Source of the DNA: a virus
Virus record (IMG/VR): IMGVR_UViG_3300036781_000821
Location: 27,888 to 91,887 of that record
DNA: 64,000 nucleotides
Reading direction: 5' to 3' (one strand)
How positions within the stretch are numbered: position 1 is the stretch's first letter; each line of letters begins with the position of its first letter. The notes beneath the pieces were generated by a model. That model ran no database searches and had not been told where the DNA came from. It was given only the letters and a program-made list of their open reading frames with translations. This document shows, piece after piece, positions 1-64,000 of the stretch. Position numbers and translations under genes: made by a program.

Positions 1-746
1 GTGTAGTTCAACTGCGAATTGTAGAGCTGGTTTGTGGCATTCTGCCCAGCGCTATAGAGTCCTCCCTGCGTTCCGTAGGTGCTTTGACCCGCCGAGATTG
101 CGGCTGTGCCGGCCGCGGGGTTAACTGGCGACGTGGGATTGACCACCTGCCCCTGGAATGGCGTGGGAGCTGTTGTTGCCGGAGTCGTGAGCTGTTGACC
201 ATTCGTAAACGCTTGGGCGTTGCCAAGCCGTTGTTGCTGGAGTGCCAATCCCGCGTTGCCGACCGTCATTCCCTCCTCGATTGCCGGAGCCAGTCCGCTG
301 ACATTGCCGTGGGCGGCGGAAATACCGCGAGCCTGTTGCTCGAGCTGGTTAATTGACGTCGGATCCAACGTCGTACCAAGGTCGAGGTCGCTGTTGATCG
401 TCTGGCCGAGCTTTTGGTGGGCAAGGTAGCCCTCGGGATCGAGCTGCTTGAGCGAGTCGAGTTCGACCTGGTTGTAGTCGCTCCCATACTTCTGTTGAAG
501 CGCGAGATTAGCAGCCGCGTTGCGATCCGCGCTCTCGGCGTTTACCTGATCGGTGTACTTGGTCAGATCCGCCGCGCCCGTTCCCGCGAACGCACCTTGC
601 CCGGTCTCCGCATTAAACGCCGTCTGCTGCACTTGGGGAGCGCTTCCGAGCATTGATTGAATGCCCTGGTTGTAGAGGGAGGCGAAATCCGGTGTCTGCG
701 GGTAGGGAACGGGATTTGAGGGAGGTGTTGGCGCGGAGCTGTTCAT
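1..746 (-). CDS. Partial Gln/Ala/Asn-rich phage protein (C-terminus outside window)
   Basis: Reading the minus strand from the ATG at 746, the frame stays open to the window edge (about 248 codons), so the C-terminus is missing. The start abuts the stop codon of the gene at 747, as in the tightly packed virion operon. The product is rich in Gln, Asn, Ala, Thr and Gly and begins MNSSAPTPPSNPVPYPQ; no catalytic motif is visible. Its place at the distal end of the tail-gene run fits an internal virion, ejection or tail protein, but that is inference from position only. Confidence 0.7.
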   Translation of the reverse strand, partial: MNSSAPTPPSNPVPYPQTPDFASLYNQGIQSMLGSAPQVQQTAFNAETGQGAFAGTGAADLTKYTDQVNAESADRNAAANLALQQKYGSDYNQVELDSLKQLDPEGYLAHQKLGQTINSDLDLGTTLDPTSINQLEQQARGISAAHGNVSGLAPAIEEGMTVGNAGLALQQQRLGNAQAFTNGQQLTTPATTAPTPFQGQVVNPTSPVNPAAGTAAISAGQSTYGTQGGLYSAGQNATNQLYNSQLNY

Positions 747-1145
747 TTAAACTTTCATGTGGCGGTTCATCAGTCCAATATCCTTGAACACGTACCGTTT
801 CCGGTTTCGTTTCAACCGTTCATAACCAATCACGCTCTGGCGTGGGAAATGCGATCGCATCGACCACCAGAGAGTCTTCAAAGCCTCACCCGTTCGCGCG
901 ACTGCGATGTCAATCCACATCACTTCGCCGGCATCATCGCGCACGTGCCAGTCCAGAGCCTGAGAACCGTGCGAAATCGGCCGCCCGATACCCACAGCGA
1001 GGCATCGGCCCGCGCCGTCGACGCAATAGATGAGGCTCTTTCGGTTCAGGGCGAAGCGAACGAAGCCGAAAAGCCGCTTCCAGCCCCACTCGCGGCATCG
1101 CGCCGAGTAGAGCCACAGGAAACGGGCGAAATCCACGGCGATCAC
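747..1145 (-). CDS. Hypothetical basic phage protein, 132 aa
   Basis: GTG start at 1145 overlaps the stop of the tail-hub gene (GTGA), so translation is probably coupled. The protein is basic and aromatic, with Trp-rich N-terminal and central parts and a C-terminal Lys/Arg cluster (YERLKRNRKRYVFK). I do not recognise the family. It sits between the hub-like gene and the partial Gln-rich gene, so a small virion-assembly role is plausible but unproven. Confidence 0.7.
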   Translation of the reverse strand: MIAVDFARFLWLYSARCREWGWKRLFGFVRFALNRKSLIYCVDGAGRCLAVGIGRPISHGSQALDWHVRDDAGEVMWIDIAVARTGEALKTLWWSMRSHFPRQSVIGYERLKRNRKRYVFKDIGLMNRHMKV

Positions 1146-2725
1146 GGCGTCAGCTCCTTTTCCACGGTGTCGAGATAGCCCGCGAGGTTCATCGAGCGCA
1201 TTCCGCAGTTGCCCTTTGTGTTGTGGATCTTGATAGCCATCTCCCGGAAGGGTCCGAATTGCATGAGATCACCCGCGTAGCGGTCGATACCCACCTTCTT
1301 GAGATCAAAAGGCAGGTCAACGGGCAGATCCACGGTCTCTACCTCGAAATCCTCCTTGACCTCGTTCTCGGTGTCCTCATCCAAAATCGCGCTTGCGGAA
1401 GTGTTTTCACCGCTGTCTTCCAAGTTCTCCAGCTCCAGCTCGCAATAATCGCCAGTCTTCGGGTTTTTGAGTTCCCGGAAATTCATCGAGCGGCTCAGAA
1501 CATCGAAATCGTAATCGGCGCCATCGTCCTGGAAGTCGGCCGCCACAAGGTTTTGCTCGCCCTTGTAATCGTTATTGACCAGCAGCTTTCCGGTATCCAT
1601 ACCGAGAACAAGTTTCAGGTCGCTGTTGAACTCAGTAATTTCCGAGCAACGCGCGCCGATGGACCACGGGCCTTCCCACGCCTTGTTTAGGAAGTTGTAG
1701 ACGAGCGTGTAGTTCGGCACCTGACTCGCATCGATCGGCACGCTCAGGCGATAGGTGTTGTTGCGGAAGACTGCGCTGGAGTTTTGCACGAACGCCCAAT
1801 TGATGCGCTCGATCCAATCTTGGATCTTCTTAGAAATCGGGTCGCTCACGCTGAAGCGGCCGTCGTTCGTCAACGTCGGGGTCAGGAGGCGAACGCCCTC
1901 CTTGTACGAGAGGAATGCAATTACGTCGTTGCACTGAACGGCAGTACGGTGCGCGCAACACCCAATCGAATCGCTGGTCTTGTTGATGGTCCAATCCCCC
2001 GCCGAGGTAGCCGTGGGATCTGCGTTGACCACGTAAATCCTGTTGAGCTTGAACACCGCGAGATTGAACTGAAACCACGGACAGGCGCCAGTAATGGGCT
2101 TTCCATCGCCGCCGACGCGGAAAGAAAATTGATTCTGCCAGTGCCCAGCCGTTGGATCGAGCAAGTCGCAGGCGTGGACCTGGTCCAGGACGGCCGAACT
2201 CGCCACAGGATTGTTGTAGTTGAGGACGAAGACGCGCTCTGTATGCGGAACGATGTATTTGTAGCCTGCTCCGGGGGTGTTTACGCCCGTAATTTGCGTA
2301 AACGCCGCCCCATCCCACGAATACACATTTTGAACGCCATCGACCAACAGCATTAAATCTGCAAGCTGCGCCATATGCACCTGGGCACCAGCGGTGGGAA
2401 CGTACGTTCCTATTGCGCCGGACACGACCACGCCGTCGAAGCTTTTCATCTGCGCATTACAGGCGATCAGAAGCTTCTCGACGGTAGGTGTCTTGAAATG
2501 CTTCATCCCCTGAATCGCTTGGGCAGCCGTCACCGTCGCGAGTAGACTGTGACCAATTCTCTTCTTGCACCGCTCATTGCTGAACAGCCGCCCGTTCAAG
2601 ATCAGTTGCGCTTCATTGGGCGCGAGACTGTTCGGACGGTCGTTGGAATTCATGCCACCTCCGAACGAGATTTGCTCGTCGAAGATCAGCGGATCATCCA
2701 GAAGTTCGTTATTGTGGACGGGCAT
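1142..2725 (-). CDS. Tail hub / head-tail closure protein, beta-propeller-like
   Basis: A 527-aa acidic, beta-rich protein. After an N-terminal segment with a GGGMNSNDRPNSLAPNE stretch come repeated short strands with periodic Trp, Tyr and Gly residues (for example VYSWDGAAF, IYVVNADP, YTLVYNFLNKAWEGPW), the pattern of beta-propeller hub or stopper proteins in short-tailed phages. The ATG overlaps the TAA of the upstream tailspike-like gene by one base (TAATG). The likely role is closing the portal channel or carrying fibres. The fold assignment is inferred from strand periodicity and neighbours. Confidence 0.6.
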   Translation of the reverse strand: MPVHNNELLDDPLIFDEQISFGGGMNSNDRPNSLAPNEAQLILNGRLFSNERCKKRIGHSLLATVTAAQAIQGMKHFKTPTVEKLLIACNAQMKSFDGVVVSGAIGTYVPTAGAQVHMAQLADLMLLVDGVQNVYSWDGAAFTQITGVNTPGAGYKYIVPHTERVFVLNYNNPVASSAVLDQVHACDLLDPTAGHWQNQFSFRVGGDGKPITGACPWFQFNLAVFKLNRIYVVNADPTATSAGDWTINKTSDSIGCCAHRTAVQCNDVIAFLSYKEGVRLLTPTLTNDGRFSVSDPISKKIQDWIERINWAFVQNSSAVFRNNTYRLSVPIDASQVPNYTLVYNFLNKAWEGPWSIGARCSEITEFNSDLKLVLGMDTGKLLVNNDYKGEQNLVAADFQDDGADYDFDVLSRSMNFRELKNPKTGDYCELELENLEDSGENTSASAILDEDTENEVKEDFEVETVDLPVDLPFDLKKVGIDRYAGDLMQFGPFREMAIKIHNTKGNCGMRSMNLAGYLDTVEKELTP

Positions 2726-5250
2726 TAATTCAGGACTTCAATAGTCAGGTTGGTGCAGGTGATGGTGTTGCTCGCGCTGGCCGTTCCCCATGTCACAAAC
2801 AGCCCAACAGTCTGGCTGTTTGCGGAGTTGAACGTCGCAGCCTGGTCGGGAGCATCCAGCGGATTATTCGTAGTGGCCGCACTGAAATAACTGCATGCGC
2901 CCACGGTCTTGCTCGTTGCGCTGCCGCCCGTCGTCCGCAGGGTCAGATCGAAACTGGCTTCCCAGTCTTTCGTTCCGGTGATCGACACCATCGTCTGGGC
3001 GCTGGTGTCGGCCATGACCGTCGTTCCCAGCTTTAATTGGAAGCGGAGTGTCGGGGTTCCCGTGTTTGCTATGATTCCGCGCGCATGAACTCTGATGGTT
3101 TTCCCGGCAACGAGGAAACTGGCTGGAATTGTCGCTGTACCTATGCCGGTTCCGACCAGTGTCGTTCCAGCACCGGAATTGGCTACCGTCACATCGGCGG
3201 TCTGCGTGAACAGCGTTCTCGTCGTGGAAACTGTTGCTCCCGTTTCACGAAATAGAAGCGTAGTCTGCGTCGAATCATTCCAGAGATCGCCGTTGGTCGT
3301 CGTCGCGGCTTTGCTGGCAAGATTGATCCTGCCGCCCAAGAATACATCCTTGGCAATGCCGAGGCCGCCTGCGAATGTCGCGCAACCGCTACCCGTGCTC
3401 GTCGATTGGGTTGCATCATTGAAGGCCCCGTTGCCTCCGAATACAAAAACACCGTTGATGTTCGCATTTTGACCAGATGCCGGAGAAATCGTTACTGAGC
3501 CCGATGTATTCACCGAGATCGGAGCCACGAAAACAAGAGCGTCAGTCCCGATCGTAATCGGACTCGTCGCGCCGCAGACAAATTCCTGCTTGCCGTTGAC
3601 TGTGCCAGCCAGCGCGTATATCTTCTGCGCGATGATCTTGTCCGATGTGTCGTACTGCGTATGCCGCATCAGGATGAACGGGTGCGAGCCATCGCCAGTT
3701 TGAATCAGCACATAAAGTCCATTCTGGAAGGTGCTGGCCTGCCCTGTGACAAGAATTGCCATACCCTGTGTGGTCGCGGTGCCGTTAACCGTACCAAGTG
3801 CGCCGTTGGAATTGCCCGTCAGGGTTGCTCCAACTCCGCTCGTTCCGTTGGCATAGGTACAGGCGGGTAATGCGCTGAAAGCTAACAAGTCCGCTTTTAG
3901 AGGACCGCGAAGGTAGTTTCCGCCGCCCAGCTTAGCAACCGGGTTTCCGGTGAAGTCCGTCGCATTATTGAATTGGGGAACGCAACCGGAAAACGTCGGC
4001 GCTCCCAATGCCGAGTCGATCATAACGTCGTTAAAAATCAGGTTTGAGGCGTTCGCGATGTTGAAGCTCGTTGGCGTTGTCGTGCCAACCACGTCCCGCT
4101 CGCGCAGCTTGAGGTTCGTAAAGATTATGTTGGTGATGTTGCCGGAGCTAGGAGAAGTAATGTGGACCCCGTGCTTAATTGTTCCTCCAGAGAGATCGGC
4201 ATCGTTAACCTCGAAATCGCAATCGTCCCACTCCATGTTTGAATAGGTGTTGCCTCCCTGACCGTTGAGCGAAACGCCCGCATTGCGCAGGTTTTTTCCA
4301 ACGCAGCCAATGGCCTTGTAGTTTGCAATCGGCCCTTCGTAATAGAACATGGTGCTGACGTTTTCCGCGTAACCGGCAATCTGCGTGACTGGCCCAACAC
4401 CCGTTCCGCCGAAGGCACAGGTTGAAAAGTTTGAGGATGCGCCAAGCTTGTTGTAGACGCTGCAATGACTCCAAATCGCTTGGCAGCTCTTGGAACCGCT
4501 GGTCGTGAACGTCAGAAATGTGCCGCCGTAATTGCCCTGGAACGAGTCTTCAGTTAGATCGGCGCCATAGTTCCCGGAAACGTCATGTTCGCCACCGCCA
4601 TCGGTATAGGTGGCAAAGGTAAAGGTGAAGCCCTCGCTTCCACCGGTGTTGCCGTACATGTTGATCGCCTTCACACCGAGCATGAAGCATTTGTTTCCAT
4701 ACAATTTGATTGCATTGATGCTGTTTGAAGTACTCGCGCTCAGCGCGGTCGCATTACCGTCGAGAGTTGCGCCATAACCGATAACGCCCGCGCCCGCGCC
4801 ATCTGCGTTGTAGACGTTTCCGAACATCGTCGGAGTTGCGTTGGTCAACGAATTGAGCTTGAAATAGCATCCGTTGATCACGACGATGCAGCTTTGCGGA
4901 ATCTGCCAGGTGTTATTCGATGTGCCGTCGCCGTTGCCTTCGATCAGGTATGGATTCGCCGAGGAGTTGGGAATGCAGACGACGACCGTGTTCGCAAAGT
5001 TATGATTGAACCAAACCGAAGACCATTTTGCGGGTGTGGAAACATCGTAGGGGTCCCACTGAGCGCCAGTACCCGCAACGCTATCGGTTCGCATCGCCAA
5101 ATAAACGGCGTTGGCGAGGCCGAGTTGCGCGACGGTGCCCAGGCTTGAGCCGCCACTCGTTCCCCCCATCAACCTGGGCGCGGGATCATACTGACCAAAA
5201 CTGGCGGTCAGCCCCAAGACCGCAACAAGAAGGATTCTTAGCCAGCGCAT
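2725..5250 (-). CDS. Tailspike / pectate-lyase-like beta-helix fibre protein with signal-like N-terminus
   Basis: An 841-aa protein, Gly/Asn/Thr/Ser-rich, with the repeating short-strand texture of right-handed beta-helix tailspikes (residues about 80-450) followed by a repeat-rich beta domain. Such proteins bind or cleave surface polysaccharide. Residues 1-20 (MRWLRILLVAVLGLTASFGQ) look like a Sec signal peptide with a short basic N-region, a hydrophobic core and a small-residue cleavage area. That is unusual for a cytoplasmically assembled virion protein. It lies two bases from another signal-bearing gene. No catalytic residues can be assigned by eye. Confidence 0.65.
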   Translation of the reverse strand: MRWLRILLVAVLGLTASFGQYDPAPRLMGGTSGGSSLGTVAQLGLANAVYLAMRTDSVAGTGAQWDPYDVSTPAKWSSVWFNHNFANTVVVCIPNSSANPYLIEGNGDGTSNNTWQIPQSCIVVINGCYFKLNSLTNATPTMFGNVYNADGAGAGVIGYGATLDGNATALSASTSNSINAIKLYGNKCFMLGVKAINMYGNTGGSEGFTFTFATYTDGGGEHDVSGNYGADLTEDSFQGNYGGTFLTFTTSGSKSCQAIWSHCSVYNKLGASSNFSTCAFGGTGVGPVTQIAGYAENVSTMFYYEGPIANYKAIGCVGKNLRNAGVSLNGQGGNTYSNMEWDDCDFEVNDADLSGGTIKHGVHITSPSSGNITNIIFTNLKLRERDVVGTTTPTSFNIANASNLIFNDVMIDSALGAPTFSGCVPQFNNATDFTGNPVAKLGGGNYLRGPLKADLLAFSALPACTYANGTSGVGATLTGNSNGALGTVNGTATTQGMAILVTGQASTFQNGLYVLIQTGDGSHPFILMRHTQYDTSDKIIAQKIYALAGTVNGKQEFVCGATSPITIGTDALVFVAPISVNTSGSVTISPASGQNANINGVFVFGGNGAFNDATQSTSTGSGCATFAGGLGIAKDVFLGGRINLASKAATTTNGDLWNDSTQTTLLFRETGATVSTTRTLFTQTADVTVANSGAGTTLVGTGIGTATIPASFLVAGKTIRVHARGIIANTGTPTLRFQLKLGTTVMADTSAQTMVSITGTKDWEASFDLTLRTTGGSATSKTVGACSYFSAATTNNPLDAPDQAATFNSANSQTVGLFVTWGTASASNTITCTNLTIEVLN

Positions 5251-5252
5251 CG

Positions 5253-5651
5253 TTAGAACCCTCCAATTTCGGTGCGGATAACTATCGTCACCTGCGTGTT
5301 GGATTCATCCGCGCGCCTGATCCAAAGCTCGTTGCAGTCTCGCGTCTGAAATCCACGGACGGTAACGGCTGCGTTGGCGGGCAGAACCATTCCGAACGTG
5401 TCGGTGCTGCCTTGGCGCACCTCGATGGGAACGCTTGTGCCAGTCTTGACCGACGTTGGAATGATCACGCGATCACAAATGACATCCGGGAGCTGAACCC
5501 ACGTTGAACCCGAAGCCGAGGTCGTGACCTGAAAATTCTTTCCCTTTTCCGGCTGGTAGGACTTCACTACGGGGTCCGCATAAACCAGACCGCACAACAG
5601 CACCAACGCGAGCCACACGCTCGCCATCTTCGTCATCCACTTCGTTCTCAT
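5253..5651 (-). CDS. Small secreted-type phage protein, 132 aa
   Basis: N-terminus MRTKWMTKMASVWLALVLLCGLVYA resembles a Sec signal peptide with likely cleavage after YA; the remaining 107 residues are beta-rich with no recognised motif. Met6 and Met9 are alternative starts. It is sandwiched between the tailspike-like gene and the connector-like gene. It could be a fibre accessory protein or an exported host-modifying protein; the sequence does not decide. Confidence 0.65.
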   Translation of the reverse strand: MRTKWMTKMASVWLALVLLCGLVYADPVVKSYQPEKGKNFQVTTSASGSTWVQLPDVICDRVIIPTSVKTGTSVPIEVRQGSTDTFGMVLPANAAVTVRGFQTRDCNELWIRRADESNTQVTIVIRTEIGGF

Positions 5652-5671
5652 TTCTCTCTTTCGGTTTGGGG

Positions 5672-6625
5672 TTAAGCTTTCAGGAATTGGTCGTATCCGC
5701 CGTCACAGGCGAAATCCACATCATCGGAGGCAATAAATGGAGCGTCGGGAACGAGCCGCACCTGGTTGGCGCGCTGGTATTCGTGGGCATCCTTCAAAAT
5801 CGCGAGCTGCGTGTTGGCCTCTTCGATTTTGGCTTGGGCCTTGGCGTACTGCCGGCTGCGCTCCAGCATGTCCGCCGTGCCGAAGGCGATGAGCGTGTTT
5901 TCCATGAACGACAACTCGGGAGTGTCGTTATCGTCGATCAATTGCCGCGCGCGGATCTTGTAGAGCACGAGCATGGTTTTGTCGGTCGACGGAATCGGGT
6001 GCAATTGAATCTGCTGGCACTTCACGTCGCGGTGTTCCGCCCACACCGTAATCAGCGTCGTGCCGCTGGTGTTGCCCTTGACGACCAGATCCCCGGTCAT
6101 GTCGTCTTTTCCCATCTGCCAGACATCATCGTAGGTGTTCGTCGACAGGACATCGGCACCGGAGCTGAGCGTCACCGTCTCACGGTAGATCACGCCCTCA
6201 TATTCGCCCTCGACGCGGACTTTCTTGCCGTTATCGGCCGCCTGCACCTGAACAAACTTGAGCTTTTCCCCGGCCGGCTTCACTTCGGTGGCAACCGGCC
6301 GTTCAAGCGAGTAATCCCAGGGCTCACCCGACTGCTCAAAGATGTTGGCGTAGGTCAGGTAGAGATATTCCTTTTGGACGGGTAGGATGAAGCGCGTGTC
6401 GTAGCGAATGGCGAGGACCAGCGCCATTGTCTGGGGAAAGATGATGTACTGGTTCGCGGTCGTAACCGCAACCGACTTCAGCCGCAGCAGCTCGCGCCAA
6501 ATTGTGTAGAGGCAGATCATGTCATGGCGCTGGCGCAGGAATTTCTTGCAAGCGGTTTGGCTCACGGCATCGTTCTTACCCACCTTCGTGCCGATCACGT
6601 CGACCATCTGGGAGAGTGACATCAT
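5672..6625 (-). CDS. Putative head-tail adaptor / virion connector, 317 aa
   Basis: A mixed protein with a helical N-terminus (VSQTACKKFLRQRHDMICLY), a beta-rich middle (residues about 80-220) and a helical C-terminus containing an Ala/Gln/Glu-rich coil (ARQYAKAQAKIEEANTQ-like). The layout resembles adaptor proteins that bridge portal and tail in podoviruses. It overlaps the next upstream gene by four bases. The family is not identified with certainty; the role is inferred from fold texture and location among tail genes. Confidence 0.5.
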   Translation of the reverse strand: MMSLSQMVDVIGTKVGKNDAVSQTACKKFLRQRHDMICLYTIWRELLRLKSVAVTTANQYIIFPQTMALVLAIRYDTRFILPVQKEYLYLTYANIFEQSGEPWDYSLERPVATEVKPAGEKLKFVQVQAADNGKKVRVEGEYEGVIYRETVTLSSGADVLSTNTYDDVWQMGKDDMTGDLVVKGNTSGTTLITVWAEHRDVKCQQIQLHPIPSTDKTMLVLYKIRARQLIDDNDTPELSFMENTLIAFGTADMLERSRQYAKAQAKIEEANTQLAILKDAHEYQRANQVRLVPDAPFIASDDVDFACDGGYDQFLKA

Positions 6626-6867
6626 CGCAGGCCGTCCAGTTTGACATTGATCTTCGCCACGTCAGAGCAAATCATGTCCAACTTGGTTTCAGAGCGAATT
6701 TGGCTCTCGCGGTGATTGACCATCTTGTCCTCAGCCTCATCCAGCCGCCTATCCAAAGCATCCTGACGTTTTTCAACACGGTCAAGGCGGTAGGGAATAA
6801 CAGCCCAGGCCGCCAACGCCCCCAGGACGGAGAAAATCGCCATTACCGTGTTGATGTCGAATTGCAT
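6622..6867 (-). CDS. Small membrane-anchored coiled-coil protein, 81 aa
   Basis: One N-terminal transmembrane segment (residues about 8-26, VMAIFSVLGALAAWAVIPY) is followed by a heptad-rich charged helix (RLDRVEKRQDALDRRLDEAE). This is the topology of an inner-membrane protein with a periplasmic or cytoplasmic coil, as in some holin-accessory proteins. A second spanin-like architecture exists at 13.6 kb, so an inner-membrane spanin role here is less likely. The ATGA overlap with the adaptor-like gene supports a real small gene. Confidence 0.6.
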   Translation of the reverse strand: MQFDINTVMAIFSVLGALAAWAVIPYRLDRVEKRQDALDRRLDEAEDKMVNHRESQIRSETKLDMICSDVAKINVKLDGLR

Positions 6868-6869
6868 TT

Positions 6870-7994
6870 TCAGATTTTGATGATCTTGTTCACGATGGCC
6901 GTGGGTTGGGTGATGTTGTGCGGATTTCCACCGCCCGTGTCGCCTGTCACGGGGGAAGCGCCGCTTGTCGTAACTGCTGTACTCGCTCCAGTCGCGGCGA
7001 AAACCGCCTGTGTGCCCATGCCGTGATGGTGAGCGGGCATTTCGGCGATGGAGAGCGTTTCGCTCTCGGAACCACCCACCGCAGCCAGGTTCGTTGCCGT
7101 GCCGCCAAAATACGTTGCCGTCAGGCGATTGGCGGCCGAGCCGCCCATATTGTCTTTACCAGCGCAGACGCGCCCGCGCAGGTCGGGGACGTTGAACGTG
7201 GTCGTGCCATCGCCCACACCCCACGTGGTGCCAATCTGGGCGAACAGCGCGGCGTAGGTCGTGCGGGAGACGGCGGATCCGTCACAGAGGAGGAAACCGG
7301 TCGGAACCGTGCCCCCGCCGAAGTCCAGCATCACGCCCGTCGGTACATATCCGGTTGCGGCCGGGATCTCCGCGAGGATCTGCACATAGGCCGTGGTCGT
7401 ACTCGTGGCGATGAAGATTTGCTTGTCGAATTGGCCCGCAGTTGTGGGCGCCGTCGTCGTGCTCGCGCCGGCAGTCGCGCCGCTCAGGTAATAGATTGAA
7501 CCCGAGGACAGACTGGTAAGCCCCGTAATCACGCCCTCGTTGATGAATGTGAAATTGTTGGCATCGGCCACTGCGCTGACCACGCCAACCGCGTGGACCG
7601 TGCCCGAGGCATCGGCTTTCGCCTTTGAGTAGGCGGAGCCCGTGTAATAAATGATGTCTCCCACGGCGAACCCGTGCGAGGCCTGGTTGATGCTCTGCTG
7701 GAGCCGCGTCAGGTTCGTGGAGGGAACCGCGTCGCTGTAGAGAACTTTCTTGAGCAATCCGCTCGCGTTCTCGTACACCAGCATCAAATCGCCGGGCTGG
7801 GGACTGCCGGAAATCGCGGTCTTCGTCGTGAGGAAACTCGGCTGGACCACCGCACCGTTGACGATCTGGTTCAGCTCGGTGTTGTTGATGTTCTTCTGGT
7901 CGGGAGCAAACGTGTAGCCCGTCAGGATGTCTCCCCCCAAACAGGAGAGACATCCCAACAGAACCAGCGTCAGTATGTAACGCAGGCGGTCCAT
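6870..7994 (-). CDS. Tail fibre with C-terminal phage tail-collar domain
   Basis: A 374-aa protein. Residues about 245-300 carry the tail-collar signature (MLDFGGGTVPTGFLLCDGS, then YAALFAQIGTTWGVGDG and FNVPDLRGR), followed by a His-rich MPAHHHGMG-type motif seen in short tail fibres. The N-terminus MDRLRYILTLVLLGCLSCLGG is signal-peptide or lipoprotein-like, the third tail-region protein here with such a start. Known family role: host receptor binding at the tail tip. GTG/ATG overlap with the endolysin gene suggests coupled translation. Confidence 0.85.
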   Translation of the reverse strand: MDRLRYILTLVLLGCLSCLGGDILTGYTFAPDQKNINNTELNQIVNGAVVQPSFLTTKTAISGSPQPGDLMLVYENASGLLKKVLYSDAVPSTNLTRLQQSINQASHGFAVGDIIYYTGSAYSKAKADASGTVHAVGVVSAVADANNFTFINEGVITGLTSLSSGSIYYLSGATAGASTTTAPTTAGQFDKQIFIATSTTTAYVQILAEIPAATGYVPTGVMLDFGGGTVPTGFLLCDGSAVSRTTYAALFAQIGTTWGVGDGTTTFNVPDLRGRVCAGKDNMGGSAANRLTATYFGGTATNLAAVGGSESETLSIAEMPAHHHGMGTQAVFAATGASTAVTTSGASPVTGDTGGGNPHNITQPTAIVNKIIKI

Positions 7995-8683
7995 TACTCG
8001 ATGCAGGCTTCCATATGCATCGGATCAACCGACGCGCCTTTGAAGTCACCGCCCCATGTCCAACCCTCGGCCTTGAACAGGTCGATCAGGATTTGCGGAA
8101 CTCCTTTTTCGGGGTTCCACTTGCTTCCCTGCGGATTGTTATCCGGGTCCCAGTCAATCGCCGCACCATACGCGTGGAGCGAGAGACGGCTGCTATTCCG
8201 TTGTTTACGGAACTCGAAACCGCCGCCAAACAAGTGCAGGTCATCGGCCTCGATCTTCTCCTGGTCGCGGCCGTATTCCTGCCACAGCGCGGCCAGAATG
8301 CGGTCGATGCTCGGCTTTACGCGCTCATGGACGCGGAATCGCCGCAGGAGCTTATTTTCCATCTTCCCGGTGTTGGGATTGATCTCCTGCCAGCTCGTCA
8401 CCATCCGAAACGGAGGCTCGACGAACTTGAGGAAATTGCTTTCCCACCAGGGATCGAGGTTGCCGTCGATGCCAACCGGATTACGGAATACGTTAATCGC
8501 CTCATCGCGTGTAGGCCACGAATTTCGCACGAGGCTATCGCGCAGAGGACGCACAACCACAGGCACAATCGCTTTCGGCGCGTCCGCTTCAGGTGCCGGG
8601 TTCGGAGTGTTCTCCGCAGGTGGAGTTTCCGGCGCGTCCGCTTCCGGTGCGCCCTCATCCTTCTTGGTGTCATTCTTAGCCAT
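7994..8683 (-). CDS. Peptidoglycan endopeptidase, M15 (VanY/D-Ala-D-Ala carboxypeptidase-like) endolysin
   Basis: A 229-aa protein with a Pro/Ala/Glu-rich N-terminal linker (about residues 1-45) and a C-terminal M15-type zinc peptidase domain. The zinc-site pattern is visible as SLHAYGAAIDWDPDNN (His and Asp ligands), with the distal His in DPMHME. Known family role: cleavage of peptide bonds in peptidoglycan. No signal peptide is visible, so release would depend on the holin-like protein. It lies among structural genes, apart from the spanin cluster. Confidence 0.85.
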   Translation of the reverse strand: MAKNDTKKDEGAPEADAPETPPAENTPNPAPEADAPKAIVPVVVRPLRDSLVRNSWPTRDEAINVFRNPVGIDGNLDPWWESNFLKFVEPPFRMVTSWQEINPNTGKMENKLLRRFRVHERVKPSIDRILAALWQEYGRDQEKIEADDLHLFGGGFEFRKQRNSSRLSLHAYGAAIDWDPDNNPQGSKWNPEKGVPQILIDLFKAEGWTWGGDFKGASVDPMHMEACIE

Positions 8684-8690
8684 CGTTTTC

Positions 8691-8951
8691 CTATCCGTTT
8701 TGCCCTTTGAACTGCGAGATCAACTGCGATCTCATGTCATCGAGGCTGGGTTCACTTTGCTGTTGAGCTTGGTCCACGGGCTGCCCGTTAACGGCGCTCG
8801 GCGTGATCGTCACCATCCCGTTCTGGGATTGCGACACCTTGCCGTCGACCGTCACCGAAACGTCGTCACCGACTTGCGGCTCGCTACCGTCAGCGGAAAC
8901 CGCCGAGGCCGGGAGCACCAACTGCGCCTGCGTTTGCGTTTGCATATTCAT
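8691..8951 (-). CDS. Hypothetical Gln-rich acidic protein, 86 aa
   Basis: Small soluble protein with a Gln/Thr-rich N-terminus, a central beta-like VGDDVSVTVDGKVSQSQNG stretch and an amphipathic C-terminal helix (LDDMRSQLISQFKGQ). The position between capsid and endolysin genes suggests a capsid-associated or assembly protein. No family recognised. Confidence 0.6.
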   Translation of the reverse strand: MNMQTQTQAQLVLPASAVSADGSEPQVGDDVSVTVDGKVSQSQNGMVTITPSAVNGQPVDQAQQQSEPSLDDMRSQLISQFKGQNG

Positions 8952-9004
8952 TTCAGGGTTCAGCGGGCGACCAGCCCATGCCAGCCGCCGCCGAATCCAT
9001 TTCC

Positions 9005-9976
9005 TTACGCGTTAACGTTGGTTTGAGTGCAGAGGGTCGATACCCAAGTCGCATCGAGCGTCTTGGTCGCGAACCAGAGCATGTGTACCGCGATGATCCA
9101 GGCATTTGCGGGGTCGGACTTGTCCGCTTTATCTAGCACGTTGACCTGCGGTGCTTTCGGAGTGCCCTGACCTTCGAGGTCCGCAACACCGAACGCGCCC
9201 TTGCCGAAGAACAGACCCGTGTGGATCGTGCCGGCATCATCGTAGGTGCCTTCGGCGGCCGACTGCTTGAACGGCTGAGTGGCCTCGACGATATTCACGC
9301 CGAACAACGTTCCGACGTATCCCTTGGTCATCCGCATCGGCTCGCTGTAGGTCACAAGCTGCTTCCAGTCGGGGTCCTTGCGGAAATCCCGGCCTTGGCG
9401 AGGCGAAATGACGCCGACGTAGTTTCCGTCGGAGAATTTCGGCGCTCGGGTGTCCTTCAACTGAGTCGCAATGCGGTCGATGTCCGCTACGATTGCGCGA
9501 CCAGCGCTGTAGGTGGACAACGCGGCAAAGTTCGCGCCGTTTTGGGCGTAGAACTTGTTGTTCGTATCCACGTTGCCGACCAGCTCGTCCCGGACCATCT
9601 TGTCCGCGAAAAGCGTTGCCGCCTCGATCATGCGATCGTTTTCTTTGTCCATCGCACGGAAGATCGAGAGCTGCTTTTGACGGCGGCTCACGCGAGCTGC
9701 GTCGTAGTACTCATCGAGCTTCACGTCCACCGGCGTGAGCGTGGTGTTCGTGTATTCAAGATTGGTCTGACCTTCCGCCAGCTTCTTGAAGCTGCCAGCA
9801 GAGGCGGCAGCCCTCTTGTGGAACCGGATCGTGTCCGTGCCCTCTTCCAAAGGCAGATCGCTTTTATCGCCGTACTTTGGAAGCACGACGTCCTGGATAA
9901 CCGTCTCCAGGAATTTCTTGTTTAGGTAGTACGGCAGGTTCGACGTTGCGTGTGTCGCTACTTTGACATCACCCAT
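9005..9976 (-). CDS. Major capsid protein, N4gp56-like
   Basis: A 323-aa protein. The N-terminal region (LPYYLNKKFLETVIQDVVLPKYG, then DTIRFHKRAA) and the later NYVGVISPRQGRDFRKDPDW pattern match the HK97-fold N4gp56 family of capsid subunits. It forms the icosahedral head. The scaffold-like gene lies directly upstream in the transcriptional order and the portal two genes further, the standard head-module order. An AGGA-type site lies about 10 bases before the ATG. Confidence 0.88.
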   Translation of the reverse strand: MGDVKVATHATSNLPYYLNKKFLETVIQDVVLPKYGDKSDLPLEEGTDTIRFHKRAAASAGSFKKLAEGQTNLEYTNTTLTPVDVKLDEYYDAARVSRRQKQLSIFRAMDKENDRMIEAATLFADKMVRDELVGNVDTNNKFYAQNGANFAALSTYSAGRAIVADIDRIATQLKDTRAPKFSDGNYVGVISPRQGRDFRKDPDWKQLVTYSEPMRMTKGYVGTLFGVNIVEATQPFKQSAAEGTYDDAGTIHTGLFFGKGAFGVADLEGQGTPKAPQVNVLDKADKSDPANAWIIAVHMLWFATKTLDATWVSTLCTQTNVNA

Positions 9977-9994
9977 ATATTTGAATTCCTATAG

Positions 9995-11038
9995 TTAGGA
10001 ACGGTGTGCCATGTCCGCCTCTCGTGCCTGACGCAATATATCCGTTTTCATGTCCGAGACTGACTTGGACTTGAACTCGGGTGCTGCGCCGGGCGAGCCG
10101 GGAGCGCTTCCATCAATCCGTCTGGATTGCTGCAACCGTTCATTTTCTTTCGTTAGTTCGTCAACCTTTTTCTGCAAGCCAGCCGCTGAATCCGCTTTCA
10201 AGCGCAGATTTTCGTGCTCGACGATCCAGTAGTGCATGACCGGGGGAACCGGCATATTGAGGGGCGTGAGCGCTTCCTTCACCTTGTCGAAGGCTGCGTT
10301 CGCGTTTTTCGATAGGGGGCTATCGGCGTTGGCGTAGTCGGGGAAATCCTTCTTTGCCGCATCGGTATTACGGGTAATCTCCGATGAGAAGAAGGTGTGG
10401 TATTCCGTCTGCGCTGACTGCCTCATCTCCTTGGCATCATTCCGGGCTAGTTGTGCCAGGCGCAGCTGTTCTTTCCCCGCGTCGGTATCCTTGCCCAACT
10501 TTTCAGCCTCTTTATCGAACGCGCCCGCGATCTCATCCAGCTCCTGAGCCGTGTACTTGCCCTTGGCTTTCGCCGCAGGTTTTCCATCGTCCTTGGGAGC
10601 GGCGTCTTTCTGCTTCAGCGCTTCTTCACGATGCTGAATTTCCGCTTCCCGCTGGTTGAGTTTCTCGTGCCGCTTGGCCGCACGCGCACCCGCGCGCCGC
10701 GCCTTTTCCATGCGTTTCTGGTAGTCGGACATCTGCGCCCCAGCCAGGTCGTCGTCATTTTCGGGAACGTCGTCGGGTGACTTCGCATCCTTTTTGTCGT
10801 CGATCTTGGGTGTGGCCGCAGCGGCCGGCTTGCCGTCAGGTTGACCCTCTGAAGGGGCCTGCTTGTTGTCGGCAGGCTTCTGCGAATCGGGATTTTTGTC
10901 ATCGACGGGCGCGGCAGCACCGGGATCAGCGGGCTGGGCGTCTGTCATAATGCCCGGCCCTCCGCTCTCATGCTCCGCAGCCGATTTAAGTAACTCGGAT
11001 TTCATATCCGCCAGTGATGTCTTGCCTTCTTCGCTCAT
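9995..11038 (-). CDS. Capsid scaffold-like protein
   Basis: A 347-aa highly charged protein, Ala/Lys/Asp/Glu-rich, with a disordered N-terminal third (Pro, Asp, Lys) and long coiled-coil helices (residues about 105-170 and 285-310). That composition, plus its place between portal and major capsid genes, is typical of phage scaffolding proteins that guide procapsid assembly. No protease motif is visible. Confidence 0.7.
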   Translation of the reverse strand: MSEEGKTSLADMKSELLKSAAEHESGGPGIMTDAQPADPGAAAPVDDKNPDSQKPADNKQAPSEGQPDGKPAAAATPKIDDKKDAKSPDDVPENDDDLAGAQMSDYQKRMEKARRAGARAAKRHEKLNQREAEIQHREEALKQKDAAPKDDGKPAAKAKGKYTAQELDEIAGAFDKEAEKLGKDTDAGKEQLRLAQLARNDAKEMRQSAQTEYHTFFSSEITRNTDAAKKDFPDYANADSPLSKNANAAFDKVKEALTPLNMPVPPVMHYWIVEHENLRLKADSAAGLQKKVDELTKENERLQQSRRIDGSAPGSPGAAPEFKSKSVSDMKTDILRQAREADMAHRS

Positions 11039-11062
11039 GGTTTTTCTAGTTTCCTTCTAGAG

Positions 11063-11425
11063 TCAGGGAATGGTTCCCGAGATCCCGTCGTCTCCCTGTT
11101 CAACGTCGGGTTCGGATTCGTGCAGTTGCCGCCGCACGTGCGCGGAAAGTCGTAGTTGTTCGGTAAACATGCCCCGCAAGCCCATCGCATAGCCGCACCA
11201 GAGCTTGTCCCCGGTGCGGACGCTGGCCGCGTCCTGGTCCTGGCAAAGGCGCAGAACCTTGCGCTGGAATTTTTCGCCCGTCTCGGAGATGAGGAACGCA
11301 TTCCAGTTTTCCTCGTCGGCCTCGACCCACTCGGATGGACGATCCGGCCGGATGGGAGCCAGCAGAATGTCCGAAAGACTCATCAGTGCCCAAATCTTGA
11401 GCCGCCATTTCAGCTTCTGGATCAT
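11063..11425 (-). CDS. Hypothetical protein between portal and scaffold, 120 aa
   Basis: A 120-aa protein that overlaps the portal stop by four bases (ATGA). The N-terminus is hydrophobic and basic (MIQKLKWRLKIWALMSLSDILLA); the C-terminus is acidic. No family recognised. Overlap and orientation support a real gene of the head module. Confidence 0.6.
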   Translation of the reverse strand: MIQKLKWRLKIWALMSLSDILLAPIRPDRPSEWVEADEENWNAFLISETGEKFQRKVLRLCQDQDAASVRTGDKLWCGYAMGLRGMFTEQLRLSAHVRRQLHESEPDVEQGDDGISGTIP

Positions 11426-13317
11426 GCCGCCACCGCCATTTCCGATTGCGGCGCGGGCGCGTGACCGTTGCGGATCATGGCGCCGTGTTCCATACCCGCG
11501 AGATGCGCAGCCTCTGCCTTGAGCTGGTTAACGGCGCTCTTCTCCATCTCGGCGAACTGAAACGCCAACTTTTTCGCGAGCTGGGGATTCTGCTTTTGGA
11601 GCAGTTGAATGTGTTGTTCGGTGTTTTGCTTGAGCAGGCCTTCCGCACGCGGGCTGATTGCCTTGCGCTCGGTAAATAGCTTGTGCATCACCTGGAAATT
11701 GGTTGCCACGCGCGTCGCGTGATCCTGGCCCTGTTCGGCATCGACCTGCATTTCGAGAACCGGGTTGGTCATCAGGTCAATGCAATTGGCCTGATCCAAC
11801 TGCTCGCGCTTGGCCGCATCCTGACCCGCCACAAACAGCCGTTTCTTCGTCTCAGCGCCACGCACCTCGTAGTACATGGAATAGAGTTCGTCCTGGTTGC
11901 AGCGCGGATCTCCGCGCAGGTTCTGGAACATATCGTTAACGATCTGGACTTCACCGGCGCGGCCCAGCCCATCGGGGTTTCCACTCGGCTCGATGACGTA
12001 GGCGTCGGAAATGGCTTCCTGCGGCAAAATCTGCGTTTGCCCGTCGAAGATGTAGACCAGCGATTCCCCGTCGAATTGGCACGTGAGGCTCCACGCCTGA
12101 CTGAAGACTTCCGTGAGCGTCTCGCGGATGGAAAAGATGCGTTCCTCGCTGACCAGTGAGCTGTTGTTTTGCGCGGCTCCCACCGCCCGGGCCGTTTGCG
12201 CGTCACCGGACTGGAGCGTTTGCTGCAAAGCGAAATCGGGACTGCCGACCAGCTCCTGTTGGAGACTGCGGGAATTGAGCATTTCCTGGAGCAGCTCTTT
12301 CGGCGGTGGATCGAACGAAACGGCCGACAGCCCGCCCTTGGTCACATCGCCCGGCTTCAGCAATTCGTTGGTGATGTTGACCTGCGTTCCCTGCGTCGTG
12401 AGAATCGGTTTGGCCTTGAACGCCATGTAGTCGGTCCACATGTTGCGGTACTTGGTGGCGTTGACCTCCTCGCCCATGCCCTTCTCGACCACGCCGCGAG
12501 ATCCATTCCAGCTCTTGTCGATGATTTCCTGCTCGAACTTGGCGTAGGGATATTTGTTGTGCTTGTAGGGCAGGGGTTGATCCGCGCGCACGGGAATATC
12601 CTTACGCAGCGGCGACCACCAGACCACGCGCACGTTGCCGGCGTCATCCCGGTAGTAAACCTCCCAGATAATGATCTCTTCGAGATTGTCGGAGTGGGTG
12701 AGACCCTCGCGCTTGTACTTGAGCTTGGAAAACTCGCTCTCTTTGCTGTTTTTGCTGCCATCACCCTTGATGGAGTCAATGAAATCTTCGTGCTGGTTGT
12801 AGAGCTTGTTCTTCTTGTACGCTTCCAGCGACACGCGCTTGATCTCCATGCACCAGTCCGCTTTCTGCAGGTCGGTGGTCCAGGGCGGGACGACGAAGGA
12901 AGAGGAGCGAATATCGTCAAACGCAACCTTGTTCTCGTCAACGTCGCGGTAAATCTTGATCAGGCTTATGCCGCTTTCGAGCATGTAGTCGATGGATCGC
13001 TTCGTCGACTTGTTGAAATTGGTCTTGCGCTTGAGGCGGTAACTGAAGCAGTTCGCGGCGTTCTTCAAATAGGGAGCGAGATTGTCCTGCTCCGTGCCGA
13101 ATGTGCAGATCACATCGTTCTGGAAAATAGTGCGGTTGATCTGACCCTTGATCTTGTCGATCGCGGGGTCTGCGAGCTTAACGGGCGTGTCCGACTGCCA
13201 TTTCTCTTTGCCCAAACGCCTGACACCATCGCGGCGGATTTTATAGAAGGTGCGCTGCCGGTCGTCGTACTTCTCCCGGTTTTTCAGCACCTCTATGATT
13301 TGGTCGTAACGGTCCAT
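11422..13317 (-). CDS. Phage portal protein (podovirus type)
   Basis: A 631-aa protein, the usual size of podoviral portals. It opens with an NREKYDDRQRTFYKIRRDG helix and continues with an alpha/beta stem region and a long helical C-terminal part with Gln-rich coils (VMHKLFTERKAISPRAEGLL and QLLQKQNPQLAKKLAF). Portals form the dodecameric ring through which terminase packages DNA. It follows terminase and the lysis genes and precedes the scaffold. The assignment rests on size, secondary-structure texture and gene order. Confidence 0.8.
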   Translation of the reverse strand: MDRYDQIIEVLKNREKYDDRQRTFYKIRRDGVRRLGKEKWQSDTPVKLADPAIDKIKGQINRTIFQNDVICTFGTEQDNLAPYLKNAANCFSYRLKRKTNFNKSTKRSIDYMLESGISLIKIYRDVDENKVAFDDIRSSSFVVPPWTTDLQKADWCMEIKRVSLEAYKKNKLYNQHEDFIDSIKGDGSKNSKESEFSKLKYKREGLTHSDNLEEIIIWEVYYRDDAGNVRVVWWSPLRKDIPVRADQPLPYKHNKYPYAKFEQEIIDKSWNGSRGVVEKGMGEEVNATKYRNMWTDYMAFKAKPILTTQGTQVNITNELLKPGDVTKGGLSAVSFDPPPKELLQEMLNSRSLQQELVGSPDFALQQTLQSGDAQTARAVGAAQNNSSLVSEERIFSIRETLTEVFSQAWSLTCQFDGESLVYIFDGQTQILPQEAISDAYVIEPSGNPDGLGRAGEVQIVNDMFQNLRGDPRCNQDELYSMYYEVRGAETKKRLFVAGQDAAKREQLDQANCIDLMTNPVLEMQVDAEQGQDHATRVATNFQVMHKLFTERKAISPRAEGLLKQNTEQHIQLLQKQNPQLAKKLAFQFAEMEKSAVNQLKAEAAHLAGMEHGAMIRNGHAPAPQSEMAVAA

Positions 13318-13700
13318 TACTTCGCGTCTACCTTGGTTTTGTTCTCGTCGATCTGCTGATGGAGCTGGAGTTCAACTTTGTCGCGGGCCACCATGTACGC
13401 CGTGGACGCCAGGCACATCGGCGCGGTGAGAACCACCGTTGTCTTGGTTGGGCCGTCCTTGGTCTCGTTAATCGCCACAGCACGAAAAGCCTGAGCATCC
13501 GCGACTGACGGGAAGACAATCCACGATCCAGCGGGGAGTTGCATCCGGTAGGCGTTTCCATCAACTGTTTGGCTTACCGTCGGGAGTCCAGCCGTGTGAA
13601 ATCCGCAGCTCACTGAGAATATGCTCAGCGCGGACATAATCACCGCGAGCCTCAGCAGCGGCCAACTGCGCCCGGAGGTTTGAGTAGCGGGTTTGCTCAT
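13317..13700 (-). CDS. Outer-membrane spanin-like lipoprotein (Rz1-type) overlapping the inner spanin gene
   Basis: The frame is open from 13778, but the ATG at 13700 has an AGGAG nine bases upstream and gives a signal peptide with a lipobox-like end (LSIFSVSC). This 127-aa product would be lipidated. Its first 47 codons lie inside the 13561-13812 gene in another frame, the classic Rz/Rz1 arrangement. Known role of the class: the outer-membrane half of the complex that fuses the two membranes at lysis. The C-terminal half carries a helix (VELQLHQQIDENKTKVD) that could pair with the inner spanin. Confidence 0.65.
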   Translation of the reverse strand: MSKPATQTSGRSWPLLRLAVIMSALSIFSVSCGFHTAGLPTVSQTVDGNAYRMQLPAGSWIVFPSVADAQAFRAVAINETKDGPTKTTVVLTAPMCLASTAYMVARDKVELQLHQQIDENKTKVDAK

Positions 13701-13812
13701 CCTGCAATTGCTCCTGCGTGGTTGGCGCTGCTTTGCGGCGATACCAGAACCACCATGCCGAGAACAAAGTCCCCGCAATTCCGAGTGCGCCAGAAATAAG
13801 TGATAGTGACAT
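13561..13812 (-). CDS. Inner-membrane spanin-like protein (Rz-type)
   Basis: 83 aa: an N-terminal membrane anchor (ISGALGIAGTLFSAWWFWY), then a Gln/Glu/Arg-rich coiled coil (TQEQLQDEQTRYSNLRAQLA). This is the topology of an i-spanin. It overlaps the lipoprotein gene in a different frame and follows the holin-like gene directly, giving a compact lysis cassette. The alternative is a generic holin-accessory coil. Confidence 0.65.
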   Translation of the reverse strand: MSLSLISGALGIAGTLFSAWWFWYRRKAAPTTQEQLQDEQTRYSNLRAQLAAAEARGDYVRAEHILSELRISHGWTPDGKPNS

Positions 13813-14028
13813 TCACGGACCCTTTGCTCCCGCTTTTTCGTCGCTTACCTTGTTGTCACGGGCGTGGAATGCGACCCAACCCAAGCTGAAGGCGGTACTG
13901 ATAACACCCCAATCGGTTACTGTCGGCAATGTCCCATGATCGAGGAAGTTCTTGGCCGCATTGCAGACAAGGCCAATGCCGCTGCCAAAGGACAGCACAC
14001 CGCCGAGGGTTGTCCGCCACGACCTCAT
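13813..14028 (-). CDS. Holin-like small membrane protein, 71 aa
   Basis: Two hydrophobic stretches (about residues 8-24 and 38-53: LGGVLSFGSGIGLVCNAA and WGVISTAFSLGWVAFHA) and a charged C-terminal tail. Size, topology and place directly before the spanin pair fit a holin. It overlaps the lipoprotein gene at 14025 by four bases. Confidence 0.6.
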   Translation of the reverse strand: MRSWRTTLGGVLSFGSGIGLVCNAAKNFLDHGTLPTVTDWGVISTAFSLGWVAFHARDNKVSDEKAGAKGP

Positions 14029-14504
14029 TGCGGCCCCTGGGTTACGGTTGAATACGCGGAGGCCGCTTGCTCGCAGCCTTGGGCCAGTGCGCTCAGCACT
14101 TCGATGGCATACTTCGGATTGCCCACAATCTGCGGGTAGTAGGCGCTGTAAATCTCCGCGATTGTCCCGGAGAATTGCGCGTAGATCCCGACGTTGCCAG
14201 TCCAGTGGAATGAGGCAACGGCTTCCGCCACTTGCTCGGGTGTGGGGACCTTGCCGTCCGTCAGCGAATAAACGCCACTGGCTGCGGAATAGATTTGATT
14301 CGCGAGCAGCGTCCGCTCCGCAGCGTCATTAACGCCGAACTGGAGGAACACGCCCGTGGCAATATGGGCGCCAGTGGTGATCGTGCCCAAGTATGGCGCA
14401 ACCGGGTCCGCCGATGCGGGAACCGCGGGAGCCGTTGGAACCGTCGATTTACAGCCGATCAGCGCGACGCAGATCAGCACCAGCAGTATGTTGAACCATT
14501 TCAT
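14025..14504 (-). CDS. Phage-encoded lipoprotein, 159 aa
   Basis: The ATG at 14504 has AAGGA seven bases upstream and opens a clear lipoprotein signal, MKWFNILLVLICVALIGC, with Cys at the lipobox. An upstream in-frame extension to 14612 lacks these features. The mature part is Ala/Pro-rich at first, then helical. Possible roles are lysis assistance or superinfection exclusion; nothing in the sequence decides. Confidence 0.7.
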   Translation of the reverse strand: MKWFNILLVLICVALIGCKSTVPTAPAVPASADPVAPYLGTITTGAHIATGVFLQFGVNDAAERTLLANQIYSAASGVYSLTDGKVPTPEQVAEAVASFHWTGNVGIYAQFSGTIAEIYSAYYPQIVGNPKYAIEVLSALAQGCEQAASAYSTVTQGPQ

Positions 14505-14620
14505 TCCTGTCCTTCTGTTAACTTTCAATTCGAGTGTGGCCGGCCAAGGATGTTTGGATAACGTCGCGCTTGGCGAAGTCGTCCAAACCATCCTTATGGC
14601 CGTTGTGCACAAATCTTTTC

Positions 14621-15343
14621 CTATCGCAGCGTTGTCTGGAAATATTTCACCGACTGGTAATCGACCTGCACAGTCCGCGCGGTCGTTCCCGCAGTCTTCA
14701 AGATGCTGACACCCGCGCCCACCGCCGCAGTCGGGATGTTGGTCTTGTGCGTGGCGACCAGCACGTCGTTGACGTAGAAGTTGACTTCCTTGGCCTTCTC
14801 ATCCACGCGAATCGCCAGCTTCTGGAATGTGCCCGCGACTGGATCATAGGCGCTGCCCAATGTCGTGGTCGTGGCCGTGCCCGCATTGTCCGTCCGGCAG
14901 ATCAAGTGCGTACTCGCGTTCGTGTACTTGAAGCAGATGTCGTTGTTGTTATCGCCGCTGGTCCCCGCCAGGAATCCCTCGCGGATACCGGCGGAATCAG
15001 TTCCATCCGGCAGTGTCGGAATATTAACGGCCGTCTCGTAGAGCAGCACGCCGGATCCCGGAGTCGTGAAGCTCACCGAGTTGGAATCGCCCGTGCCACG
15101 GTAGGAATAGCCGGAGGTGGTCGTACCCGTCGAGAGCTGGACAATGCCGGGGCGCAGCGCGGTGCCTGCAACCTGCGACTGTGCAGCGCCCGTTCCGCTG
15201 TTGACCACGTTAAACCCGTGAATCGCAGCGGGCGTGGTGCATTCGTCGAATAGTTGGACAGGCGGATAGAGCTGTGCGCTCGCGCTGACGATTGATACGA
15301 AGGCGAGCAGGACTACTGCCAGCCAGTGATTTACTTTCTTCAT
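14621..15343 (-). CDS. Secreted jelly-roll (LamG/concanavalin-like) domain protein
   Basis: Start at 15343 chosen because it opens a signal peptide (MKKVNHWLAVVLLAFVSIVSASA). The mature 215 residues are beta-rich with features of LamG-like sandwiches: GSGVLLYETAVNIP, FQKLAIRVDEKAKEVNFYVN and a terminal VQVDYQSVKYFQT strand. Such folds bind carbohydrate. A virion fibre with a signal peptide would be odd; an exported glycan-binding protein is the alternative. Confidence 0.6.
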   Translation of the reverse strand: MKKVNHWLAVVLLAFVSIVSASAQLYPPVQLFDECTTPAAIHGFNVVNSGTGAAQSQVAGTALRPGIVQLSTGTTTSGYSYRGTGDSNSVSFTTPGSGVLLYETAVNIPTLPDGTDSAGIREGFLAGTSGDNNNDICFKYTNASTHLICRTDNAGTATTTTLGSAYDPVAGTFQKLAIRVDEKAKEVNFYVNDVLVATHKTNIPTAAVGAGVSILKTAGTTARTVQVDYQSVKYFQTTLR

Positions 15344-15374
15344 CTCTGTTGTTTCCTTGGTTGGTTGTTGTTTG

Positions 15375-16796
15375 TCAGTAGGCGACGCCGCCCACTTCGC
15401 AAACGTCGCGACTGGATTCCGTCTCCTCGTAGATTTCACTTAACGGCTTGAAAATTTGCTCCGATCCCTTCACCCAACTCGTGACCGGGGATTCGCCGGC
15501 CCACCAGACGCCGGCGACGGCATCGGCGCGGTCGGGCGAGGACACGCCGCGATCATGCAGGTCTCGCTTGCTTTCCAGGCGCAACTTGCCAGTAGCTTCG
15601 TTCAGCACACCGTAGCGGTCGGTTAGCTGCGCGCGCAGGATGCCATCGGGATCTGGAGGAAGCCCGACTTCCATGCGCTCGATGGCGCGGCCGAGGCCGT
15701 ACCACTGTTGAGCGGCGACGTTGTCGTAGGCTTCGTCATTCACCTTGGCATTGGCGTTGACCCGGTTGAGCGCCCAGCCAGCCTTGTCGAAAGCGTCGCA
15801 GATGGGAATGTCGATACCATCCGCACCAGCCCAGACTTCTGAGGGCTTGAGCTTGTATTCCTTGAAAAGCTGAATGAAGCGCGCGACTGCCGCCATGCTG
15901 TCCTTCTCGCGCCAGCAGATCAGGGCCTTGATGTAATTTCCTTCGCGGTAGCAGAAAACATTTTCATCGCCGCCGAGCGCGAAATCGAGGTAGGCCGCGC
16001 GGTCATGGCGGTTGATGCGGATCACGCCGCCGTTTGTCCCTCCGCTGTACGCGCGAGCCAGGTACTGAATCTTGACGGGCTTGGCGGCCGCCATCAGGTC
16101 GTCGTCACCCATGAACTCCGCGTAAAGCGCCGAGCGCGTGAGCGGATGATTCTCACCGTACTTTGCGAAGAACTTTTTCTTGTCCTCCTCGCCCATGTGC
16201 GGACAGTCGTCGATGGTGATGGTGATATTGGTAAAGCCCAGTGTCGGATTGTTGAACGAGTCGTAGAAATCTCCCATCATCATGCCCGTGGAGCTGAGCA
16301 AGATCAGGCGCTGGTATTTGCAGCGATCCATCGCCGTGAAGATTGGCTTGGGAATGCTCTTGGCTTCGTCACCCCAGATCCACAGCGACTCTTGAAGATT
16401 GCCGTGGTTTCCCTCGAAGCGACCGGCTTCCTTCGTCGATATGAAACGCGCCCAGGAACCGTTAGGCGCCGTGATCTCATCGTTGGTCATTTTCCAGCGA
16501 GGCAAGCGTTCCTTGTGATTGAAAATGTTCGGCTGGACCTGCGTTTCGAGCTGGGTCCAGGACGCGGATGTGATGATGTGACGCGAGCGCGGGAATTTCG
16601 ACATCGCCCACAACAGACCGGGCGCGAGAATGTTGCTGGTCTTGCCACCGCCATTGTTAGCCTTCACGGAGAGGCGGTCAGTTTCTGTCAACGCATCGAG
16701 AGCGGCGATCTGCTTCGGCGTGGGTGTAAGCCCCAGCTCCTTCTCCGCGAAAACAACGGGGTGCAGCTCGATGTGCTCTTTGAGGAAGCTGTTCAT
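15375..16796 (-). CDS. terL: Terminase large subunit
   Basis: A 473-aa packaging motor. Residues 46-53 ANNGGGKT form the Walker A loop; LWIWGDEAK (about 138-146) is Walker B with the catalytic acid. The C-terminal nuclease part shows the expected acidic residues in YLDFALGGDE and WAGADGIDIPICD. The protein translocates DNA through the portal and cuts concatemers. It is four bases from the small ORF and close to the small terminase, the usual order. Confidence 0.9.
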   Translation of the reverse strand: MNSFLKEHIELHPVVFAEKELGLTPTPKQIAALDALTETDRLSVKANNGGGKTSNILAPGLLWAMSKFPRSRHIITSASWTQLETQVQPNIFNHKERLPRWKMTNDEITAPNGSWARFISTKEAGRFEGNHGNLQESLWIWGDEAKSIPKPIFTAMDRCKYQRLILLSSTGMMMGDFYDSFNNPTLGFTNITITIDDCPHMGEEDKKKFFAKYGENHPLTRSALYAEFMGDDDLMAAAKPVKIQYLARAYSGGTNGGVIRINRHDRAAYLDFALGGDENVFCYREGNYIKALICWREKDSMAAVARFIQLFKEYKLKPSEVWAGADGIDIPICDAFDKAGWALNRVNANAKVNDEAYDNVAAQQWYGLGRAIERMEVGLPPDPDGILRAQLTDRYGVLNEATGKLRLESKRDLHDRGVSSPDRADAVAGVWWAGESPVTSWVKGSEQIFKPLSEIYEETESSRDVCEVGGVAY

Positions 16797-16882
16797 TTCT
16801 TGCCCCCGTATCGAATCCAGTCCGCAATCGGCCGGACGATGGTGTTCCCGAACCAGATGATTGCGCGATCGAAGATGTTCAT
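16793..16882 (-). CDS. Tiny ORF between terminase subunits, 29 aa
   Basis: ATG at 16882 overlaps the small-terminase stop (ATGA) and its own stop overlaps the large-terminase start. The peptide (MNIFDRAIIWFGNTIVRPIA...) is amphipathic to hydrophobic and ends in basic residues. Double four-base overlaps make it likely to be translated. Function unknown. Confidence 0.5.
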   Translation of the reverse strand: MNIFDRAIIWFGNTIVRPIADWIRYGGKK

Positions 16883-17265
16883 TGCCGCGCTGCCAATCTC
16901 CGGGCTTCCTCGATCCGCGTGAAATAATCGTTCTTCTCGGCGGGCGTGACGACCACTGTGGTGACAGAAATGTTCGGTGTCAGGCCTTTCCACTCAGGCA
17001 GCACGGCCGCAGCGAATCCCATCAGGAACTTGTCCGAGACGTTTGGATCCTTCAATCGCGCGGTAACAATCTCGCGCAGTTGTTCCTCGTACCGCTCCTC
17101 GCATTCCTTAACCTCCTGGGCGAACTCAGTGCAGTTTTCGATCCTGCTTTTGAGCGTCGACGGCGAAACGCCAGCCAAGTCGCAGGCTTCGAGTTTATTC
17201 CTCGATTGGGCGTAGTAATGGAGGAAATCAGCCTCCCATTGTTCAGAAAACTCGCCGTGTGGCAC
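16879..17265 (-). CDS. terS: Terminase small subunit-like protein
   Basis: A 128-aa protein with an N-terminal helix-turn-helix (NKLEACDLAGVSPSTLKSRI), a central helical EECEERYEEQL-type oligomerisation region and a short C-terminal tail. This matches phage small terminases that recognise the packaging site and hand DNA to TerL. Coupled to the terminase region by overlap. Confidence 0.75.
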   Translation of the reverse strand: MPHGEFSEQWEADFLHYYAQSRNKLEACDLAGVSPSTLKSRIENCTEFAQEVKECEERYEEQLREIVTARLKDPNVSDKFLMGFAAAVLPEWKGLTPNISVTTVVVTPAEKNDYFTRIEEARRLAARQ

Positions 17266-17335
17266 GCTGAGAGCAATAACGCACGTCCTAGCGAAGCATC
17301 AACCGGAATCAAGTCGACGGTTTTGGACGAACTGC

Positions 17336-17542
17336 TTAACGTCTCTTACGATTCACGCGCTTTCGCGGTCGAATGCGGAAGTGTGGACGAGCGGCCAGCC
17401 ATGCGCGCGCTTCGTCTTCAGTGGCCTTGCGGTCGGGCATGGGAAAGCCCTGGTGACGCATGGACAGGATGAAATCGCGGCTCTTTGGTTTCTTGCCGCC
17501 GAGCGCAAACGCCAGCTCTTTGATCGAGAGGCGCTCACTCAT
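17336..17542 (-). CDS. Small HTH DNA-binding protein, 68 aa
   Basis: The sequence SIKELAFALGGKKPKSRDFIL then GFPMPDRKATEDEARAWLAARP resembles winged-HTH proteins of the excisionase/Nu1 class, with a basic C-terminal tail. It lies upstream of the small terminase in the same direction and could regulate late genes or assist packaging. Confidence 0.6.
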   Translation of the reverse strand: MSERLSIKELAFALGGKKPKSRDFILSMRHQGFPMPDRKATEDEARAWLAARPHFRIRPRKRVNRKRR

Positions 17543-17768
17543 TCGTTCGAGTGCGCCAGAATTTTATCGGCTGACCATTGGGCTCAGGGAGCGGCGTCGA
17601 CTGAAAGATGCTGTACGATGCGTACCGCAACAATTCGCGCTGGAGAAACGCGCACATCGCAGTTCGTGGCTGTTGATCTCTGCCCCAGAAATGTAAGCGA
17701 GATACAACCCGCCAGATTCGCCACCATAACCACCATGCGTTAGCTCGCACGCTCGCAACCTCGGGCAT
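17535..17768 (-). CDS. Possible small protein, 77 aa
   Basis: Frame from the ATG at 17768 with a weak GAGGG upstream; it ends eight bases inside the next gene. Trp/Arg-rich N-terminus and a plausible C-terminus (NGQPIKFWRTRTNE). A competing frame at 17564-17758 also exists, so this call is tentative. Confidence 0.35.
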   Translation of the reverse strand: MPEVASVRANAWWLWWRIWRVVSRLHFWGRDQQPRTAMCAFLQRELLRYASYSIFQSTPLPEPNGQPIKFWRTRTNE

Positions 17769-18060
17769 GAAGCCCTCGGTAGGCGAGTTTTGCAAATCCG
17801 TCAAGAAGATTTGTGCGTTTGTCGCCACAGGCTTCCCGCACGTCGGTGCTCACATTGAACTCGGCGTTCCAATAGTCGAGCGGGACGAACAAAAAGTCCT
17901 CGTAACGCCAAGGTTCACCGAACTCAACAAGGACATATCCGTGAAGGCCCGGAATGAAGGGGCGTTCAACGATGCACTCTACAGTGTAAATCTGGTGAAG
18001 CTGAGGCACTGGTCCAGGCCAAAGCGGTTGCTGACCACGATAAATATAGACCACTTTCAC
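17740..18060 (-). CDS. Hypothetical protein, 106 aa
   Basis: GTG start at 18060 overlaps the replication-protein stop (GTGA). The protein opens MKVVYIYRGQQ and contains a beta-rich region (GLHGYVLVEFGEPWRYEDFLFVP read in part), possibly a small SH3-like fold. No family recognised. Confidence 0.6.
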   Translation of the reverse strand: MKVVYIYRGQQPLWPGPVPQLHQIYTVECIVERPFIPGLHGYVLVEFGEPWRYEDFLFVPLDYWNAEFNVSTDVREACGDKRTNLLDGFAKLAYRGLHARGCERAS

Positions 18061-18989
18061 GCTGCCCTCGCTTTCTCCACTGAACTCACCAACTTCACGA
18101 TCCGATTTCGCAGCGTGATGTCCGTCATACCACCTCGATTCGCCACGTCATCGCAATACTGGATCATTCCCTGTTCATCGCGAGAGAGGCCGGCAACTTG
18201 AGCCCTCACAGCGTCTTCACCCTCAGCCAACAGCTTTTCCACGATGCCGTAGAGCCGTTTCCACTGCGCTTGTTCTCTCTTCGTGGTTTCAGTACGCGCC
18301 GCATCCGCACGTTCCTTCGCCTTGGCTTTCGCCGCAGGTTGCGGATCTGGCGCGCCCAGGTTGCCTAGCCAGCTCAGCAAGAACGTTCGCGTCATGGGCT
18401 TGCCCGGATACTTGATCTTGGATTTGTTCTCCGCGAGCTGTGCCTCGCGCTCAACTTCCAAATGGCGATAGGCCGGGCTTGCCTTCAGCTCCTTCAGGTA
18501 TTCGGGAGTGACTTGATCGAAGCCGACGCGCGGCGCAGCCGGTTCCTCTCTTCTTCCATTCCGTTCCATTCCATTCCCTTCCATAGGCACTTCGCCGCAG
18601 CGTGGTGCGGTTTCGCCGCATGAAGGTGCGAGATTGTCGGAAGCTGCTGCCTCCGTGTCGAATAGCTCCAGCCAACCGATCTTAAGAAGCCGCGGAATTG
18701 CCTCCTCAAAGACCGCTTCAGAGCCATGCGTCATGCGCGCTAAAGACCCCGCATCATGGGCCACCGCACCCTCCCGCAGGAGAGTGCCGCGCATGTCGCA
18801 CTTGCTTGCGACCTCCACAATCAGCGCCCAAGCGCCGAAGTGGGACATCCCATTCGCGTGGTGCAGTAATTCAGTGAAGCCGTCGCCATCGTGCTTATTG
18901 GGCATCGGAACCCATTCCATGCGTTTCAACTCACGTGTGCGGTTGTTCTCGAAGAGATTGGCCCACTCTCTGACGCGAAGGACTTTCAT
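18057..18989 (-). CDS. Phage replisome-organiser-like protein
   Basis: ATG at 18989 overlaps the DUF1376-HNH stop (ATGA), supporting this start over 19025. The 310-aa protein has an N-terminal winged-helix-like region (residues about 1-110, with REWANLF and a later ARMTHGSEAVFEEAIPRLLKIG HTH-like segment), a low-complexity linker and a basic helical C-terminus. This layout fits DnaD/DnaT-like or phage O-like replication initiators. The family is inferred, not proven. Confidence 0.55.
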   Translation of the reverse strand: MKVLRVREWANLFENNRTRELKRMEWVPMPNKHDGDGFTELLHHANGMSHFGAWALIVEVASKCDMRGTLLREGAVAHDAGSLARMTHGSEAVFEEAIPRLLKIGWLELFDTEAAASDNLAPSCGETAPRCGEVPMEGNGMERNGRREEPAAPRVGFDQVTPEYLKELKASPAYRHLEVEREAQLAENKSKIKYPGKPMTRTFLLSWLGNLGAPDPQPAAKAKAKERADAARTETTKREQAQWKRLYGIVEKLLAEGEDAVRAQVAGLSRDEQGMIQYCDDVANRGGMTDITLRNRIVKLVSSVEKARAA

Positions 18990-19366
18990 AACCGCGCTGC
19001 TTTTCTCCGGTTGCACGAACCGCATAACGGTTGAAGATTGCGTTCTTCGTCGGTTCCACCTTTCGATACCGGCATAATATGATCAACTTGAAGATCCATC
19101 GAAGTGCTGCAATGAAGGCATCGGCCCGCTGCCAGCACCCGACGCCGAACGTCAGGGGATAACTTACCTCGCTTGAAACGCGGCGCAACTGGCCCGAATC
19201 GGACAGCCCCAATGAATGCAAGACCTTTAAATGGCTCACGAACTCCAAACAGGCATGATTCGCAAAGACGACGAAACAACGCACCTTCCTGCTCCAGACT
19301 CATCATCTGGACGTTCGCATCAGCCAGGTAGTCCCCGGCATAGAACTGGAAGGCGGGGGATTTCAT
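18986..19366 (-). CDS. DUF1376-like N-terminus fused to HNH nuclease
   Basis: Residues 1-33 (KSPAFQFYAGDYLADANVQ, then MMSLEQEGALFRRLC) match the start of DUF1376 phage replication-associated proteins. From about residue 70 an HNH domain follows: AAGRCLHC, then DLQVDHIMPVSKGG, then NLQPLCGSCNRRK, giving the Cys pairs and the DH/N/H residues. The DUF1376 part seems cut short, so this is either a true fusion or an HNH insertion into a former DUF1376 gene. It overlaps genes on both sides by four bases. Confidence 0.75.
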   Translation of the reverse strand: MKSPAFQFYAGDYLADANVQMMSLEQEGALFRRLCESCLFGVREPFKGLAFIGAVRFGPVAPRFKRGKLSPDVRRRVLAAGRCLHCSTSMDLQVDHIMPVSKGGTDEERNLQPLCGSCNRRKAARL

Positions 19367-19944
19367 GCGCCGCGCTCCAATCGCCGCAGACGCGCTATTT
19401 CCGCTGCCAACTTCTCGCCGATGTCGTGAACCTGATCCTCGATGGCGATGTTCTCGCCAAAATAAACTTGATGCCGCAGCCGGCGAACCCGTTCGCTGGT
19501 AAAACAGCCGGACATCAGCAGCGCTTGAATATTGATCTGATCCCAGGCATCGGCCACGCGCACACGCGGTGCCTTCGCCACGGACCAGCCGTTGTCCCCG
19601 CGAACGATCAAACCCGCTTCATCCGGTAGTTCCTTTTTCGAGACCAGTCCGGGCAAACACGCGAAATAGAATCGGGCGCAGAAAGGCAGATACTTTTTCC
19701 ATTTGTTGGTCGAGACATCCTTCAGGTAGTCGTTGCGCGACACCTTCACGTCGTAAATCGCGGGATTGAACCGCGTGTACGATCGTTCAAGCGTCAACAC
19801 ATCGGGAATGGGAATGCGGCCACCGCTCAACCAGATGGAATCAATTCTTGGCTCCGCAAACACAATGCGCATGCCGTAGAAGAACTTTGCCAGATCCTCT
19901 ACGACCGCGCCGTGCGGCGTTTCCCCCAGTGGACGCCGACGCAT
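19363..19944 (-). CDS. MmcB-like DNA repair nuclease family protein
   Basis: 193 aa. The segment with IPIPDVLTLERSYTRFNPAIY, DVKVSRNDYLKDV, and KWKKYLPFCARFYFACLPG is characteristic of MmcB proteins, which have a PD-(D/E)XK-like core (here D...DVKxS). They are linked to mutagenic repair; in phages the role is unknown. The C-terminal tail is helical and basic. Overlaps the HNH gene by four bases. Confidence 0.75.
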   Translation of the reverse strand: MRRRPLGETPHGAVVEDLAKFFYGMRIVFAEPRIDSIWLSGGRIPIPDVLTLERSYTRFNPAIYDVKVSRNDYLKDVSTNKWKKYLPFCARFYFACLPGLVSKKELPDEAGLIVRGDNGWSVAKAPRVRVADAWDQINIQALLMSGCFTSERVRRLRHQVYFGENIAIEDQVHDIGEKLAAEIARLRRLERGA

Positions 19945-19947
19945 AGA

Positions 19948-20739
19948 CTACGATGCTTCCGCCAGCCGCTTCATATCGTCCAACGCCTCTTTGTTGGAGC
20001 AATAGAAGTTTGGGATTTTCTCAATCTTCGGATCGCTCTTGAGGTAGATCAACGCAGCAGCAGCCGGAGTTCCCATGCAAAACTCCATCGCCCGACCCGC
20101 ATCACCAGCAAGATGAACAACCCATCCCGCCTGGCAATGCGTCGTGTCGCAGGAGTGCCAGTTGTTCATGTCCAGCGCGTCGGGTTTGCACGCGGCCTCA
20201 TATACCGCTTTGTGAATGTCTTTAATGAACGGCACGCCATTGAGGTCGGCACCGCTCAGGACGGCATCGCGCAGGTCGGCACCGCGCAGGACGGCATCGC
20301 GCAGGACGGCACCGCTCAGGACGGCATCGCGCAGGTCGGCACCGCGCAGGACGGCATCGCGCAGGTCGGCACCGCGCAGGTCGGCACCGCGCAGGACGGC
20401 ATCGCGCAGGACGGCATCGCGCAGGTCGGCACCGCGCAGGTCGGCACCGCGCAGGACGGCATCGCGCAGGACGGCATCGCTCAGGACGGCACCGCGCAGG
20501 TCGGCATCGCTCAGGACGGCATCGCGCAGGACGGCATCGCGCAGGTCGGCACCGCGCAGGTCGGCACCGCGCAGGACGGCATCGCGCAGGTCGGCACCGC
20601 GCAGGACGGCATCGCGCAGGACGGCACCGCTCAGGACGGCATCGCTCTTAACAGCAGCTTCCAACGCCAGTTTCCAACTATCCGTTTCAATGGAGAAAAG
20701 CACGCTCCCCGTCCAACGACTCTTGATTTCAAACTTCAT
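19948..20739 (-). CDS. Pentapeptide-repeat protein
   Basis: 263 aa. After an N-terminal region of about 35 residues come about 27 consecutive five-residue units of the type A(D/V)L(R/S)(D/G), which form a right-handed quadrilateral beta-helix. A C-terminal globular part (about 95 residues, with HSCDTTHCQAGWVVHLAGDAG) follows. Some such proteins mimic DNA and bind gyrase; others are scaffolds. Units with Val in place of Asp/Asn are unusual. The underlying DNA is built from almost identical 15-base units (separate entry). Confidence 0.85.
   Translation of the reverse strand: MKFEIKSRWTGSVLFSIETDSWKLALEAAVKSDAVLSGAVLRDAVLRGADLRDAVLRGADLRGADLRDAVLRDAVLSDADLRGAVLSDAVLRDAVLRGADLRGADLRDAVLRDAVLRGADLRGADLRDAVLRGADLRDAVLSGAVLRDAVLRGADLRDAVLSGADLNGVPFIKDIHKAVYEAACKPDALDMNNWHSCDTTHCQAGWVVHLAGDAGRAMEFCMGTPAAAALIYLKSDPKIEKIPNFYCSNKEALDDMKRLAEAS
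20239..20645 (-). repeat. Near-perfect 15-bp tandem array
   Basis: About 27 head-to-tail 15-bp units, essentially two versions on the plus strand (GGTCGGCACCGCGCA and GGACGGCATCGCGCA) with occasional GCTCA endings. They encode the pentapeptide units. The low divergence points to recent expansion by slippage or recombination. Because 15 is a multiple of three, all frames stay open, creating long spurious ORFs on both strands. Confidence 0.95.
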
Positions 20740-20927
20740 TTTTTCCTTGGGTTTGTGACCCTCGAAGCCAAGGCACAGGCGAACGCTCGATGACTGATGA
20801 TTGTGAAGGCAGCAGAAGAAAGAACGCTGCCCATGCCTTGGCCGCGAGAGTCTGGATTAACTGCCTTCACGAGGCCGACCATAAAGGCCAGCGTGAGCGT
20901 GTCAACACAATTTTTCGGATTCGGCAT
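20736..20927 (-). CDS. Possible small protein, 63 aa
   Basis: Its stop overlaps the pentapeptide-gene ATG (ATGA). The product is weakly hydrophobic in the middle (LTLAFMVGLVKAV). No family recognised; supported only by the overlap and orientation. Confidence 0.4.
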   Translation of the reverse strand: MPNPKNCVDTLTLAFMVGLVKAVNPDSRGQGMGSVLSSAAFTIISHRAFACALASRVTNPRKK

Positions 20928-21144
20928 CCATTCGAAACCCGAACAGGAGCAGATTCTGTAGTCGCTGTGGTGAGAGCGTAGCCATCTTGAACGGCGGCTC
21001 CAGTTGGGTCTCAGCGCAGGGATCTTCGTTCCAGCTCAGAACCCCAGCCGCGAAATCGTTCCAACGCCTCATCCAGTCCAGCCGCGCTTGGAGCATGGAG
21101 GGGAGATGTGGGTGTTTTAGTCGCCGAAGATTCTTGTTGCGCAT
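20902..21144 (-). CDS. Possible first gene of the minus-strand operon, 80 aa
   Basis: Basic N-terminus (MRNKNLRRLKHPHLP) followed by a helical RLDWMRRWNDFAAGVLSW segment. Overlaps the next gene by 26 bases. It would be the first minus-strand gene after the divergent region at 21.15-21.36 kb. No family recognised. Confidence 0.4.
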   Translation of the reverse strand: MRNKNLRRLKHPHLPSMLQARLDWMRRWNDFAAGVLSWNEDPCAETQLEPPFKMATLSPQRLQNLLLFGFRMDAESEKLC

Positions 21145-21360
21145 TTGTAGCGGGGTTGGCGACGACGGGACCGGAATAGGTAGAAGAGAATGGCGAACGG
21201 GCCGAACATGATCACGTGCCCGAGCCTGACCAGGCGACCGAAATGGTCAAGAACAAAAGTGCGTTAGAATGTATGGTTTGACAAGCAACTCAGGCTAACC
21301 CGGCGCAAGGTTTTCGATGGCGCTGACGATTGATGGAAAGGCTCGTTTCGCACCTATCGA

Positions 21361-22512
21361 ATGGCGACTGTCACAAATCCGCTGCCCTCCGGCTTCCAGC
21401 CGCCGCCCGCTGTTCTCGCGCCGAATTGGGCGGGAAGCGCGTTAAAGGCCGAAAGCACGTTCCACCAGCTCTCGCCATACATCGGAAAACTCAAGTCCTC
21501 CATCGCCGGATCGTTGATTGAACAGTTCACGCAACCGTCAGATGTGGTATACGATCCGTTCTCGGGAAGTGGCACGGTTGCGCTCGAAGCGTGGATTGCC
21601 GGCCGCCACATCATCGCCAACGATCTAAGCCCATACGCGGCGATCCTCACGCGCGCAAAACTTTTTCCCTACGATTCGCTTGAAGACGCGCTCGACGACA
21701 TGGAGGATCTTGAGGACTTCGCCGCAGCCGTGGCCGATAGCCTCGACCTTCGCACCGTTCCCCGATGGGTGCGCGAGTTTTTCCATACCCGAACCCTTCG
21801 CGAAACTCTCGGGTGGACTTACGTACTCAGGCAACGGCGCCGCTGGTTTCTGTTGGCATCCCTCATGGGCATCTTGCACCACCAGAGACCGGGCTTTCTA
21901 TCATTCCCGAGCAGCCACACCGTGCCCTATTTGCGGAAGAAGGCTTTCCCGCCCGCGAAGTTTCCCGATCTCTACGAATACCGCTCGCTGGCAGACCGCT
22001 TCGAGGCCAAGATTGAACGTGCCTTTTCCCGTGTTCCCGATCTGGACAGCGGAATTAACCGCGCATGCTTCCAGACATCGGCGCATCTCCTTACGCCCGC
22101 GCAGAAGGTGGATGCCATTATCACGAGCCCGCCGTACATGCGGCAGCTCGATTACGGCCGCGACAACCGCCTCCGACTTTGGTTCCTGGGTGTTCCCGAC
22201 TCCCGCGCGCTCGATCACGAGATTTCGCCGCGCAAGGACGCTTTCCTGAAGCTCATGGCGCGTTGCTTCAAGAAGTGGAAGTCGATCTTGAAGCCCGATC
22301 GCTATTGCATCCTCGTCGTGGGCGACGGCAGCAGCGAGTTAAAAGATGCCAATCTTCCCGTACTCATCTCCCAGATCGCGCAGAAGGAAGGGTTCGTCCA
22401 CGTCCTCGACCACACTGAAGCCATACCGAACGAGCGCCGGGTCCGCCGCGGACTGACGGGCAGCACGTCGGAAACAATCGTCATCCTTCGCAACGCATCG
22501 CGCAGTACATAG
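21361..22512 (+). CDS. DNA methyltransferase (N6-adenine/N4-cytosine type) of a three-gene cassette
   Basis: 383 aa. Motif I, DPFSGSGTV, is at residues 65-73 (S-adenosylmethionine binding) and motif IV, TSPPY, at 255-259 (catalysis), in I-to-IV order, with a long central insertion. It transfers a methyl group to an exocyclic amino group in DNA. The start is the only ATG after an in-frame TGA just upstream. Ten bases separate it from the DUF262 gene. It stands on the opposite strand to the surrounding phage genes. Together with the two genes downstream it suggests a self-protecting defence module. Confidence 0.85.
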   Translation: MATVTNPLPSGFQPPPAVLAPNWAGSALKAESTFHQLSPYIGKLKSSIAGSLIEQFTQPSDVVYDPFSGSGTVALEAWIAGRHIIANDLSPYAAILTRAKLFPYDSLEDALDDMEDLEDFAAAVADSLDLRTVPRWVREFFHTRTLRETLGWTYVLRQRRRWFLLASLMGILHHQRPGFLSFPSSHTVPYLRKKAFPPAKFPDLYEYRSLADRFEAKIERAFSRVPDLDSGINRACFQTSAHLLTPAQKVDAIITSPPYMRQLDYGRDNRLRLWFLGVPDSRALDHEISPRKDAFLKLMARCFKKWKSILKPDRYCILVVGDGSSELKDANLPVLISQIAQKEGFVHVLDHTEAIPNERRVRRGLTGSTSETIVILRNASRST

Positions 22513-22522
22513 GAGCGACACA

Positions 22523-23605
22523 ATGCAGCAGGTTTTCAACACGCGTAACTATAGCGTTCGAGATTTTGAAGAATGGCAGCAACGCGACGAGCTTGTACTA
22601 CAGCCCAAATTCCAACGCCGCGAGGTATGGAGCGAAAAGGCTCGCTCCTATTTGATCGACACGATCATCCGAGGAAAGCCCATACCCAAGGTCTATATGC
22701 GGCAGGATGTCAATCCCAAGACCCGCCGCGTATTGCGCGAAATCGTCGATGGGCAACAGCGACTTCATTCCGTTCTCAACTTCTTGAAGGATGGATTTAA
22801 GATCAGCCGCGCCCACAACGAAGAGTTTGGCGGAAAAACATTCAGCCAACTGAACGAGGACGCGCAACGCGACATCCTCAAATACGAGTTCGCCGTTGAC
22901 CTCCTTCAGGACATGCCGGACAACGAGATTTACAATATCTTTGCGCGGATCAACACCTATTCCGAGAAGCTGAAGGATCAAGAATTACGCAATTCAAAGT
23001 GGTACGGCTTCTTCAAGTCTTCCGTTTATTTGCTCGCCGAAGAGTTCACCACATTCTTTGTAGAAAACAAGCTCTTCACCGCGAAAACGATCCTCCGCAT
23101 GGCCGAGGCCGAATTCATATCGGATCTTCTCCTGTCGATGCACGAGGGAATCGTCGCGCGGTCCAAGATGGTGCTCGACAACGCATACAAAAAATACGAT
23201 GATGATTTCCCGTCTCGCAAAACCTACGAAAAAAGGTTCCGTGAGACCATTGACATCATCAAGGCCATCCACGGTGATGACCTCGGGGAATCCGAATTTC
23301 GAGCGCAGCGGCTTTTCTATCCGATGTTCTGCTCGATTTACCACCTCAAGTACGGCCTTCCCAATTTCACGCTTCCCCGAAAGACGATCAAGGTATCGGA
23401 CTACCCCAAGATGAAGACCGCCCTTGAGTCGGTCGATACGCTACTGGAAGAGATCAAAGAATCTCACACCAACCCGGCTGCGCTCGCTCTTTCGGATGTT
23501 GACAGCAAGTTCTACGACTCAATAACAGTGCACTTCGTCCACGCGGACAAGCGCGTAATTTCCACGACCTACATTTGCCGAAAACTCGCCAAGGTATTGA
23601 GCTAA
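22523..23605 (+). CDS. DUF262 (ParB-like/GmrSD-N-type) protein
   Basis: 360 aa. Characteristic DUF262 motifs are present: LQPKFQRREVW (about 26-36), IVDGQQRLHSV (about 74-84) and IFARINTYSEKL (about 139-150). The domain is a ParB/Srx-fold NTPase-like module found in GmrSD type IV restriction enzymes and several defence systems. The C-terminal half is helical, with no HNH motif, so the nuclease partner would have to be separate. An AGGAG-type site (gAGCGACAC region is weak) is not clear; close spacing suggests co-transcription with the methyltransferase. Confidence 0.85.
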   Translation: MQQVFNTRNYSVRDFEEWQQRDELVLQPKFQRREVWSEKARSYLIDTIIRGKPIPKVYMRQDVNPKTRRVLREIVDGQQRLHSVLNFLKDGFKISRAHNEEFGGKTFSQLNEDAQRDILKYEFAVDLLQDMPDNEIYNIFARINTYSEKLKDQELRNSKWYGFFKSSVYLLAEEFTTFFVENKLFTAKTILRMAEAEFISDLLLSMHEGIVARSKMVLDNAYKKYDDDFPSRKTYEKRFRETIDIIKAIHGDDLGESEFRAQRLFYPMFCSIYHLKYGLPNFTLPRKTIKVSDYPKMKTALESVDTLLEEIKESHTNPAALALSDVDSKFYDSITVHFVHADKRVISTTYICRKLAKVLS

Positions 23606-23611
23606 AAGTTT

Positions 23612-24253
23612 ATGCCTGCACCCCGCCTTCACTCAGCGCTAGTTTCGTTTTCCCGCTCCGTAGAAGAAGCACGGGACTTGGCTGATGACGCTCACCGATG
23701 GTCCACGCCCCCGCGCCCAGGCGCACGCTCCCAAATCACAATCCAACGGCGCAACACACTTACCGAGATGGCCTTTTTGAGAGCCTTCACAAGTTGGGAA
23801 AGCTTTTTAGAAGATACATTCCTTCTTTATTTGTTGGGTCATAAACCACCAAAGGGAGCGCCTCCCCGCCGTTATGGGTTTCCTCAAACCCCGGATGCGG
23901 CGGCAGAATGGTGTACCGATGGTAAGCCATATGCCAAATGGCACGTGAACGACGTGCAGCGCAGGGCGAACCGATGGTTCAAAGATGGAAAGCCGTTCAC
24001 TCCCGCGCTCCAAAGCCAGCAATCCCGACTGATGCAGCTCGTTAGCATTCGCAACGCGATTGCCCATGAATCCGACAGCGCCAAAGGTAAATTTGAAAAC
24101 GTCGTTCGCACTGAACTTGGGGCCGTGCCGCCGAACACGACGGTGGGTTCATTCTTGATGACGACCAAACCGAACACAACGCCTCCGATTTCGTTTCTGG
24201 AATTTTATGTCAGCGAGATTCTCCGGGCCGCTCAGAACATTGTCCCGAGATGA
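23612..24253 (+). CDS. HEPN-domain protein (putative RNase) of the cassette
   Basis: 213 aa. Residues 147-152 RNAIAH form the R-x4-H motif of HEPN ribonucleases; helices before it (TLTEMAFLRAFTSWESFLEDTF) match the HEPN four-helix bundle of the MAE_28990/RiboL-PSP type. Six bases follow the DUF262 stop, so the three genes form one unit. HEPN proteins often kill or arrest infected cells by RNA cleavage. Here the methyltransferase or DUF262 protein may control it; that is inference. Confidence 0.75.
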   Translation: MPAPRLHSALVSFSRSVEEARDLADDAHRWSTPPRPGARSQITIQRRNTLTEMAFLRAFTSWESFLEDTFLLYLLGHKPPKGAPPRRYGFPQTPDAAAEWCTDGKPYAKWHVNDVQRRANRWFKDGKPFTPALQSQQSRLMQLVSIRNAIAHESDSAKGKFENVVRTELGAVPPNTTVGSFLMTTKPNTTPPISFLEFYVSEILRAAQNIVPR

Positions 24254-24327
24254 CGGAGGAAGGATTCGAACCTTCCTTACTGCGGGATTCGCACCCCATG
24301 TCAGCTTCCCTCGCCAGAGGCACCGTC
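24251..24327 (-). tRNA. tRNA-like sequence overlapping the HEPN stop codon (possibly degenerate)
   Basis: 77 bases on the minus strand with a seven-base acceptor stem (one T-T mismatch), a short CCTC/GAGG D-type hairpin and a perfect five-base T stem around the loop TTCGAAT. The anticodon arm is not canonical: a second T-arm-like hairpin (GGGG, loop TGCGAAT, CCCG) occupies it, so no anticodon can be assigned. Encoded CCA is absent. It may be a decayed tRNA or an attachment remnant marking the edge of the defence cassette. Confidence 0.35.
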
Positions 24328-24391
24328 AAAACTGTTTCGTCCGCACCTTCAAAGGCGTAATCCACGTCGTAAGGGAAGGCAGACGCTTCGT

Positions 24392-24565
24392 TCATGGAAG
24401 GACACGCCATTCCAATCTTTGAACACGAGAATCGAGCGTTATTACCCAACCGACTCCCGCATACAGCCAGCAGCCAATTTGAAACGCGCCAATCATAGCC
24501 AGCGCGAAGAAGCACGCCAGAGCCACATCGACCCACACACTTTCCTTCTCAGACTTCCTACTCAT
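24392..24565 (-). CDS. Small single-pass membrane protein, 57 aa
   Basis: ATG at 24565 has AAGGA six bases upstream. After a charged N-terminus (MSRKSEKESVW) comes one transmembrane helix (VALACFFALAMIGAFQIGCWLY). Function unknown. Confidence 0.55.
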   Translation of the reverse strand: MSRKSEKESVWVDVALACFFALAMIGAFQIGCWLYAGVGWVITLDSRVQRLEWRVLP

Positions 24566-24588
24566 TCCATTCCTTCTGTTTTGGTCGA

Positions 24589-24780
24589 CTAACACATATC
24601 CGCCACGCGCACCCGTTTGTGCGCTGGCGGTTCCGGCATCTTCAACCGTAGATGCGGAAAGCTGGGGTTAAGGCTTGGCGTTGCTGGAATGCGCCTCATC
24701 AAAATGTGAAAGCTGCAAATCGCCGTCACCAGCCCGAAGATCAGCAGCCAGTACACCATTGCCCAATGTCGGAGCGTCAT
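24589..24780 (-). CDS. Small membrane protein, 63 aa
   Basis: An N-terminal transmembrane segment (WAMVYWLLIFGLVTAICSF) and a Pro/Arg-rich tail. The start overlaps the neighbouring stop (ATGA). Function unknown. Confidence 0.5.
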   Translation of the reverse strand: MTLRHWAMVYWLLIFGLVTAICSFHILMRRIPATPSLNPSFPHLRLKMPEPPAHKRVRVADMC

Positions 24781-25193
24781 TTCAACATCTCCTCCACAGC
24801 GCCTAATGCTTTCACGGTTTCTTTAAGCGCGTGTCCACATGTGATGCACTCACTGAGCTTCGTTTTTCCCTCGTGTTCCGCGACCCGAGCGAGCAGATAA
24901 CGCACTTCTTCTACTAACTTCTCCACCAATGGCCGCATGTTAACGCTGGAGACGATCAGGGCTGCATTTGCTTCGGCGGTGACTGCATCATCATCGTCCG
25001 CATCGGGTATGCACCTGGCGACGAAAACTTCATTCGCGCTCTTGATCGTGTCGCTATGCTGAGTCCACGGAAGTGGGCTAGGCTTTTCTTTTTTCTTTGC
25101 CTGTTGCTTCCTCGCACGCGCTTTGTCCGCCGCGTCCTTCAGTTGATCGATCACATCGTAGATGTCCTCGACACATGGTTTTCCCTCATTCAT
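24777..25193 (-). CDS. Hypothetical helical protein, 138 aa
   Basis: ATG at 25193 overlaps the wHTH-gene stop; the upstream extension to 25232 is disfavoured. Lys/Ala-rich N-terminal helix, an acidic PDADDDDAVTAEANAALIV segment and a C-terminal helix with a CITCGH Cys pair. The pattern resembles small phage early-region proteins; function unknown. Confidence 0.6.
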   Translation of the reverse strand: MNEGKPCVEDIYDVIDQLKDAADKARARKQQAKKKEKPSPLPWTQHSDTIKSANEVFVARCIPDADDDDAVTAEANAALIVSSVNMRPLVEKLVEEVRYLLARVAEHEGKTKLSECITCGHALKETVKALGAVEEMLK

Positions 25194-25492
25194 GCCTCTA
25201 CCTTTCGTACAGTTTTGCCCGTCACCGGGCATTTGATGTTTTCCACTTCCCGCAACAGCCCCGCTTCCACCAGCTCGCTGATTCTTGGTTGAACCGCGCT
25301 ACGGTGCTGAAAGCCCATGGCCTTCGCTATTTCCCGATCAGTGCCGCCTCCGTATCGCCGCACGTGCGCTAGGACTGCCATCGCCTTCTTGCCCAGCTTC
25401 GGCTTTTCCTCGCGGTAAGCATGTGCGCTGTTCTCATGCGTCCGGCGCACGTAGTCGTCAAACGTGAATTGCTCTGCGGCGTACACGCTCAT
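25190..25492 (-). CDS. Winged-helix DNA-binding protein, 100 aa
   Basis: Start at 25492 chosen as the first ATG in the gene run, overlapping the next stop. Residues about 35-85 form a wHTH: KKAMAVLAHVRRYGGG, then DREIAKAMGFQHRSAVQPRISELVEAGLL. This is probably an early-region transcription regulator. Confidence 0.65.
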   Translation of the reverse strand: MSVYAAEQFTFDDYVRRTHENSAHAYREEKPKLGKKAMAVLAHVRRYGGGTDREIAKAMGFQHRSAVQPRISELVEAGLLREVENIKCPVTGKTVRKVEA

Positions 25493-25665
25493 TCCTCCTG
25501 CTCGCTTTCCCCCAAATGAATGCTTATGACGACCGCGAACCCAGCGCACAAGCCGCCCACAAAGAAAGCTGCGCAAGCCAAGGGATAGAGGCCGCAGTGA
25601 TACGAATACACGCCCACGAGGACCATTTGCAGGGTAAGTCCCAGCTCCAAAAGTAGGTGTTTCAT
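25489..25665 (-). CDS. Small two-pass membrane protein, 58 aa
   Basis: Two hydrophobic segments (LLLELGLTLQMVLVGVYSY and LACAAFFVGGLCAGFAVVISI) and an acidic tail. ATGA overlaps join it to both neighbours. Function unknown. Confidence 0.55.
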   Translation of the reverse strand: MKHLLLELGLTLQMVLVGVYSYHCGLYPLACAAFFVGGLCAGFAVVISIHLGESEQEE

Positions 25666-25886
25666 CGTTTCGTCTTCCGGTCGACGATAAATCTGACCTT
25701 GCTCGGATCGTTCCAGTCCCGTTGACCCTTGACGACAAACTTCAGGTGACGAAGCGCGAACAACCGCGCCGCCATTGCGTCTTTGGCGGCCACGGTGAAC
25801 TCGCTCTTTAGCTGAAGATTGAGCGCGAGCAGCGCGAGCCCGACACGCGAGCGAACCTTCCGTTTGCGGGACACGCGCGTGGACAT
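25662..25886 (-). CDS. Small basic protein, 74 aa
   Basis: Very basic N-terminus (MSTRVSRKRKVRSR) and C-terminal VDRKTKR; the middle is helical. It is linked by overlaps to the SSB gene upstream and the membrane protein downstream. Possibly nucleic-acid binding; no family recognised. Confidence 0.55.
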   Translation of the reverse strand: MSTRVSRKRKVRSRVGLALLALNLQLKSEFTVAAKDAMAARLFALRHLKFVVKGQRDWNDPSKVRFIVDRKTKR

Positions 25887-26239
25887 TATTTGCCGCCTTT
25901 GGTTTGTTGTTGATCCTTCGGCCCATCGAGGAGAATCACGCGATCCACCACGACCGCTAGACGGCTATGACGCACCTGGTCTTGGCCGTCCCACACCTTC
26001 TTGACGAGATGGCCCTCGATGAACACACCCTTGCCCTTCTTCACGTACTTCTCGAAGATGTCGGAGGTCTTGCCCCACGCCTCGAAGTCGATGAAGTTCA
26101 CGCCACGCTCGCGGGTATCCCCTTGACCCACGGTGTAGTTCACGCCGAGCGAACCCGTCGTGACCTTGCTGCTCTTGGTTGTTCTCGTTTCGGGATCGGC
26201 GGCCACGTGGCCGGCCAACTGCACTTTGTTGTAGTCCAC
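25886..26239 (-). CDS. ssb: Single-stranded DNA-binding protein (first copy)
   Basis: GTG at 26239 follows AAGGAAG closely and opens DYNKVQLAGHVAADPE, the start of the OB-fold. FIDFEAWGKTSDIFEKYVKKG and VFIEGHLVKKVWDG match the SSB core. The product is about 117 aa and lacks the usual acidic DDIPF tail, unlike the second SSB at 26.8 kb. It coats ssDNA in replication or, given the relaxase, transferred plasmid DNA. Confidence 0.85.
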   Translation of the reverse strand: MDYNKVQLAGHVAADPETRTTKSSKVTTGSLGVNYTVGQGDTRERGVNFIDFEAWGKTSDIFEKYVKKGKGVFIEGHLVKKVWDGQDQVRHSRLAVVVDRVILLDGPKDQQQTKGGK

Positions 26240-26252
26240 TTGCTTCCTTCGG

Positions 26253-26747
26253 TTAGAGGTTGATGCCGAGTATGTACATGCCGATGAAGGCCACAATCCC
26301 GCCCACGACCTTGGCGGCTCTCACGATGCCGGGAATGAGCGCGATGGGAACGCACTCTTCGAGTGCGGGAACTTCATCCGGGCAGTACTTGGCGATTACG
26401 TAGTCGATTTGGCGAATGGCGGCATCTGCCGTCTTGCGCGAACCCATATCCCACGCATCCACTTCATTTTCTGGTTGCCAACTTAGGGAGTACCAGATTT
26501 CCTGTAGAGCATTAAGCTGCTCTGCGTCACGCAACGCAATACTAGCCTCATGTCCGTTTACATTCAAATAGAGCGCCTCTCCTATGTGGGACACTCCCTT
26601 AAGTTCGCGCATCCAACCAACGATGCAACATGAGTGAATTTGCATATGAGGAATTGGGCGCGGATTTGTCATCCATAAACACGCAGGATTCGCGTCGATC
26701 ATCCCGCGCACCTGCAACAACGTTTTCTTATCAATTACTGGATTCAT
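26253..26747 (-). CDS. Hypothetical protein with C-terminal membrane helix, 164 aa
   Basis: ATG at 26747. A soluble N-terminal domain contains several Cys, Trp and His residues (MIDANPACLWMTNP, HSCCIVGWM) and the C-terminal 25 residues form a hydrophobic helix (VVGGIVAFIGMYILGI). Sits between the two SSB genes. No family recognised. Confidence 0.6.
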   Translation of the reverse strand: MNPVIDKKTLLQVRGMIDANPACLWMTNPRPIPHMQIHSCCIVGWMRELKGVSHIGEALYLNVNGHEASIALRDAEQLNALQEIWYSLSWQPENEVDAWDMGSRKTADAAIRQIDYVIAKYCPDEVPALEECVPIALIPGIVRAAKVVGGIVAFIGMYILGINL

Positions 26748-26769
26748 TGTTTTTCTTTCTGTTGGTTGT

Positions 26770-27186
26770 TTAAAACGGAATGTCATCGCCGCTTTCGTCT
26801 ACGGCTCGACCTTCCTCTGGCGGCGCTTCCTCTCGCCTTGGCTCGCGTTTCTGCGAATCAGGCGACGAGAGAAATTGAACCCGATCAGCGCGAATGCGTG
26901 TGCGGCTTTTCTTTTCACCACCGGATTCCCATTGCTCGGTTTTCAGCCGCCCTTCTACCAACACGGCCCGGCCCTTGGCGAGATATTCCTTGCAAGCTTC
27001 GGCTTGACTGCCCCAGACCTCCACCTCGCCCCAATAGACCTCTTCCTTCACCCCGCCGGAATCGGTTTTATATTTGTGGTTCACTGCCAGCCCAAAATTG
27101 GACACGGCAGTTCCTTTCGGCGTGTACTTGCATTCGGGGTCGCGGGTGAGATGCCCAACGAGAATGACGCGATTGTAATTAGGCAT
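26770..27186 (-). CDS. ssb: Single-stranded DNA-binding protein (second copy)
   Basis: ATG at 27186 opens MPNYNRVILVGHLTRDPE; VYWGEVEVWGSQAEACKEYLAKG is the typical second half of the OB-fold. The C-terminus ends DDIPF, the peptide that docks SSB-interacting proteins. About 138 aa. It overlaps the ERF gene by eight bases, so it probably works with the annealing protein in recombination. Confidence 0.92.
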   Translation of the reverse strand: MPNYNRVILVGHLTRDPECKYTPKGTAVSNFGLAVNHKYKTDSGGVKEEVYWGEVEVWGSQAEACKEYLAKGRAVLVEGRLKTEQWESGGEKKSRTRIRADRVQFLSSPDSQKREPRREEAPPEEGRAVDESGDDIPF

Positions 27187-27796
27187 TTTTGGCCGCGCCT
27201 TTCTTCTTGGGTTCCACACCAAGCCGTTTGGCGGTCGCGGCGTAGAGCGACGCGAAGTGGTTGAGTTCTTGCTGGCTCAGTTTGTCCTTTATCGCCGTCA
27301 CCATCTTGCTGGTGTTTTCCAAGTCACCCGCGCTTTCGGAGGCAAGGAACTTCGATTCGATGTCCTCTAGCTTGTCTTTCGACACCAAGCTTGGGACTGC
27401 TCGCTTCATCGCGCCCTCAGCATCGTCGTCTTCAGTCACAACCCCGACAATCGCAGCCAGTGAATAGCGCCGTGCGTAGGTAATTGCGGAACCGACAGCT
27501 TGCGGATCAGTCTTAACCGCCGTCATCGTCAGCGTCCCGCTAATAAACTGCCCGGATTTGTGCATGAGCACCGTCTCGACGCTCACCGTACCCGGCACAT
27601 CTTCGGGCGCGAATACCTGAGACACGGCCAGATCGTTTGCCGTCAACGCTTCCCGGCAAGCATCCGTGACGCTTTCCAAATCCGCATACTTCGACTTGAA
27701 GTAGGGATTGTCCGCATCCTTCAGGGCTTTCTTCACTGCTTTCTGCGTGAGCACCAACGCCGCAGCCAACTCTCCAATGGAATCGCTTCTATTCAT
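27179..27796 (-). CDS. erf: ERF-family single-strand annealing protein
   Basis: 205 aa. The ERF signature is clear: NPYFKSKYADLESV near residue 30 and DPQAVGSAITYARRYSLAAIVGV near residue 100, followed by EDDDA. ERF proteins anneal ssDNA in phage recombination and genome circularisation. Lys-rich C-terminus. Overlaps the SSB gene, an operon logic seen in many phages. Confidence 0.9.
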   Translation of the reverse strand: MNRSDSIGELAAALVLTQKAVKKALKDADNPYFKSKYADLESVTDACREALTANDLAVSQVFAPEDVPGTVSVETVLMHKSGQFISGTLTMTAVKTDPQAVGSAITYARRYSLAAIVGVVTEDDDAEGAMKRAVPSLVSKDKLEDIESKFLASESAGDLENTSKMVTAIKDKLSQQELNHFASLYAATAKRLGVEPKKKGAAKNA

Positions 27797-28554
27797 TACC
27801 GCGCTCCGATTGCGAGTTTGATGTCCTCTTCGAAGAACATTCCCGGCGTTTTCAGCGTCCCTGCCTCATCCAGCTTCAGCGCGGCTTGCACCTTCGACGC
27901 GCTCAGCGTGATGTCAAACAAATCGGGACGTGCAGCGAAGGCCAGCTTCGCGTCGACAACTTGGGCCTTGTACCGCTTCCGCAATTGAGTGCCCTTGGTC
28001 TGATTGGCTTGCGCTTCCAGTTCGCGTTGCTGGCTGGCTTGAATCTCCACAGCCGCACGGACGTTCACCTTGTCGAGCTTCTTTTCCAACTTCCCGCGCT
28101 CGGCTTCCGTGATTTGCTCGCTTTCCAGTTTCTTGCGGAGCTTTTCTTCCTCTGCGCGCGCGGCGGCGAGTGCTTCCTCACGCTTGCGCCGTTCTTCGGC
28201 CTCGACGCGCTCTTGTTCCTCGCGCTTTTGGCGCAGGAAACTCCCACAAGCATTCTGGAGGCGATTGACTTCCGCATCCACGTCCGCGGTGAAGGTTTTT
28301 GCCACGTTGTCGATTTCCTTGCCCAGCGCGAGCAAAGGTTCCTTAAGTTCCTTCCTCGTCGCTTCCACGCTGTTGCTCAGGGCTTTTAGGTCACGCACGA
28401 CTTCGACTGCGCTCTGTTGGGTTTCATCGTTGGTTACGGTCGTGATACTCGCGGCCCGAGTGGTCAACGCTTTTTTCTGGTCATCAGCTTCCTGCGTTAT
28501 GGCGATTGCAGGTGCTTTGAACCCCGGCTTCATTAACATCAGTTCCTTGCTCAT
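27796..28554 (-). CDS. Coiled-coil recombination-associated protein (DUF1351-like)
   Basis: 252 aa. A long charged coiled coil (residues about 95-175, rich in Glu, Arg and Lys) lies between an N-terminal helical part and a C-terminal alpha/beta part (LFDITLSASKVQAALKLDE). This layout and the place directly before ERF recall DUF1351-type proteins found with phage annealing systems. Probably a partner of the ERF/SSB pair. Confidence 0.55.
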   Translation of the reverse strand: MSKELMLMKPGFKAPAIAITQEADDQKKALTTRAASITTVTNDETQQSAVEVVRDLKALSNSVEATRKELKEPLLALGKEIDNVAKTFTADVDAEVNRLQNACGSFLRQKREEQERVEAEERRKREEALAAARAEEEKLRKKLESEQITEAERGKLEKKLDKVNVRAAVEIQASQQRELEAQANQTKGTQLRKRYKAQVVDAKLAFAARPDLFDITLSASKVQAALKLDEAGTLKTPGMFFEEDIKLAIGAR

Positions 28555-28564
28555 TTCGGTCTTT

Positions 28565-28648
28565 CTAGTTGAGTGCTGCCAATGCGATCAATGCGCCGAG
28601 GCACACGCCTAGCAGCACCGCATTGGTGAATTTGTTTATCGTTTGCAT
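28565..28648 (-). CDS. Tiny hydrophobic peptide, 27 aa
   Basis: ATG at 28648 to TAG; the peptide MQTINKFTNAVLLGVCLGAL continues as a single hydrophobic helix. A weak GGTAGGG lies upstream. It would be the first gene of the leftward early operon. Small but well placed. Confidence 0.4.
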   Translation of the reverse strand: MQTINKFTNAVLLGVCLGALIALAALN

Positions 28649-28684
28649 GGCGCGACCCTACCAGCCAGCAGCTCGGGGTCAAGT

Positions 28685-28711
28685 CTTTTTGAAAACTTTC
28701 TTTTCAAAAAG
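28685..28711. promoter_or_regulatory. Perfect 11-bp inverted repeat in the divergent early region
   Basis: Arms CTTTTTGAAAA and TTTTCAAAAAG around a 5-base CTTTC spacer. It lies exactly between the leftward recombination operon and the rightward zinc-ribbon/ArdC/ParB operon. This is the position and symmetry of an operator, though a bidirectional terminator is an alternative because the arms end in T runs on both strands. Confidence 0.6.
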
Positions 28712-28748
28712 TTCTTGCCTTCTGGTCTACGCTCTGCAAACTGAGCGC

Positions 28749-29039
28749 ATGAACGTACTCGATCAATTCGCCAACATCGCCAAGACTCACGGCGCAATCG
28801 CCGCATACAACGCTCGCAAGAGCCAACCCGAAAGAATGCCGCTTATGCTGTGCTGGCCCGTGGAGCAATGGCATTGCCAAGATTGCGGCCATAAATGGAC
28901 TACGCCGCCGAACGATCGCGCACAGGGCGAACCCGAGTGTCCCAAGTGTGCCAATCCCGAGGAACGCGACGAAGTACCCGCATCCGGCCCACGCTGGAAT
29001 GATCCACTGGCCCAGAACTGGCTTGGGGAGCGCGGTTAA
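28749..29039 (+). CDS. Small zinc-ribbon protein, 96 aa
   Basis: ATG at 28749 preferred over the far-upstream frame start, because it follows the inverted repeat and promoter-like region. Cys pairs WHCQDCGH and ECPKCANP about 20 residues apart make a zinc ribbon. Likely nucleic-acid binding; first gene of the plasmid-type operon. Confidence 0.6.
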   Translation: MNVLDQFANIAKTHGAIAAYNARKSQPERMPLMLCWPVEQWHCQDCGHKWTTPPNDRAQGEPECPKCANPEERDEVPASGPRWNDPLAQNWLGERG

Positions 29040-29061
29040 ACCATAAAACGGAAGGCACAGC

Positions 29062-29961
29062 ATGACCAAGGAAGCGCTCAGCCAGATCACGGACGTTCTT
29101 TTCGAGCGTCTTTGCGAGGCGATGGAATCCGGCGCGAACGACGATGTGAAAGCCGTTCTCAAGTCAATGAGCGCGTTTCACGACTACAGCTTTGCGAATG
29201 TCTGCCTCATCCTGAGCCAGTTCCCGAAGGCTACGAAGGTCGCGGGTTTCCGCACGTGGGAGAAATTCGACCGCCACGTGGTGAAAGGATCAAAGGGAAT
29301 CGGTATCCGGGTTCCCATGCGCTACAAGAAAGGCGAGGCGACCGAGGAGGAGCAAGCGACCGGAATCTTTTTCGGCGTTGGGCATGTGTTCGACATTTCC
29401 CAGACCGAGGGCGCACCACTCCCCGACTTTCACAGTGATCCGGTTAGGGGCGAACCCGCCGCATTGTTGGAGAAGTTGCGCGAGAACATCACCGCGAGCG
29501 GGATCAAGCTTGACTACGTTGAACACCTTGCTGGAGCCGAAGGTGTTTCCAAGGGCGGCGCGATTGCGATCAAAGACGGCCACGAACGCCCGAAAGACTT
29601 CGCCGTTCTTTGCCACGAATGGGCGCACGAACTCTTGCATAGGGATGGCAACCGCCACGCGCTGACCAAGACGCAAAAGGAAACGGAGGCCGAAGCGACT
29701 GCCTACATCGTCTCCACCGCAATCGGCCTCGATCTTGGCAACAGTTCCGCGAACTACATCGCGCTTTACAACGGCGACAAAGCCACGCTCAAAGCCAGCA
29801 TGGACAGGATTCAAAAAACCGCGCAGTTCATTTTGAAGGGGCTGGGTTACGGACGGCAGGAAGAACCCTACCACAGCACACGCCCCTCTTTAGCCCTCAG
29901 CCAAATAACCCCGGCGAGTTACGCCAACCCGCCACCAAAACAGAAAGAACCAGCAATATGA
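29062..29961 (+). CDS. ardC: ArdC-like antirestriction protein with zincin domain
   Basis: 299 aa. The N-terminal ~125 residues have the ArdC ssDNA-binding pattern (YSFANVCLILSQ, then GFRTWEKFDRHVVKGSKGI). Residues 185-189 HEWAH with downstream ETEAEATAYIV form a metallopeptidase (zincin) site. ArdC proteins protect incoming single-stranded plasmid DNA from host restriction. Its co-operonic ParB and the relaxase downstream support a mobile-plasmid lifestyle. Confidence 0.85.
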   Translation: MTKEALSQITDVLFERLCEAMESGANDDVKAVLKSMSAFHDYSFANVCLILSQFPKATKVAGFRTWEKFDRHVVKGSKGIGIRVPMRYKKGEATEEEQATGIFFGVGHVFDISQTEGAPLPDFHSDPVRGEPAALLEKLRENITASGIKLDYVEHLAGAEGVSKGGAIAIKDGHERPKDFAVLCHEWAHELLHRDGNRHALTKTQKETEAEATAYIVSTAIGLDLGNSSANYIALYNGDKATLKASMDRIQKTAQFILKGLGYGRQEEPYHSTRPSLALSQITPASYANPPPKQKEPAI

Positions 29962-31493
29962 CGACAGAACTACCCGTAAAGTCCCTCGAACCGTCCCCGA
30001 CGAACCCGAGGAAAACTATCGACAAAACCACAATCGCGGAACTGGCCGAGTCCATAAAGACAAACGGCCTCCTGCAGCCGCTTCTCGTCCGGCCCCTAGG
30101 CAAGAGCAAAGACCGCTATGAAGTAGTTTGCGGTAATCGCCGCTTGCTGGCCTTGCGGCAAACTGGCCTCGAAAAATGTCCGGTAACAGTCCGTGAGCTG
30201 ACCGACGAGGAAGCCGTCGACGCGCAGCAGGTCGAGAACTTGCAGCGCGAGGACGTGCCACCGCTCGAAGAGGGAGAGGCTTTCGCCGCACTGGTGAAAA
30301 AGTACAACGTGGAAATGGTCGCGTTCAAGGTGGGCAAGACTCCGGCGTTCATTCGCCGCCGCATCATGTTGACCAGACTAACGGGCGATGCCCGGACGCT
30401 CCTGCAAAAAGGCGAGTTGCCGATCAAGTCGGCAGAGATGATCGCCGGGATCGAGGACGAGAAAGCGCGAAAGGCATTGGTCGACGGTCTCCGATGGGCT
30501 GGGAAGTCGCCCGAGGATATAGCGGGAGCTATTCGCCAGACGATTCTTCAGAAGATCAGTAAGGCCCCGTTCGACACGCGCAAGGTTTACGGATGCGCCG
30601 ATGAGCAGCCGACAACCTGCGACGTTTGCCCGTTTAACACCGCAGCCAAGAGCGGTAGTCTGTTCCCCGAATTGGCGAAGGACGCGCAATGCACAAATGG
30701 CAAATGCTTCCGGGCAAAGACCGACGCGCATTACCAGATCAAGGTTGACGAACATTTGCAGAAAGGTGGGAGCAAGTTGGGCGAGCAGGATGCGAAGAAG
30801 TGCTGGCCGCGCAATTACTATAGCGGCGGGGACATGCCTGTCAGCGATCGCGCACCGTTCATCGAATTGAGTGTTGTGCAGCCGCTCTTCAAAAAGGCGA
30901 AGGTGGATTTGCCGAAGGATAAAGTGTTTATCGTTCGCAATCCGAGCACCCAGAAGGTTCACTACGTCGTCGCGCGGGATTTCGCTAGCAAGGTAATGCC
31001 CAAACCAAAGAAAGAGGAACCGACACGCAGCAGGGGAGAGTCTGCCGCCGCGAAGCTCAAGTACGAAATCGAAACCGCCGTGCGCGAGCAAGCGCAAGTG
31101 GCTTACGCGACGGAATTCGCAAAGCTGAAGGCGATTGACGGTAGAATCCACCGCGCACTCGCGAACATTCTTGGCGACGAAATCCATGGAAGCGATTGGG
31201 AATTGTTTGCCAAAGCTTTCGCAACCGAGACCCCTCCACAGGGCAAGGGCTACGATGCGGCGCAGAAGTGGGGCAAGAAATTCTTGGCAGGACTGGACAA
31301 GAATCAACTCCCGGCTTTCATCGTGTTGGCCATCGCCATGAAGGACTGCTATGGCGCGACACCGGAAATACGTGCATTGGCTACAGCCGCAGGAGTGGAT
31401 TGCAAGAAACTCGAAGCAAACGTAACCAAACAGGTCAAGGCTCAGCTTGCGGAGCGAAAGAATGCGGAACCCGCGACCAAGGCGGCAGCATGA
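29958..31493 (+). CDS. parB: ParB/RepB/Spo0J-family partition protein
   Basis: 511 aa. N-terminal ParB domain: SPTNPRKTIDK, LLQPLLVRPLGK, EVVCGNRRLLAL, QQVENLQREDVPPLEEGEAF, then an HTH (AFKVGKTPAFIRRRIMLTRL). A Cys-rich segment (TTCDVCPFNTA and CTNGKCF) and a Lys-rich C-terminus follow. ParB loads on centromere-like sites to segregate the replicon. No ParA is visible nearby, which is odd and may mean ParB acts in another role. ATGA overlap with ArdC. Confidence 0.88.
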   Translation: MTTELPVKSLEPSPTNPRKTIDKTTIAELAESIKTNGLLQPLLVRPLGKSKDRYEVVCGNRRLLALRQTGLEKCPVTVRELTDEEAVDAQQVENLQREDVPPLEEGEAFAALVKKYNVEMVAFKVGKTPAFIRRRIMLTRLTGDARTLLQKGELPIKSAEMIAGIEDEKARKALVDGLRWAGKSPEDIAGAIRQTILQKISKAPFDTRKVYGCADEQPTTCDVCPFNTAAKSGSLFPELAKDAQCTNGKCFRAKTDAHYQIKVDEHLQKGGSKLGEQDAKKCWPRNYYSGGDMPVSDRAPFIELSVVQPLFKKAKVDLPKDKVFIVRNPSTQKVHYVVARDFASKVMPKPKKEEPTRSRGESAAAKLKYEIETAVREQAQVAYATEFAKLKAIDGRIHRALANILGDEIHGSDWELFAKAFATETPPQGKGYDAAQKWGKKFLAGLDKNQLPAFIVLAIAMKDCYGATPEIRALATAAGVDCKKLEANVTKQVKAQLAERKNAEPATKAAA

Positions 31494-31693
31494 CCACGCC
31501 GCACCTTACCAGATGCCGTGTTTGCCGCTGCACAGAGGAACGTGCATGTAATCCACCATGTGCATGGGAGCGCGGAGAAGAAGACCTTTGCGACTCATGC
31601 GCGAAGGTTGTTCGAGCCGTAGCAGAGTGGCTTAACACAGGCCGCAGGCCGAGCTTCGCGGCCCTAAAACGAGAGGCTCAGAAGGCCGCATAG
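31490..31693 (+). CDS. Small Cys-rich protein, 67 aa
   Basis: ATG at 31490 overlaps the ParB stop (ATGA). Cys residues in RCRVCRCTEERACNPPC and LCDSC suggest a zinc-binding module, likely a DNA- or protein-binding accessory. Confidence 0.6.
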   Translation: MTTPHLTRCRVCRCTEERACNPPCAWERGEEDLCDSCAKVVRAVAEWLNTGRRPSFAALKREAQKAA

Positions 31694-31699
31694 AAATTT

Positions 31700-31815
31700 G
31701 CAGGTGCAGCAAGGTGGGTTACTGCCGCGACCGCGCTCCGAAGGCGCGGCGCGAAGTTCGGCAGGGGTTTGCGGTTTTTTTTCCCTGCTAGTCGGTTCAA
31801 ATCCGGCCACCTGCA
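31700..31815 (+). tRNA. Enlarged tRNA-like structure
   Basis: About 115 bases with a perfect seven-base acceptor stem (GCAGGTG with CACCTGC), a GCA/TGC D stem with GG in the loop, and a T arm (GTCGG, loop TTCAAAT, CCGGC) directly next to the 3' acceptor strand. Between them are a very stable GC-rich hairpin with a 7-base loop TCCGAAG and a second hairpin GCAGGG/CCCTGC with a T-rich loop. The geometry is tRNA-like but the anticodon arm is not standard (no T33), and no CCA is encoded. Confidence 0.4.
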
Positions 31816-31913
31816 TTTTCCGATTCGCGTTATTTCCGGCCTCTCACTTTTCGTTCTCGCTCCGGGCTGCTACGCAGTCCTCGCGCCGTTCGAGGCGCAG
31901 AATAACCACCGAA

Positions 31914-32258
31914 CTATTGCACAAGACACCGAGCTTCAATCTTTGCGATCTGCCATTTGTGCTTTGGCGTTTCGGCAAACTGGTCCATGCGCTGCCCCTC
32001 TTCGAGAACGTCCTGAACACGGCGTTCAAAAACGGTGTGAAGCGCGAGCAGGTTTTTGCCTGTGATCTTCACCAGCCAGTACGAGAATACGACCAAAACC
32101 ACATCGTCCTTGATTTCGCAGCCGCCGAATTGAAGCCACGGGAAAATCCAGCCCTCAGCCTTGTTAGCCTTTTTGAGCGTCAACGTCTCGCTCATCGTCG
32201 GAGCAGGCAACGCCTTGGGCATTACCCGGTCTGTCACTTTTGTTTCTAACGTATTCAT
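31914..32258 (-). CDS. Hypothetical protein linked to the relaxase, 114 aa
   Basis: Its ATG overlaps the stop of the relaxase gene (ATGA), so it is translated downstream of the relaxase. Mixed alpha/beta sequence with no recognised motif. Could be a transfer accessory protein. Confidence 0.6.
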   Translation of the reverse strand: MNTLETKVTDRVMPKALPAPTMSETLTLKKANKAEGWIFPWLQFGGCEIKDDVVLVVFSYWLVKITGKNLLALHTVFERRVQDVLEEGQRMDQFAETPKHKWQIAKIEARCLVQ

Positions 32259-35005
32259 CTGCTTACCTCCTGTGCCATGCTGACCCCTTGAGTTTGGGCG
32301 GCGGCGACGCTAGCACGCCCAGAGTTACCGTACGACCGTCCCGCTTGCTGCGTATGGGCGTGAGCCACGTTAACCGCTTGCGCCTTCGCCGCAAGCTCCA
32401 TTGCCGTCTGACGCGCCCCCGAGCGATTGACGCTGTCCCGCAGACCTTCCAAGTTACTCGTGAACACCTGGCACGTCTCCCGCGCCCGAGACACCGACAC
32501 GTAAAACGCGTCGTGGCGCATGTGGTCGCCGGAGACGATGACGTTATCGACCGTCTTGGACTGTGCAATGTAGCTGGTGGATGCCCAACCGTGTTTCATG
32601 TGCCCGAAGTCGTGATTGATTGAACGACCATCCTTCAGCCGCATCGCCGTCCCGTCCTGCGCCTTCTCCACCTGCACGCGCTCGCCGTTGGTCAGATCCA
32701 AGTCCCGGTCGTTTTTCTTCAGGATCAGGAAATCGCCATCGCAGACTTCGATTGAAGACTGTTTGTACACCGAGAAATTCTTGGCCTGTTTTGCAAGGTC
32801 CACTTCTTTCCCGCCGCGCAACACGCCGTCTTTCCGCACTTCGCCGCCGACGTAGGCAACGCCGTTCTTTGCCGCTGTAACCTCTAAATTCTTTCCCGCA
32901 TTCGCGCCCTTGAAAAATGCCAGTACCAGCCCCGGCTGGTAGAACTCCGCTTTCTGCTTTTCCTCATTCGACCAATTCAACGCTTCCAGTTTTGGAATCG
33001 TCACGCCCTCTTTGGCGAGATCGCCCATTTCCTTTCGCTTTGCGCGGATGGCGGCCGTCAGCTCCTCGACCTCGGCATTGGACGGCGTGACCACCACGGT
33101 ACTGCCGTGCAATTGGGAATGAGCTTCGGCCACCAACGTTGCACGCTCGCGTCGATCCACTTCCTTGATCGTTCCCATTTCTTGCAGCTTGGCGAAGGCC
33201 CGCTCCGGTTCTTTCCACGCATCCTTGACCGCCTCGTGATATGCCGGGAATTGTTCGGGATCTTGCCGCACGTTCAAGTCGAGCATTTTGGACGCGAGAC
33301 GGCTTTCCTTCTCCATCATCCGCAGCGCATCGCACGCGGTTACCGGGCCATGTTGTTCGGTGTCACCAGAGAACATCATCCGCGCACCATAGCGATGGCA
33401 TACGTCCATCAGTTTTTTCATGTCCTCGCCGCCGACCATTCCCGCCTCGTCGACGATCAGCACGCGCCCTTTCATCAGGGCTTGCTCCTCGCGGCAGCCC
33501 AGGAAGCTGGCTATGGTCATGGGATTCTCGACACCTTCCTCGGCCAGCGACTTCACCGCCGAATGCGTTTGCGCCACCACCGTGCAAACCTTTCCGTTTT
33601 GTCCAAGACCGCGCACCATTTCCGCGATCAGGTGAGTTTTGCCCGCGCCGGCGATGCCCTGGACGTTCACCGCCCAATCCGTCGATTGGAACGCCCAGTC
33701 CAAGACTTCCTGCTGTTTTTCGTTCAGGCCCTTGCCCGTGTACGGAATTGTGCCGAGCTTGCCGTGGGCGCCAACGCCCTCATTGACTATCGCGACCATG
33801 TCTTCCTCCCGCTGATACGCTTCCTTGGTCGTGCATTCGCCGTCAACGGCCAACACCGCCTTCGACTCTTTCAGCACGTTCCACACGGTTTGAACGTCCG
33901 AGAAATTGACATGGCCGCGATTAAACCGGAGCGCAGCGGCTAGCACATCGACTTCCTTGGCGACTGAGACTTGCGAGAAGGTGTGTTTAATCGCCGACTG
34001 CACAGCTTCGTGCGCGGACTGGTAGGTGATGTCCTCGCCGCGACCGGAAAGCTCGATGGCGTGATCCCGCGCCGCCCGAAGCCGTTCGCTCATGCCGGGA
34101 AACTTGGCTTCAGCTCGCGCCTTTTGCATGGCAATGACATCGGCGGTGCTAATCTCGATTAAGTTGTCGGGCCGCGTTTCGCGGTACAAGTGCGAGATCA
34201 GGTTGTCCGACGGGTGAATGCCGTGGGGATTTTTGGCCTTGTCGTTCTTGAACGCCTCGACCGCGGCGGCCACAGCCTTCGATCCCTGGCTAAACTCCTC
34301 GCTCTCCTCCTGCCGCACACAGGCCAGACCGAACCCCATTTCCTTGTCGTTCTTGTACGGCATTGTCCGTAGAACATAGCCGCCGTCTATGCACAGCCCG
34401 GCCAGAATGTTGCGGTAGACCTCGGTCGCGAGCGCCTTGGCCTCATACATCTTTTCGGTTTGGAGGGCTTTCCAACGTCCCTCCTCCACATCCTGGGTCA
34501 GGTTCCCGCAGGTCAGATGGCTGTGAAGGTGTGGATCTAGCGCGCGGGAGCAGTCATGTTCAAACCGCGCATAGATCAAATTCCCGGTCAGCCTGGTCTC
34601 GTCTTTTTTCCCGAACAGCCGTACTCGCGTCCCGGCCTGTTTCTCGACGAACTCCATCGCCTCGCTGACGGCCTGCTTGTGCCACTCGGGAATGCGTTCA
34701 TCCCCGCCGATCCGCCACTGGATTGATAGATCCTTCGGGCAGGCGAACACCCAATCGTAAAACGTCCGACCGTTCTCCCGCTCGTGGCTGAATCGTTGGC
34801 GAAGCTTCGCGCCTGTTAAGGGATCAAGACCTTGCCGCATCCTCTCGAAAGCTTGCTCCGTGACCTCACCTTCAAGTCCCAGCAATCGCGCTCCGCGACC
34901 TTTCCACGTGCCAACCGATTGATCGTTTTTGTCGAGGTAATCCTTATAGGAAAGGTGGCTTACGAAGTACGTGTCACCTCGATAGAGGGGCATTCCGTTG
35001 AGCAC
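32255..35005 (-). CDS. MobF/TrwC-type relaxase-helicase
   Basis: 916 aa, GTG start. The relaxase domain (about 1-300) has N-terminal tyrosines in DTYFVSHLSYKDY and the three-His metal site: H150 and H161/H163 in HDCSRALDPHLHSH. The helicase part has Walker A GIAGAGKT (451-458) and DEAGM (520-524), with RecD-like motifs later (YVSVSRARE). Such enzymes nick at oriT, stay covalently bound to the strand and unwind it for conjugative transfer. Finding one beside a complete virion module is unusual. Confidence 0.92.
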   Translation of the reverse strand: MLNGMPLYRGDTYFVSHLSYKDYLDKNDQSVGTWKGRGARLLGLEGEVTEQAFERMRQGLDPLTGAKLRQRFSHERENGRTFYDWVFACPKDLSIQWRIGGDERIPEWHKQAVSEAMEFVEKQAGTRVRLFGKKDETRLTGNLIYARFEHDCSRALDPHLHSHLTCGNLTQDVEEGRWKALQTEKMYEAKALATEVYRNILAGLCIDGGYVLRTMPYKNDKEMGFGLACVRQEESEEFSQGSKAVAAAVEAFKNDKAKNPHGIHPSDNLISHLYRETRPDNLIEISTADVIAMQKARAEAKFPGMSERLRAARDHAIELSGRGEDITYQSAHEAVQSAIKHTFSQVSVAKEVDVLAAALRFNRGHVNFSDVQTVWNVLKESKAVLAVDGECTTKEAYQREEDMVAIVNEGVGAHGKLGTIPYTGKGLNEKQQEVLDWAFQSTDWAVNVQGIAGAGKTHLIAEMVRGLGQNGKVCTVVAQTHSAVKSLAEEGVENPMTIASFLGCREEQALMKGRVLIVDEAGMVGGEDMKKLMDVCHRYGARMMFSGDTEQHGPVTACDALRMMEKESRLASKMLDLNVRQDPEQFPAYHEAVKDAWKEPERAFAKLQEMGTIKEVDRRERATLVAEAHSQLHGSTVVVTPSNAEVEELTAAIRAKRKEMGDLAKEGVTIPKLEALNWSNEEKQKAEFYQPGLVLAFFKGANAGKNLEVTAAKNGVAYVGGEVRKDGVLRGGKEVDLAKQAKNFSVYKQSSIEVCDGDFLILKKNDRDLDLTNGERVQVEKAQDGTAMRLKDGRSINHDFGHMKHGWASTSYIAQSKTVDNVIVSGDHMRHDAFYVSVSRARETCQVFTSNLEGLRDSVNRSGARQTAMELAAKAQAVNVAHAHTQQAGRSYGNSGRASVAAAQTQGVSMAQEVSR

Positions 35006-35445
35006 GTGACCAGCATGAGGCAGCTTGGAAAGAGCGTCAAATTTGGGCTTTTAGGGGATCTGGAGGTAAATCCAGGATAGTGGGCCTCCCCCTATCAGAC
35101 GAGCTACTGAGAAGAGAAACATCTACCCCTAAGCGCTTCGCGCTTGGGAAAACCGCGTTTGCAGGGGCGCGCCAGGACCAGGCTACTCCAGAGGCGCATG
35201 GTATACTGGACTTGAGCTTAGGCTCACGAAAAAAAAACTTCAAAACACAAACTCAAAACCTACACACTTCACAAACTTAAAAACTACACACAAAATTAAA
35301 CTCCAAAAAAAACTTACTCTTTAAAAAACTTCTTCTGCTTTTGCTTTTTGCTGATTTTGGGCTCACCGGCTGGAGCCACCGTTTGAAGAGATGCACCTTG
35401 GAGTAGTGTAGGGACAATCTTCCTGACGGCCGGGTAGGAGATTGT
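35006..35445. other. Candidate oriT / regulatory region with hairpins and a G-free tract
   Basis: No convincing gene. A hairpin at 35128-35148 (CCTAAGCGC, TTC, GCGCTTGGG; one T-G pair) and a second at 35213-35226 (TGAGC, TTAG, GCTCA) precede 108 bases without any G (35229-35336), mostly A with C. It lies directly upstream of the relaxase gene, where MobF oriT sites usually are. Strong strand asymmetry plus inverted repeats fit an origin of transfer; a promoter region is the alternative. Confidence 0.45.
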
Positions 35446-35631
35446 GTGCGTAGACCGCGTTTCGACCCCCATCGGGTCATCAACCAGATTAAGTATTGGG
35501 CCATCGAGATCACGATCCTGGTCCTGTTTTTGAAGTGGCTCGGCGGTTCTCTTTGGCACGAGCTGGGCTTCGATCACTCGGCGGAAGCCAAAGCCGCGCA
35601 GAGCTGTGTTGTGGAACAGCCACGGAGGTAG
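35446..35631 (+). CDS. Small membrane protein, 61 aa
   Basis: One transmembrane helix (YWAIEITILVLFLKWLGG) between a basic N-terminus and a short polar tail. Nine bases separate it from the next plus-strand gene, so they probably share a transcript. A longer minus-strand frame across the region looks less protein-like. Confidence 0.5.
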   Translation: MRRPRFDPHRVINQIKYWAIEITILVLFLKWLGGSLWHELGFDHSAEAKAAQSCVVEQPRR

Positions 35632-35640
35632 AATCAGGCC

Positions 35641-35961
35641 ATGACCGTAGCCGAACTCCGCGAGGCCCTTGCCGGGTATCCCGACGACGCGCCGCTTCAG
35701 ATCCACATGGAGCGATTGCCGGACGACAACGAAGAAGCGTTCGTCGTGAACGTCCAACCGAATTATGCGGGCTGGAGCGAGCGCGAGCATAAGCCCCACG
35801 TCGTGCTGTACGGCGAGCAATTCCCAAAGGACTTCATCGAGACGACCCGCGACCGGGTTGTGGAACGTGCAAAACAGTTCAGCAAATGGGATTGGCCTTA
35901 CGGGATGTGGAACTGGTGGGAAGCGAAACAGTGGAAGCGGACGTTTGGGCGAGGACGTTAA
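35641..35961 (+). CDS. Hypothetical small acidic/aromatic protein, 106 aa
   Basis: N-terminus MTVAELREALAGYPDDAPLQI is typical of small phage/plasmid proteins that fold as an alpha/beta unit (VAELREALxxYPDDxPV pattern). The C-terminus is Trp-rich (WDWPYGMWNWWEAKQW). Function unknown. Last gene of block 1. Confidence 0.65.
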   Translation: MTVAELREALAGYPDDAPLQIHMERLPDDNEEAFVVNVQPNYAGWSEREHKPHVVLYGEQFPKDFIETTRDRVVERAKQFSKWDWPYGMWNWWEAKQWKRTFGRGR

Positions 35962-36047
35962 GGCGTGCTCGATTTGTGCTCGAAGTAATCCGCGCCGAAC
36001 GGCACGGGGCTGACTTGCGGGATTCGCAATTGCTAGAACGATGCCAC

Positions 36048-36073
36048 TGGAAACGCTAAATTCTGTGTTTCCA
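36048..36073. repeat. Inverted repeat beside the tRNA fragment
   Basis: Nine-base arms (TGGAAACGC and GTGTTTCCA, one G-T pair) around an 8-base loop, ending 13 bases before the tRNA-Gly fragment. It could be a terminator or an integrase arm/core site next to the attachment sequence. Confidence 0.5.
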
Positions 36074-36086
36074 ATTTACCGTCGTC

Positions 36087-36131
36087 TTCCCAAGCTGGAC
36101 GTCGCCGGTTCGACCCCGGTCTCCCGCTCCA
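36087..36131 (+). tRNA. 3' fragment of tRNA-Gly(CCC): attachment-site remnant
   Basis: The bases fit a tRNA from position 32 onward: loop TTCCCAA with anticodon CCC (36089-36091), 3' anticodon strand GCTGG, variable loop ACGTC, T arm GCCGG-TTCGACC-CCGGT, acceptor strand CTCCCGC, discriminator T and CCA. The sequence just upstream cannot pair to make the 5' half (CCAGC is needed). A break at the anticodon loop is a common crossover point for tRNA-targeting integrases. By convention the integrated element lies 5' of such a fragment. Confidence 0.75.
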
Positions 36132-36228
36132 ACATCTTCTTTTGCTAGTTGTTGTTAGGCGCAATCTTCGCGCCGCTCTTTTTCCCTCGTGACTCCGCAA
36201 GACTCCAATCGCGCGGTACCCTCGAATT

Positions 36229-37047
36229 GTGGACGCTGCGAAGCCGGTCTCGGAGGTCTTGTTCGAGTCGTACCTTTCCTCGCTCGGTTTGCCGTGGGAG
36301 TACGAGCCAGAGTTCGACGGGAAGCGCCCGGACTACTTGCTCTCGTCGGCTGCTGGTCCGTTCGTCGTGGAGGTTGAGGAGCTTGTCGATCCCGACCCGT
36401 TGCCGAGCGGCGGGTATTCTCCGACGGACGCGGTGCGTGAAGCATTGCGTCGTGGCAAGAAGCAGCTGCGCGGGTGCAAGCACTTGCCGACCGGGATTGT
36501 GGTGTTCAGCGAGTCGTTCTACCGTGGCGTGACGCCCGAGACTGCTGCGTCGGCGGCATTCGGTCCGGGGTTCCAGGATGCGCGACGGCATGACCTCATC
36601 GATCCTTCCGCTCCCGCGTTCCGTTTCCCGTCGCGATACGCTTGCCCGCCGAGCGTGCCCAAGCTTGCGAACCCATTTCTCTCGCGCACAGACAACAAGT
36701 CATTGAGCGCCGTCATCGTTTTGGCCCGGTATGCGCTCAACGACTTCCACCTCGCCGTGTGGCGAGAGCTTGCGGCACGACAGGCACGCGGTGAGCAGAT
36801 AGCGCCGGGTGCGAGCCTCGCGGTTGCTGCCGAGCTCCAGCACTCCGTCCCCTTGACGTACCGGTACGAGAACACGATCCGTGTCGTCGTCTTGGAGAAC
36901 CCGCACGCGAACCTCGCGTTTCCCGACGTGTTCCGTGGTCCGTTCGACCAGCGCTGGACGTGGGAGGATGGCTGGTGCACGCCGACCTGGATCGGCGCGA
37001 CGGCGCACGAATGCTATGCGAGCGGCGTCCCCTTCCACCTGCTCTAA
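36229..37047 (+). CDS. Putative PD-(D/E)XK-like protein, 272 aa
   Basis: GTG start. The N-terminal region PEFDGKRPDYLL followed by GPFVVEVEEL has the spacing of a restriction-endonuclease-like core (PD...ExE rather than ExK), so catalysis is uncertain. The C-terminal region (TRYRYEN-like to FRGPFDQRWTWEDGWCTPTW) is beta-rich and not recognised. Unlike its neighbours it has no clear TATA box before the start. Close to other nuclease genes, so a defence role is possible. Confidence 0.55.
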   Translation: MDAAKPVSEVLFESYLSSLGLPWEYEPEFDGKRPDYLLSSAAGPFVVEVEELVDPDPLPSGGYSPTDAVREALRRGKKQLRGCKHLPTGIVVFSESFYRGVTPETAASAAFGPGFQDARRHDLIDPSAPAFRFPSRYACPPSVPKLANPFLSRTDNKSLSAVIVLARYALNDFHLAVWRELAARQARGEQIAPGASLAVAAELQHSVPLTYRYENTIRVVVLENPHANLAFPDVFRGPFDQRWTWEDGWCTPTWIGATAHECYASGVPFHLL

Positions 37048-37165
37048 CCTGCGACCAGCGCGCCGAGGTGTTCCGCGATCTCGCCCAGGGTCCTGATGCT
37101 GCCGGGTGTTCGCCCGGTCCGGTCGAGGTGGAGGGTCTTGATGCCGAGCGCTCGTGGAATGTCGT
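37044..37165 (-). pseudogene. 3' remnant of a HAD-hydrolase-like gene
   Basis: Minus-strand reading gives HDHDIPRALGIKTLHLDRTG, then TPGSIRTLGEIAEHL and a stop, which matches the C-terminal end of HAD-superfamily hydrolases (D-x2-DI-x-A-x-x-xGhxTh). The 5' part is missing: an in-frame stop lies just upstream. Its last part contains the direct repeat that recurs beside the integrase at 39.9 kb. Confidence 0.6.
37077..37112. repeat. Direct repeat, copy 1 (candidate att core)
   Basis: 36 bp: GATCTCGC, five bases, then a 23-bp block GTCCTGATGCTGCCGGGTGT + TCG. The same arrangement occurs at 39869-39904 with the 23-bp block identical. Lies inside the HAD gene remnant. Confidence 0.75.
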
Positions 37166-37220
37166 GGTCGTGGCGCTAATCGTTCTCGACGTTGAGGAGT
37201 TGTGCAGGCGGGAGGAAAAG

Positions 37221-37228
37221 TTTTTAAC
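37221..37228 (+). promoter_or_regulatory. Archaeal-type TATA box (TTTTTAAC)
   Basis: Centred about 27 bp before the ATG of the EVE-nuclease gene at 37252, which lacks a convincing Shine-Dalgarno; this fits a leaderless archaeal transcript and supports that start. Confidence 0.65.
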
Positions 37229-37251
37229 TGCGGTTCGGGCCGTGCGTGGGG

Positions 37252-38088
37252 ATGACGCGCGCTTGGCTTTCTATCACGACCCTCGAGAATTGGCGCGCGT
37301 GCCAAGCGAGTATGACTTGGGGCGTCAGGGAGAGTGGCGTCTACATGGCCCAGCAGGTCTGGCAGGCTAGCGTAGGCGATAGGCTTTTCGTGTATGTGAC
37401 AAAGAATGGACTGGTTGGCTACGTTGATATCGAATCGGATGTCTTCACGAGCAATGACAGAATTTGGAATGACGACATCTATCCTGTTCGTATCAGATTT
37501 CAAGTCGGTAAGGTCCTTGATTCCCGTAGCGTGATTCCTTTCTCGGAGTTGAAGGGGAAGATCCGCAACGGCGAATCCCACAGTATCATTGCCGATGGAG
37601 CACACTTGTATGGAAAGTCGATGATCCCAATCTCGACAGCCGATGCCGAGCTGCTCTTCAATCTGGTGGAGCGAGGTTTGCCCGCGCCGGGTTGGGAACC
37701 TCCCGAGCAGGTTCCCGCGAAACCACGCGGCGGTGGGCCGATACTCGAAGCGAATCTGGCGAACATCCTTGAGGCGCGTCCGGATGATCTGGAACCAGGG
37801 CTGACCTTGGTGGGGAGAGAGTTTGTTACAGATGTTGGACGGATTGATCTTCTCTACACGGACCGTCAAGGAAACCTTGTCGTCGTGGAACTCAAACGCG
37901 GAAAGCCCACGAATAGCGTGATTGACCAGATCGCGCGGTACATGGGCTGGGTGAAGACGCGATATGCAAAAGAAGATCAAGTCGTCAGGGGTATCATCGT
38001 GGTCGCGAAGAAAGACTTGGCGATTGAATACGCTGCCCACGCGATCCCAAACCTGAGCGTCAGGGAATTTTCTCTCGATATCAAGTAG
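37252..38088 (+). CDS. EVE-domain protein fused to NucS-like PD-(D/E)XK nuclease
   Basis: 278 aa. Residues about 1-120 form an EVE (PUA-like) domain: RAWLSITTLENWR, WGVRE, SVGDRLFVYVTKNGLVGYV, then YPVRIRFQ. The C-terminal domain has the NucS/DUF91-type active site GRIDLLYTDRQGNLVVVELKRGK (D, ExK) and later QIARYMGWVK. EVE domains read modified bases; the nuclease would cut such DNA, giving a type IV restriction-like enzyme. The start at 37252 is set by the TATA box. Confidence 0.8.
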   Translation: MTRAWLSITTLENWRACQASMTWGVRESGVYMAQQVWQASVGDRLFVYVTKNGLVGYVDIESDVFTSNDRIWNDDIYPVRIRFQVGKVLDSRSVIPFSELKGKIRNGESHSIIADGAHLYGKSMIPISTADAELLFNLVERGLPAPGWEPPEQVPAKPRGGGPILEANLANILEARPDDLEPGLTLVGREFVTDVGRIDLLYTDRQGNLVVVELKRGKPTNSVIDQIARYMGWVKTRYAKEDQVVRGIIVVAKKDLAIEYAAHAIPNLSVREFSLDIK

Positions 38089-38090
38089 CA

Positions 38091-38262
38091 GCTTGCCGCT
38101 GTGTTGTACCCGCTTTGTGCGGCCGCGATGCTCGCGCGTGCGGCGTGTTCGTTCATGATGGTGATAGCGTTGCGGCGTAGGGCTTGGAAAGTGACGCCAT
38201 CATCTTAAGCTGGTCCTGTGTTGGCTTGAGATAGCATCGCAGTTGGTCCCGTGCGTGCGCGG
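38091..38262 (-). pseudogene. Degenerate fragment of a tyrosine integrase
   Basis: The DNA aligns with the 39990-40160 part of the intact integrase gene. Minus-strand reading shows RCYLKPTQDQLK, a frameshift, then GVTFQALRRNAITIMNE and AAAQSGYNT, matching GVTFQALRRTAVTLLNA of the intact copy. It is a dead relic of an earlier insertion by a related integrase, at the edge of the HEPN gene. Confidence 0.8.
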
Positions 38263-38263
38263 C

Positions 38264-39370
38264 TTAGTACAGGTATTCGACGGTTGTGAACAGGGTGCGG
38301 AAGAGCGCTCGCTGCACGTCATCGAAGCGATTGTAGATTGTCGGTGCCGTCCCGGTGTTGTGTGCGCCATAGTTGCGGATGCCGTACGCGAGGGCGATGT
38401 CGCATTGCAGCCGGTTGAGGGCTTTCCCCGGTATCGTGAGCGCGCCGTCGAGCGCCTCGCGCAGGGTCGTGTCGAAGTCCTGCTGGAAGGCGTCGTTGAC
38501 AGCTCGGAGCTCCTGGTTCGTGAGCGGTGCGCCTGCCGCGTTGAGGAGGTGTTCCGCATGGTGGATGAACTTCCAGCGCGCAGGATTCTTGAAATGGATT
38601 GATGCGTCGATGACGAGGGCGATGTCGAAGAGGAGGTTGAGTTCGACCTGTCCCGCGAACGCGTTGCTTCTCGTGTGCGCTGGTGCGTCCGTGACGTTCA
38701 TGATTCTGGCGAGGGTGTACGTGAAGAGGAAGAGGGTGTCGATGCTCGGTGGGTTGGTCAAGAATTTCTGTCGGAGATCCGCGAGCGTGAGGTTCCTCGC
38801 GTGCGTGTTGTTGTAGTTGTTGAGGAGTTGCTCGACGTACTGTGCTTGGTGGACGACCCATGCCCGGAATGCTTGGTCGAGGTTGGTGTCGTCAAGGCTG
38901 ACGAGGGCGTATCCAGGCGTGGCTGGGTTCTGTTGGCCTGAGGTGTCGACGTCTTCTTGGAGTGCTTTGTGGCTGATGAGGTAGCCGCGGTCCATGTCGC
39001 GTCGCATGATCGCGGTCATCGCCCAGAAGTAGTACGGTGTGCCTTTGTGGAGGCGCTGGCCGGGATGCGTTTGCTCCCAGGCGAGTGCGGGCTGGAGCGC
39101 TTGTTCCCAGACGCGCTCTCCGTCGACGTAGAGCTGTCCGGCCATCATGCGCTGCCAGAGCGAGATGAAATTGTTGAAGTAATCGTTATGCGCTGCGGGA
39201 TCAGCGGGGTGCTGGTCAAAGTAGTCGCGTGCGGCCGTGTCGAGCTCCGCCCACGGGAGCGCTTGGCCAGTGAAGTACGCGTGGTAGAACTGCTCGAAGA
39301 GGGGCTCGACGGGCGGACCGAGCACGGTCAGGACAACCTGTTCTCCGGCGATGATCGCGAGACGCTGCAA
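38264..39370 (-). CDS. HEPN-motif protein, 368 aa
   Basis: TTG start at 39370 preceded by GGAGG nine bases upstream. All-helical, with many Tyr/Phe/Asn. The C-terminal region has AYGIRNYGAHN: R332 and H337 give the R-x4-H motif of HEPN RNases, followed by an amphipathic helix. The N-terminal 300 residues are not recognised. Beside an EVE-nuclease and inside repeat-bounded cargo, it is likely a defence or toxin protein. Confidence 0.6.
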   Translation of the reverse strand: MQRLAIIAGEQVVLTVLGPPVEPLFEQFYHAYFTGQALPWAELDTAARDYFDQHPADPAAHNDYFNNFISLWQRMMAGQLYVDGERVWEQALQPALAWEQTHPGQRLHKGTPYYFWAMTAIMRRDMDRGYLISHKALQEDVDTSGQQNPATPGYALVSLDDTNLDQAFRAWVVHQAQYVEQLLNNYNNTHARNLTLADLRQKFLTNPPSIDTLFLFTYTLARIMNVTDAPAHTRSNAFAGQVELNLLFDIALVIDASIHFKNPARWKFIHHAEHLLNAAGAPLTNQELRAVNDAFQQDFDTTLREALDGALTIPGKALNRLQCDIALAYGIRNYGAHNTGTAPTIYNRFDDVQRALFRTLFTTVEYLY

Positions 39371-39482
39371 CTGACGGTTCCTCCGGTGGCTGAGGTCTTT
39401 CAGCTCCCCCGCTATTGTAACGATTGGTCACGCTTAAATCTGTTTTGCAAGTGGCGGTCCTCGTCTCGGGGTTGAGAAACCA

Positions 39483-39488
39483 TATAAA
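39483..39488 (+). promoter_or_regulatory. Archaeal-type TATA box (TATAAA)
   Basis: Centred about 26 bp upstream of the second ATG (39511) of the small membrane-protein gene; no Shine-Dalgarno. Selects 39511 rather than 39505 as the start. Confidence 0.65.
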
Positions 39489-39510
39489 GCCGTACTCGTA
39501 AGCTATGGTG

Positions 39511-39783
39511 ATGGTGAAGAGCGATGCTTCGCGTTCGTACCGTGGAGATCGTATCGACTTGCTCACGGCCACCAATTACTGGGAAGTCTTGTTGTCGATT
39601 GTTGTGATTGTGGGTCTGATTTATGGCGCTGGGTATCTTGCCCTGGCGGCAATGGGTCCGTGCTACGCGATCATGTGCGATACGGGTCCGCTTATCTCTG
39701 GTGAAGCTCTTGCGATCTTGCTCATTTGGCTCTTCCGGCGTTGGAGAAGCAAGAACGGCAATGGATTGTTGAAAAAACAATAG
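39511..39783 (+). CDS. Small two-pass membrane protein, 90 aa
   Basis: Hydrophobic segments at about residues 24-45 (EVLLSIVVIVGLIYGAGYLA) and 55-75 (GEALAILLIWLFRRW) with a Cys-containing loop between. Divergent from the HEPN gene. Could be a membrane partner of the cargo; function unknown. Confidence 0.55.
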   Translation: MVKSDASRSYRGDRIDLLTATNYWEVLLSIVVIVGLIYGAGYLALAAMGPCYAIMCDTGPLISGEALAILLIWLFRRWRSKNGNGLLKKQ

Positions 39784-39868
39784 CCTCCACGACTGCTCAT
39801 GGTCGGTCGGGAACGACTGGGGCCAGGGTAACAGTCCGCTCTACGCAACTAGTTTCGAGAAAAAGTGT

Positions 39869-39904
39869 GATCTCGCGTAGCGTCCTGATGCTGCCGGGTG
39901 TTCG
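39869..39904. repeat. Direct repeat, copy 2 (candidate att site next to integrase)
   Basis: Same 36-bp arrangement as 37077-37112 (23-bp block identical, 33 of 36 overall). The integrase stop codon begins at the next base, the normal position of an element-end attachment site. Confidence 0.75.
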
Positions 39905-41011
39905 TTATTGGAGTGGTTCCTGTTTGGCGAGTGCGGTGGTGAGGTGGTCGATGGCTTCCTGTTGCCGTTTGATGCCGACTTTGTTGTAGACGTTTGTGCT
40001 GACGTCGACGGTGTGCCCGCATTGTGCTGCGACGATGGTTGCGTCCGCGCCGTTCGCGTTTAGCAGTGTGACGGCGGTGCGCCGGAGTGCTTGGAAGGTG
40101 ACGCCGTTGAGCTTGAGTTTGTCGAGTGTTGGTTTGAGGTAGCGTCGCCAGTAGTTCCCGTGCGATACGGGCTTGTTGCCGGGTTCGTTCGGGAAGACCC
40201 AGTTGTCCTCTTTGGCGTCGGGCGTTGTCTCGCGCCAGGCGGTGAAGTCTTCGCGGATGCTCGTGCTGATGGCGGCGGTGCGTACGCTGTGATGCGTCTT
40301 TGGGGTTTGGATGATGCCGCGGTAGATGCCGCGCGTGATGTGCAGCCCGTCGGGTTGGAGGTCGTGCCATTGGAGGCCGAGGATCTCGCCGGGGCGTAGC
40401 CCGCTGATGCCTGCGAGGCTGATGACTAGCTTCTCCCGGAGGGGGAGGGCTGCGAGGAGGGTGCGGAGTTCATCGAGGGACAAGACGCGTTTGTCTCGTT
40501 GATGGTTGCGTGTTGGCGCGTGCAGGAGTTCCGCAGGGTTGCGTTGCAGGAGTCCGTCGTTGACCGCCATGCGAAATATTTGTCGTAGGTCCCACCGGAG
40601 GTGTCCGACCGTGCTCGTGCTAAGCCCGGCGCTGGCTTTCCGGTCGAGGAAGTCCTGGAGGATGGTCCGGTTGAACGACGAGAGCGGTCGGTTCCCCTGC
40701 TCCTTGAGGAGGTGGTGGTCCACGCGGTCCTTCGTGGTCATCGCGGTGCTCGGTTTCCATTTGCGCTCGTACCAGGGGAAGACGACGTGTCGCGTGAACC
40801 CTTGGAGGCTGTACTCGACGAGGCCACGCGCTTCGTTCACGGGCTGTACAAGTTTGGTGAGCTCGGCTTCTGCGTCGGCCTTGGTCATCGTGGCGCAGTT
40901 CCCGAGTTTCTTCGAGCGGTGGTGACCGTCCTCCCACCATGCCCCGAGCCATGTCCAGACGCCCCCGCTCTTGCGCTTCCGTAGGCTCCCGTGTTGTGCT
41001 CTCGCGCTCAT
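39905..41011 (-). CDS. int: Tyrosine site-specific integrase
   Basis: 368 aa from the ATG at 41011, which overlaps the excisionase stop. Domains: N-terminal beta-rich AP2-like DNA-binding region (WTWLGAWWEDGHHRSKKLG), core-binding helices, then the catalytic domain with Arg in GISGLRPGEI, the second Arg in FQALRRTAV (the usual HxxR His is replaced by Gln), His in CGHTVD and the Tyr nucleophile in STNVYNKV. The style resembles bacterial (Acidobacteria-like) integrases although it ends an otherwise archaeal-looking operon. An extended frame to 41896 is spurious. Confidence 0.9.
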   Translation of the reverse strand: MSARAQHGSLRKRKSGGVWTWLGAWWEDGHHRSKKLGNCATMTKADAEAELTKLVQPVNEARGLVEYSLQGFTRHVVFPWYERKWKPSTAMTTKDRVDHHLLKEQGNRPLSSFNRTILQDFLDRKASAGLSTSTVGHLRWDLRQIFRMAVNDGLLQRNPAELLHAPTRNHQRDKRVLSLDELRTLLAALPLREKLVISLAGISGLRPGEILGLQWHDLQPDGLHITRGIYRGIIQTPKTHHSVRTAAISTSIREDFTAWRETTPDAKEDNWVFPNEPGNKPVSHGNYWRRYLKPTLDKLKLNGVTFQALRRTAVTLLNANGADATIVAAQCGHTVDVSTNVYNKVGIKRQQEAIDHLTTALAKQEPLQ

Positions 41012-41226
41012 GTGTGTGCTGCACGAACAACAATGCCTTGATCCTGTCGGGAAAGCCAATCGAAAAGCGTCTCGCGACGCACTAACACGCGTCGTCCGAG
41101 ACGTACTGCTGGGAGTCGTTCTGCGCTTGTGATGTGACCGTTGATGAGTTTGCTCACGTGGGCTTTGGAGACGCGCAGGAGTGTTGCGACTTCGTGGAGC
41201 GTGAGGAGGTTTGGCGTTTCGTTCAT
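41008..41226 (-). CDS. xis: Excisionase-like HTH protein
   Basis: 72 aa. MerR/excisionase-type wHTH: LLTLHEVATLLRVSKAHVSKLI, then LPAVRLGRRVLVRRETLFDWL. Overlaps both the ATPase stop and the integrase start by four bases, so it is produced with the integrase and probably sets excision direction. Confidence 0.85.
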   Translation of the reverse strand: MNETPNLLTLHEVATLLRVSKAHVSKLINGHITSAERLPAVRLGRRVLVRRETLFDWLSRQDQGIVVRAAHT

Positions 41227-43367
41227 TTGGTTGTGGTGAGTTCTTCGATGAGGTCGAGGACGTCGACGAGGATGAGGTGGTGTCGTGCGTCGTCGTCGAG
41301 GCTGTCGCCGAGGTCGATGATGAGGTCGCTGTTGCCTTCGAAGATGGCAAGGATCGTGCACGGGATGCCTGCGCTGGCATTCTTGTTCGCGTTGTTTGCG
41401 CCGGTGCGTGCGGGGTCGCTGACTTCGACTTCGAGGGCGACGACGCTGCCGACCGGGATGTCTTCGGTGGGGTGGCTGCGTGCGGCCTCACGTAGCGCCG
41501 TGAAGAACTGGTCGTTCTTCTCCGTTCGCGTGAAGAGGAGGTCGACGCTCTTGGTCCCGACCGTGACTTCGATGTCGCTTTCGGGGATGAGCTGGTGGAG
41601 TCGCTTGACGAGGTACCGGTGTTGTGCGCCATCACCGCCGCGCGTGCCCGGCGGTCGTTTGCTGCCGACTCGTTCGTATCCTGCGTCGGTCGCTTGGAGC
41701 GCGATGGCGCGACCGCCGGTCCGTCGGTGCGCGGTGATCGGCGTGGCCGTGAGGAGCTTGAGGCGGAGGAGCTGTCGTTTGGCGCGGTCGCCGATTTGTG
41801 CTTTGAGGTTGCAGGCTTCGTAGGATTTCTTGACGGTGGCGATGCTTGCGTTACAGACGTGCCGTAAAAGCGCTTCTTGAGCCGCGTTGAGCGCAATCTT
41901 TCGCGACGCGCTGGTCTCCGTCTCGCTCGGTGCTTCCTCCGTCGTCACGCTTGGCGAGAGCGGCGCTGGTGGGAGGAGGGCTTCGGCGCGGTCGCGTGCT
42001 GCCGCGAGTTCTTCCGTGGCCACTTCTTTGTTGCTTGTCGGTGCTGGGTACGTTGCGAGGAGTGGTTCGGGGTAGCGGTTCCCGAGTCGGAGGATGACCT
42101 GGCCGCGTTGGAGCTGGTGGTCGAGGCACTCGTGCTGTGCGGGCGTGAGGCGAAGTGTCCTGCGGAGTTCTTCGCTTTCTGTCCCGTCCGTTACGCGCAG
42201 GACTGCTTGGAGGTTGGTGTTTGCTCTGATGATCTGGTTTGCGCTGCGCCAGCTGGTGAGTGTGATGCCCCATCCGATGCCTGCTTCTCTGGTTGCGCCG
42301 TACGTGTGCGACAGGAGTGGTTCGCCGGTGATGTGGCGGGTGTTCGCGTCGAAGAGTTGGAGTGTTTCGTCGCCGACGACGAACGTGTGGAGCTCGTCCC
42401 TGATTCCTTGGCTTTGGTGGTACGTGTGGCGGAGTTCGGTCCAGAACGTGAAGAGAAATTCGTATGCGTGGAGTCGGCTCTTGCTGCCGAAGTATGCGGG
42501 TCGTGTCATGAGTGTTTGCATCGTGTGGCAGCGTGGCGTGGCGGCGGTTGCGATGCCGGGGAAGGTCGTGCAGAGGTCTCGGATTCGGGTGAGGGCGTTG
42601 AGTTGTGCGTCTCGGAATTGGTACGTGCTGCTTTTGCCGCCGAGCGCTTGGATTGCCTCGATGAGGTGATGCATGTTGGGGCCGTCGGGGTGTTTCGTGA
42701 CCGCGTCGTTGAGGGCGGCGGTGAGGATGTGGTGCATATGGAATCCGCCGTAGTACGCGTCGCAGAATTTGCGGACGAGGAGCGCGTGGTACGCTTCGCG
42801 GGAGAGAAACGCGGGGTGGATGAGGATGTTGAGCGGAATCGTGTCGTCGACGATGATCGTGTCTTGTTGTCGCGTGGCGCGCGCGAGCCAGTCGCGTTTT
42901 GGGTCGTAGTAGCAGACCTGTGTTTCCGGTGATGTGGTGTTGAGGTTGTTGAGGACGTGTTCGAGGAACGCGGTTTTTCCGCTGCCGGTGCTGCCGATGA
43001 CGGCGAGGTTGCTGCAGAGCTCGACGGGAGTGATGCCGACGGGTGCGTTATCGCGTTCTTGGTGGGCGAGGAGGACTGGTCCGTTGATGCGTTCGCGTGG
43101 CGCGATGTGGAATGGGTTGTCGACGAGTTCCTCCTCGTATTGTTTGAGCGCTCCGAGGACGCGTTGCATGCTGAGGTCGCGGAGTCGGCTGGGCCAGGAC
43201 GGTACTTGTTGGAGGAGTCGGTCGAGTCCGGGCACGCGGTGCACGAGGCGGTCTTTGGTGATGCGCGTGAGTGCGGTTTGGTATTGCTCCTCTAGAGTCG
43301 GAGGGTCCAGGCGATGGCGCGTTTGACGAGCGTGATGCGGTTCTTTCGTTGTTCGTTCTTCTTGCAT
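41223..43367 (-). CDS. HerA/VirB4-like transfer ATPase with C-terminal wHTH and nuclease-like domain
   Basis: About 714 aa from ATG 43367. Walker A GSTGSGKT lies about 125 residues in; LHTFVVGDETLQLF gives Walker B. After a Pro/Thr-rich linker come a helix-turn-helix-like segment (AQEALLRHVCNASIATVKKSYE) and a C-terminal alpha/beta region with SVDLLFTR and VVALEVEVSD that resembles a PD-(D/E)XK fold. Such ATPases pump DNA in conjugation. A similar ATPase-plus-nuclease build recurs at 58 kb. The start is uncertain because it overlaps the zinc-ribbon gene by 76 bases. Confidence 0.75.
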   Translation of the reverse strand: MQEERTTKEPHHARQTRHRLDPPTLEEQYQTALTRITKDRLVHRVPGLDRLLQQVPSWPSRLRDLSMQRVLGALKQYEEELVDNPFHIAPRERINGPVLLAHQERDNAPVGITPVELCSNLAVIGSTGSGKTAFLEHVLNNLNTTSPETQVCYYDPKRDWLARATRQQDTIIVDDTIPLNILIHPAFLSREAYHALLVRKFCDAYYGGFHMHHILTAALNDAVTKHPDGPNMHHLIEAIQALGGKSSTYQFRDAQLNALTRIRDLCTTFPGIATAATPRCHTMQTLMTRPAYFGSKSRLHAYEFLFTFWTELRHTYHQSQGIRDELHTFVVGDETLQLFDANTRHITGEPLLSHTYGATREAGIGWGITLTSWRSANQIIRANTNLQAVLRVTDGTESEELRRTLRLTPAQHECLDHQLQRGQVILRLGNRYPEPLLATYPAPTSNKEVATEELAAARDRAEALLPPAPLSPSVTTEEAPSETETSASRKIALNAAQEALLRHVCNASIATVKKSYEACNLKAQIGDRAKRQLLRLKLLTATPITAHRRTGGRAIALQATDAGYERVGSKRPPGTRGGDGAQHRYLVKRLHQLIPESDIEVTVGTKSVDLLFTRTEKNDQFFTALREAARSHPTEDIPVGSVVALEVEVSDPARTGANNANKNASAGIPCTILAIFEGNSDLIIDLGDSLDDDARHHLILVDVLDLIEELTTTK

Positions 43368-43675
43368 GGTTTGCACCTCGGTGGGGTTCCTGCGCAGTCC
43401 CGGCACAGGACGGTTTGGCAGGGTTCGCAGAAACTCGTTGCTTGCGGCGCGATGAGCGCGTGGCATTGCGTGCAGGTCGCGAGCTCGTGTGGTTTCACCC
43501 TGCGGCCGTCTGCGGTCTGGTACTGGTGTTCGCTGACGATGAGCGCGCGCTCGCCGGTCGCTGGGTCGACCGTCGTGGTTTCTGTTGCAACCGGCAGGAC
43601 GAGCACCGTCCCGTCGGGCCGGTGGATGTCCAGGCGTGTCCGGTGCTCTTGCTCGACGATCAGGTCGCGGCTCAT
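43292..43675 (-). CDS. Zinc-ribbon protein, 127 aa
   Basis: Beta-rich N-terminal half, then Cys motifs CTQCHAL, FCEPCQTVLCRDCAG and RCKPCKK, compatible with two zinc sites, and a basic tail. Lies in the transfer operon with four-base overlap upstream. Possibly couples DNA to the ATPase; function not known. Confidence 0.65.
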   Translation of the reverse strand: MSRDLIVEQEHRTRLDIHRPDGTVLVLPVATETTTVDPATGERALIVSEHQYQTADGRRVKPHELATCTQCHALIAPQATSFCEPCQTVLCRDCAGTPPRCKPCKKNEQRKNRITLVKRAIAWTLRL

Positions 43676-44007
43676 GCTCCTCCCTTCGGTGTGGTCGTTC
43701 CGTTGGCTGTTTCTTCCGTGACGAGCCGTCGCGCGAGCGATCCGGTGATGATCCCGAGTCCTTCCGGGATGAGGAAGCGCGCGAAGCTCTCGGCGTTGCT
43801 CGGTGTCCCGAGGAGGATGATGCCGCCCACGATCAGGAGCACCAGCGCTTTCCGGTCGTTCAGCGCTGCTGCGGTGCTCGCCGCGAAGATGCTAAACGCG
43901 CCGGGTTGGAGGAGACGCATCGTGAAGTCCACGCCCGCCGGTCTCGGGAGGAGATTGGCGGCGTTCATGAGTGCGGTGAAGATGATGGCGTGCGCGAGCG
44001 GCTTCAT
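43672..44007 (-). CDS. Small membrane protein, 111 aa
   Basis: Three hydrophobic stretches (AIIFTALMNAANLL, FSIFAASTAAAL, ALVLLIVGGIILLG) with short charged loops. Size and place recall VirB2/VirB3-like components of transfer machines, without sequence proof. ATGA overlaps on both sides. Confidence 0.6.
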   Translation of the reverse strand: MKPLAHAIIFTALMNAANLLPRPAGVDFTMRLLQPGAFSIFAASTAAALNDRKALVLLIVGGIILLGTPSNAESFARFLIPEGLGIITGSLARRLVTEETANGTTTPKGGA

Positions 44008-44816
44008 GCTGCTTCGCCGCCGCTCGGGAGTTGTGGCTGCTGTTGTTGGTAGATCGCGCGGAGTTGTTCGCGTTGGTCGATGAGGCGGAAGTCCTCGTGG
44101 CTTTTCGCGTCGATGCCTTCCCGGAGCGCGGCGATCCGGAGTTGGACGTCGTGGTGCTCGACCGTGAGCGTGGACGTGGTCTGTTCGAGCTCGTGCGTCT
44201 TCGTGAGCTGTTCGTCATACTTCGCAGCAGGCCAGCCGGGCAATAAGGTGACGAAGGCGAGAATGAGCGCTCCGGCGATGTCAATGGCGAGGTTGTTCGC
44301 TTCCGTCGTCCGGTTCGCGAGGCGTAGCACGATGAGGCTCGCCCCCGTCAGCAGGAAAATAGCGAGCAGAACGGGTGTGTGCCAGTCCCACTCGCTCCGT
44401 GGTTTGCGGAGGTTCTTGTACAAGCTGTCGATGATGTAGAACGATCCCGTCGTGTACAGGACCGCCGTGCTGAGAGCCGTGAAGAGCGGATAGCCAAGCT
44501 CCGTCGTGAAGATGTACGTGATCGTCCCGACCTCAAAACCGTAGAGTGCCGCGCGCTTCGCCTGCAAGAACAGCTTGCGCGGCTGCAACGCGAGGTCGCG
44601 CTGATACGTCGTGACCTGGATGCGCAACGAGCTCTCCATGCTCTCGGTCACGTAGAGTTCGCTCTGCGCTTTGTCGTCGGGAACGCGGAGGCGGTCCGGG
44701 AGACCCAGACCCACGCTCGTCAAGAAACTCTCCGGGTCGGGTGCGGTCGCGTTCTTGCCGGCGTCCGCGGCCTGTCGACGAAGACGCCAATCCTGTACGG
44801 GCTGTAAGAAACTCAT
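44004..44816 (-). CDS. Membrane protein with C-terminal coiled coil, 270 aa
   Basis: Start at 44816 chosen by overlap with the upstream stop. Four hydrophobic helices between residues about 95 and 200 (for example YPLFTALSTAVLYTTGSFYII, TPVLLAIFLLTGASLIVL), then a Gln/Glu-rich coil (YDEQLTKTHELEQTTSTL) to a Gln-rich end. Could be a membrane scaffold of the transfer apparatus. Confidence 0.6.
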   Translation of the reverse strand: MSFLQPVQDWRLRRQAADAGKNATAPDPESFLTSVGLGLPDRLRVPDDKAQSELYVTESMESSLRIQVTTYQRDLALQPRKLFLQAKRAALYGFEVGTITYIFTTELGYPLFTALSTAVLYTTGSFYIIDSLYKNLRKPRSEWDWHTPVLLAIFLLTGASLIVLRLANRTTEANNLAIDIAGALILAFVTLLPGWPAAKYDEQLTKTHELEQTTSTLTVEHHDVQLRIAALREGIDAKSHEDFRLIDQREQLRAIYQQQQPQLPSGGEAA

Positions 44817-45655
44817 TTCGCTTGCTCCTTGTTGAGAAGTGCTGTTGCTTGCTCGCTCGTGAGAGTTCCCGTGGCGCTGGTGAACGTCGCGCCACTTTCC
44901 CTCACGGTCCTTGTCCAGAGGTCGAAGACTCTGTCGTGATGCGCAATCGTCGCCGGGCAACGCCGGTTGGCGACGGGGCGCAGTCCGGTTTGGATCGCGA
45001 TGATGGTGACGCTGCGCAACGATGCCGGGAGGAAGAGGCGAGCGCTCGTCAGGCGGGCCTTCCACGACGACGGGACGGGGTCGTCGCATTCGAGATCGCC
45101 GAGCTCAGCATGTTCGAGCAGGTCCGAGACGAGCATGATGACGCGACGCGATTCACCCGGTGCTGACTCTTGCGCAACGCGGACGACGCTGCTGAAGATC
45201 GGCGAGCGTTTGGGTGTGACGATGGCGAGGCTGTCGAAGGCCGCGAGGATGCGCCGCACTTCATTAGCTTCGTGGGCTTGGACTGCCGAGCGGCCCGACG
45301 CTTTCGGCGAAGTGATGACGATAGTTGCAGCGATGCTCGTACGGCTCGCGTCATCACCGACCAACCAGAACCGGACGATGCTTCCCGAATGCCCGCTGAC
45401 GACGGACGCGATGGCCGCAACGCTCGGACGGACCAGCGTCTTATCACTGCCGGGGCTGCCGGGACTCGCGTCGAGGAGGATATCGAGAACCTCAATGGAT
45501 GGCGGTGGCGTAGCAGTGAAGACTTGGATCTCTCGTCGGACAGCGGTCATGCTAGCGATGACGTGTTCTTTGCCTGCTTGCTCGGCGTCGGTCGGCGAAC
45601 ACGCGGTGAGCGACAGGGAGAGCGCGACGAGTACAGATGGGACTGCGTGCGTCAT
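44813..45655 (-). CDS. Secreted lipoprotein-like protein with possible vWA fold
   Basis: 280 aa from ATG 45655. N-terminal signal VPSVLVALSLSLTAC ends in a lipobox-like Cys. Downstream, VLDILLDASPGSPGS is close to a MIDAS DxSxS loop, and VIMLVSDLLEHA resembles the fourth vWA strand and acid. Export by a lipoprotein-type signal occurs in bacteria and in some archaea. Possible cell-surface contact protein; the vWA call is tentative. Confidence 0.55.
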   Translation of the reverse strand: MTHAVPSVLVALSLSLTACSPTDAEQAGKEHVIASMTAVRREIQVFTATPPPSIEVLDILLDASPGSPGSDKTLVRPSVAAIASVVSGHSGSIVRFWLVGDDASRTSIAATIVITSPKASGRSAVQAHEANEVRRILAAFDSLAIVTPKRSPIFSSVVRVAQESAPGESRRVIMLVSDLLEHAELGDLECDDPVPSSWKARLTSARLFLPASLRSVTIIAIQTGLRPVANRRCPATIAHHDRVFDLWTRTVRESGATFTSATGTLTSEQATALLNKEQAK

Positions 45656-46038
45656 CGCGCCCGTCCCTTGGCCCACGTCGCTTCTCGCACTTCCGCGAAG
45701 ACGATCTCGTCGGGCGGGAGTTCCGCGATGTACGCGGCGAGCGCGTAGGCCGTTTCGTCGAGACAGTGTTGGATGAGTGTGGGCAGCCCGACCTGTGTGG
45801 CGGCGGCGCTGCACGCCCGGACCTCTTGGCACAATTCAGTGACCGTGCAGTGGAAGCGTCGCCCCTCCACGCCGAACGTCGCACGCCACCGAGACCCAAC
45901 GGTGATGGTCAGGTGCGCTTCATCGGCTTGGACGCACCGATGGACGGTGATTCGCAGCCGGTTCTGGTCGTCGCTGAGCGTCAGGACCTTGCCGACGGAC
46001 ACCTTCCGCTCGGGAAAATCAACGATACGAAAACGCAT
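45652..46038 (-). CDS. Hypothetical protein, 128 aa
   Basis: ATG at 46038 (TAATG overlap with the metalloprotein gene). N-terminal beta strands (MRFRIVDFPERKVSVGK) then a helical part. No recognised family; operon membership suggests a transfer role. Confidence 0.6.
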   Translation of the reverse strand: MRFRIVDFPERKVSVGKVLTLSDDQNRLRITVHRCVQADEAHLTITVGSRWRATFGVEGRRFHCTVTELCQEVRACSAAATQVGLPTLIQHCLDETAYALAAYIAELPPDEIVFAEVREATWAKGRAR

Positions 46039-46682
46039 TAATGATTCCTCCTGGTGAATACTTGTTCGCAGCGTAGGCAGCGCGCGTTGAAGATGTCGCT
46101 TGCGACGCGGACTCGAACGGGACACGCGCAGACGTACAGGCGTAGGCGCGAGCCTGATCCTGTGCCGCGCGAGGTTCCACCCCGCGCGCCCCGCCCGCCG
46201 GGACACGAGCGAGTTGCGGCCTGTGGAAACGCTGGTTCGAAGTTTGGTCTCCCATCTTGGGGCGGTGGAATCGTTTGGACCTCACTCCAGAAGTGGTTGT
46301 CGAAATCCAGTGGATGGTATTGTTGGCCGGATGCAAGGGTGCGTCTTAGGCCCAACGACCGTGCAGCTCGCTTCCAACGCGATCCGTGACCGGCCAGCGG
46401 CCCCGCCAGGCAATGACCGAGTTCATGGAGTGTCGTCCCGATAAGTTGCACGAACGACTCCTCGCCTGCGGCACAGATCTCAATGAAGTCCAGGGATGCC
46501 TCCTGCTGCCAGGCTGCATAAAAGCAGGTGCCCCGCAAACCGGGCTGCCCTGAGCCGTAGGTCAACTTCGCCGCCAAGAGTCGCCGAGCGTCGTCTGCGT
46601 TTAAACGCAAAACACTCAATTCACGAACCGCTTTCAAGAACGTTTCATGGGTTAAATCGGAAACAAGATTGGTGGCTGCCAT
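46038..46682 (-). CDS. SprT-like zinc metalloprotein
   Basis: 214 aa. TTLHELGHCLAG is a HExxH-type zinc site; the third ligand may be in LAGHGSRWKRAARSLGL, the usual SprT arrangement. A C-terminal zinc ribbon (YVCACPVRV, CLRCEQVF) completes the SprT/WLM-like pattern. SprT proteins bind DNA and may cleave DNA-bound protein. First gene of the long operon leading to the integrase. Confidence 0.75.
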   Translation of the reverse strand: MAATNLVSDLTHETFLKAVRELSVLRLNADDARRLLAAKLTYGSGQPGLRGTCFYAAWQQEASLDFIEICAAGEESFVQLIGTTLHELGHCLAGPLAGHGSRWKRAARSLGLRRTLASGQQYHPLDFDNHFWSEVQTIPPPQDGRPNFEPAFPQAATRSCPGGRGARGGTSRGTGSGSRLRLYVCACPVRVRVASDIFNARCLRCEQVFTRRNH

Positions 46683-46823
46683 AACGGCAGCATACGGGCG
46701 AAAGACGAGCGCGGGAGACGTAACAGAATTCTTTTACGAGCGCGCACAGCGTATCGCGCTGCAACAGCATGAGTTGTCGACGTGTCCTTGTTGGCAGAAG
46801 CTTTTGTCTGTGGTGCGATTCTT

Positions 46824-47444
46824 TTACGGGTCGTACGTGACGATGAGCTTGGGGCCGCCGTTTGTGACGCCGTGGAATTGGGCTCGTTTCATCAGGATAG
46901 CGACGAGATCCGGGAGCGGACGTTCGGTCTGGACGCGTCGCTCGGCACGGATGCTCCAGTCATCGCCGCTGGTTGGAGGGACGAATGTCCATAGCCCTTC
47001 TGGAGTGTAAGGCGAGAGCGGCCACTTGGGGAGTGTCGCGCGGATTTCTCGCGACGAGAGTCCTTGGATGTCGTACGCGAACGCGTGGTTGAGGCGTCTG
47101 AGGTTCGAGGGGAAATAGTGGTGCCGATACAGACCTGCCACTTCCGCTAGGGGGAAGTACTGCTTACTCTTGAGATGGAGAATCTGGCGCGCCGAGTAGC
47201 GCGGCCTTGCCCAGAACTCCAACAGGACATCCGTACCATCGGGGCTCGCGGCGAGGTGCTGCTCGTACTCATGCTTATACGGCTGCACGACTTCCGCCCG
47301 AAGAATATTGCCGCCGCGCACGCGACGCGGCAGGACGACCTCGTCAAGCAACGGACGACCGCGATCCGATCGGCGGAGCGGAAGATGCGATTCACTGACG
47401 TGACGGTAAACACGTTCTAACGGGACACGGTAGGTTTCGGTCAT
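46824..47444 (-). CDS. Hypothetical protein divergent from the NTPase gene
   Basis: 206 aa from ATG 47444, chosen because the TATA box centre lies 28 bp upstream. Basic, with many Arg/Tyr/Pro; no motif recognised. Shares an intergenic promoter with the NTPase gene, so the two may form one system. Confidence 0.6.
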   Translation of the reverse strand: MTETYRVPLERVYRHVSESHLPLRRSDRGRPLLDEVVLPRRVRGGNILRAEVVQPYKHEYEQHLAASPDGTDVLLEFWARPRYSARQILHLKSKQYFPLAEVAGLYRHHYFPSNLRRLNHAFAYDIQGLSSREIRATLPKWPLSPYTPEGLWTFVPPTSGDDWSIRAERRVQTERPLPDLVAILMKRAQFHGVTNGGPKLIVTYDP

Positions 47445-47468
47445 CGTCCCTTGGGAGTGCAATACTCG

Positions 47469-47477
47469 TTAATAAAA
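47469..47477. promoter_or_regulatory. Shared bidirectional TATA box (TTAATAAAA)
   Basis: Centre about 28 bp from the ATG at 47444 (minus strand) and about 29 bp from the ATG at 47502 (plus strand). One A/T block appears to serve both divergent genes. Confidence 0.65.
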
Positions 47478-47501
47478 CGCACTGGACGACCGCCCCGAAA
47501 C

Positions 47502-49715
47502 ATGTACGAACGACAACGCGACGACATCCTCCGGACATTCAGCACAGGGCTCGCTCTTACCGCCGTCCAACACGGACGATGGGGAAAGCACGAGGACAAC
47601 GACTGGGTGCCGCAGGAATTTGAGTTATTGGCGGCGATCTGGCTCAAGAAAGAGCTGATGGTGTGCGGAGAACCGGACCAGCATCCAAAGGCTGCATTTG
47701 GATTTCTGCCGGACCGTCAAGCGATGTGGTTTCGTCGTGCGGAGCTAGCAGAAACGCTCACGCGCGACTCGGCAGACTTGGACCTGTTCTACGACTCAGG
47801 ATCGGTCGTCAAGCGCTTGCGCAAGTCCTGGACAACACTCCCCGATGGATCAGATATCGTCAGGCACCAACCGCTCGCCGAGCTCGTCGAACACACGAAA
47901 GTGTTGGTCTGGCTGAAGCTCTTGGGAGTCGACAGCAGTCTGTTATGGAATTCGCGGCGTGCGGTCATCGTCGGGAACCATGCGGGGGTGACCTGGCTCG
48001 GGTACCGTGAGAATCCGGGCATCGGCACGGAGCTCCAAAAAAATGACGAGGCGTCCTGGCGCGCGAACCGGCTCCAGACCGCACTCCAAGAATTGATCCT
48101 CAGCCCTTTCGCGCCGCATTCGGTGCCGTTCGCGGCGTGGCAGCAACCAGCAGTCGAAACAGCTGCGCTGAATGCCGGTGTGGGAGTATGTCGTGACCTT
48201 CTCAACAGCCTGGGGAGGTGCGCGGTGGACGGCAGCGTTGACGTGTTCCACGCGAAGGACGATCCCACGCCTGCGGTTGTCGGGTACCTGGAATCCCTGA
48301 CGCCGGAGCACGTGACGTCGGTTCTCGACGCGGCCTCGGTCGTGCTGGAACGGGTCGGCACGCATCGTCTCATCCTTTGTTCGGTCGAGCGGTTCGAGGA
48401 CGTTGCCGGTGCTTTGCGTGGTGGCCGGGTGATCGCGCCGGGCTTGTGGGCGCGGAGTGTCGCGCTCGTCGCGCGGGAGCAAGTGCTTGCGTTGTTGCCG
48501 TCGTGTCCGTGGGTGTGGAGCAAGTATTTCGGGACTGAGCTTGGGTTTCATGTTGTGCGTCAGGATGCTGAGCACTTGGGTGATGCGCTGGGGCTTACGC
48601 TTGCGGAGCGCTTGGTCGTTGGTGGTCCGCGCGCTGCGGAACGTGAGGCGGTGGCCGCGTTTGGGGCGTTGTACGTCACGCACGTCGTGGGTCATCCGGG
48701 GACCGGGAAGACGGTGTTCGTGTTCCAGCAGCTCAGGCGCGCATGGCGGCGGCTGGTCGTGATCGTGATTCGAACGTCCGAGATGGTCCGTTGGGACCTC
48801 CTAGACAATATTGCTCGCTCGTCATTGGTGGGTTTGCTGCGGGCTGGTGAGGAAGTCGTGTTCGTGCTTGATGACGCGTTTCATGCTTTGTCGGGGCGGA
48901 GTGACGTGATGGAGCGGACGCGTCAGGTGATGGGGGCGCTGTCGCGGTCGCATGGTGACCGCCCTGGTCTCGTGTTGACGTATCGGACGGCGGACTTGGA
49001 GTTGATGCGCTCGGCGTTTGGTCAGGTGTTCGCGAGTGATGTGCTCGTGGAGTGGGCCTTCCTTGACCACCCGCCTCGTGAGTTCTTGCGTGCGGTTATT
49101 CGGTCGCGGTTGCTCGATGGTGAGCAGCTCTCGGACGCTAGTATCGAGGCGTTCTTGGACCGCTTGGAGGTGGTCGACGGAACTGTCCGCGCGTTGCGGT
49201 GGGTGCTCTGGCGGTTCGGCACGGACTGGGAGCGAGCGTTTCGCGATAGCAAGTTGCCAGAGTTCATGTACCCCGAGATATCCTACGACGACGATTTCAT
49301 CCCGCGCCTCTCTGACGCGTATTGGGCGCGGGCGATCAAGCAACTGTCGGTTCCCGAACTCGTGATCATGCGGTTGCTGCGCTGTTGTCGCGAGTACTGG
49401 GCACCAAGGATTCCCGAGAAGGTTGCGCGTGAATACTTCACGACCGTTCTCGCGAGCGATCCAGCAGCGGGTGTTCGTGCCGAGGATTTCGACAGCGCAG
49501 TGCGGGGGCTCGTGCGCAAGGCATGGATGAACCGACGAGAAGATGACGGTAGCCCCTTGCTTTTTAGTGACGATGTGCGACTCCGTCCCGTGTTCGCATC
49601 CAAAGCACTCGTTGGCGACTTCGCCCGATGGATCGCTGCACACTATCCCGAACAGCTCGGACGCGTCACACTTACTGGAGCCCTCTACGCAGCAGGATAC
49701 GGCTGGCAAGACTGA
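47502..49715 (+). CDS. Large P-loop NTPase, STAND/AAA-like
   Basis: 737 aa from ATG 47502 (fixed by the TATA box). N-terminal ~390 residues unknown, with a helical and a Trp-rich part. Walker A HVVGHPGTGKTVF lies near residue 396 and VVFVLDDAFHAL near 450 as Walker B; a helical C-terminus follows. This order (sensor-like domain, NTPase, helical tail) recalls signal-transducing defence NTPases, but no repeat domain is visible. Cargo or transfer role both possible. Confidence 0.65.
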   Translation: MYERQRDDILRTFSTGLALTAVQHGRWGKHEDNDWVPQEFELLAAIWLKKELMVCGEPDQHPKAAFGFLPDRQAMWFRRAELAETLTRDSADLDLFYDSGSVVKRLRKSWTTLPDGSDIVRHQPLAELVEHTKVLVWLKLLGVDSSLLWNSRRAVIVGNHAGVTWLGYRENPGIGTELQKNDEASWRANRLQTALQELILSPFAPHSVPFAAWQQPAVETAALNAGVGVCRDLLNSLGRCAVDGSVDVFHAKDDPTPAVVGYLESLTPEHVTSVLDAASVVLERVGTHRLILCSVERFEDVAGALRGGRVIAPGLWARSVALVAREQVLALLPSCPWVWSKYFGTELGFHVVRQDAEHLGDALGLTLAERLVVGGPRAAEREAVAAFGALYVTHVVGHPGTGKTVFVFQQLRRAWRRLVVIVIRTSEMVRWDLLDNIARSSLVGLLRAGEEVVFVLDDAFHALSGRSDVMERTRQVMGALSRSHGDRPGLVLTYRTADLELMRSAFGQVFASDVLVEWAFLDHPPREFLRAVIRSRLLDGEQLSDASIEAFLDRLEVVDGTVRALRWVLWRFGTDWERAFRDSKLPEFMYPEISYDDDFIPRLSDAYWARAIKQLSVPELVIMRLLRCCREYWAPRIPEKVAREYFTTVLASDPAAGVRAEDFDSAVRGLVRKAWMNRREDDGSPLLFSDDVRLRPVFASKALVGDFARWIAAHYPEQLGRVTLTGALYAAGYGWQD

Positions 49716-49874
49716 CTATCCTCTTATGGAGAGAATCACGACGACGATGATGGCGAGGACGATGAGTGCGAGTATCGCGCGGAGGAACCAGTAGCCGAAC
49801 CAGATGCGCCCGGGAAGGTAACCGTCCGGTACAGGGGTGCGGTTTTTTGGGAGCAGCTTCGCGCGGCGTGCCAT
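49716..49874 (-). CDS. Small membrane protein, 52 aa
   Basis: ATG at 49874 with a TATA box (49899-49906) 28 bp upstream. Basic N-terminus MARRAKLLPKNRTPVPDGY, then a long hydrophobic helix (AILALIVLAIIVVVILSI). Convergent with the NTPase gene. Function unknown. Confidence 0.6.
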   Translation of the reverse strand: MARRAKLLPKNRTPVPDGYLPGRIWFGYWFLRAILALIVLAIIVVVILSIRG

Positions 49875-49898
49875 TTTCCGATGTGACAGTTTGGCGTG

Positions 49899-49906
49899 CT
49901 TAAAAA
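49899..49906 (-). promoter_or_regulatory. Archaeal-type TATA box (TTTTTAAG)
   Basis: Centred 28 bp before the ATG of the 52-aa membrane protein, with no Shine-Dalgarno. Confidence 0.65.
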
Positions 49907-49948
49907 TGTTGTCGCTGGCTAACCGAGCGCACGCTTAGGTGATAGGGT

Positions 49949-50761
49949 TCATTTCGTACGGGCTGGTCGTGGACGGTAGGTTCTGAAGATGAGATACAAC
50001 AGCCCGAAATACACGAGGATTGATGCTGCGCTCAGGATGACTGCTTCGATGCTCGGTGGGGCTGCTGTTTCCGCGTATGTGCGGACGACCCCGCTGGTAA
50101 CTTGGAGGAGCGCCATGATGCCGCCGAACCATGCGAACGCTGTCAGTCCGTCGATTCCCTGGTTTGTGAGCGTCCATTCCTGAATTGTGTACCAGTAGAG
50201 GACGGCTGTCATGCCTGCCATGAGGTGCACGAGATAGGTATCTTGTAGCGGCGTGAGGCTCCAACGATACACGACGTCGATGGTTGATAGCACGCTGGCG
50301 ACGATGCCGAACAGGAAGATGACGGCGACGTCCCGGATCACGATTCGCTTTTGGTACAGCAGCGCGATGCACCCGGCGATCAACACTGCCGACAGGAGGA
50401 AGTAGTACGGGGCCTGCAGCGCAGCGGCGAAGAGGGCCAGGACGGGGCTTGGCGCAAGGTGTGCGACGAGGAAGGTCGATGCGAAGGTGAGAATCGCTAT
50501 GAGGGCGGCGGCTTGGATTGCGATACGCATCAGGGTGGGCTGCGCGGTTTTCAGCAGGTAACGATGGCCGCAGAGCAGTGCTATGCCGTACAGCACGTAC
50601 GCGATTGGGAACCAGCGCGCAAATGTTCGCACAAATACTGGGACCGTCAGTACTGCGAGGATCAAGCCGATGATTGGCAGTACAAGGGCAAGCGCGAACA
50701 GTGCCGATTGAGAATCGACACGAAGGAGTGAGTTCTCCTTACCGAACAGCGGCTTGGGCAT
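49949..50761 (-). CDS. Polytopic membrane protein, 270 aa
   Basis: About eight hydrophobic helices spread over the length (for example FALALVLPIIGLILAVLTVPV, YVLYGIALLCGHRYLL, ALIAILTFASTFLV), short loops, basic C-terminus. No transporter motif seen. TATA box at 50785-50790 indicates leaderless expression from the ATG at 50761. Confidence 0.7.
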   Translation of the reverse strand: MPKPLFGKENSLLRVDSQSALFALALVLPIIGLILAVLTVPVFVRTFARWFPIAYVLYGIALLCGHRYLLKTAQPTLMRIAIQAAALIAILTFASTFLVAHLAPSPVLALFAAALQAPYYFLLSAVLIAGCIALLYQKRIVIRDVAVIFLFGIVASVLSTIDVVYRWSLTPLQDTYLVHLMAGMTAVLYWYTIQEWTLTNQGIDGLTAFAWFGGIMALLQVTSGVVRTYAETAAPPSIEAVILSAASILVYFGLLYLIFRTYRPRPARTK

Positions 50762-50784
50762 TATCCAGCATTGGCGCTGCCCGG

Positions 50785-50790
50785 TTTATA
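50785..50790 (-). promoter_or_regulatory. Archaeal-type TATA box (TATAAA)
   Basis: Centre about 26 bp upstream of the ATG at 50761; no Shine-Dalgarno present. Confidence 0.7.
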
Positions 50791-50864
50791 GCTTTTTTGC
50801 CATCAACGAATGTGCAGCTGCCTTAACGGTGAAGGAAACGCGCTGCTCATGGTAGTTCGCATGC

Positions 50865-51044
50865 CTACAAAGCGTGTTGTTTTCTGTCGCGCCAGATTGC
50901 CACGCCGACGCCAACAACGAGCGCCCACACGAGCCAGACCGCTCCCGGATCACTGATGTGCCTCGTATTGAGGTACAGCAGAAGCGCAACCATTCCTCCG
51001 ACGAACGCGACCGCGATCAGGGCAGACTGCAGATGAATGTTCAT
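50865..51044 (-). CDS. Small two-pass membrane protein, 59 aa
   Basis: ATG at 51044 overlaps the stop of the 37-aa ORF (ATGA). Two hydrophobic helices (SALIAVAFVGGMVALLLYL and VWLVWALVVGVGVAIW) with a basic end. Function unknown. Confidence 0.55.
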   Translation of the reverse strand: MNIHLQSALIAVAFVGGMVALLLYLNTRHISDPGAVWLVWALVVGVGVAIWRDRKQHAL

Positions 51045-51154
51045 TCGTGTCCGAATACGAACGGTAGGCCGCTGCAATCCCGCTCGTCTTCTTGCGGTCC
51101 TCGCTGGCTCTTCGATGGCGGATCGGCGTACGCGCCCCTTCTGCCCTTTGTCAT
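51041..51154 (-). CDS. Small polar ORF, 37 aa
   Basis: ATG at 51154 with a TATA box 26 bp upstream; ends by overlapping the membrane-protein start. Arg/Gly/Glu-rich (MTKGRRGAYADPPSK...). The promoter geometry is the main support. Confidence 0.5.
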   Translation of the reverse strand: MTKGRRGAYADPPSKSQRGPQEDERDCSGLPFVFGHE

Positions 51155-51176
51155 GCTGCTGCCTTGGGAAGTGGCC

Positions 51177-51184
51177 GTTTAAAA
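51177..51184 (-). promoter_or_regulatory. Archaeal-type TATA box (TTTTAAAC)
   Basis: Centre 26 bp before the ATG at 51154; drives the two small overlapping genes. Confidence 0.65.
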
Positions 51185-51206
51185 TTGTTTCTGCCGTACG
51201 GGGTTC

Positions 51207-51983
51207 TTATCCTTGGTTGGTGTTGATGACGACGATGTGCCGTGGTCTCCCGCCGAGTCTGCTCGCGTAGAGGTCGGCGGGTAGTCCGATGACGGCGATT
51301 GGTCCGTCGGTTCCTCGGAGGAAGGCCGGTAGCTCGGGGAGGATGTCGGGTTCGTAGCCGTCGGGCGCGAACGGGTCGGGCATGGTGTTGTCGTGCTGGG
51401 GGCAGAGGATGCAGTGCCAGGGTAAAGCTCTTGGGTCTTGGTGGATGAGCTCGAACGTGCGTTTGATGTACAGCGTGTCGTGGATTGGCTTGATGACTTG
51501 GAGTGGTGCGAGGCTGCACCCGAGCTGCTTGTGCGCGAAGGGCCGGTTGCAGTGCCAATGCTGCTGTTCTTGTGCTGCGCTTGCAGCGTTGTAGAAGCAG
51601 TAGAGCGGCGTGGACCGTTGTGAGCGCGCGAAGTCGTCGAGGACGTCGATTTGGAAGACGCCGTTCACGGGGTGTCGGAGGTGGTCGTACTTGTTCGTCT
51701 TGAGGTTGAGTTTTTTTGCTTGGACGGCATATCTTCGCCATCCCGTGTTGTCGTTGCCGATGTACCATTCCCAGTCGAATCCCTTGGTTGGCTCGTCGTC
51801 GCCGCGTGCCTTGTAGATCACGAGGTTTGGGAATTGTTGTCGCATGAGTTCGATGAGATTGTTGTCCGTGAGCGTCTCCTCGCCGGTCGGGCAGTCGAGC
51901 TGGTTAGCGAGGACGAGATACTCATGGGTCGCGACAGCGCGATATTGCAGATGGGCGATAGCGGGGAATGGGCCTGTGCTCAT
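51207..51983 (-). CDS. DUF6615-like putative PD-(D/E)XK protein
   Basis: 258 aa. The pattern ETLTDNNLIELMRQQFPNLVIYKARG, then GFDWEWYIGN and RRYAVQAKKLNLKT, then PLYCFYNAAS matches DUF6615-type proteins, whose D/E...QAK core resembles PD-(D/E)XK nucleases. These occur in defence islands. No TATA box at the usual distance, so its transcript may have a leader. Confidence 0.65.
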   Translation of the reverse strand: MSTGPFPAIAHLQYRAVATHEYLVLANQLDCPTGEETLTDNNLIELMRQQFPNLVIYKARGDDEPTKGFDWEWYIGNDNTGWRRYAVQAKKLNLKTNKYDHLRHPVNGVFQIDVLDDFARSQRSTPLYCFYNAASAAQEQQHWHCNRPFAHKQLGCSLAPLQVIKPIHDTLYIKRTFELIHQDPRALPWHCILCPQHDNTMPDPFAPDGYEPDILPELPAFLRGTDGPIAVIGLPADLYASRLGGRPRHIVVINTNQG

Positions 51984-52076
51984 GCGTTTGGTGGAGCGTC
52001 TTTTGCTTGTTCTGTGGGTAGCTTGTTTGTAGTTTATGTGTTTTCCGTCAGCGACGGTTGTTTGATGTGATTGGTG

Positions 52077-52160
52077 TAGCCCCCTGTTCGGGGGCTTGAT
52101 GGTCTGCCCGGCCCCCTGCGGGTGGCCGGGGGTTACTGGCTGCCTGCGGGCAGGATTCTT
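52077..52160. repeat. Cluster of GC-rich hairpins
   Basis: Three adjacent stem-loops: AGCCCCC/GGGGGCT (52078-52097), CCCGGCCCCC with GGCCGGGGG (about 52109-52133) and CTGCC/GGCAG (about 52140-52153). The first resembles a terminator for the DUF6615-side transcript; together with the adjacent GTGAAACAA-type repeats the cluster could be a replication origin. Confidence 0.55.
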
Positions 52161-52290
52161 GTTTCACGCTGTGGGTTGAATGAGAAAGGGGGGAATGAGG
52201 CGTGAAACAAAACCCCGCGTGAATCAAGAGACTGGTCAGCGAGGCGCTGTGAAACAAGAGCACCGCCATTGGTCGCCGCGTCGGGTGCCG
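52157..52290. repeat. GTGAAACAAGAG-type repeats (iteron-like)
   Basis: Copies of GTGAAACAA or GTGAATCAA: inverted at about 52158-52167, direct at about 52202, 52212 and 52250; a further copy lies at about 52752. At 52212 and 52250 each is followed by an ACTGGTC or ATTGGTC block, as in the copy near 52752. The close, oriented spacing recalls iterons or operators. Confidence 0.55.
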
Positions 52291-52301
52291 TCGTGTGCAT
52301 A

Positions 52302-52670
52302 TTACTGCTTGTGGAAGCGTTCGCCTTCTTTTACCTGCTGGAGATTGTGGAGCGCGCCGTCGAGTTGCTTCTTTGCCTCCTTGCTGTGGCAGATAACGGA
52401 GAGGAAGACTTCGTTCGCTTTGTCGGCGAAAAACAAGCTCAGGTCATATTTTTCATTTGTTGCGAACTTTGCATAGTCTGCCCCTCGATATGTACTGTCG
52501 AATTGCGTAGTATCCAAGCCCAAGGACCAGGCGAACGTCATAATATCGAATGCATCGAATTCATCAGCTTGGTTGGCAAGGGTCCAGTAGACAAGGACTG
52601 CCGTCTTGTCGCTGGCAGACGAGCCTCGTTTAGCTGGGTGCTCGATTGTCATTAACTCGAACTTCTTCAT
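52302..52670 (-). CDS. Hypothetical soluble protein, 122 aa
   Basis: ATG at 52670 supported by a TATA box 28 bp upstream. Alpha/beta sequence (TAVLVYWTLANQADEFDAFDI, then a helical C-terminus with HSKEAKKQLDGALHNLQQ). Lies between two copies of the GTGAAACAAGAG...TGGTCGC repeat. No family recognised. Confidence 0.65.
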   Translation of the reverse strand: MKKFELMTIEHPAKRGSSASDKTAVLVYWTLANQADEFDAFDIMTFAWSLGLDTTQFDSTYRGADYAKFATNEKYDLSLFFADKANEVFLSVICHSKEAKKQLDGALHNLQQVKEGERFHKQ

Positions 52671-52693
52671 GAGCTGTGTAGAAAAGGTGCGTT

Positions 52694-52702
52694 GATATAA
52701 AG
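52694..52702 (-). promoter_or_regulatory. Archaeal-type TATA box (CTTTATATC)
   Basis: Centre 28 bp before the ATG at 52670; no Shine-Dalgarno. Confidence 0.7.
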
Positions 52703-52794
52703 CTGCTGCTACTTGCTGTGGACGTAACTGTCTAAGTTGTCGGTTGGCGCGTGTGAAACAAGAGCTTGAGCACTGGTCGCTGCCTCGGGTAAGG

Positions 52795-52802
52795 TACATA
52801 AG
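52795..52802 (+). promoter_or_regulatory. Archaeal-type TATA box (TACATAAG) below the recurrent motif
   Basis: Centre 26 bp before the GTG start at 52825. The GTGAAACAAGAGC...CACTGGTCGC motif lies at 52752-52785, just upstream. Confidence 0.65.
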
Positions 52803-52824
52803 AGAATGGCCGTAGAGCGCGCCC

Positions 52825-53130
52825 GTGGACGCTGATCTCTTACCGTTGTCGTTACGCCTTTCCCTGCCGCGCTTGGGCTCGCAGCGGTCCGTCGACGAGC
52901 CGATGGTATACGCGCACTACTGCGTCCCGGACCGGGACTGGGCGTACTACGTCACCGAAGGAGAACCTGTCGGGAAGGAGTACGCGTTCTTCGGGTTTCT
53001 CCTTGGTTCCGAACAGGAGAAGGACTGGAATTGGCGGTCGCTGCGTCTCTCCGACTTGGAACGGACTGTTGTACGCAATGCGGCGTTCCAGCCGGGGCGG
53101 CTCACGGATGTCGTCGTGCTGCCGTACTGA
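52825..53130 (+). CDS. DUF2958-like protein, 101 aa
   Basis: GTG start, leaderless by TATA geometry. The sequence VYAHYCVPDRDWAYYVTEGEP, then EYAFFGFLLGSE and WRSLRLSDLE follows the DUF2958 pattern (VYAKFFxPxxxWTWYxTE...FFGxV). DUF2958 proteins are frequent on plasmids and integrative elements; function unknown. Confidence 0.7.
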   Translation: MDADLLPLSLRLSLPRLGSQRSVDEPMVYAHYCVPDRDWAYYVTEGEPVGKEYAFFGFLLGSEQEKDWNWRSLRLSDLERTVVRNAAFQPGRLTDVVVLPY

Positions 53131-53143
53131 CTGATATGAAGAG

Positions 53144-53359
53144 ATGATCGCTAGCTGCGCGAGGTGCGGCGCTATCCAGTGCGCCAGATTTCGATGGTCC
53201 GATGGTGATGCAGTCTCCCTACGAGCACCACCCGAAACTCAGGAGGCCGGAGATCAAAACAGTCCGTCGTGGACGACTAATGTCGTCGTGGTGTTCATCT
53301 TGATGTGCCTCTCAAGCAATTGGGCCGATTCCACCTATCCACAGGACCCAAATGAGTAG
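53144..53359 (+). CDS. Possible small protein, 71 aa
   Basis: GAAGAG precedes the ATG. N-terminal Cys pairs (SCARCGAIQCAR) and a hydrophobic stretch (NVVVVFILMCL). Overlaps the convergent membrane-protein gene by 48 bases; tentative. Confidence 0.3.
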   Translation: MIASCARCGAIQCARFRWSDGDAVSLRAPPETQEAGDQNSPSWTTNVVVVFILMCLSSNWADSTYPQDPNE

Positions 53360-53797
53360 TAGCTGCACGATAAATATTCCCAGCGCCCAAGCCCACACTG
53401 CTAGAACGGAACGCGCAGTCTTCGTCGGCAACGAGTAGGTCAGCCCCACGCCGGTTACGACTGCTCCGATCCCTACCAATGGATTTATCAACGATCCATT
53501 CACATCAATCATTCGGAAATAATCTCCGTTAGTGACAAGATTGTATTTTGTGTATGCCAGCAGGGCGAGTGTGCAGAGAACGATAAACGCCGCCCCGATG
53601 AGTGCCTGTTTCTTCTTGAAAGCTGCTTTGACGTCTTCCGAGATCGGGATGAAGACGATGAGTGCCGGAAGTACGGATTCTGCCGCATCAATCGCGAAAT
53701 CGATGCCATGGTATTCGTGGCCGATAAATGATGGGATTGCTAGCAGATAGCAGCTGAACGCCCAGAACGCGAAGAAGAACAACGTCCGATTCTTCAT
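53312..53797 (-). CDS. Polytopic membrane protein, 161 aa
   Basis: ATG at 53797, overlapping the stop of a 22-codon ORF. Four to five hydrophobic helices (FFFAFWAFSCYLLAIPSF, ALIVFIPI, ALIGAAFIVLCTLALLAY, SVLAVWAWALGIFIVQLLLIW). No motif recognised. Confidence 0.65.
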   Translation of the reverse strand: MKNRTLFFFAFWAFSCYLLAIPSFIGHEYHGIDFAIDAAESVLPALIVFIPISEDVKAAFKKKQALIGAAFIVLCTLALLAYTKYNLVTNGDYFRMIDVNGSLINPLVGIGAVVTGVGLTYSLPTKTARSVLAVWAWALGIFIVQLLLIWVLWIGGIGPIA

Positions 53798-53862
53798 TGC
53801 AGTACCTGACATGTGCGTCTTAGCTGTGGCGCTTGACGTTCGGTTGACGTAAAGCCTGTCAT
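53794..53862 (-). CDS. Possible leader peptide, 22 aa
   Basis: Short ORF (MTGFTSTERQAPQLRRTCQ...) ending by ATGA overlap with the membrane-protein gene. A TATA-like CTTTAAAAA at 53912-53920 lies farther upstream. Only the overlap supports it. Confidence 0.3.
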   Translation of the reverse strand: MTGFTSTERQAPQLRRTCQVLQ

Positions 53863-54084
53863 GAAGTCACACCCGTAGATAGCCTCGCCCTCAAACCTCG
53901 TCAGACCTAATCTTTAAAAATGTTCTCGTCACGGCGGTCAGGACAACGGCCTGATCTGCCCCGACCGATGAGTGTGTCTTGGATTCGCTGCCGCCCTGAC
54001 GGGCTTGTCGCGAATCCTGCGCCGAACAGAAGGCATGAATCTGGGGAAGTGCAGAGGATGTGGGAGAGACAATCGAGGGACAGG

Positions 54085-55353
54085 CTACTTGGTCGTGGCG
54101 AGGACTCGGAGCGCTTCGCCGAGTCCGGCGTCATGGATTTGGGTGGCTGCTTCGTCGAGGAGTCCTTTTTCCGCAAGGAGTTTGCAGAGTTGCAAGATGA
54201 CGGCGTTGTTCGTGCTGCGTCCTGCGAGGTCTTGTCGGAGCTTGGCTTCATCGAGGACGGTGTTGCATCGCACGCAGTACGGTGTCGTCGGCTGATTGAG
54301 CATCGTGCATGACGGGCAGGTTCGCGGTGCGAGATCGTCGCGGCGCTGCTCTTGCGGTGCGAGGTGGTTCTCGCGAAGGATGGCGTTGTTTCCGTCGTCG
54401 GCGGTGAGGTGCGCGTAGATCGCGAGCATTCTGCTAGACGGTGCCCAGCCGAAGTACATCTTCGCTTGCTGCTCGTTCATGATGCCGCTCGCGACGCAGT
54501 ACGTTGCCCTGCTGTGACGAAAGAGGTGGGGATAAATGCGTTTTTTGATGCCCGCTGCCTGCACGGTTCTGATGAGCATGGTTCTGAGCGCCTGGTAGCC
54601 GACGTGGCGTGGTTCTGCAGTCCGCTGGTTGTACACCCACAACGGACTATCGGGATCGTCGCGAAAGGGATGCACGGCAAGCCATTGGGTCAGATACGGA
54701 GCGCTACTAATCACGAGCACGTTGCGGTGTCCGGTTTTCCCACACAAGTCAAGGAGATAACCGAATTGGTGCTTCGTCAGGTGCCGGACCTGCATATTGC
54801 CGGGCTCGCCAATTCGTCCGCCTGATTCCCAGAGCGTCGCGATGAGCGCCTTATCCCGCGGATTGTCCGCAGTCTCGATGAGGTGTCCGATCTCTGCTGG
54901 CGTGTAGAGCTCGTGGCGTTCGAGTCGCCGTCGATCTTTCGTCTTCACGCTCGCATTGAGCCAAGACACCATTGCTGGCGGATGCTTCGTGGGAAACTCG
55001 GCGGGCACGAGTACCCACGTCATGAACGTGCGCAAAATGGCGCGATACGTTCCGAGCGTTTCAGCACTATATGCGGGCTGTCGCGCCAAGAGACGCGCGA
55101 TCAACTCCTCCAAGTCTTGTCGAGTCAGCGTGTCAAAGTCTTTTGCGATAACGCGTGCAAAGAGCGTCAGCGCTCCCATGACCCGAATCAACCGCACCTT
55201 GCCGCAGATGCTCTTGACCAGGCACGCGTCGCGATACCCGAAGATGAGATGCCTATTGCGATCGCTGATCTCAGCACGCTCAACAGCGGCTGCTGCCTGG
55301 AGATATTTCCGTCCAAAACCGTGGATATCAATACTACGCTCGGACCGTGCCAT
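54085..55353 (-). CDS. Archaeal-type tyrosine recombinase with C-terminal zinc ribbon
   Basis: 422 aa from ATG 55353 (GGGAGG 11 bases upstream). SAM-like N-terminal domain (about 1-160), catalytic domain with Arg in LWESGGRIGEP, HxxR in HLFRHSRAT and Tyr nucleophile in MLAIYAHLT. Residues about 350-375 carry a zinc ribbon, TCPSCTMLN...PYCVRCNTVLDE, a common appendage in archaeal integrases, then a helical tail. It may integrate this element or act as a resolvase; no obvious tRNA lies beside it. Confidence 0.9.
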   Translation of the reverse strand: MARSERSIDIHGFGRKYLQAAAAVERAEISDRNRHLIFGYRDACLVKSICGKVRLIRVMGALTLFARVIAKDFDTLTRQDLEELIARLLARQPAYSAETLGTYRAILRTFMTWVLVPAEFPTKHPPAMVSWLNASVKTKDRRRLERHELYTPAEIGHLIETADNPRDKALIATLWESGGRIGEPGNMQVRHLTKHQFGYLLDLCGKTGHRNVLVISSAPYLTQWLAVHPFRDDPDSPLWVYNQRTAEPRHVGYQALRTMLIRTVQAAGIKKRIYPHLFRHSRATYCVASGIMNEQQAKMYFGWAPSSRMLAIYAHLTADDGNNAILRENHLAPQEQRRDDLAPRTCPSCTMLNQPTTPYCVRCNTVLDEAKLRQDLAGRSTNNAVILQLCKLLAEKGLLDEAATQIHDAGLGEALRVLATTK

Positions 55354-55628
55354 ATGAACCAGCCTCCCGGACAACCAAAGGTCGTCTACGGAACTTTCAA
55401 AGGCCGCCTGACACCCGCACTGCCACAAACGACAGTATCGGCTCTGCACAAGTTGCTAAACGCCCAAGCCCGGGTTTCAGCAAGATGTGTAGAGCCGCTT
55501 TTGCTGTGCTTGGTTGTGAGCGGCCTTCTTTGCTGAGGATAGATTGCTTAGTATTTATGTTTTTCGTCGGAATGGACAGTGGGGAGAAATGCAAGAAAAG
55601 GAAAAAAGAATTTCATGTGCTGTTGTGT

Positions 55629-55709
55629 TTACGGTTCTTCGTCGTCGGTCTGCGTCTCGTAGAGTTCTTGGTAGCGCTCGTAGAGTCGCTTGATCCATTC
55701 GTCTGTCAT
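55629..55709 (-). CDS. Tiny acidic ORF, 26 aa
   Basis: ATG at 55709 overlaps the methyltransferase stop (ATGA). The peptide MTDEWIKRLYERYQELYE is a single amphipathic helix with an acidic end. Likely translated with the methyltransferase. Confidence 0.4.
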   Translation of the reverse strand: MTDEWIKRLYERYQELYETQTDDEEP

Positions 55710-56446
55710 CGTTTGTTCTTCCCTGGTGTTTGTTTCGGTGGTATTGCTTTCGGTGGGTGTTCCGTCTCAGGTTTTTGGTTCGATGGGTGTTCCAGTTCAG
55801 GTGGTGCCTCTTTGGGCACTTCCGTCGTCGCCGGGTCGTTGGGTGCGTTTTCGGCTGGGTGCTTGGGTGCCAGTCGCGCCACTGCGAAGTCGGCATACTC
55901 CTTGTTGCTTTCGATGAGCAGGTAGTGGCGCTTGAGCTGCTGTGCGGCTACTCCCGTGGTGCCGGTTCCGGCGAAGGGGTCGAGGATGGTATCTCCCTCC
56001 TGGGTGTAGTCCTCAATGAGGTACCGCAGCAGACGCACGGGTTTCTGCGTCGGGTGCTGCTTGTAGTCTTTCAGCGTCCGGTAGTCCAGGATGGGGACGG
56101 TCCAGACTCGGTGCGCTCTGCGTCGGTAGTCTCTGCTCCAGCAGATCACGAGCTCGTACGCGTGCGCGCTCCTCGCGTCTGGCTTGGCCCAAACGCTTCT
56201 GCTGACTTCGAACCAACCCGGCGGCGGCAGCGGCGGCGATGCGAGTGGCGTCCAGAAAAAGACGATGTGCTTGCGCGCTTTCTTCGCTGCCAAGTACAGC
56301 CCGGCGATCCCGTCAATCAGGGAATCACTGAAGAGGCCGCTCCCGTTCGGATACGGCGGGTCCGTGATCACGGCGTCCACGCTCAAGTCGGGCATGGCGG
56401 CGAGCATCGGCAGGCTATCGTGGTGCAGTACGGTATCGAGTTCCAT
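55706..56446 (-). CDS. Beta-class DNA methyltransferase
   Basis: 246 aa from ATG 56446, with GGAGG six bases upstream. Motif IV ITDPPYPNG near residue 30 comes before motif I ILDPFAGTGTTGVAA near residue 170, the beta-class order; HPTQKP precedes motif I. It methylates adenine-N6 or cytosine-N4. The last 60 residues are a Pro/Glu/Lys-rich tail. No matching restriction enzyme is adjacent, so it may be an orphan protecting the element. Confidence 0.88.
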   Translation of the reverse strand: MELDTVLHHDSLPMLAAMPDLSVDAVITDPPYPNGSGLFSDSLIDGIAGLYLAAKKARKHIVFFWTPLASPPLPPPGWFEVSRSVWAKPDARSAHAYELVICWSRDYRRRAHRVWTVPILDYRTLKDYKQHPTQKPVRLLRYLIEDYTQEGDTILDPFAGTGTTGVAAQQLKRHYLLIESNKEYADFAVARLAPKHPAENAPNDPATTEVPKEAPPELEHPSNQKPETEHPPKAIPPKQTPGKNKR

Positions 56447-56550
56447 AATGTCCTCCGTTTTGGGGCGTTCTCCCAAACGAAGGACACGGCGTCTCTGGCG
56501 GCTCTTGGAGGGCGCGCGACACGCCCGCACTGGACATTGTCGGCGGCGCG

Positions 56551-56557
56551 ATATAAG
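56551..56557 (+). promoter_or_regulatory. Archaeal-type TATA box (ATATAAG) below the recurrent motif
   Basis: Centre 27 bp before the ATG at 56581. A GC-rich motif related to those at 60.9 and 61.9 kb (CCCGCACTGG...GGCGGCG) lies at about 56523-56549. Confidence 0.7.
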
Positions 56558-56580
56558 CCAGCGTTGGCCTCTGGGGGACT

Positions 56581-57579
56581 ATGAAGTCGCCCCTGCACCC
56601 GCTGGTTTTCAAGCACCTCCGGTCCGTCCAAGCCAGCGATAAAGTTGGCTTGCATGGGTTCTTCCGGCGCAACCACGACGCGCCGCGCTCGTCGCGGACG
56701 GTGTATCGCTGGCAGCGCAGCCTTGGGGACCAGTTGCTCGTTGTGCCGAACGTGCTTGTCGAGCGCTTGGGCTTGCGGCACGCGCACGTCTTTGTCGTGA
56801 ACCCTGATCCGTCCTGGCTCTCCTTGCCGTATGCGGTGGAGTCCGCATGGGTGACGCCGGACTTTTGTCAAGAGGTCTTGTACTTGCACTGCCTCGTGCC
56901 GGTCAGTACGGTGTTCGCGGACGTGCTCGCGCGGTATCCGTGCGCTCGTGTCGAGGTCGTATGGTCCGGGAGCGGCTGGCAGAGTTTCTTACAGGATGAC
57001 TATGCGCTGGGCGTCACGAAGCCGGTCCCGCCGGGGACGAGTGATCTGGCGCGCCGGTTGCCGTTCGTGATTCCGGCGATGCTGGAGCTCTGGACGTACC
57101 CGAATAGTTTGCCGCTCGGGTGGGCACGCATCCGACTCCGGCTCGGGACGAGCGTGCGGCAGTACTTGCCGCGTACGCGCATCCAGTACGTGAACGGCAA
57201 GACGCATCTCACGGCGGCGTTTCGCGCGCTCAAAGAGGAAGCGCTCTTGCAGCAGCAGCTCATCCGGTATCATCCTTTACTTGCGCAGAGCGTTGAGGTC
57301 TTCTTGACGGCGCGCATGGACCACGACGAGGTGCTCGTCTTTTTGCAGCGTTTGCGCCCGTGCCTGCACGCGATCGAGACGTACCCGATGGAAGGCGGTT
57401 ACTGGTGTCGTTTGCTCGGGCCGCACCGCTTGTTAGACGCCATCATCAATGTCCCGACAATTGAACGCGAGCGCTTGTCCGGCGTGCACTTCCACACCAA
57501 GCGCCACCCCACGCCCGTCGTGCGCTTCCACTACGAAACGCTCTTCGATCCAACGAAGGGAAACTGGAGGACCGCATGA
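56581..57579 (+). CDS. Hypothetical protein of the HerA-like operon, 332 aa
   Basis: First gene of a three-gene plus-strand operon. Arg/Leu/Tyr/His-rich with alternating strands and helices; no catalytic motif visible. It overlaps the coiled-coil gene by four bases. Its constant place before the coil protein and the HerA-like ATPase suggests a shared machine. Confidence 0.65.
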   Translation: MKSPLHPLVFKHLRSVQASDKVGLHGFFRRNHDAPRSSRTVYRWQRSLGDQLLVVPNVLVERLGLRHAHVFVVNPDPSWLSLPYAVESAWVTPDFCQEVLYLHCLVPVSTVFADVLARYPCARVEVVWSGSGWQSFLQDDYALGVTKPVPPGTSDLARRLPFVIPAMLELWTYPNSLPLGWARIRLRLGTSVRQYLPRTRIQYVNGKTHLTAAFRALKEEALLQQQLIRYHPLLAQSVEVFLTARMDHDEVLVFLQRLRPCLHAIETYPMEGGYWCRLLGPHRLLDAIINVPTIERERLSGVHFHTKRHPTPVVRFHYETLFDPTKGNWRTA

Positions 57580-57959
57580 GCATCGACGACCTCCTCGGAA
57601 AACTGCACGAGGACCGCGCGGGCACCATCGAAGACCAGCTCACCGCGCTCGAACGCGAAATCGCCAAGCGACGACTCGTGAGCGCGGAGACCGTCGTGAC
57701 GCTCTTTGGACAGATCGGCGAATTGCGCGCGCAAATCCTCAAGCTCCTCCCGGAGCACGAGTTCGCACCCGACCCCAACCGCGCCATCCGCGAGCCACTC
57801 GAGCGCGAGCGACGCGAGCTCGAACGTGAACTCCAAGAAGAATTGCGGGACCGTTGGCGCGACCAGCAAGAGCTCCGTCGCGAGCACCGCCAGCTCACGC
57901 GCGAACACACGGAGGAAGCGCAGCGGTACGAACGACACACGAGCAGCTACGACGGGTGA
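57576..57959 (+). CDS. Charged coiled-coil protein, 127 aa
   Basis: Nearly entirely helical and Glu/Arg/Leu-rich; residues about 70-118 form a long coiled coil (ERERRELERELQEELRDRWR). Five bases lie before the HerA-like gene. Likely an adaptor or oligomerisation partner of the ATPase. Confidence 0.7.
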   Translation: MSIDDLLGKLHEDRAGTIEDQLTALEREIAKRRLVSAETVVTLFGQIGELRAQILKLLPEHEFAPDPNRAIREPLERERRELERELQEELRDRWRDQQELRREHRQLTREHTEEAQRYERHTSSYDG

Positions 57960-57964
57960 CGTGA

Positions 57965-59917
57965 TTGCTGCCGGACGTCTTCAAGCGCCTCAAACCGTTA
58001 TACGGAAAACGCATCGATGACCTGTGGATCGCGTACAACGTCGGCACGCCCGAAGACAAGATCGCCATCGACGAGGTCCTCACCATCCTCGCCGTCCGGC
58101 GACTCGGGATCGCCGTTGGCGACGAAAAGATCACGCTCGAACCGCCAACCGCGTCCGTGATTGGCGGCGGCGAGTACACGCTCGGCACCGTCAACTATCC
58201 TGGCCTTCCGCCGTATCCGTTCACGTTGTACCGTCGGGAGCTCTTGCGGCACCTCTTCCTCCTCGGTCCTTCCGGCACGGGGAAGAGCACGCTCATCCTC
58301 GGGCTCTTGCGGCAGCTCTTGCGTGATGGGCTCGATTTCTGGAGCGTGGACTTCAAAAGAAACTATCGTTGCCTGCTCGGCGATCCCCACGCGCGACGAC
58401 TCGTCGTGCTCACCGTCGGACGAGGCACGGCACCGCTCCGGCTCAACATGTTGCAAGCGCCGCACGGCGTCGAGCCAGCGGAGTGGGCGGAGGCGCTCAC
58501 GGACATCATCAGCACCGCGTACCTCCTCATGCAGGGAGCAAGGAACGTCCTCAAGGAATCCCTGTTAAACGCAATCACTACGCATGGTGCTCGGGGGACG
58601 CTGCGTGACGCGCTCGACCACCTGCGTCTCCAGCTCGGGACGTCGCGCGGCGGAAGCCGACGATACGGGTGGCTCGAAAGCAGCTACCGTTCGATTGAGG
58701 AATTGACGAAGGGAGCGCTGGGGAACGCGCTCAACGCGCCCGGCGAGATGACGCTGGGCGACTTGCTGGACGTGCCGGTCGTGTTCGAGCTCCAAGGACT
58801 CGGCGAGGATCAAAAGCGGTGCTTCTGCCTGTATCTCCTCCAGGCCGTGCTGCTCTTGCGTAAGCACCAGAGCGATCAGCGCGAAGTCCTCCGTCACGTC
58901 CTCGTGTTTGACGAAGCGCATAACGTCTTCCCGAAGGAACAGTGGGGACAGCTCGGCGTGCCATCAAAGCTCGCGCGCGAAGTGCGTGAGTACGGTGAGG
59001 CGCTCATTGCTGCGACCCAGCAAGCGGATGTCGCGGACTCGCTCATCGCGAATAGCGGAACAAAACTCATCCTGCGCACTGACTACCCGAAGGATGTGGA
59101 CTTCGCAAGCAAACTCCTGCAAGTCGATGCGCGCTGGCTTGCGAAGATCCCGCTCGGCCAAGGCATCGCGCGTCTGCCCACGCGGTACTACCAGCCGTTT
59201 CTCTTCAACTTCCCCGAGCAACCGTTAAAAAACCAAATCGTGACCGACGAGCGCGTACAAGTGCGTTATGCGCAATGGACGCGGACCGAGCACGCGATGC
59301 CGCCGGTCGTCATTCCAACGCAGAAGGAAGTTAGCGAGGGATTGCGTCCGCGCGAGCACGAACTGCTGCTTGACGTGGCAGCGCACCCGATTAGTGCGGT
59401 GACGGAGCGCTATGCGCGCCTCGGCTGGAATCCGAAGACGGGGAATGGGATTAAGGATGCGGTCCTCCAAGCGGGACTCGTGGAGTTCGTGGTCATCGAT
59501 GCTGGGCGCACGCGCGTCAAGCTCCTCACGCTCACGAGTGCCGGAGAACGGCTCGTCGTGGACAACGGCGGCACCATCCAGCGGTCAGGTCGAGCGGGGA
59601 TGGAACACGAGTTCTGGCGCGCACGACTTAAGGAACGCTGCGAAGCACGGGGCTACACGGTCACCGAGGAGTACCACCTCGGGAACGGCAAGCGCGTCGA
59701 CCTGCGCGCCGTCCGCGACGGACGGATGTACCTCATCGAGATCGAGACGGGTAAATCCGACGTCAAAGCGAACGTCGAGAAGTGCGCGGGTCACGGTGCG
59801 CTCGTCGTCTTCTTCTCCAGCGCTGCGGCGCGGGATGCCGCCGTCGACGCGATCCCCGCGACGTGTACGGTCATCACGCCGGAGACACTCAACATGTTGC
59901 ACCGGCTTCTCCTGTGA
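57965..59917 (+). CDS. HerA/VirB4-like DNA-translocase ATPase with PD-(D/E)XK-like C-terminus
   Basis: 650 aa, TTG start. Walker A GPSGTGKST at 101-109, Walker B LVFDEAHNVF near 316; RLDYPKD-like and QQADVADSLIANSG motifs fit HerA/TraG proteins. A winged-helix segment follows (about 460-530). The last ~110 residues show KRVDLRAV and MYLIEIETGK, the D...ExE/K layout of PD-(D/E)XK nucleases. In archaea HerA works with the NurA nuclease; here a nuclease-like part appears fused to the motor. Confidence 0.85.
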   Translation: MLPDVFKRLKPLYGKRIDDLWIAYNVGTPEDKIAIDEVLTILAVRRLGIAVGDEKITLEPPTASVIGGGEYTLGTVNYPGLPPYPFTLYRRELLRHLFLLGPSGTGKSTLILGLLRQLLRDGLDFWSVDFKRNYRCLLGDPHARRLVVLTVGRGTAPLRLNMLQAPHGVEPAEWAEALTDIISTAYLLMQGARNVLKESLLNAITTHGARGTLRDALDHLRLQLGTSRGGSRRYGWLESSYRSIEELTKGALGNALNAPGEMTLGDLLDVPVVFELQGLGEDQKRCFCLYLLQAVLLLRKHQSDQREVLRHVLVFDEAHNVFPKEQWGQLGVPSKLAREVREYGEALIAATQQADVADSLIANSGTKLILRTDYPKDVDFASKLLQVDARWLAKIPLGQGIARLPTRYYQPFLFNFPEQPLKNQIVTDERVQVRYAQWTRTEHAMPPVVIPTQKEVSEGLRPREHELLLDVAAHPISAVTERYARLGWNPKTGNGIKDAVLQAGLVEFVVIDAGRTRVKLLTLTSAGERLVVDNGGTIQRSGRAGMEHEFWRARLKERCEARGYTVTEEYHLGNGKRVDLRAVRDGRMYLIEIETGKSDVKANVEKCAGHGALVVFFSSAAARDAAVDAIPATCTVITPETLNMLHRLLL

Positions 59918-59988
59918 CGGTTTTCGGATTTACCGGCTACGCGGCGTCCTGGCGCGGTTTCTGCGGGATTTACCCGGATTTACCAGGA

Positions 59989-60114
59989 CTACAAGAGCGT
60001 TGTTTCCGTCGGAGGGCGTTTGAGTTCTTGCCATTCTCCCGTGGCGAGTTTGTGCGCCTTGAGCGCTTGGAGCGTGTCCCATTCTTGGCGCGTGGCTTGT
60101 ATCCATACTTCCAT
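59989..60114 (-). CDS. Small helical protein, 41 aa
   Basis: ATG at 60114 with a TATA-like box about 25 bp upstream. Sequence MEVWIQATRQEWDTLQALKA then KLATGEWQELKRPP reads as a compact helical peptide. A longer upstream frame is antisense to the SRAP gene and rejected. Confidence 0.5.
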   Translation of the reverse strand: MEVWIQATRQEWDTLQALKAHKLATGEWQELKRPPTETTLL

Positions 60115-60134
60115 GTCGTTCGTGTCGGTGTGAT

Positions 60135-60142
60135 GTTTATCG
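60135..60142 (-). promoter_or_regulatory. TATA-like box (CGATAAAC)
   Basis: Centre about 25 bp before the ATG at 60114; divergent from the SRAP promoter. Confidence 0.5.
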
Positions 60143-60183
60143 TGGTTCCTCGTGCGTTCTCGTGGTTGTTCCGTTCGGTAGCG

Positions 60184-60190
60184 TAATAAA
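60184..60190 (+). promoter_or_regulatory. Archaeal-type TATA box (TAATAAA)
   Basis: Centre 27 bp before the SRAP ATG at 60214, which must be the start because the catalytic Cys has to be residue 2. Confidence 0.7.
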
Positions 60191-60213
60191 CCCGGCGTGC
60201 TTTGTGTCGGGGT

Positions 60214-60864
60214 ATGTGTGGTCGATTTGGGTCGTTTGCTGAGTGGAGCGAGCTGCAGGACAAGTTCGCGGTGACGGAGCTTGATGACGCGGTGCGCCCA
60301 AGCTACAACATTGCGCCGACGCAGCGTGCGCCCGTGATTCTCGATGCGGCACCGTCGCGCGTGTCCGCGGTGCAGTGGGGTCTCGTGCCGTCCTGGTCGA
60401 AGGAGCCCAAGATGGCGTTTAGCATGATCAACGCTCGGGCGGAGACGCTCGGTGAGAAACCAGCGTACAAGCACCTCGTCCAGCGTCGTCGCTGCGTCAT
60501 TATTGCGAGCGGGTTCTACGAGTGGCACACCAAGGGCAAGGTGAAGCAGCCGTACTTTCTCCAGTACCGGGACGGAGTGTTCGGCATGGCGGGCTTGTGG
60601 GACGAGTGGCACAGCCCTGATGGGAAGACCGTGCTGCGGACGTTCACGATCATCACCACCTCGCCCAACGAGCTCATGCAGCCCATCCATGACCGGATGC
60701 CCGTCATGCTCACGCCAGCGCAGTGCAAGGCGTGGCTCGTCACCGGCGACACCGGGTTGCTCCACGCATTCCCTGCATCGCTGATGACTGCGACGCGTGT
60801 CAGTCCGCTCGTCAATAACGTCAGGAACAACAACCCCGACGTGCTCCGTCCCCTCAACGCGTGA
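60214..60864 (+). CDS. SRAP-domain (YedK/HMCES-like) protein
   Basis: 216 aa. Starts MCGRFGSF, with catalytic Cys2; SYNIAPTQRAPVI, GFYEWHT (Glu) and MQPIHDRMPVML (His) complete the SRAP active site. SRAP proteins form a covalent DNA-protein crosslink at abasic sites in ssDNA to protect it. On a mobile element it may guard transferred single strands. Its 3' end is duplicated at 61.8 kb. Confidence 0.92.
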   Translation: MCGRFGSFAEWSELQDKFAVTELDDAVRPSYNIAPTQRAPVILDAAPSRVSAVQWGLVPSWSKEPKMAFSMINARAETLGEKPAYKHLVQRRRCVIIASGFYEWHTKGKVKQPYFLQYRDGVFGMAGLWDEWHSPDGKTVLRTFTIITTSPNELMQPIHDRMPVMLTPAQCKAWLVTGDTGLLHAFPASLMTATRVSPLVNNVRNNNPDVLRPLNA

Positions 60865-60895
60865 AATGCCCGCACTGGTCAGGGCGGCGACCCAA
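60861..60895 (+). repeat. Direct repeat after SRAP, copy 1
   Basis: The SRAP stop region and the following GTGAAATGCCCGCACTGGTC, then GGGCGGCGACCCA. Almost the same block (CACTGGTCACGGCGGCGACC) recurs at 61898-61930 after the SRAP remnant. A TATA-like TTCTTAAAT (60908-60916) follows. Confidence 0.7.
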
Positions 60896-60945
60896 GGAAG
60901 GGAAGAGTTCTTAAATTACTATTGCCTATCGAAGAGAAGAAAAGA

Positions 60946-61045
60946 ACAGGGGGCCGGACTTGCACCGGCGGCCTATTGGGAACTCGCCACACTGGACATG
61001 TCGAACGAAGCATTCCCTTCGGGTCTCTACCACTATTACCCCTGC
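60946..61045 (-). tRNA. tRNA-like structure inside the SRAP-bounded slot
   Basis: 100 bases on the minus strand. The acceptor stem (GCAGGGG with CCCCTGT, first pair G-T) sits exactly next to a perfect T arm (GCCGG, loop TGCAAGT, CCGGC), which is tRNA geometry. The D region has AGTGGTAGAG as in tRNAs but no proper D stem; a CGAAG/CTTCG hairpin stands where the anticodon arm should be. Possibly a decayed or intron-bearing tRNA, or an attachment remnant. Confidence 0.35.
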
Positions 61046-61064
61046 CAGCTCGCGCTGAATGTGA

Positions 61065-61676
61065 TTATTTGAACGCATCAAGGAGCCGCTTCACCTTCTC
61101 GATCTCCTCAGGCGTCACATCTTCTGGCAGAATCAAGCGCGCCAGTCTACCCTCTGAGAGTACGCGCTCGATAACGTGAACTCGTGATGCCGCGGCCTTG
61201 GATGGCTGCCCGACGTATGAGCGCTCGGGCTCCGTACTCGTCGCGCTATCGAGGACGGTTGGGTCGAGATCTGAGAGTGAACATAGCGCTCGAAATGTTT
61301 CCGCGGTTGCCTTTGCTGCGCGCTGGCCTAAGCCCGTGTGCGTGCTGAAGAAGTTCAGCAGTGTCTGGTGGTCTTGCTGTCCAGCGTTCGGGTAGACCTT
61401 GAATACTTCTTGATAGCCTTCGCGCACCGCCGCCCCGAGTACGCCGCGAGCCTGGGTTCTATCTCTGTACCGTTTATACCGTTCTGTGGGCGACCCCGCC
61501 TCATCAATGAATTTGAGGAACCGCAAGATGGGTATGATGTTCCTGTCGTTGCTGCTCCTGAAGTCAATCGCCGCAAGGTGCTTTTGGCTGACCTTGTCAG
61601 GTGTTCCCATCGTCGGGATTTTCTCGAAGAACTTCTTCAGGCTGCCTGTCTTGAGGGTATAGGGGTAGTTGGCCAT
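61065..61676 (-). CDS. DUF5343-family protein, 203 aa
   Basis: ATG at 61676 with a strong TATA box 26 bp upstream. MANYPYTLKTGSLKKFFEKI, FRSSNDRNIIPILRFLKFID, and FFSTHTGLGQRAAKATAETF follow the DUF5343 pattern, a helical DNA-binding-like family often next to defence or mobile genes. It is the only gene between the two SRAP 3'-end copies, so it looks like cargo. Confidence 0.85.
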   Translation of the reverse strand: MANYPYTLKTGSLKKFFEKIPTMGTPDKVSQKHLAAIDFRSSNDRNIIPILRFLKFIDEAGSPTERYKRYRDRTQARGVLGAAVREGYQEVFKVYPNAGQQDHQTLLNFFSTHTGLGQRAAKATAETFRALCSLSDLDPTVLDSATSTEPERSYVGQPSKAAASRVHVIERVLSEGRLARLILPEDVTPEEIEKVKRLLDAFK

Positions 61677-61696
61677 ACAATCCGCGTATAGCTTTC

Positions 61697-61706
61697 TATA
61701 TATAAA
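61697..61706 (-). promoter_or_regulatory. Archaeal-type TATA box (TTTATATATA)
   Basis: Centre 26 bp before the DUF5343 ATG; the strongest TATA match in the window and no Shine-Dalgarno. Confidence 0.75.
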
Positions 61707-61809
61707 TGTTCGCAAAGCGCCAAACTTCGTCAGTTGTCGTCTCAGAAACTTGGTAACCAACTTGGTTGGTCGCCTAAAGATGAGAATGATGACGAAATAT
61801 GTCGGTCCG

Positions 61810-61902
61810 TTAGACGATCCTCGACGCGCACGCGCAGCAGCATGCTCGTAAATAGCGTCAAGCACAACACCCGCGATGTCCTCCGTCCCCTCAGCGCGTG
61901 AA
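61810..61902 (+). pseudogene. 3' remnant of a second SRAP gene
   Basis: In-frame reading gives MLVNSVKHNTRDVLRPLSA and a stop, parallel to the intact SRAP end (LVNNVRNNNPDVLRPLNA). Only the last ~30 codons remain. Divergence from the intact copy shows it is not a simple recent duplication; it may come from a related element's SRAP gene. Confidence 0.75.
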
Positions 61903-61930
61903 CGACTGCACTGGTCACGGCGGCGACCCA
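61898..61930 (+). repeat. Direct repeat after SRAP remnant, copy 2
   Basis: GCGTGAACGACTGCACTGGTC followed by ACGGCGGCGACCCA. Matches copy 1 at 60861-60895 and bounds the DUF5343 slot on the right. Confidence 0.7.
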
Positions 61931-61932
61931 CC

Positions 61933-61938
61933 TATAAG
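61933..61938 (+). promoter_or_regulatory. Archaeal-type TATA box (TATAAG)
   Basis: Centre 26 bp before the ATG at 61962, directly after the recurrent motif. Confidence 0.7.
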
Positions 61939-61961
61939 CGCACGAGGACTCCGCACTTGCT

Positions 61962-62111
61962 ATGGCACGCTGTCCGAACTGCAAGAACCATACCCTCGTC
62001 ACCGTCGTCTCGATCTTCGGGAGCGCGCGAGACCGTTTAGCGTGCCAGAACTGCGATTACCGCGAGTACCATCGCGCGCTCGATGACCTTATTCCGCGAG
62101 GGCTGTGTTGA
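61962..62111 (+). CDS. Small zinc-ribbon protein, 49 aa
   Basis: MARCPNCKNHTLVTVVSIFG, then RLACQNCDYREYHRAL: two CxxC pairs about 25 residues apart make a zinc ribbon. Leaderless by its TATA box. Its end overlaps the convergent coil-protein gene by 23 bases. Possibly a transcription or DNA-binding accessory. Confidence 0.65.
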   Translation: MARCPNCKNHTLVTVVSIFGSARDRLACQNCDYREYHRALDDLIPRGLC

Positions 62112-62730
62112 TGCGCGCGAGCAGGCTGGTCGTGGTCGCGGCGTAGGCGTTGGCCTGGGTCTTGGCGTCCTTGAGCTGGGTGTCCAGGTCGTTGCCAGTC
62201 GTGTGGAGGTCATTGGCGATGAGGACGCATTGTGCGGCGTGCTGGAGGTCCGCTCCTTGCGCCAGCACGCGGTCGAGCGTGTCGAGTGTGCCGGTCGCGT
62301 TTTGGAGTCGTTCGTTCATGTCGTCTTCGGTGTGGCGTCGGAGCGTGTTGATGCTGCGTTGCGTTGCCGGGTTCGTGATCTGTGCTCGTTCTTGGTCGAA
62401 CGTTGCGAGCTTGGCGGTGTACGTGGTTTTGTAGTCTTCGATGTCGTTGCCTAGTCGTTCGCGGAGCGTCTTGAGTCGCTCGGTCGTGCGGTCGAACGCT
62501 TGCAACTCCGTGGGGAGCGCGGCGTTCTTGTCGGGGTTCTCGACGTCGCGCGAGAGCTGTGAGGCCTGGGCGCGGGTCATGGTTGCGGTCTCGCGCAGGT
62601 CGTTCTGGTCGCGCTTGAGATTATTCGTTGCTGCCTCGACGGTTTGCGCGCGGACGGTCGAGGGGTTCGTGAATTGGGTGATCGCGACGAGCCCGATGCC
62701 GATCGCCAATAATGCGCCGATGAGTTTCAT
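62089..62730 (-). CDS. Exported or membrane-anchored coiled-coil protein, 213 aa
   Basis: ATG at 62730 with AAGGA seven bases upstream. N-terminal hydrophobic helix (LIGALLAIGIGLVAITQF) then a long Thr/Asn/Gln/Arg coil (residues about 30-200). Looks like a pilus-tip or spacer-type surface protein, or a VirB5-like component; unproven. Confidence 0.6.
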   Translation of the reverse strand: MKLIGALLAIGIGLVAITQFTNPSTVRAQTVEAATNNLKRDQNDLRETATMTRAQASQLSRDVENPDKNAALPTELQAFDRTTERLKTLRERLGNDIEDYKTTYTAKLATFDQERAQITNPATQRSINTLRRHTEDDMNERLQNATGTLDTLDRVLAQGADLQHAAQCVLIANDLHTTGNDLDTQLKDAKTQANAYAATTTSLLARINTALAE

Positions 62731-62776
62731 GATGGTGTCCTTTCGTGGTGCCGCTTCGTTCTGGTGCGGCTCCTTT

Positions 62777-64000
62777 TCAAGGAACAACAATGCGCGAACG
62801 TCGGGGCGAAGTCCAGTCGGAAGAACGGTCATCGGTAGTGGTCGCCATCCACTCCCGCATGGCTTTCCAAATGTGGTTGGGGACGCGCTTGTTGTTCCTG
62901 CCGCGCAGGTCCGAGATCACGAGTCCCTTCTTTGTTCGTTTGATGGAGAGTGTGGCGCGGAGGCCGGGTGCGTGGATGGCGTAGAAGAAGCGCTTGCCGA
63001 GTCGTGCTTCTTGTTCGTGCGTGATCGCGCAGTGCTGGAGGAGGAGCGTTTCGCGCAGGAGTTCGCCCGTCGTGCGGAGCGGCATGATGCGGAGTTCGGG
63101 CGTCTCGATGCCGGGCACGAGCGGCGGCGCGAGGAGCGTTGTGGTCGAGAGCGTGATCCGTCGGGCCGCGCAATCGTCCGTGTATGCGAGGAACCAGTGG
63201 AGTGCGGCAACCGAGCGGAGCGGTATCGGGGGCTCCGTCGCGAAGTGCGTGAGTCGCTCGTGGAGGTCTTGGACGTCGGGTAGCGTGAGCGCACTCGCCG
63301 CGTCGATGAGGCAATCGGGCGTAAGCCACGCGCGCACCAGCGGGTCCATGAGGAGCGCAAGGCCCGGTCGCGTGATACGCGGGAGGTCGGCTAACGCGTC
63401 GATGACGGACTCCTGGTGACACGCGCTGCTGAGCGCGCGCAGGAGTCGGACGGTGAGCGCGCTCGGTGGGAGTCGCTGCAAAACCCGAGCGCACCGTGGC
63501 GTCGAGGGAAAGCCGAAGAGGCCGAGGACATGGTGGCGCTTGCGCTCCACGAGATCGCGCACCGGCGTCCTGATGCCGAACCTCCGGCGCTCCGCAATAA
63601 GCAACGCGAGGACGGGATGGTCCTCTAGGAGTTGCAGGAAGTACGCTCCGCCCCTCGCCGCGGCCCAGACGAAGCGGAGGTGGTTGCTTGGGAACCGCGC
63701 GACCAACGCTCGGACAACGTCGGGAATGATCGCGAGTGTTCGTGCGAAGGCGTCGGCTCGCTCTTGCTTCGCCATGCTCGGGAACGGGAGGGCGTGGATG
63801 CGGTCGATCTCGCGCTGCATCGTGCCGAGGTGAAACCAGGTCGGCACGAACGGACGCCATCCCTTCCCGTGTTCCCAGCGGCGCGCGCCTGGCTGCGTCC
63901 ACGGACGGATGACTTCGAGCCACGTCCCGTCCGCCACGACGAGACGACCGTCGCTGAATTTCGCGTGCGGCCACACAAGCAACCCGTTTCTGACCGTCAT
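62777..64000 (-). CDS. PcfJ-like protein (start at or beyond window edge)
   Basis: 407 aa within the window; the ATG at 64000 may be internal. The C-terminal region LRETLLLQHCAITHEQEARLG, RFFYAIHAPGLRATLSIKR, and LRGRNNKRV is the PcfJ signature (LxxHC...YFYxI...ATLSI...GxxN). PcfJ proteins are linked to conjugative plasmids. The N-terminal part is Arg/Leu-rich and helical. Confidence 0.8.
   Translation of the reverse strand: MTVRNGLLVWPHAKFSDGRLVVADGTWLEVIRPWTQPGARRWEHGKGWRPFVPTWFHLGTMQREIDRIHALPFPSMAKQERADAFARTLAIIPDVVRALVARFPSNHLRFVWAAARGGAYFLQLLEDHPVLALLIAERRRFGIRTPVRDLVERKRHHVLGLFGFPSTPRCARVLQRLPPSALTVRLLRALSSACHQESVIDALADLPRITRPGLALLMDPLVRAWLTPDCLIDAASALTLPDVQDLHERLTHFATEPPIPLRSVAALHWFLAYTDDCAARRITLSTTTLLAPPLVPGIETPELRIMPLRTTGELLRETLLLQHCAITHEQEARLGKRFFYAIHAPGLRATLSIKRTKKGLVISDLRGRNNKRVPNHIWKAMREWMATTTDDRSSDWTSPRRSRIVVP

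Follow-up and report, generated by a model that had tools for sequence, protein, structure and literature searches.

In a stretch of 64,000 nucleotides (here, the window) from a 91.9 kb virus record of environmental DNA, three adjacent genes encode a DNA methylase, a DUF262 protein, and a HEPN protein. With a probability of roughly one-half, we read this cassette as an anti-phage (or anti-superinfection) system resembling restriction–modification (R–M), one in which a DUF262-HEPN alarm module stands in for the restriction endonuclease (REase). The proteins have recognizable domains with conserved active sites, the order of their genes is fixed, the genes are inherited together, and relatives of the methylase carry REases or toxic effectors in the same slot.

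The three open reading frames (ORFs) are intact and all on the plus strand (21361-22512, 22523-23605, and 23612-24253), lie 10 and 6 bp apart, and are flanked on either side by ORFs on the minus strand, just as an initial annotation of this DNA had described. Pfam and sequence motifs likewise bear out its domain calls. The first gene (21361-22512) encodes a 383-aa DNA amino-methyltransferase of the permuted N6/N4 type (Pfam N6_N4_Mtase, 2.9e-13; PADLOC MTase_II, 1.6e-24), with motif I (DPFSGSGT) and TSPPY in permuted order. Motifs I and IV are conserved across the family, and its hallmark, HHQRPGFLS[FY]PSSHxVPYLR, is near-invariant in homologues as HHxRPGFLS[FY]PxSHxVPYLR.

The second gene (22523-23605) codes for a 360-aa DUF262 (GmrS-N, ParB/Srx-like) protein, a putative NTPase sensor that contains VDGQQRL and lacks the DUF1524 nuclease. 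GmrSD_N (1.4e-20, residues 25–159) is the only Pfam match above its cut-off, and the DGQQR segment (D76-R80) is invariant in 24 of 24 aligned relatives. While a sequence search of the PDB with this protein found nothing, its AlphaFold model (pLDDT 88.6) matches ParB structures and that of the type IV enzyme BrxU (E 3.9e-4, prob 1.00). Among PADLOC models, NsnA gives the best match (7.3e-36, 122 bits), ahead of PD-T4-2_A (3e-21, 74 bits). Moreover, the N-terminal part matches the 372-position REase_II model PDLC03418 (9.4e-18), which we attribute to the DUF262 domain that both share and do not count as evidence of a catalytic nuclease. A separate DUF262 clade (L030-L037, L039, and L040) has no HEPN partner, and a gene of ~190–205 aa is consistently found upstream.

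The third gene (23612-24253) encodes a 213-aa HEPN protein, a putative RNase effector with RNAIAH (R147 and H152). It matches PF18735 (HEPN_RiboL-PSP, 1.9e-6), and not PF18737, with a score exactly at the Pfam cut-off of 28.4 bits. Both R147 and H152 are invariant in 20 homologues. We infer that the protein would act as an RNase. A PDB sequence search with this protein found nothing, and the best structural matches of its AlphaFold model (pLDDT 93.6) are the toxins of HEPN-MNT pairs, though these are weak (prob 0.94, E 0.24).

To look for homologous three-gene sets, as the initial annotation had proposed, we scanned whole genomes and found four DUF262 relatives at 62–80% identity, each with a methylase in front and a HEPN protein behind. 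These are in a Doudnabacteria-labelled bin (L008), in Acidobacteriota (L009 and L011), and in Reyranella (L028), which brings the triple-gene sets to five with the window included. Their methylases are 59–74% identical to that of the window, and neighboring genes overlap by up to 26 bp or stand up to 22 bp apart, with the order fixed. Since the same gene order is found in four independent genomes, the arrangement is not a chance one. The L011 DUF262 gene is split by an apparent frameshift, either genuine or introduced during assembly. The five methylase-linked genes group as a single clade in the DUF262 tree (SH-aLRT 100), with bare DUF262-HEPN pairs around it, and so the methylase most simply joined once. 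Its three closest members (window, L011, and L008) also come together in the methylase tree. Moreover, pN is far below pS in all three genes (for example, 0.15 versus 0.83 for the window and L011 HEPN genes), and the one unsaturated dN/dS value is 0.11, synonymous change being otherwise near saturation. By these substitution patterns, all three cassette genes are under purifying selection.

Outside this clade, the picture is that of a pair. HEPN proteins of the window family are located directly behind DUF262 in most relatives (DUF262 roughly 33–47% identical), and the pairs are hosted by plasmids, proviruses, and chromosomes of many phyla. However, no DUF262 protein less than 60% identical to that of the window has a methylase of the window family adjacent, and such a methylase is absent from 14 of 15 checked genomes carrying a bare pair, which means that control of the HEPN protein does not need methylation in general. 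The small number of triple-gene sets and the split L011 gene count against our reading of the cassette. So does the lack of an adjacent methylase in most pairs, which would also suit an improbable alternative in which two independent units are linked by chance, namely a DUF262-HEPN pair that is a complete PD-T4-2-like system and a methylase that is an orphan or protects DNA. A HEPN gene behind DUF262 is also near-universal for a second HEPN family (PF18737), with this layout in 13 of 14 cyanobacterial loci. Yet in a virus, in Acidobacteriota, in Reyranella, and in the Doudnabacteria bin alike, each of the five DUF262 genes in the clade has the methylase immediately before it, and the purifying selection extends to all three genes.

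Further evidence for an R–M-like unit comes from the other partners of the methylase family. An REase-like gene adjoins the methylase in four loci (L138, L139, L140, and L145), from three genomes of the class of G003 and one Actinomycetota-sample genome, and for the two neighbors that were tested, PADLOC REase_II gave 1e-24 (L139) and 1e-28 (L145). In one Salmonella plasmid and three proviruses, the methylase precedes a ParA-like ATPase and then a ThsA-like SIR2_2 protein (L042:4010-7069, L087:5926-8977, L088:5935-8994, and L089:5935-8992). In five other loci, it is followed by kinase and ORC-CDC6-like ATPase domains (L083:4611-10183, L090:5341-10518, L091:5911-11019, L043:3905-8920, and L141:4272-7692), and where the contig is long enough, the next gene matches CARF6 models or is a homologue of one that does. 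The kinase set is adjoined by thyX in L043 (annotated) and L083 (judged from the predicted sequence). At L142:3886-8035, a family methylase precedes a 206-aa protein and then a 762-aa protein with a sub-threshold HATPase_c_3 match, possibly another effector set.

These partners have changed hands. The kinase-linked methylase of L083 nests inside the DUF262-HEPN methylase clade (100/97, methylase tree), and directly behind the HEPN gene of L008 (L008:7059-10021) is an 81-residue methylase stump that is 75% identical to the C-terminus of the L090 methylase and directly precedes a kinase protein 85% identical to that of L090, and then a CARF-like gene. Taken together, the nesting and the stump indicate that effector sets have been exchanged. 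In L008, a kinase–CARF set appears to have lost most of its resident methylase to an incoming DUF262–HEPN cassette that brought a methylase of its own. On the methylase tree, which supports exchange, all partner labels together need 7 changes versus a shuffled mean of 16.1. As for its distribution, the methylase family is present in 10 of 299 genomes of the class of the Sulfopaludibacter genome, while searches of ~400 Pseudomonadota, 290 Reyranella-class, 195 Verrucomicrobiota (the phylum of the L022 Limisphaerales), and 198 Actinomycetota genomes gave only Reyranella and one Actinomycetota-sample match (with the REase partner). A viral scan with the methylase alone gave no match, and an alignment-based one did.

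Somewhat more tentatively than for the cassette itself, we propose a modular class of toxin-coupled R–M systems in which this one R–M-type methylase family stays constant, whose restriction slot would be filled by an REase, DUF262 plus HEPN, ParA-like plus SIR2, or kinase/ATPase plus CARF-like proteins, and where a missing methyl mark would trigger RNA cutting, NAD depletion, or signaling rather than DNA cleavage. R–M is usually taken to protect through the cutting of unmarked DNA. If one methylase family retains the mark while its cutter gives way to sets of sensor plus toxin, R–M would be tied to abortive infection, and tracking that family would offer a route to other such systems.

For the cassette, the proposed sequence of events would begin with the methylase marking a short sequence on the genomes of the cell and the resident element. 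DUF262, as a nucleotide-dependent DNA sensor of the ParB/Srx fold, would engage unmarked incoming DNA and then free or activate the HEPN protein, which would cut RNA, probably tRNA or other RNAs of translation, and the infected cell would stop. Since members of the methylase family also take part in ordinary type II R–M, self is the simplest meaning of the mark. On this reading, the sensor would respond to the absence of the mark, and the outcome would be phage defense by abortive infection.

The main rival is a modification-activated system, as with SspE and type IV enzymes, in which DUF262 recognizes phage modifications or the mark left by its partner methylase, and HEPN activity is licensed or tuned by that mark. 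Sequence cannot decide this polarity, though we regard the rival as rather unlikely. DUF262 proteins with known ligands (GmrSD, BrxU, and SspE) read modified DNA, and SspE is stimulated by the phosphorothioate mark of its own system (PMC10952713), which speaks against the sensing of unmarked DNA; PMC12707154 is cited in the same context, and the predicted fold of the window DUF262 matches that of BrxU. On the other hand, members of this methylase family also partner a plain type II REase, an arrangement where the mark protects, and the ParA/SIR2 and kinase/CARF sets have no DUF262 at all. With a natural methylase partner at hand, the question of whether DUF262 responds to marked or unmarked DNA would become directly testable.

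In L009, the cassette has a type IIG enzyme on one side and a Druantia DruE-like gene on the other, a neighborhood of defense genes; location in defense islands was one of the things that the initial annotation had suggested scoring. Of the unit it envisaged, combining self-marking, sensing, and killing, the architecture holds up (gene order, co-inheritance, the L009 neighborhood, and the methylase partners), while the combination is not wholly new. That the cassette and its relatives reside on viruses and plasmids, that HEPN proteins frequently serve as the toxin in two-gene modules, and that the nearest folds here are, weakly, HEPN-MNT toxins would all be compatible with an addiction (toxin–antitoxin) cassette stabilizing a mobile element, where DUF262 holds the HEPN toxin, the methylase is an antidote or regulator, and there is little direct defense. 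We consider this quite improbable against the placement of the L009 cassette among defense genes, the defense-type effectors that partner the methylase in the other sets, and the finding that PD-T4-2, itself a DUF262-HEPN system, gave E. coli protection against T4 when tested (Vassallo et al., 2022; PMC9519451).

In the virus record, there are a major head protein, an Erf recombinase, a ParB-like protein, and three tyrosine recombinases. The record had been labelled a phage-plasmid, a reading we dropped because a search of it for ParA found none; the three tyrosine recombinases do not support the label either. The ParB-like protein (29958-31493, plus strand) matches a ParB-like partition family in PHROGs and has a weaker similarity to a DNA methyltransferase family. 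Also in the window, both on the minus strand, are an extended series of pentapeptide-like repeats of the ADLR/AVLR type, for which a short DNA repeat codes (19948-20739), and two neighboring ORFs (25886-26296 and 26770-27222) that each resemble single-stranded DNA-binding proteins by eye.

A tRNA-like sequence had been noted at the last stop codon of the cassette as the possible mark of an insertion edge. Indeed, an element on the minus strand (24251-24328) touches the HEPN stop codon and folds better than its own shuffles (-32.4 kcal/mol, z = -2.43), though it may be no part of the cassette. ARAGORN called no tRNA here (a loosened, low threshold gave hundreds of spurious matches), and against Rfam the best tRNA score was 16 bits (tRNA-Sec), with a gathering score of 47. 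While the fold thus stands, neither program recognizes it as a tRNA, and the proposed insertion edge finds no support. Direct or inverted repeats of at least 10 bp joining the two cassette flanks were not found. Close relatives of the virus, sought in IMG/VR by the major head protein and the nearest downstream gene, gave no match, and an empty site and insertion boundaries could therefore not be shown.

Among known systems, PD-T4-2 has the same two domain families as the window pair, DUF262 and a PF18735 (RiboL-PSP-type) HEPN (PMC10952713), and its PD-T4-2_A model matches the window DUF262, as given above. Unlike the window cassette, it has two modelled components (A and B) and no methylase. 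PD-T4-2_B gave no PADLOC match to the window HEPN up to E = 1, but does match the HEPN of a pair relative (L004) at E 0.048, and the window HEPN shares that Pfam family and position. An earlier survey of HEPN operons already lists the same triad of gene types, 13 years ago, with the entries ‘Ribo L-PSP-HEPN ... operon with ParB’ and ‘MAE_28990 ... in operon with a ParB nuclease and DNA methylase genes’ (Anantharaman et al., 2013; PMC3710099). However, its methylase-linked HEPN (MAE_28990) belongs to PF18737, whereas that of the window belongs to PF18735. None of the 14 cyanobacterial DUF262-PF18737 loci that we checked has a methylase of the window family, and the sole methylase near them is a convergent gene (L115) of the C5 type by motif. 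Together, PD-T4-2 and the 2013 survey mean that a DUF262-HEPN pair is not new and that a neighboring methylase has some precedent. The part of the literature covered by our search (bioRxiv was outside its scope) contained no DUF262–HEPN–methylase or methylase–ParA–SIR2 defense system, and PADLOC-DB was used in its 2023 version, so a newer description of the cassette may exist.

Other systems share single elements. Menshen, whose NsnA is the best PADLOC match of the window DUF262, pairs DUF262 with an OLD-type nuclease (PMC10952713), and neither OLD-type nor NsnB/NsnC models matched the three cassette proteins in Pfam or PADLOC. In SspABCD-SspE, GmrSD, and BrxU, a DUF262 sensor with DGQQR is coupled to a nuclease and, for Ssp, also to DNA modification genes. 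That nuclease is a DUF1524 HNH domain, which the window DUF262 lacks, and the Ssp mark is phosphorothioate and not methylation. Lastly, no cognate DNA-cleaving REase is found beside the window methylase, the adjacent co-directional ORFs being the DUF262 and HEPN genes. The type II R–M loci (L138, L139, L140, and L145) have, as does the window, a homologous methylase, adjacent genes, and presumed self-marking, but where they hold an REase, the slot in the window is taken by a sensor and a HEPN effector.

Follow-up and report, generated by a model that had tools for sequence, protein, structure and literature searches.

The element described here is probably a temperate tailed phage, integrated in a tRNA-Gly(CCC) gene, that holds an IME mobilization module. 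It lies partly in a 64,000-nucleotide stretch of viral DNA (the window), which corresponds to bases 27,888-91,887 of the 91,887-bp IMG/VR record IMGVR_UViG_3300036781_000821, classed as linear. We annotated the whole record, including the part to the left of the window (107 genes); window coordinates equal record coordinates minus 27,887, and negative values lie left of the window. An exact 48-bp direct repeat, the 3' half of tRNA-Gly(CCC), is found at record positions 20323-20370 and 63973-64020. A repeat that completes a tRNA gene, together with an adjoining integrase gene, typically marks integration into the 3' end of a tRNA gene. The initial annotation had read the block as a phage-plasmid; because of the att borders next to an integrase, we have corrected this to an integrated prophage with a captured IME module. 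The borders and the integrase are as follows.

Window -7564 to -7517 (record 20323-20370): attL, whose repeat copy completes an intact tRNA-Gly(CCC)
Window -7463 to -6378: g20, tyrosine integrase, starting 53 bp inside the attL copy (Phage_integrase 4e-11)
36086 to 36133, plus strand: attR, exact 48-bp copy of the 3' half of tRNA-Gly(CCC)

ARAGORN detected no tRNA within the window, the intact copy being outside it. No third att copy above chance level was detected within the element, so the 43,650 bp between the repeats represent one element, and we read the block as a single att-bounded prophage in a bacterial tRNA-Gly(CCC) gene. Its length is within the size range of tailed-phage genomes. 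Tetranucleotide composition shifts to the right of attR, and the relaxase agrees best with the virion genes in codon usage, both in keeping with this reading. From left to right, the prophage contains the integrase, an HTH protein, the coupling protein g24, the virion genes, and the terminase, followed by a methyltransferase/GmrSD pair, SSB-like genes, ERF, ArdC, ParB, the relaxase, and two small genes. With its integrase and att sites, it has the integration apparatus of an IME. A tandem arrangement of a prophage and an IME was also considered, and was rejected for lack of an internal att copy.

The genes by which a tailed prophage is recognized (terminase, portal, major capsid, and lysis genes) are all present, the portal being the weakest of them. 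They lie with the relaxase gene inside the shared 48-bp att borders, in agreement with the earlier placement of relaxase and virion genes on one element.

1142 to 7994, minus strand: tail and other virion genes (PHROG matches)
1142 to 2725, minus strand: virion structural protein/amidase-like (PHROG), with large uncharacterized proteins up to 6870
6870 to 7994, minus strand: tail fibre/collar (PHROG)
7994 to 8683, minus strand: endolysin, 229 aa (PHROG 17001 endolysin, 8.7e-15)
9005 to 9976, minus strand: major capsid protein, 323 aa (PHROG 1357 major head protein, 8e-27)
11422 to 13317, minus strand: probable portal, 631 aa, a weak call (SU10_portal 1e-4, below the Pfam cut-off; 24%, 4e-8 to annotated portals by tblastn)
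15375 to 16796, minus strand: terminase large subunit, 473 aa (31-34% to three Akkermansia phages, 4e-57 to 1e-50)

No tape-measure gene was recognized in the element, and the gene set is podovirus-like. The best relative of the terminase among Verrucomicrobiota genomes matches at 37% (2e-76); searches with this protein gave 12 matches in 387 Verrucomicrobiota genomes and three weak matches in 396 Acidobacteriota genomes. In the six terminase regions that were compared, the terminase alone was shared in order, besides one endolysin match and one repeat gene. MobF was absent from 11 of the 12 genomes with a related terminase and so does not belong to the core genes of this terminase lineage. 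Outside the att borders, the left flank of the record contains an RPA-type replication initiator, nearest to those of Acidobacteriota plasmids, and a primase. The RPA, the tRNA, and the relatives of the relaxase tentatively suggest an Acidobacteriota host; the best relatives of the terminase, however, are found in Verrucomicrobiota.

Two further loci of the prophage may be mentioned here. The gene at 20113-20793 is built from a 15-bp unit repeated approximately 27 times (AQDGI/AQVGT repeats), and a Verrucomicrobiota genome (G644) has a repeat gene of similar kind, with up to 84% identity over approximately 87 aa, approximately 11 kb from a related terminase. At 21361-23605, a DNA methyltransferase gene is followed by the gene for a GmrSD N-terminal-domain protein, possibly forming a modification/restriction or defence pair.

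The mobilization module and its associated genes comprise the following.

Window -4958 to -3405: g24, TraG/VirD4-like coupling protein (TraG-D_C 30.6 bits, cut-off 22)
29062 to 29961, plus strand: ArdC-like antirestriction protein, 299 aa (N-terminal domain, Pfam ArdcN 4.9e-9; HExxH motif)
29958 to 31493, plus strand: ParB-family protein, 511 aa (Pfam ParB_N 4.9e-24; HTH_ParB)
31914 to 32258, minus strand: small gene overlapping the 3' end of the relaxase gene (gene call; no Pfam match)
32255 to 35005, minus strand: MobF (TrwC/TraI-type) relaxase-helicase, 916 aa (Pfam TrwC 5e-61, AAA_30 1.3e-33)
35113 to 35147 (approximately), minus strand: candidate oriT, a CCCAAGCGC-GAA-GCGCTTAGG hairpin and then GGTAGATGTTT, 121 bp before the relaxase start
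35246 to 35300: AT-rich direct repeats, ACACAAACTCAAA-like, three copies with a 24-bp period (repeat search)

The relaxase scores 207 bits against the Pfam TrwC model (cut-off 25), can be aligned over 94% of its length with the MobF protein of a Runella plasmid (30.5% identity), and also aligns with PDB chains of TrwC and of F TraI. All the hallmarks of MOBF are present: a TrwC-type HUH domain with an HxH metal triad, two N-terminal tyrosines, and a C-terminal SF1 helicase. In a family alignment of 93 sequences (the window protein and 92 relatives), H150, H161, and H163 are identical in every member; R154, D157, Walker A/B, and the Q and R residues of the helicase do not vary either, and Y13 and Y23 occupy both catalytic-tyrosine columns. 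Five of 64 conserved columns are changed, none of them catalytic, and by this measure the relaxase appears free of decay in its conserved residues. These results bear out the initial description of an intact histidine site and helicase motifs, and the profile matches listed above support the ArdC-like and ParB assignments that accompanied it. The small gene that overlaps the relaxase gene resembles the one following mobF in the Runella plasmid only marginally and is not clearly shared with that plasmid.

Relaxases are very rare on phages, as had been proposed. The relaxase search matched at least 5,000 plasmid records, compared to four partial matches among 50,697 annotated phage records (INPHARED), the longest of which covers 21% of the protein. 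When viral contigs were scanned with single proteins (the relaxase, the capsid protein, and a 1035-aa ATPase from the left flank), no close relatives appeared.

The statement that no type IV secretion genes are visible holds within the window, and needs amending for the record: a coupling-protein gene, g24, is located 3.4-5.0 kb to the left of the window start. In the VirB/D4 search across the record that the initial annotation had called for, a D4-like protein was thus recovered (g24, by TraG-D_C), and VirB4 (PF03135) was not found. No mating-pair genes were found, so that a helper would be needed for transfer, as had been anticipated. Walker A of g24 is intact, and its Walker-B Asp is replaced by Gly, one of the differences at 9 of 29 conserved columns. 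Homologues of g24 are encoded divergently from mobF in Runella pSP2_3, and also in G001, G003, and G005. In a profile scan of 83 loci, 44 had a gene for a g24-type protein no more than 10 kb from MobF; by tblastn, ParB is near MobF in 16 of 81 loci and ArdC in 13 of 81.

In the integrated form the module is in two parts, with the integrase and g24 near attL and ArdC, ParB, the relaxase, and the candidate oriT near attR. On the predicted excised circle, the gap between the relaxase and g24 would be 1,128 + 2,558 bases (approximately 3.7 kb). Judging from its gene content, the independent element L068 in an Acidobacteriaceae genome is a virus-free counterpart of this module. L068 adjoins a tRNA-Gly(CCC) that is identical at 69 of 75 bases, and its integrase is 40% identical to g20; it also holds a coupling protein, a MobF with the hairpin and AGATGTCT upstream, and, by eye, an ArdC-like gene. 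Beyond its tRNA lie chromosome-type genes, and its 32-kb contig gave no virion match.

The hairpin site at 35113-35147 is the likely transfer origin, a candidate by similarity. The oriT-like sequence reads in full CCCAAGCGC-GAA-GCGCTTAGG-GGT-AGATGTTT, and the pattern CTTAGGN{1,4}AGATGT occurs once in the 64 kb and in 0 of 100 shuffles. In 77 deduplicated upstream regions of MobF relatives, AGATGTC was found in 18 on the coding strand and in 2 on the other strand, an enrichment that is descriptive, the motif having been chosen after looking. Most copies start two bases after a hairpin of the type CCTAAGC-NNN-GCTTAGG. The combination of hairpin and AGATGTCT was seen upstream of MobF at 11 recorded loci, L068 among them, and at others. 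We regard it as a candidate oriT for a MobF group that spans several phyla. In R388, the hairpin is followed by approximately nine bases and then by the nick, before a base that must be a purine (PMC4176350); the motif found here has the same layout, a hairpin and then a nic-like sequence. Compared to the family consensus, the window site has a spacing one base longer, and GTTT before C in place of GTCT before G or A, whereas the canonical hairpin/nic form is present in phage G004. The three nearest relaxases are without AGATGTC upstream and have no oriT in common with the window. The exact oriT pattern matched four times in IMG/VR, with MobF adjoining only in the G004 phage; given that one match in four is beside MobF, the bare motif is not specific. 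The AT-rich repeats at 35246-35300, next to the candidate oriT, are possible accessory-protein or iteron sites.

The altered positions of g24, including the lost Walker-B Asp, and the off-consensus nic-like site speak for partial decay, and they make conjugative function uncertain. One interpretation, which we find possible but somewhat unlikely, is that a phage and an IME recombined, that the virion genes spread the element, and that the mobilization genes are a non-working relic. The long branch of the relaxase, described below, would fit this interpretation as well. However, the relaxase is full length and keeps all its catalytic and helicase residues, with so few conserved columns changed, and the hairpin and AGATGT are still present. 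Furthermore, the coupling protein of a helper could stand in for g24.

Improbable, in our estimation, is a role of the relaxase-helicase in phage DNA replication, by rolling circle and with concatemers for the terminase, instead of mating. Relaxases of some integrated elements drive the replication of their own element too (see also PMC5704250), and no replicative helicase, primase, or polymerase was recognized among the scanned proteins of the prophage. An ERF-family gene and two SSB-like genes are also present in the prophage.

25886 to 26239 and 26770 to 27186: two SSB-like genes downstream of ERF (SSB by eye only)
27179 to 27796, minus strand: ERF-family recombinase (Pfam ERF 3e-24)

Against a role confined to replication, a coupling protein would be needless for that purpose, yet one accompanies MobF in about half of the loci scanned, and the gene at 18057-19025 resembles, by eye, a phage replication initiator.

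The phage-plasmid originally proposed, an extrachromosomal replicon with partition genes, is very unlikely. It would account for ParB and for the RPA-type initiator on the record, but attL and attR lie in tRNA-Gly with an adjoining integrase, a motif scan of the called genes showed no ParA partner inside the element, and the att borders enclose no recognized plasmid replication initiator, the RPA being outside them. An assembly chimera of a phage with a plasmid or IME is just as implausible: the element is known here from the assembled sequence of one metagenomic record, and tetranucleotide composition shifts right of attR, but the mobilization parts flank the virion genes on both sides within a single pair of identical att sites, in codon usage the relaxase is nearest to the virion genes (RSCU distance 0.046, with no lower value in its row), and the same combination is present on several other phage records.

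The presence of MobF on other phage records speaks for the preferred reading of a prophage with a captured mobilization module. In IMG/VR, nine distinct loci with MobF were recovered by two profile scans. Phage head, packaging, or tail genes are found on at least six of the other records (G003, G004, G005, G006, G007, and G008), and coupling proteins on G003, G005, G006, G007, and G008; none was found on G004. VirB4 was detected on 0 of the nine records, all of them possibly incomplete and that of the window included. In a quick relaxase tree, the window protein groups with Acidobacteriaceae relaxases (SH-aLRT 99) on a long branch, and the phage label requires at least four changes. The relaxases of G002, G003, G006, G007, and G008 form one clade on viral contigs, mostly with a coupling protein. 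Four members of this clade have virion genes of clearly different types, with contractile and non-contractile tails; G002 is a fragment on which no virion gene was positive when tested. We tentatively suggest that this intact tailed prophage may also be conjugatively mobilizable via its own MobF, oriT, and coupling protein, and that it may be one of several independent cases, for which the relaxase tree implies four or more origins, among phages of Acidobacteriota, Planctomycetota, and related phyla.

We infer that the integrase would excise the element as a circle, and that the joining of its ends would bring together the relaxase, attP, the integrase, and the coupling protein. In the lytic route, replication and packaging would follow by means of the virion and lysis genes. 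Such a route after excision by the integrase is standard prophage biology. Alternatively, the relaxase may nick the hairpin site, and the nicked strand would leave through the mating pore of a helper, a conjugative element already resident in the cell.

The DNA right of the prophage has features of its own. The right flank (38000-64000) differs in tetranucleotide composition from the prophage and the left flank and has more G+C; with two integrases and several large ATPases, it looks like a genomic island. An exact 23-bp direct repeat occurs in the flank right of attR at 37090-37112 and 39882-39904. Its second copy adjoins an integrase gene (39905-41011) related to the family of the prophage integrase, and the repeat and this integrase are possibly a second integrative element or a remnant of one. 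Three large TraG/HerA-like ATPases are encoded in the flanks, outside the prophage (L002:15514-18621; window 41223-43367 and 57965-59917). Each has a C-terminal stretch that is nuclease-like by eye, and in one of them an HTH domain forms the end of the protein.

Gene transfer by phages and gene transfer by conjugative elements are generally regarded as distinct. If the dual route is true, a virus could leave a living host by mating, past receptor barriers. A prophage with a mobilization kit, coupled with the recurrence of MobF on phages that differ in virion genes, makes this dual route testable. The family-wide hairpin and AGATGTCT could provide a concrete candidate origin with which to search Planctomycetota, Bacteroidota, Verrucomicrobiota, and Acidobacteriota for mobilizable elements.

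Known systems share parts of this combination. The MobF plasmids Runella pSP2_3 and R388 (TrwC) have the same relaxase family and the hairpin-plus-nic oriT layout, and pSP2_3, like the prophage, has a g24-type coupling protein, there divergent from mobF; unlike the prophage, both plasmids are without virion genes. Transfer in matings has been reported for the Streptococcus prophage Phi1207.3, formerly Tn1207.3 (PMC4260502, PMC9927172). For Phi1207.3, phage lysogenization was shown and no relaxase is named in the text (PMC9927172); in contrast to the prophage described here, no set of MobF, coupling protein, and oriT is described for it (PMC9927172). P1-like phage-plasmids, with the mobilizable plasmids that descend from them, likewise combine phage genes and a relaxase/oriT in one lineage (PMC10879196). 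That lineage is plasmid-borne, and most of its mob-bearing members no longer transfer as phages (PMC10879196), whereas our prophage is integrated and its virion module is present. There is also a parallel with IMEs, which have a tyrosine integrase, a tRNA attachment site, a relaxase, and sometimes a VirD4-type coupling protein, with no mating-pair genes (PMC5704250). The prophage resembles IMEs of tRNA 3' ends in these features, with g24 as a VirD4-like protein, and L068 is the nearest example found. Unlike in IMEs, the two halves of its mobilization module enclose the virion and packaging genes of a tailed phage.

Follow-up and report, generated by a model that had tools for sequence, protein, structure and literature searches.

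Actinomycete AICEs integrate at tRNA genes and carry a TraB-type double-stranded DNA translocase of the FtsK type, hexameric and with a winged-helix C-terminus. Genetic exchange between archaea and bacteria is mostly recognised in gene trees, long after it took place. Signals upstream of gene starts differ between the two domains, TA signals preceding the start by ~30 bp in archaea and by ~12 bp in bacteria (PMC3160421), and the TATA elements of archaeal leaderless genes are centred at −26/−27 (PMC8553660). In the literature searched, no description was found of a bacterial-chromosome mobile element with archaeal-style promoters. The window analysed here, a stretch of 64,000 nucleotides, comprises bases 27888–91887 of the 91,887-base IMG/VR record IMGVR_UViG_3300036781_000821, and coordinates refer to it unless given as contig positions. 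On balance, the probable reading is that its right part, element E, belongs to a rare family of bacterial integrative elements whose ancestry is archaeal or whose lifestyle crosses domains, E lying in tandem with a prophage at one acidobacterial tRNA-Gly(CCC) gene.

At 36.1 kb, where the first-pass annotation had reported a 3' fragment of tRNA-Gly(CCC), such a fragment is indeed present, its 48 bp being identical to the 3' half of an intact tRNA-Gly(CCC) on the same contig (repeat at contig 20323–20370, tRNA called at 20294–20368). The three segments of the window that this fragment separates or forms are:

1–36085, no strand assigned: right ~36 kb of a tailed prophage, with head, tail and lysis genes and 48-bp direct repeats as borders
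36086–36133, plus strand: attR, the 48-bp 3' part of tRNA-Gly(CCC); direct repeat, sole copy within the window
36134–64000, no strand assigned: element E, a second integrative element at the same tRNA-Gly, with collinear relatives; the contig ends inside E

The attL, with the intact tRNA and an adjacent integrase gene, is located on the same contig to the left of the window. This tyrosine integrase (contig 20424–21509) lies 54 bp past the attL repeat, on the strand opposite to the tRNA, and the whole prophage spans contig 20323–64020 (~43.7 kb, of which ~7.6 kb precede the window). PHROGs matches within it include a major head protein, tail collar/fibre proteins and an amidase, as well as a ParB-like protein and an exonuclease. 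The att repeats (one completing the tRNA), the integrase and the virion genes between the repeats are all present, as in a tRNA-borne temperate tailed prophage; the left part of the window is thus an integrated prophage, and the fragment its attR. The junction is an attachment site, not a domain boundary. Contig positions 1–20293 flank the prophage and carry genes of conjugation and replication type.

The tRNA itself points to an acidobacterial host. Its exact 75-nt sequence matched 15 of the genomes searched, all 15 of them Acidobacteriota and mostly Bryobacterales, and in several of these a tyrosine integrase abuts the tRNA, which marks tRNA-Gly(CCC) as a recurrent insertion site. In L013 (Bryobacterales), a homologue of the left-flank coupling-protein (T4CP) gene, 72% identical over 1042 aa, lies upstream of the same tRNA as it does here, and the neighbour of this gene is also matched (65%) upstream of tRNA-Gly. 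The 3' end of the fragment reads TCCA, and since position 73 of tRNA-Gly is U in bacteria and A in archaea, the fragment is not archaeal.

Beyond the attR, E carries its own integration module and a backbone shared with its relatives:

39905–41011, minus strand: E tyrosine integrase of the tRNA-Gly class, 3' end towards the tRNA (Pfam Phage_integrase)
41008–41226, minus strand: excisionase (HTH_17/TIGR01764), overlapping the integrase and ATPase genes; 52% to the integrase-adjacent gene in L008
41223–43367, minus strand: first HerA/T4CP-like ATPase (profile and relatives)
43672–45655, minus strand: two apparent membrane proteins and 44813–45655, with homologues in G373:C96, G579:C6 and G613
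54085–55353, minus strand: second tyrosine recombinase, XerA-like, of archaeal type, with a C-terminal zinc ribbon CPSC..CVRC (similarity, NCBIfam, tree)
55706–56446, minus strand: N6/N4 DNA methyltransferase, backbone gene (Pfam); 52–58% to element copies
56581–57579, plus strand: predicted wHTH and Lrp/AsnC-like (RAM) regulator (AlphaFold model), first gene of the second-ATPase operon, with a TATA-like box ahead
57576–57959, plus strand: small charged protein, backbone gene (relatives' shared gene order)
57965–59917, plus strand: second ATPase, HerA/VirB4/TrwB-like, its C-terminal part comprising a winged-helix and a nuclease-like region; 54–56% to three element copies

The E integrase falls in the tRNA-Gly integrase clade, sharing 43% identity with the L008 integrase that sits beside tRNA-Gly and 41% with that of the prophage. 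It lies 3.8 kb from the left end of E at the att fragment, so that Int/Xis are tRNA-proximal, as expected of a tRNA-targeting integrative element; the distal att lies past the contig end. The structural model of the 57965 product matches HerA, DndH, VirB4 and TrwB. That of the 56581 product, which has orthologues in three elements, is of intermediate quality (pLDDT 73.5), and its PDB matches to NirDL and Lrp-type regulators are weak to moderate. The Zn-ribbon integrase is of archaeal type: its NCBIfam best match is XerA_Arch, it is 34% identical to that of a Geoglobus pleolipovirus (2e-57), and its closest sequences outside the E family are those of Geoglobus and Archaeoglobus pleolipoviruses and haloarchaeal plasmids. 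In a tree in which bacteria outside Acidobacteriota were barely sampled, archaeal sequences and the element copies stand apart from 11 bacterial sequences with support of 100/99. Within this block, the Zn-ribbon integrase is thus archaeal-like, while Int, Xis and the ATPases have bacterial relatives. No virion genes of the pleolipovirus family were recognised in E.

Relatives of E reside in acidobacterial chromosomes. G579:C6 is a 38-kb element between tRNA-Met (attL) and a 27-bp copy of the tRNA-Met 3' end (attR), inside a 617-kb contig; G373:C96 is an element of 62–66% GC on a 108-kb contig, ending at tRNA-Sec beyond which the chromosome is ~74% GC; and G579:C14 is a partial copy beside tRNA-Ser, at which it is probably integrated. 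The order of the ATPase, 44813, Zn-ribbon integrase, methyltransferase, 56581, 57576 and 57965 genes, and their orientation to the tRNA, are the same in E and G579:C6, while G373:C96 carries the same backbone genes with parts rearranged; the Zn-ribbon integrase is 48–55% identical to its element copies, beside the values listed above for the methyltransferase and second ATPase. At other tRNAs, homologous elements have tRNA-adjacent integrases that share only 24–25% identity with that of E, in partial alignments, so integrase and target tRNA appear to have been exchanged together. No archaeal genomic neighbourhood was encountered, as a bacterial tRNA-Gly fragment adjoins E and the relatives lie in acidobacterial chromosomes, where the genes flanking the G579 and G373 elements are ordinary and bacterial-looking (e.g., BepA-like, PstC-like). 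No archaeal copy of the backbone turned up, the genomes sampled for it being those of Acidobacteriota. The family is rare: of 396 Acidobacteriota genomes sampled for the first ATPase, 2 had a match. In G613 and G738 the homologues of 57965 are only distant, and G469:C21 has one ATPase homologue. Viral contigs scanned with E proteins and with alignments yielded no relatives, a plasmid search with 41223–43367 gave no matches, and searches with 55706 and 51207 returned distant matches only, of no help in placing E.

Codon usage, strand skew and tetranucleotide profile, the last compared per block as suggested in the first-pass annotation, also set the right block apart from the prophage and the left flank; on its minus strand, C-ending codons rise to 0.58 and T-ending codons fall to 0.02–0.05. 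Tetranucleotide correlation of E with G579:C6 and G373:C96 is 0.77 (0.71 between E's own halves), against 0.43–0.58 between the element family and its hosts' own DNA. A signature common to elements across hosts is consistent with a common reservoir of some kind.

A subset of E genes is preceded by TATA-like boxes:

37216–37229, plus strand: AAAAGTTTTTAACT, start 37252
39481–39489, plus strand: CATATAAAG, preceded by GAGAAAC, start 39511
47468–47478, divergent: GTTAATAAAAC, common to starts 47444 (minus) and 47502 (plus)
49899–49907, minus strand: ATTTTTAAG, start 49874
50784–50791, minus strand: CTATAAAC, preceded by AAAAAAG, start 50761
52693–52702, minus strand: CTTTATATCA, start 52670
56550–56557, plus strand: GATATAAG, start 56581; the G579:C6 and G579:C14 orthologues have similarly placed boxes upstream
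60183–60191, plus strand: GTAATAAAC, start 60214 (SRAP gene)
61694–61709, minus strand: ACATTTATATATAGAA, start 61676 (DUF5343 gene)

Such boxes had been claimed at 13 starts, and 12 of these do have a heptamer with at least 6/7 A/T centred between −33 and −25, the site at 61962 being weaker (cctataagc); likewise, 12 of the 13 lack a Shine-Dalgarno (SD) sequence. With starts assigned by a simple promoter-blind script (~20 first genes in E), AT content at −30 to −26 was 0.69 against ~0.34–0.47 in most other bins (circular-shift p = 0.0002), a peak absent in the prophage (p = 0.57) and left flank (p = 0.72). It recurs in G579:C6 (p = 0.002) and G373:C96 (p = 0.027), is not significant in the small G579:C14 element (p = 0.37), and reached significance in no control. 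Since an unsupervised motif search returned a meaningless motif, boxes were counted by a fixed definition in the promoter-blind first genes of four elements, with the prophage, left flank, host chromosomes and G469:C21 (which has no box signal) as controls. Of the AT boxes found, 16/36 in elements and 1/27 in controls fell within the 5-bp bin −30 to −26 (p = 0.0004), and the difference stayed significant with E excluded (8/53 vs 2/98 genes, p = 0.004). An SD accompanied 1/20 box genes vs 23/54 boxless ones (p = 0.002). About one fifth of element first genes are boxed, the int, xis and methyltransferase genes having none. Orthologous genes carry boxes in different elements (56581 with its G579:C6 and G579:C14 counterparts; 34076 of G579:C6 with 11319 of C96) within sequence that otherwise looks diverged. 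A-richness resembling a BRE is weak, with A at 0.31 in the four nt upstream of the box vs 0.14–0.20 further up. In G613:C139 a single box-like site was seen upstream of a gene and left out of the counts.

Judged by sequence, the boxes at about −27 from SD-less starts have the archaeal leaderless geometry and not the bacterial −12 one. The proposed switch in expression signals at the junction thus stands for the TATA signal, with codon usage and strand skew changing as well, but not for the SD: left-side genes had been described as SD-led, whereas by the criterion used here an SD precedes 6/20 first genes in the prophage part of the window and 6/20 in the right block.

The main rival, possible if doubtful, keeps the two elements in tandem as described but takes the boxes to be purely bacterial: host RNA polymerase would use them as −10 elements, or as activator/operator sites, and make SD-less mRNAs with ~17-nt leaders, archaeal history being limited to one borrowed integrase. 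In favour of this, neither the contig nor six acidobacterial genomes (five of them with E-related genes) yielded TBP or TFB, while four archaeal controls were detected, and the boxes therefore cannot work as archaeal promoters in these hosts; furthermore, the bacterial kinship of Int, Xis and the ATPases fits, and the Lrp-like regulator 56581, heading an operon whose own promoter is boxed, is a candidate box binder. However, no −35 signal was found 15–19 bp from the boxes (2.90 vs 2.76 ± 0.18), and these read TATAAA, TATAAG or TTTAA rather than TAnnnT. Their peak at −30 to −26 departs from the pattern of bacterial leaderless promoters, TAnnnT ~12 bp upstream of the start. The proposal would also leave the fixed spacing from box to start codon and the missing SD unexplained, and the signal is absent from prophage, flank and host chromosomes.

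According to the favoured reading, a bacterial integrative element with archaeal ancestry or a cross-domain lifestyle, one acidobacterial tRNA-Gly(CCC) gene carries two mobile elements one behind the other at its 3' end, the tailed prophage first, with the tRNA fragment as its attR, and then E. Bacterial-type Int/Xis matched to tRNA-Gly would insert and excise E, the HerA/VirB4-like ATPases would probably move DNA, and the second-ATPase operon would be headed by an Lrp-like regulator, as its moderate-confidence model and weak matches suggest. The gene subset with an AT box centred at about −27 and neither SD nor −35 box, including this operon, may represent archaeal-style promoters in a bacterium, whether as remnants, as promoters still read at a low level, or as ones set aside for use in an archaeal host. 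Box geometry, the archaeal-type Zn-ribbon integrase and the DNA signature common across hosts together suggest that the E family originated in archaea or has archaeal hosts as well; from these we infer an archaeal origin of the boxes and which genes would act in which host. A bolder version, to be held tentatively and rather unlikely, is a bi-domain element moving between archaea and acidobacteria, its integration genes read in bacteria and its TATA-promoter set only inside an archaeon. The earlier suggestion that an element crossed domains thus survives for the archaeal-like Zn-ribbon integrase and promoter geometry, but E is an integrative element with bacterial Int/Xis and acidobacterial relatives, not an archaeal replicon.

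The alternative offered with that suggestion, an assembly chimera joining an archaeal replicon to a bacterial prophage through the tRNA segment, is very improbable. The shift in codon usage, strand skew and tetranucleotide profile at the junction would agree with it, yet the 48-bp shared segment is the expected attR, with its attL on the same contig, and has a bacterial tRNA-Gly sequence, the full tRNA being found only in Acidobacteriota. In addition, the integrase of E is of the class found beside this tRNA-Gly, homologues of E sit in acidobacterial chromosomes, and even a between-strain join would need E beside a bacterial tRNA-Gly fragment. Nor is tandem insertion at tRNA-Gly unique to this contig, since in a separate IMG/VR contig the attR of another prophage at tRNA-Gly(CCC) is followed directly by the end of a tRNA-Gly-class integrase. 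That the box signal arose by chance or from start-codon choice, as the small gene set and simple start calling might allow, is scarcely credible given that the script ignored promoters and the signal recurs in independent elements and at orthologous genes.

Were the favoured reading true, an element in bacterial chromosomes with position-conserved archaeal-style promoters would make transfer testable through host-by-host transcription. At the practical level, 36.1–64 kb of the window should not be annotated as phage.

Compared with described systems, E resembles AICEs in its tRNA integration and hexameric-ATPase-like translocase with a winged-helix C-terminus, but differs in that its ATPases are of the HerA/VirB4 rather than FtsK type, are two in number, and include a nuclease-like C-terminus. 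With the integrases of pleolipoviruses (Geoglobus acetivorans pleomorphic virus 1, ThalV2) its Zn-ribbon XerA-like enzyme shares 31–34% identity and the same CxxC..CxxC tail. The boxes match archaeal leaderless core promoters (BRE/TATA, centre −26/−27) in position, sequence type and missing SD (PMC8553660), although they occur in bacterial chromosomes, in genomes devoid of TBP and TFB. Closest in organisation are the bacterial tRNA-targeting integrative elements and genomic islands of the ICE/IME type, which have in common with E the Int/Xis pair, att sites at tRNA 3' ends, tandem arrays and translocase-type ATPases. Those of E are HerA/VirB4/TrwB-like, and the 25 Pfam families listed include no relaxase. 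E is set apart by an archaeal-type second integrase, SD-less TATA-like boxes at −27 on a subset of its genes, and a DNA signature of its own.

In Bryobacterales, the tRNA-Gly(CCC) gene located to the left of the window (contig 20294-20368) has been used for insertion repeatedly: several of the 15 acidobacterial loci that match it exactly carry a tyrosine integrase immediately 3' of the tRNA. The contig's left flank (L003) may be a mobile element in its own right, and encodes the following beside the tRNA:

L003:1774-3648 and 15514-18621, replication-initiator-like and conjugation-coupling-type proteins

The conjugation-coupling-type protein of this flank is also kept in L013, one of the 15 loci. 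At the other end of the prophage, an A/C-rich and almost G-free stretch (window 35232-35330) lies between a helicase gene and the prophage end.

The second integrative element, E, exhibits a strong strand skew over window 37000-56000, with a G- and T-rich plus strand independent of gene orientation, an effect that is weaker or absent in related elements. The cargo region, extending from attR to the E integrase, includes a gene (window 37252-38088) that is preceded by a TATA-like box and whose predicted product is a nuclease carrying a NucS domain at its C-terminus.

Distant copies of E's second HerA/VirB4/TrwB-like ATPase gene (57965) appear on short contigs of genome G613 (L055 and L056), and in L056 a palindromic TTCTTTATAAG box is found upstream of a divergent gene pair. 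Finally, concerning the related elements G579:C6 and G579:C14, the matches from a Pfam scan in which element proteins were pooled rather than split by element included ThiF, Prok-E2 and AbiEii, suggesting defence cargo in some elements of the E family.
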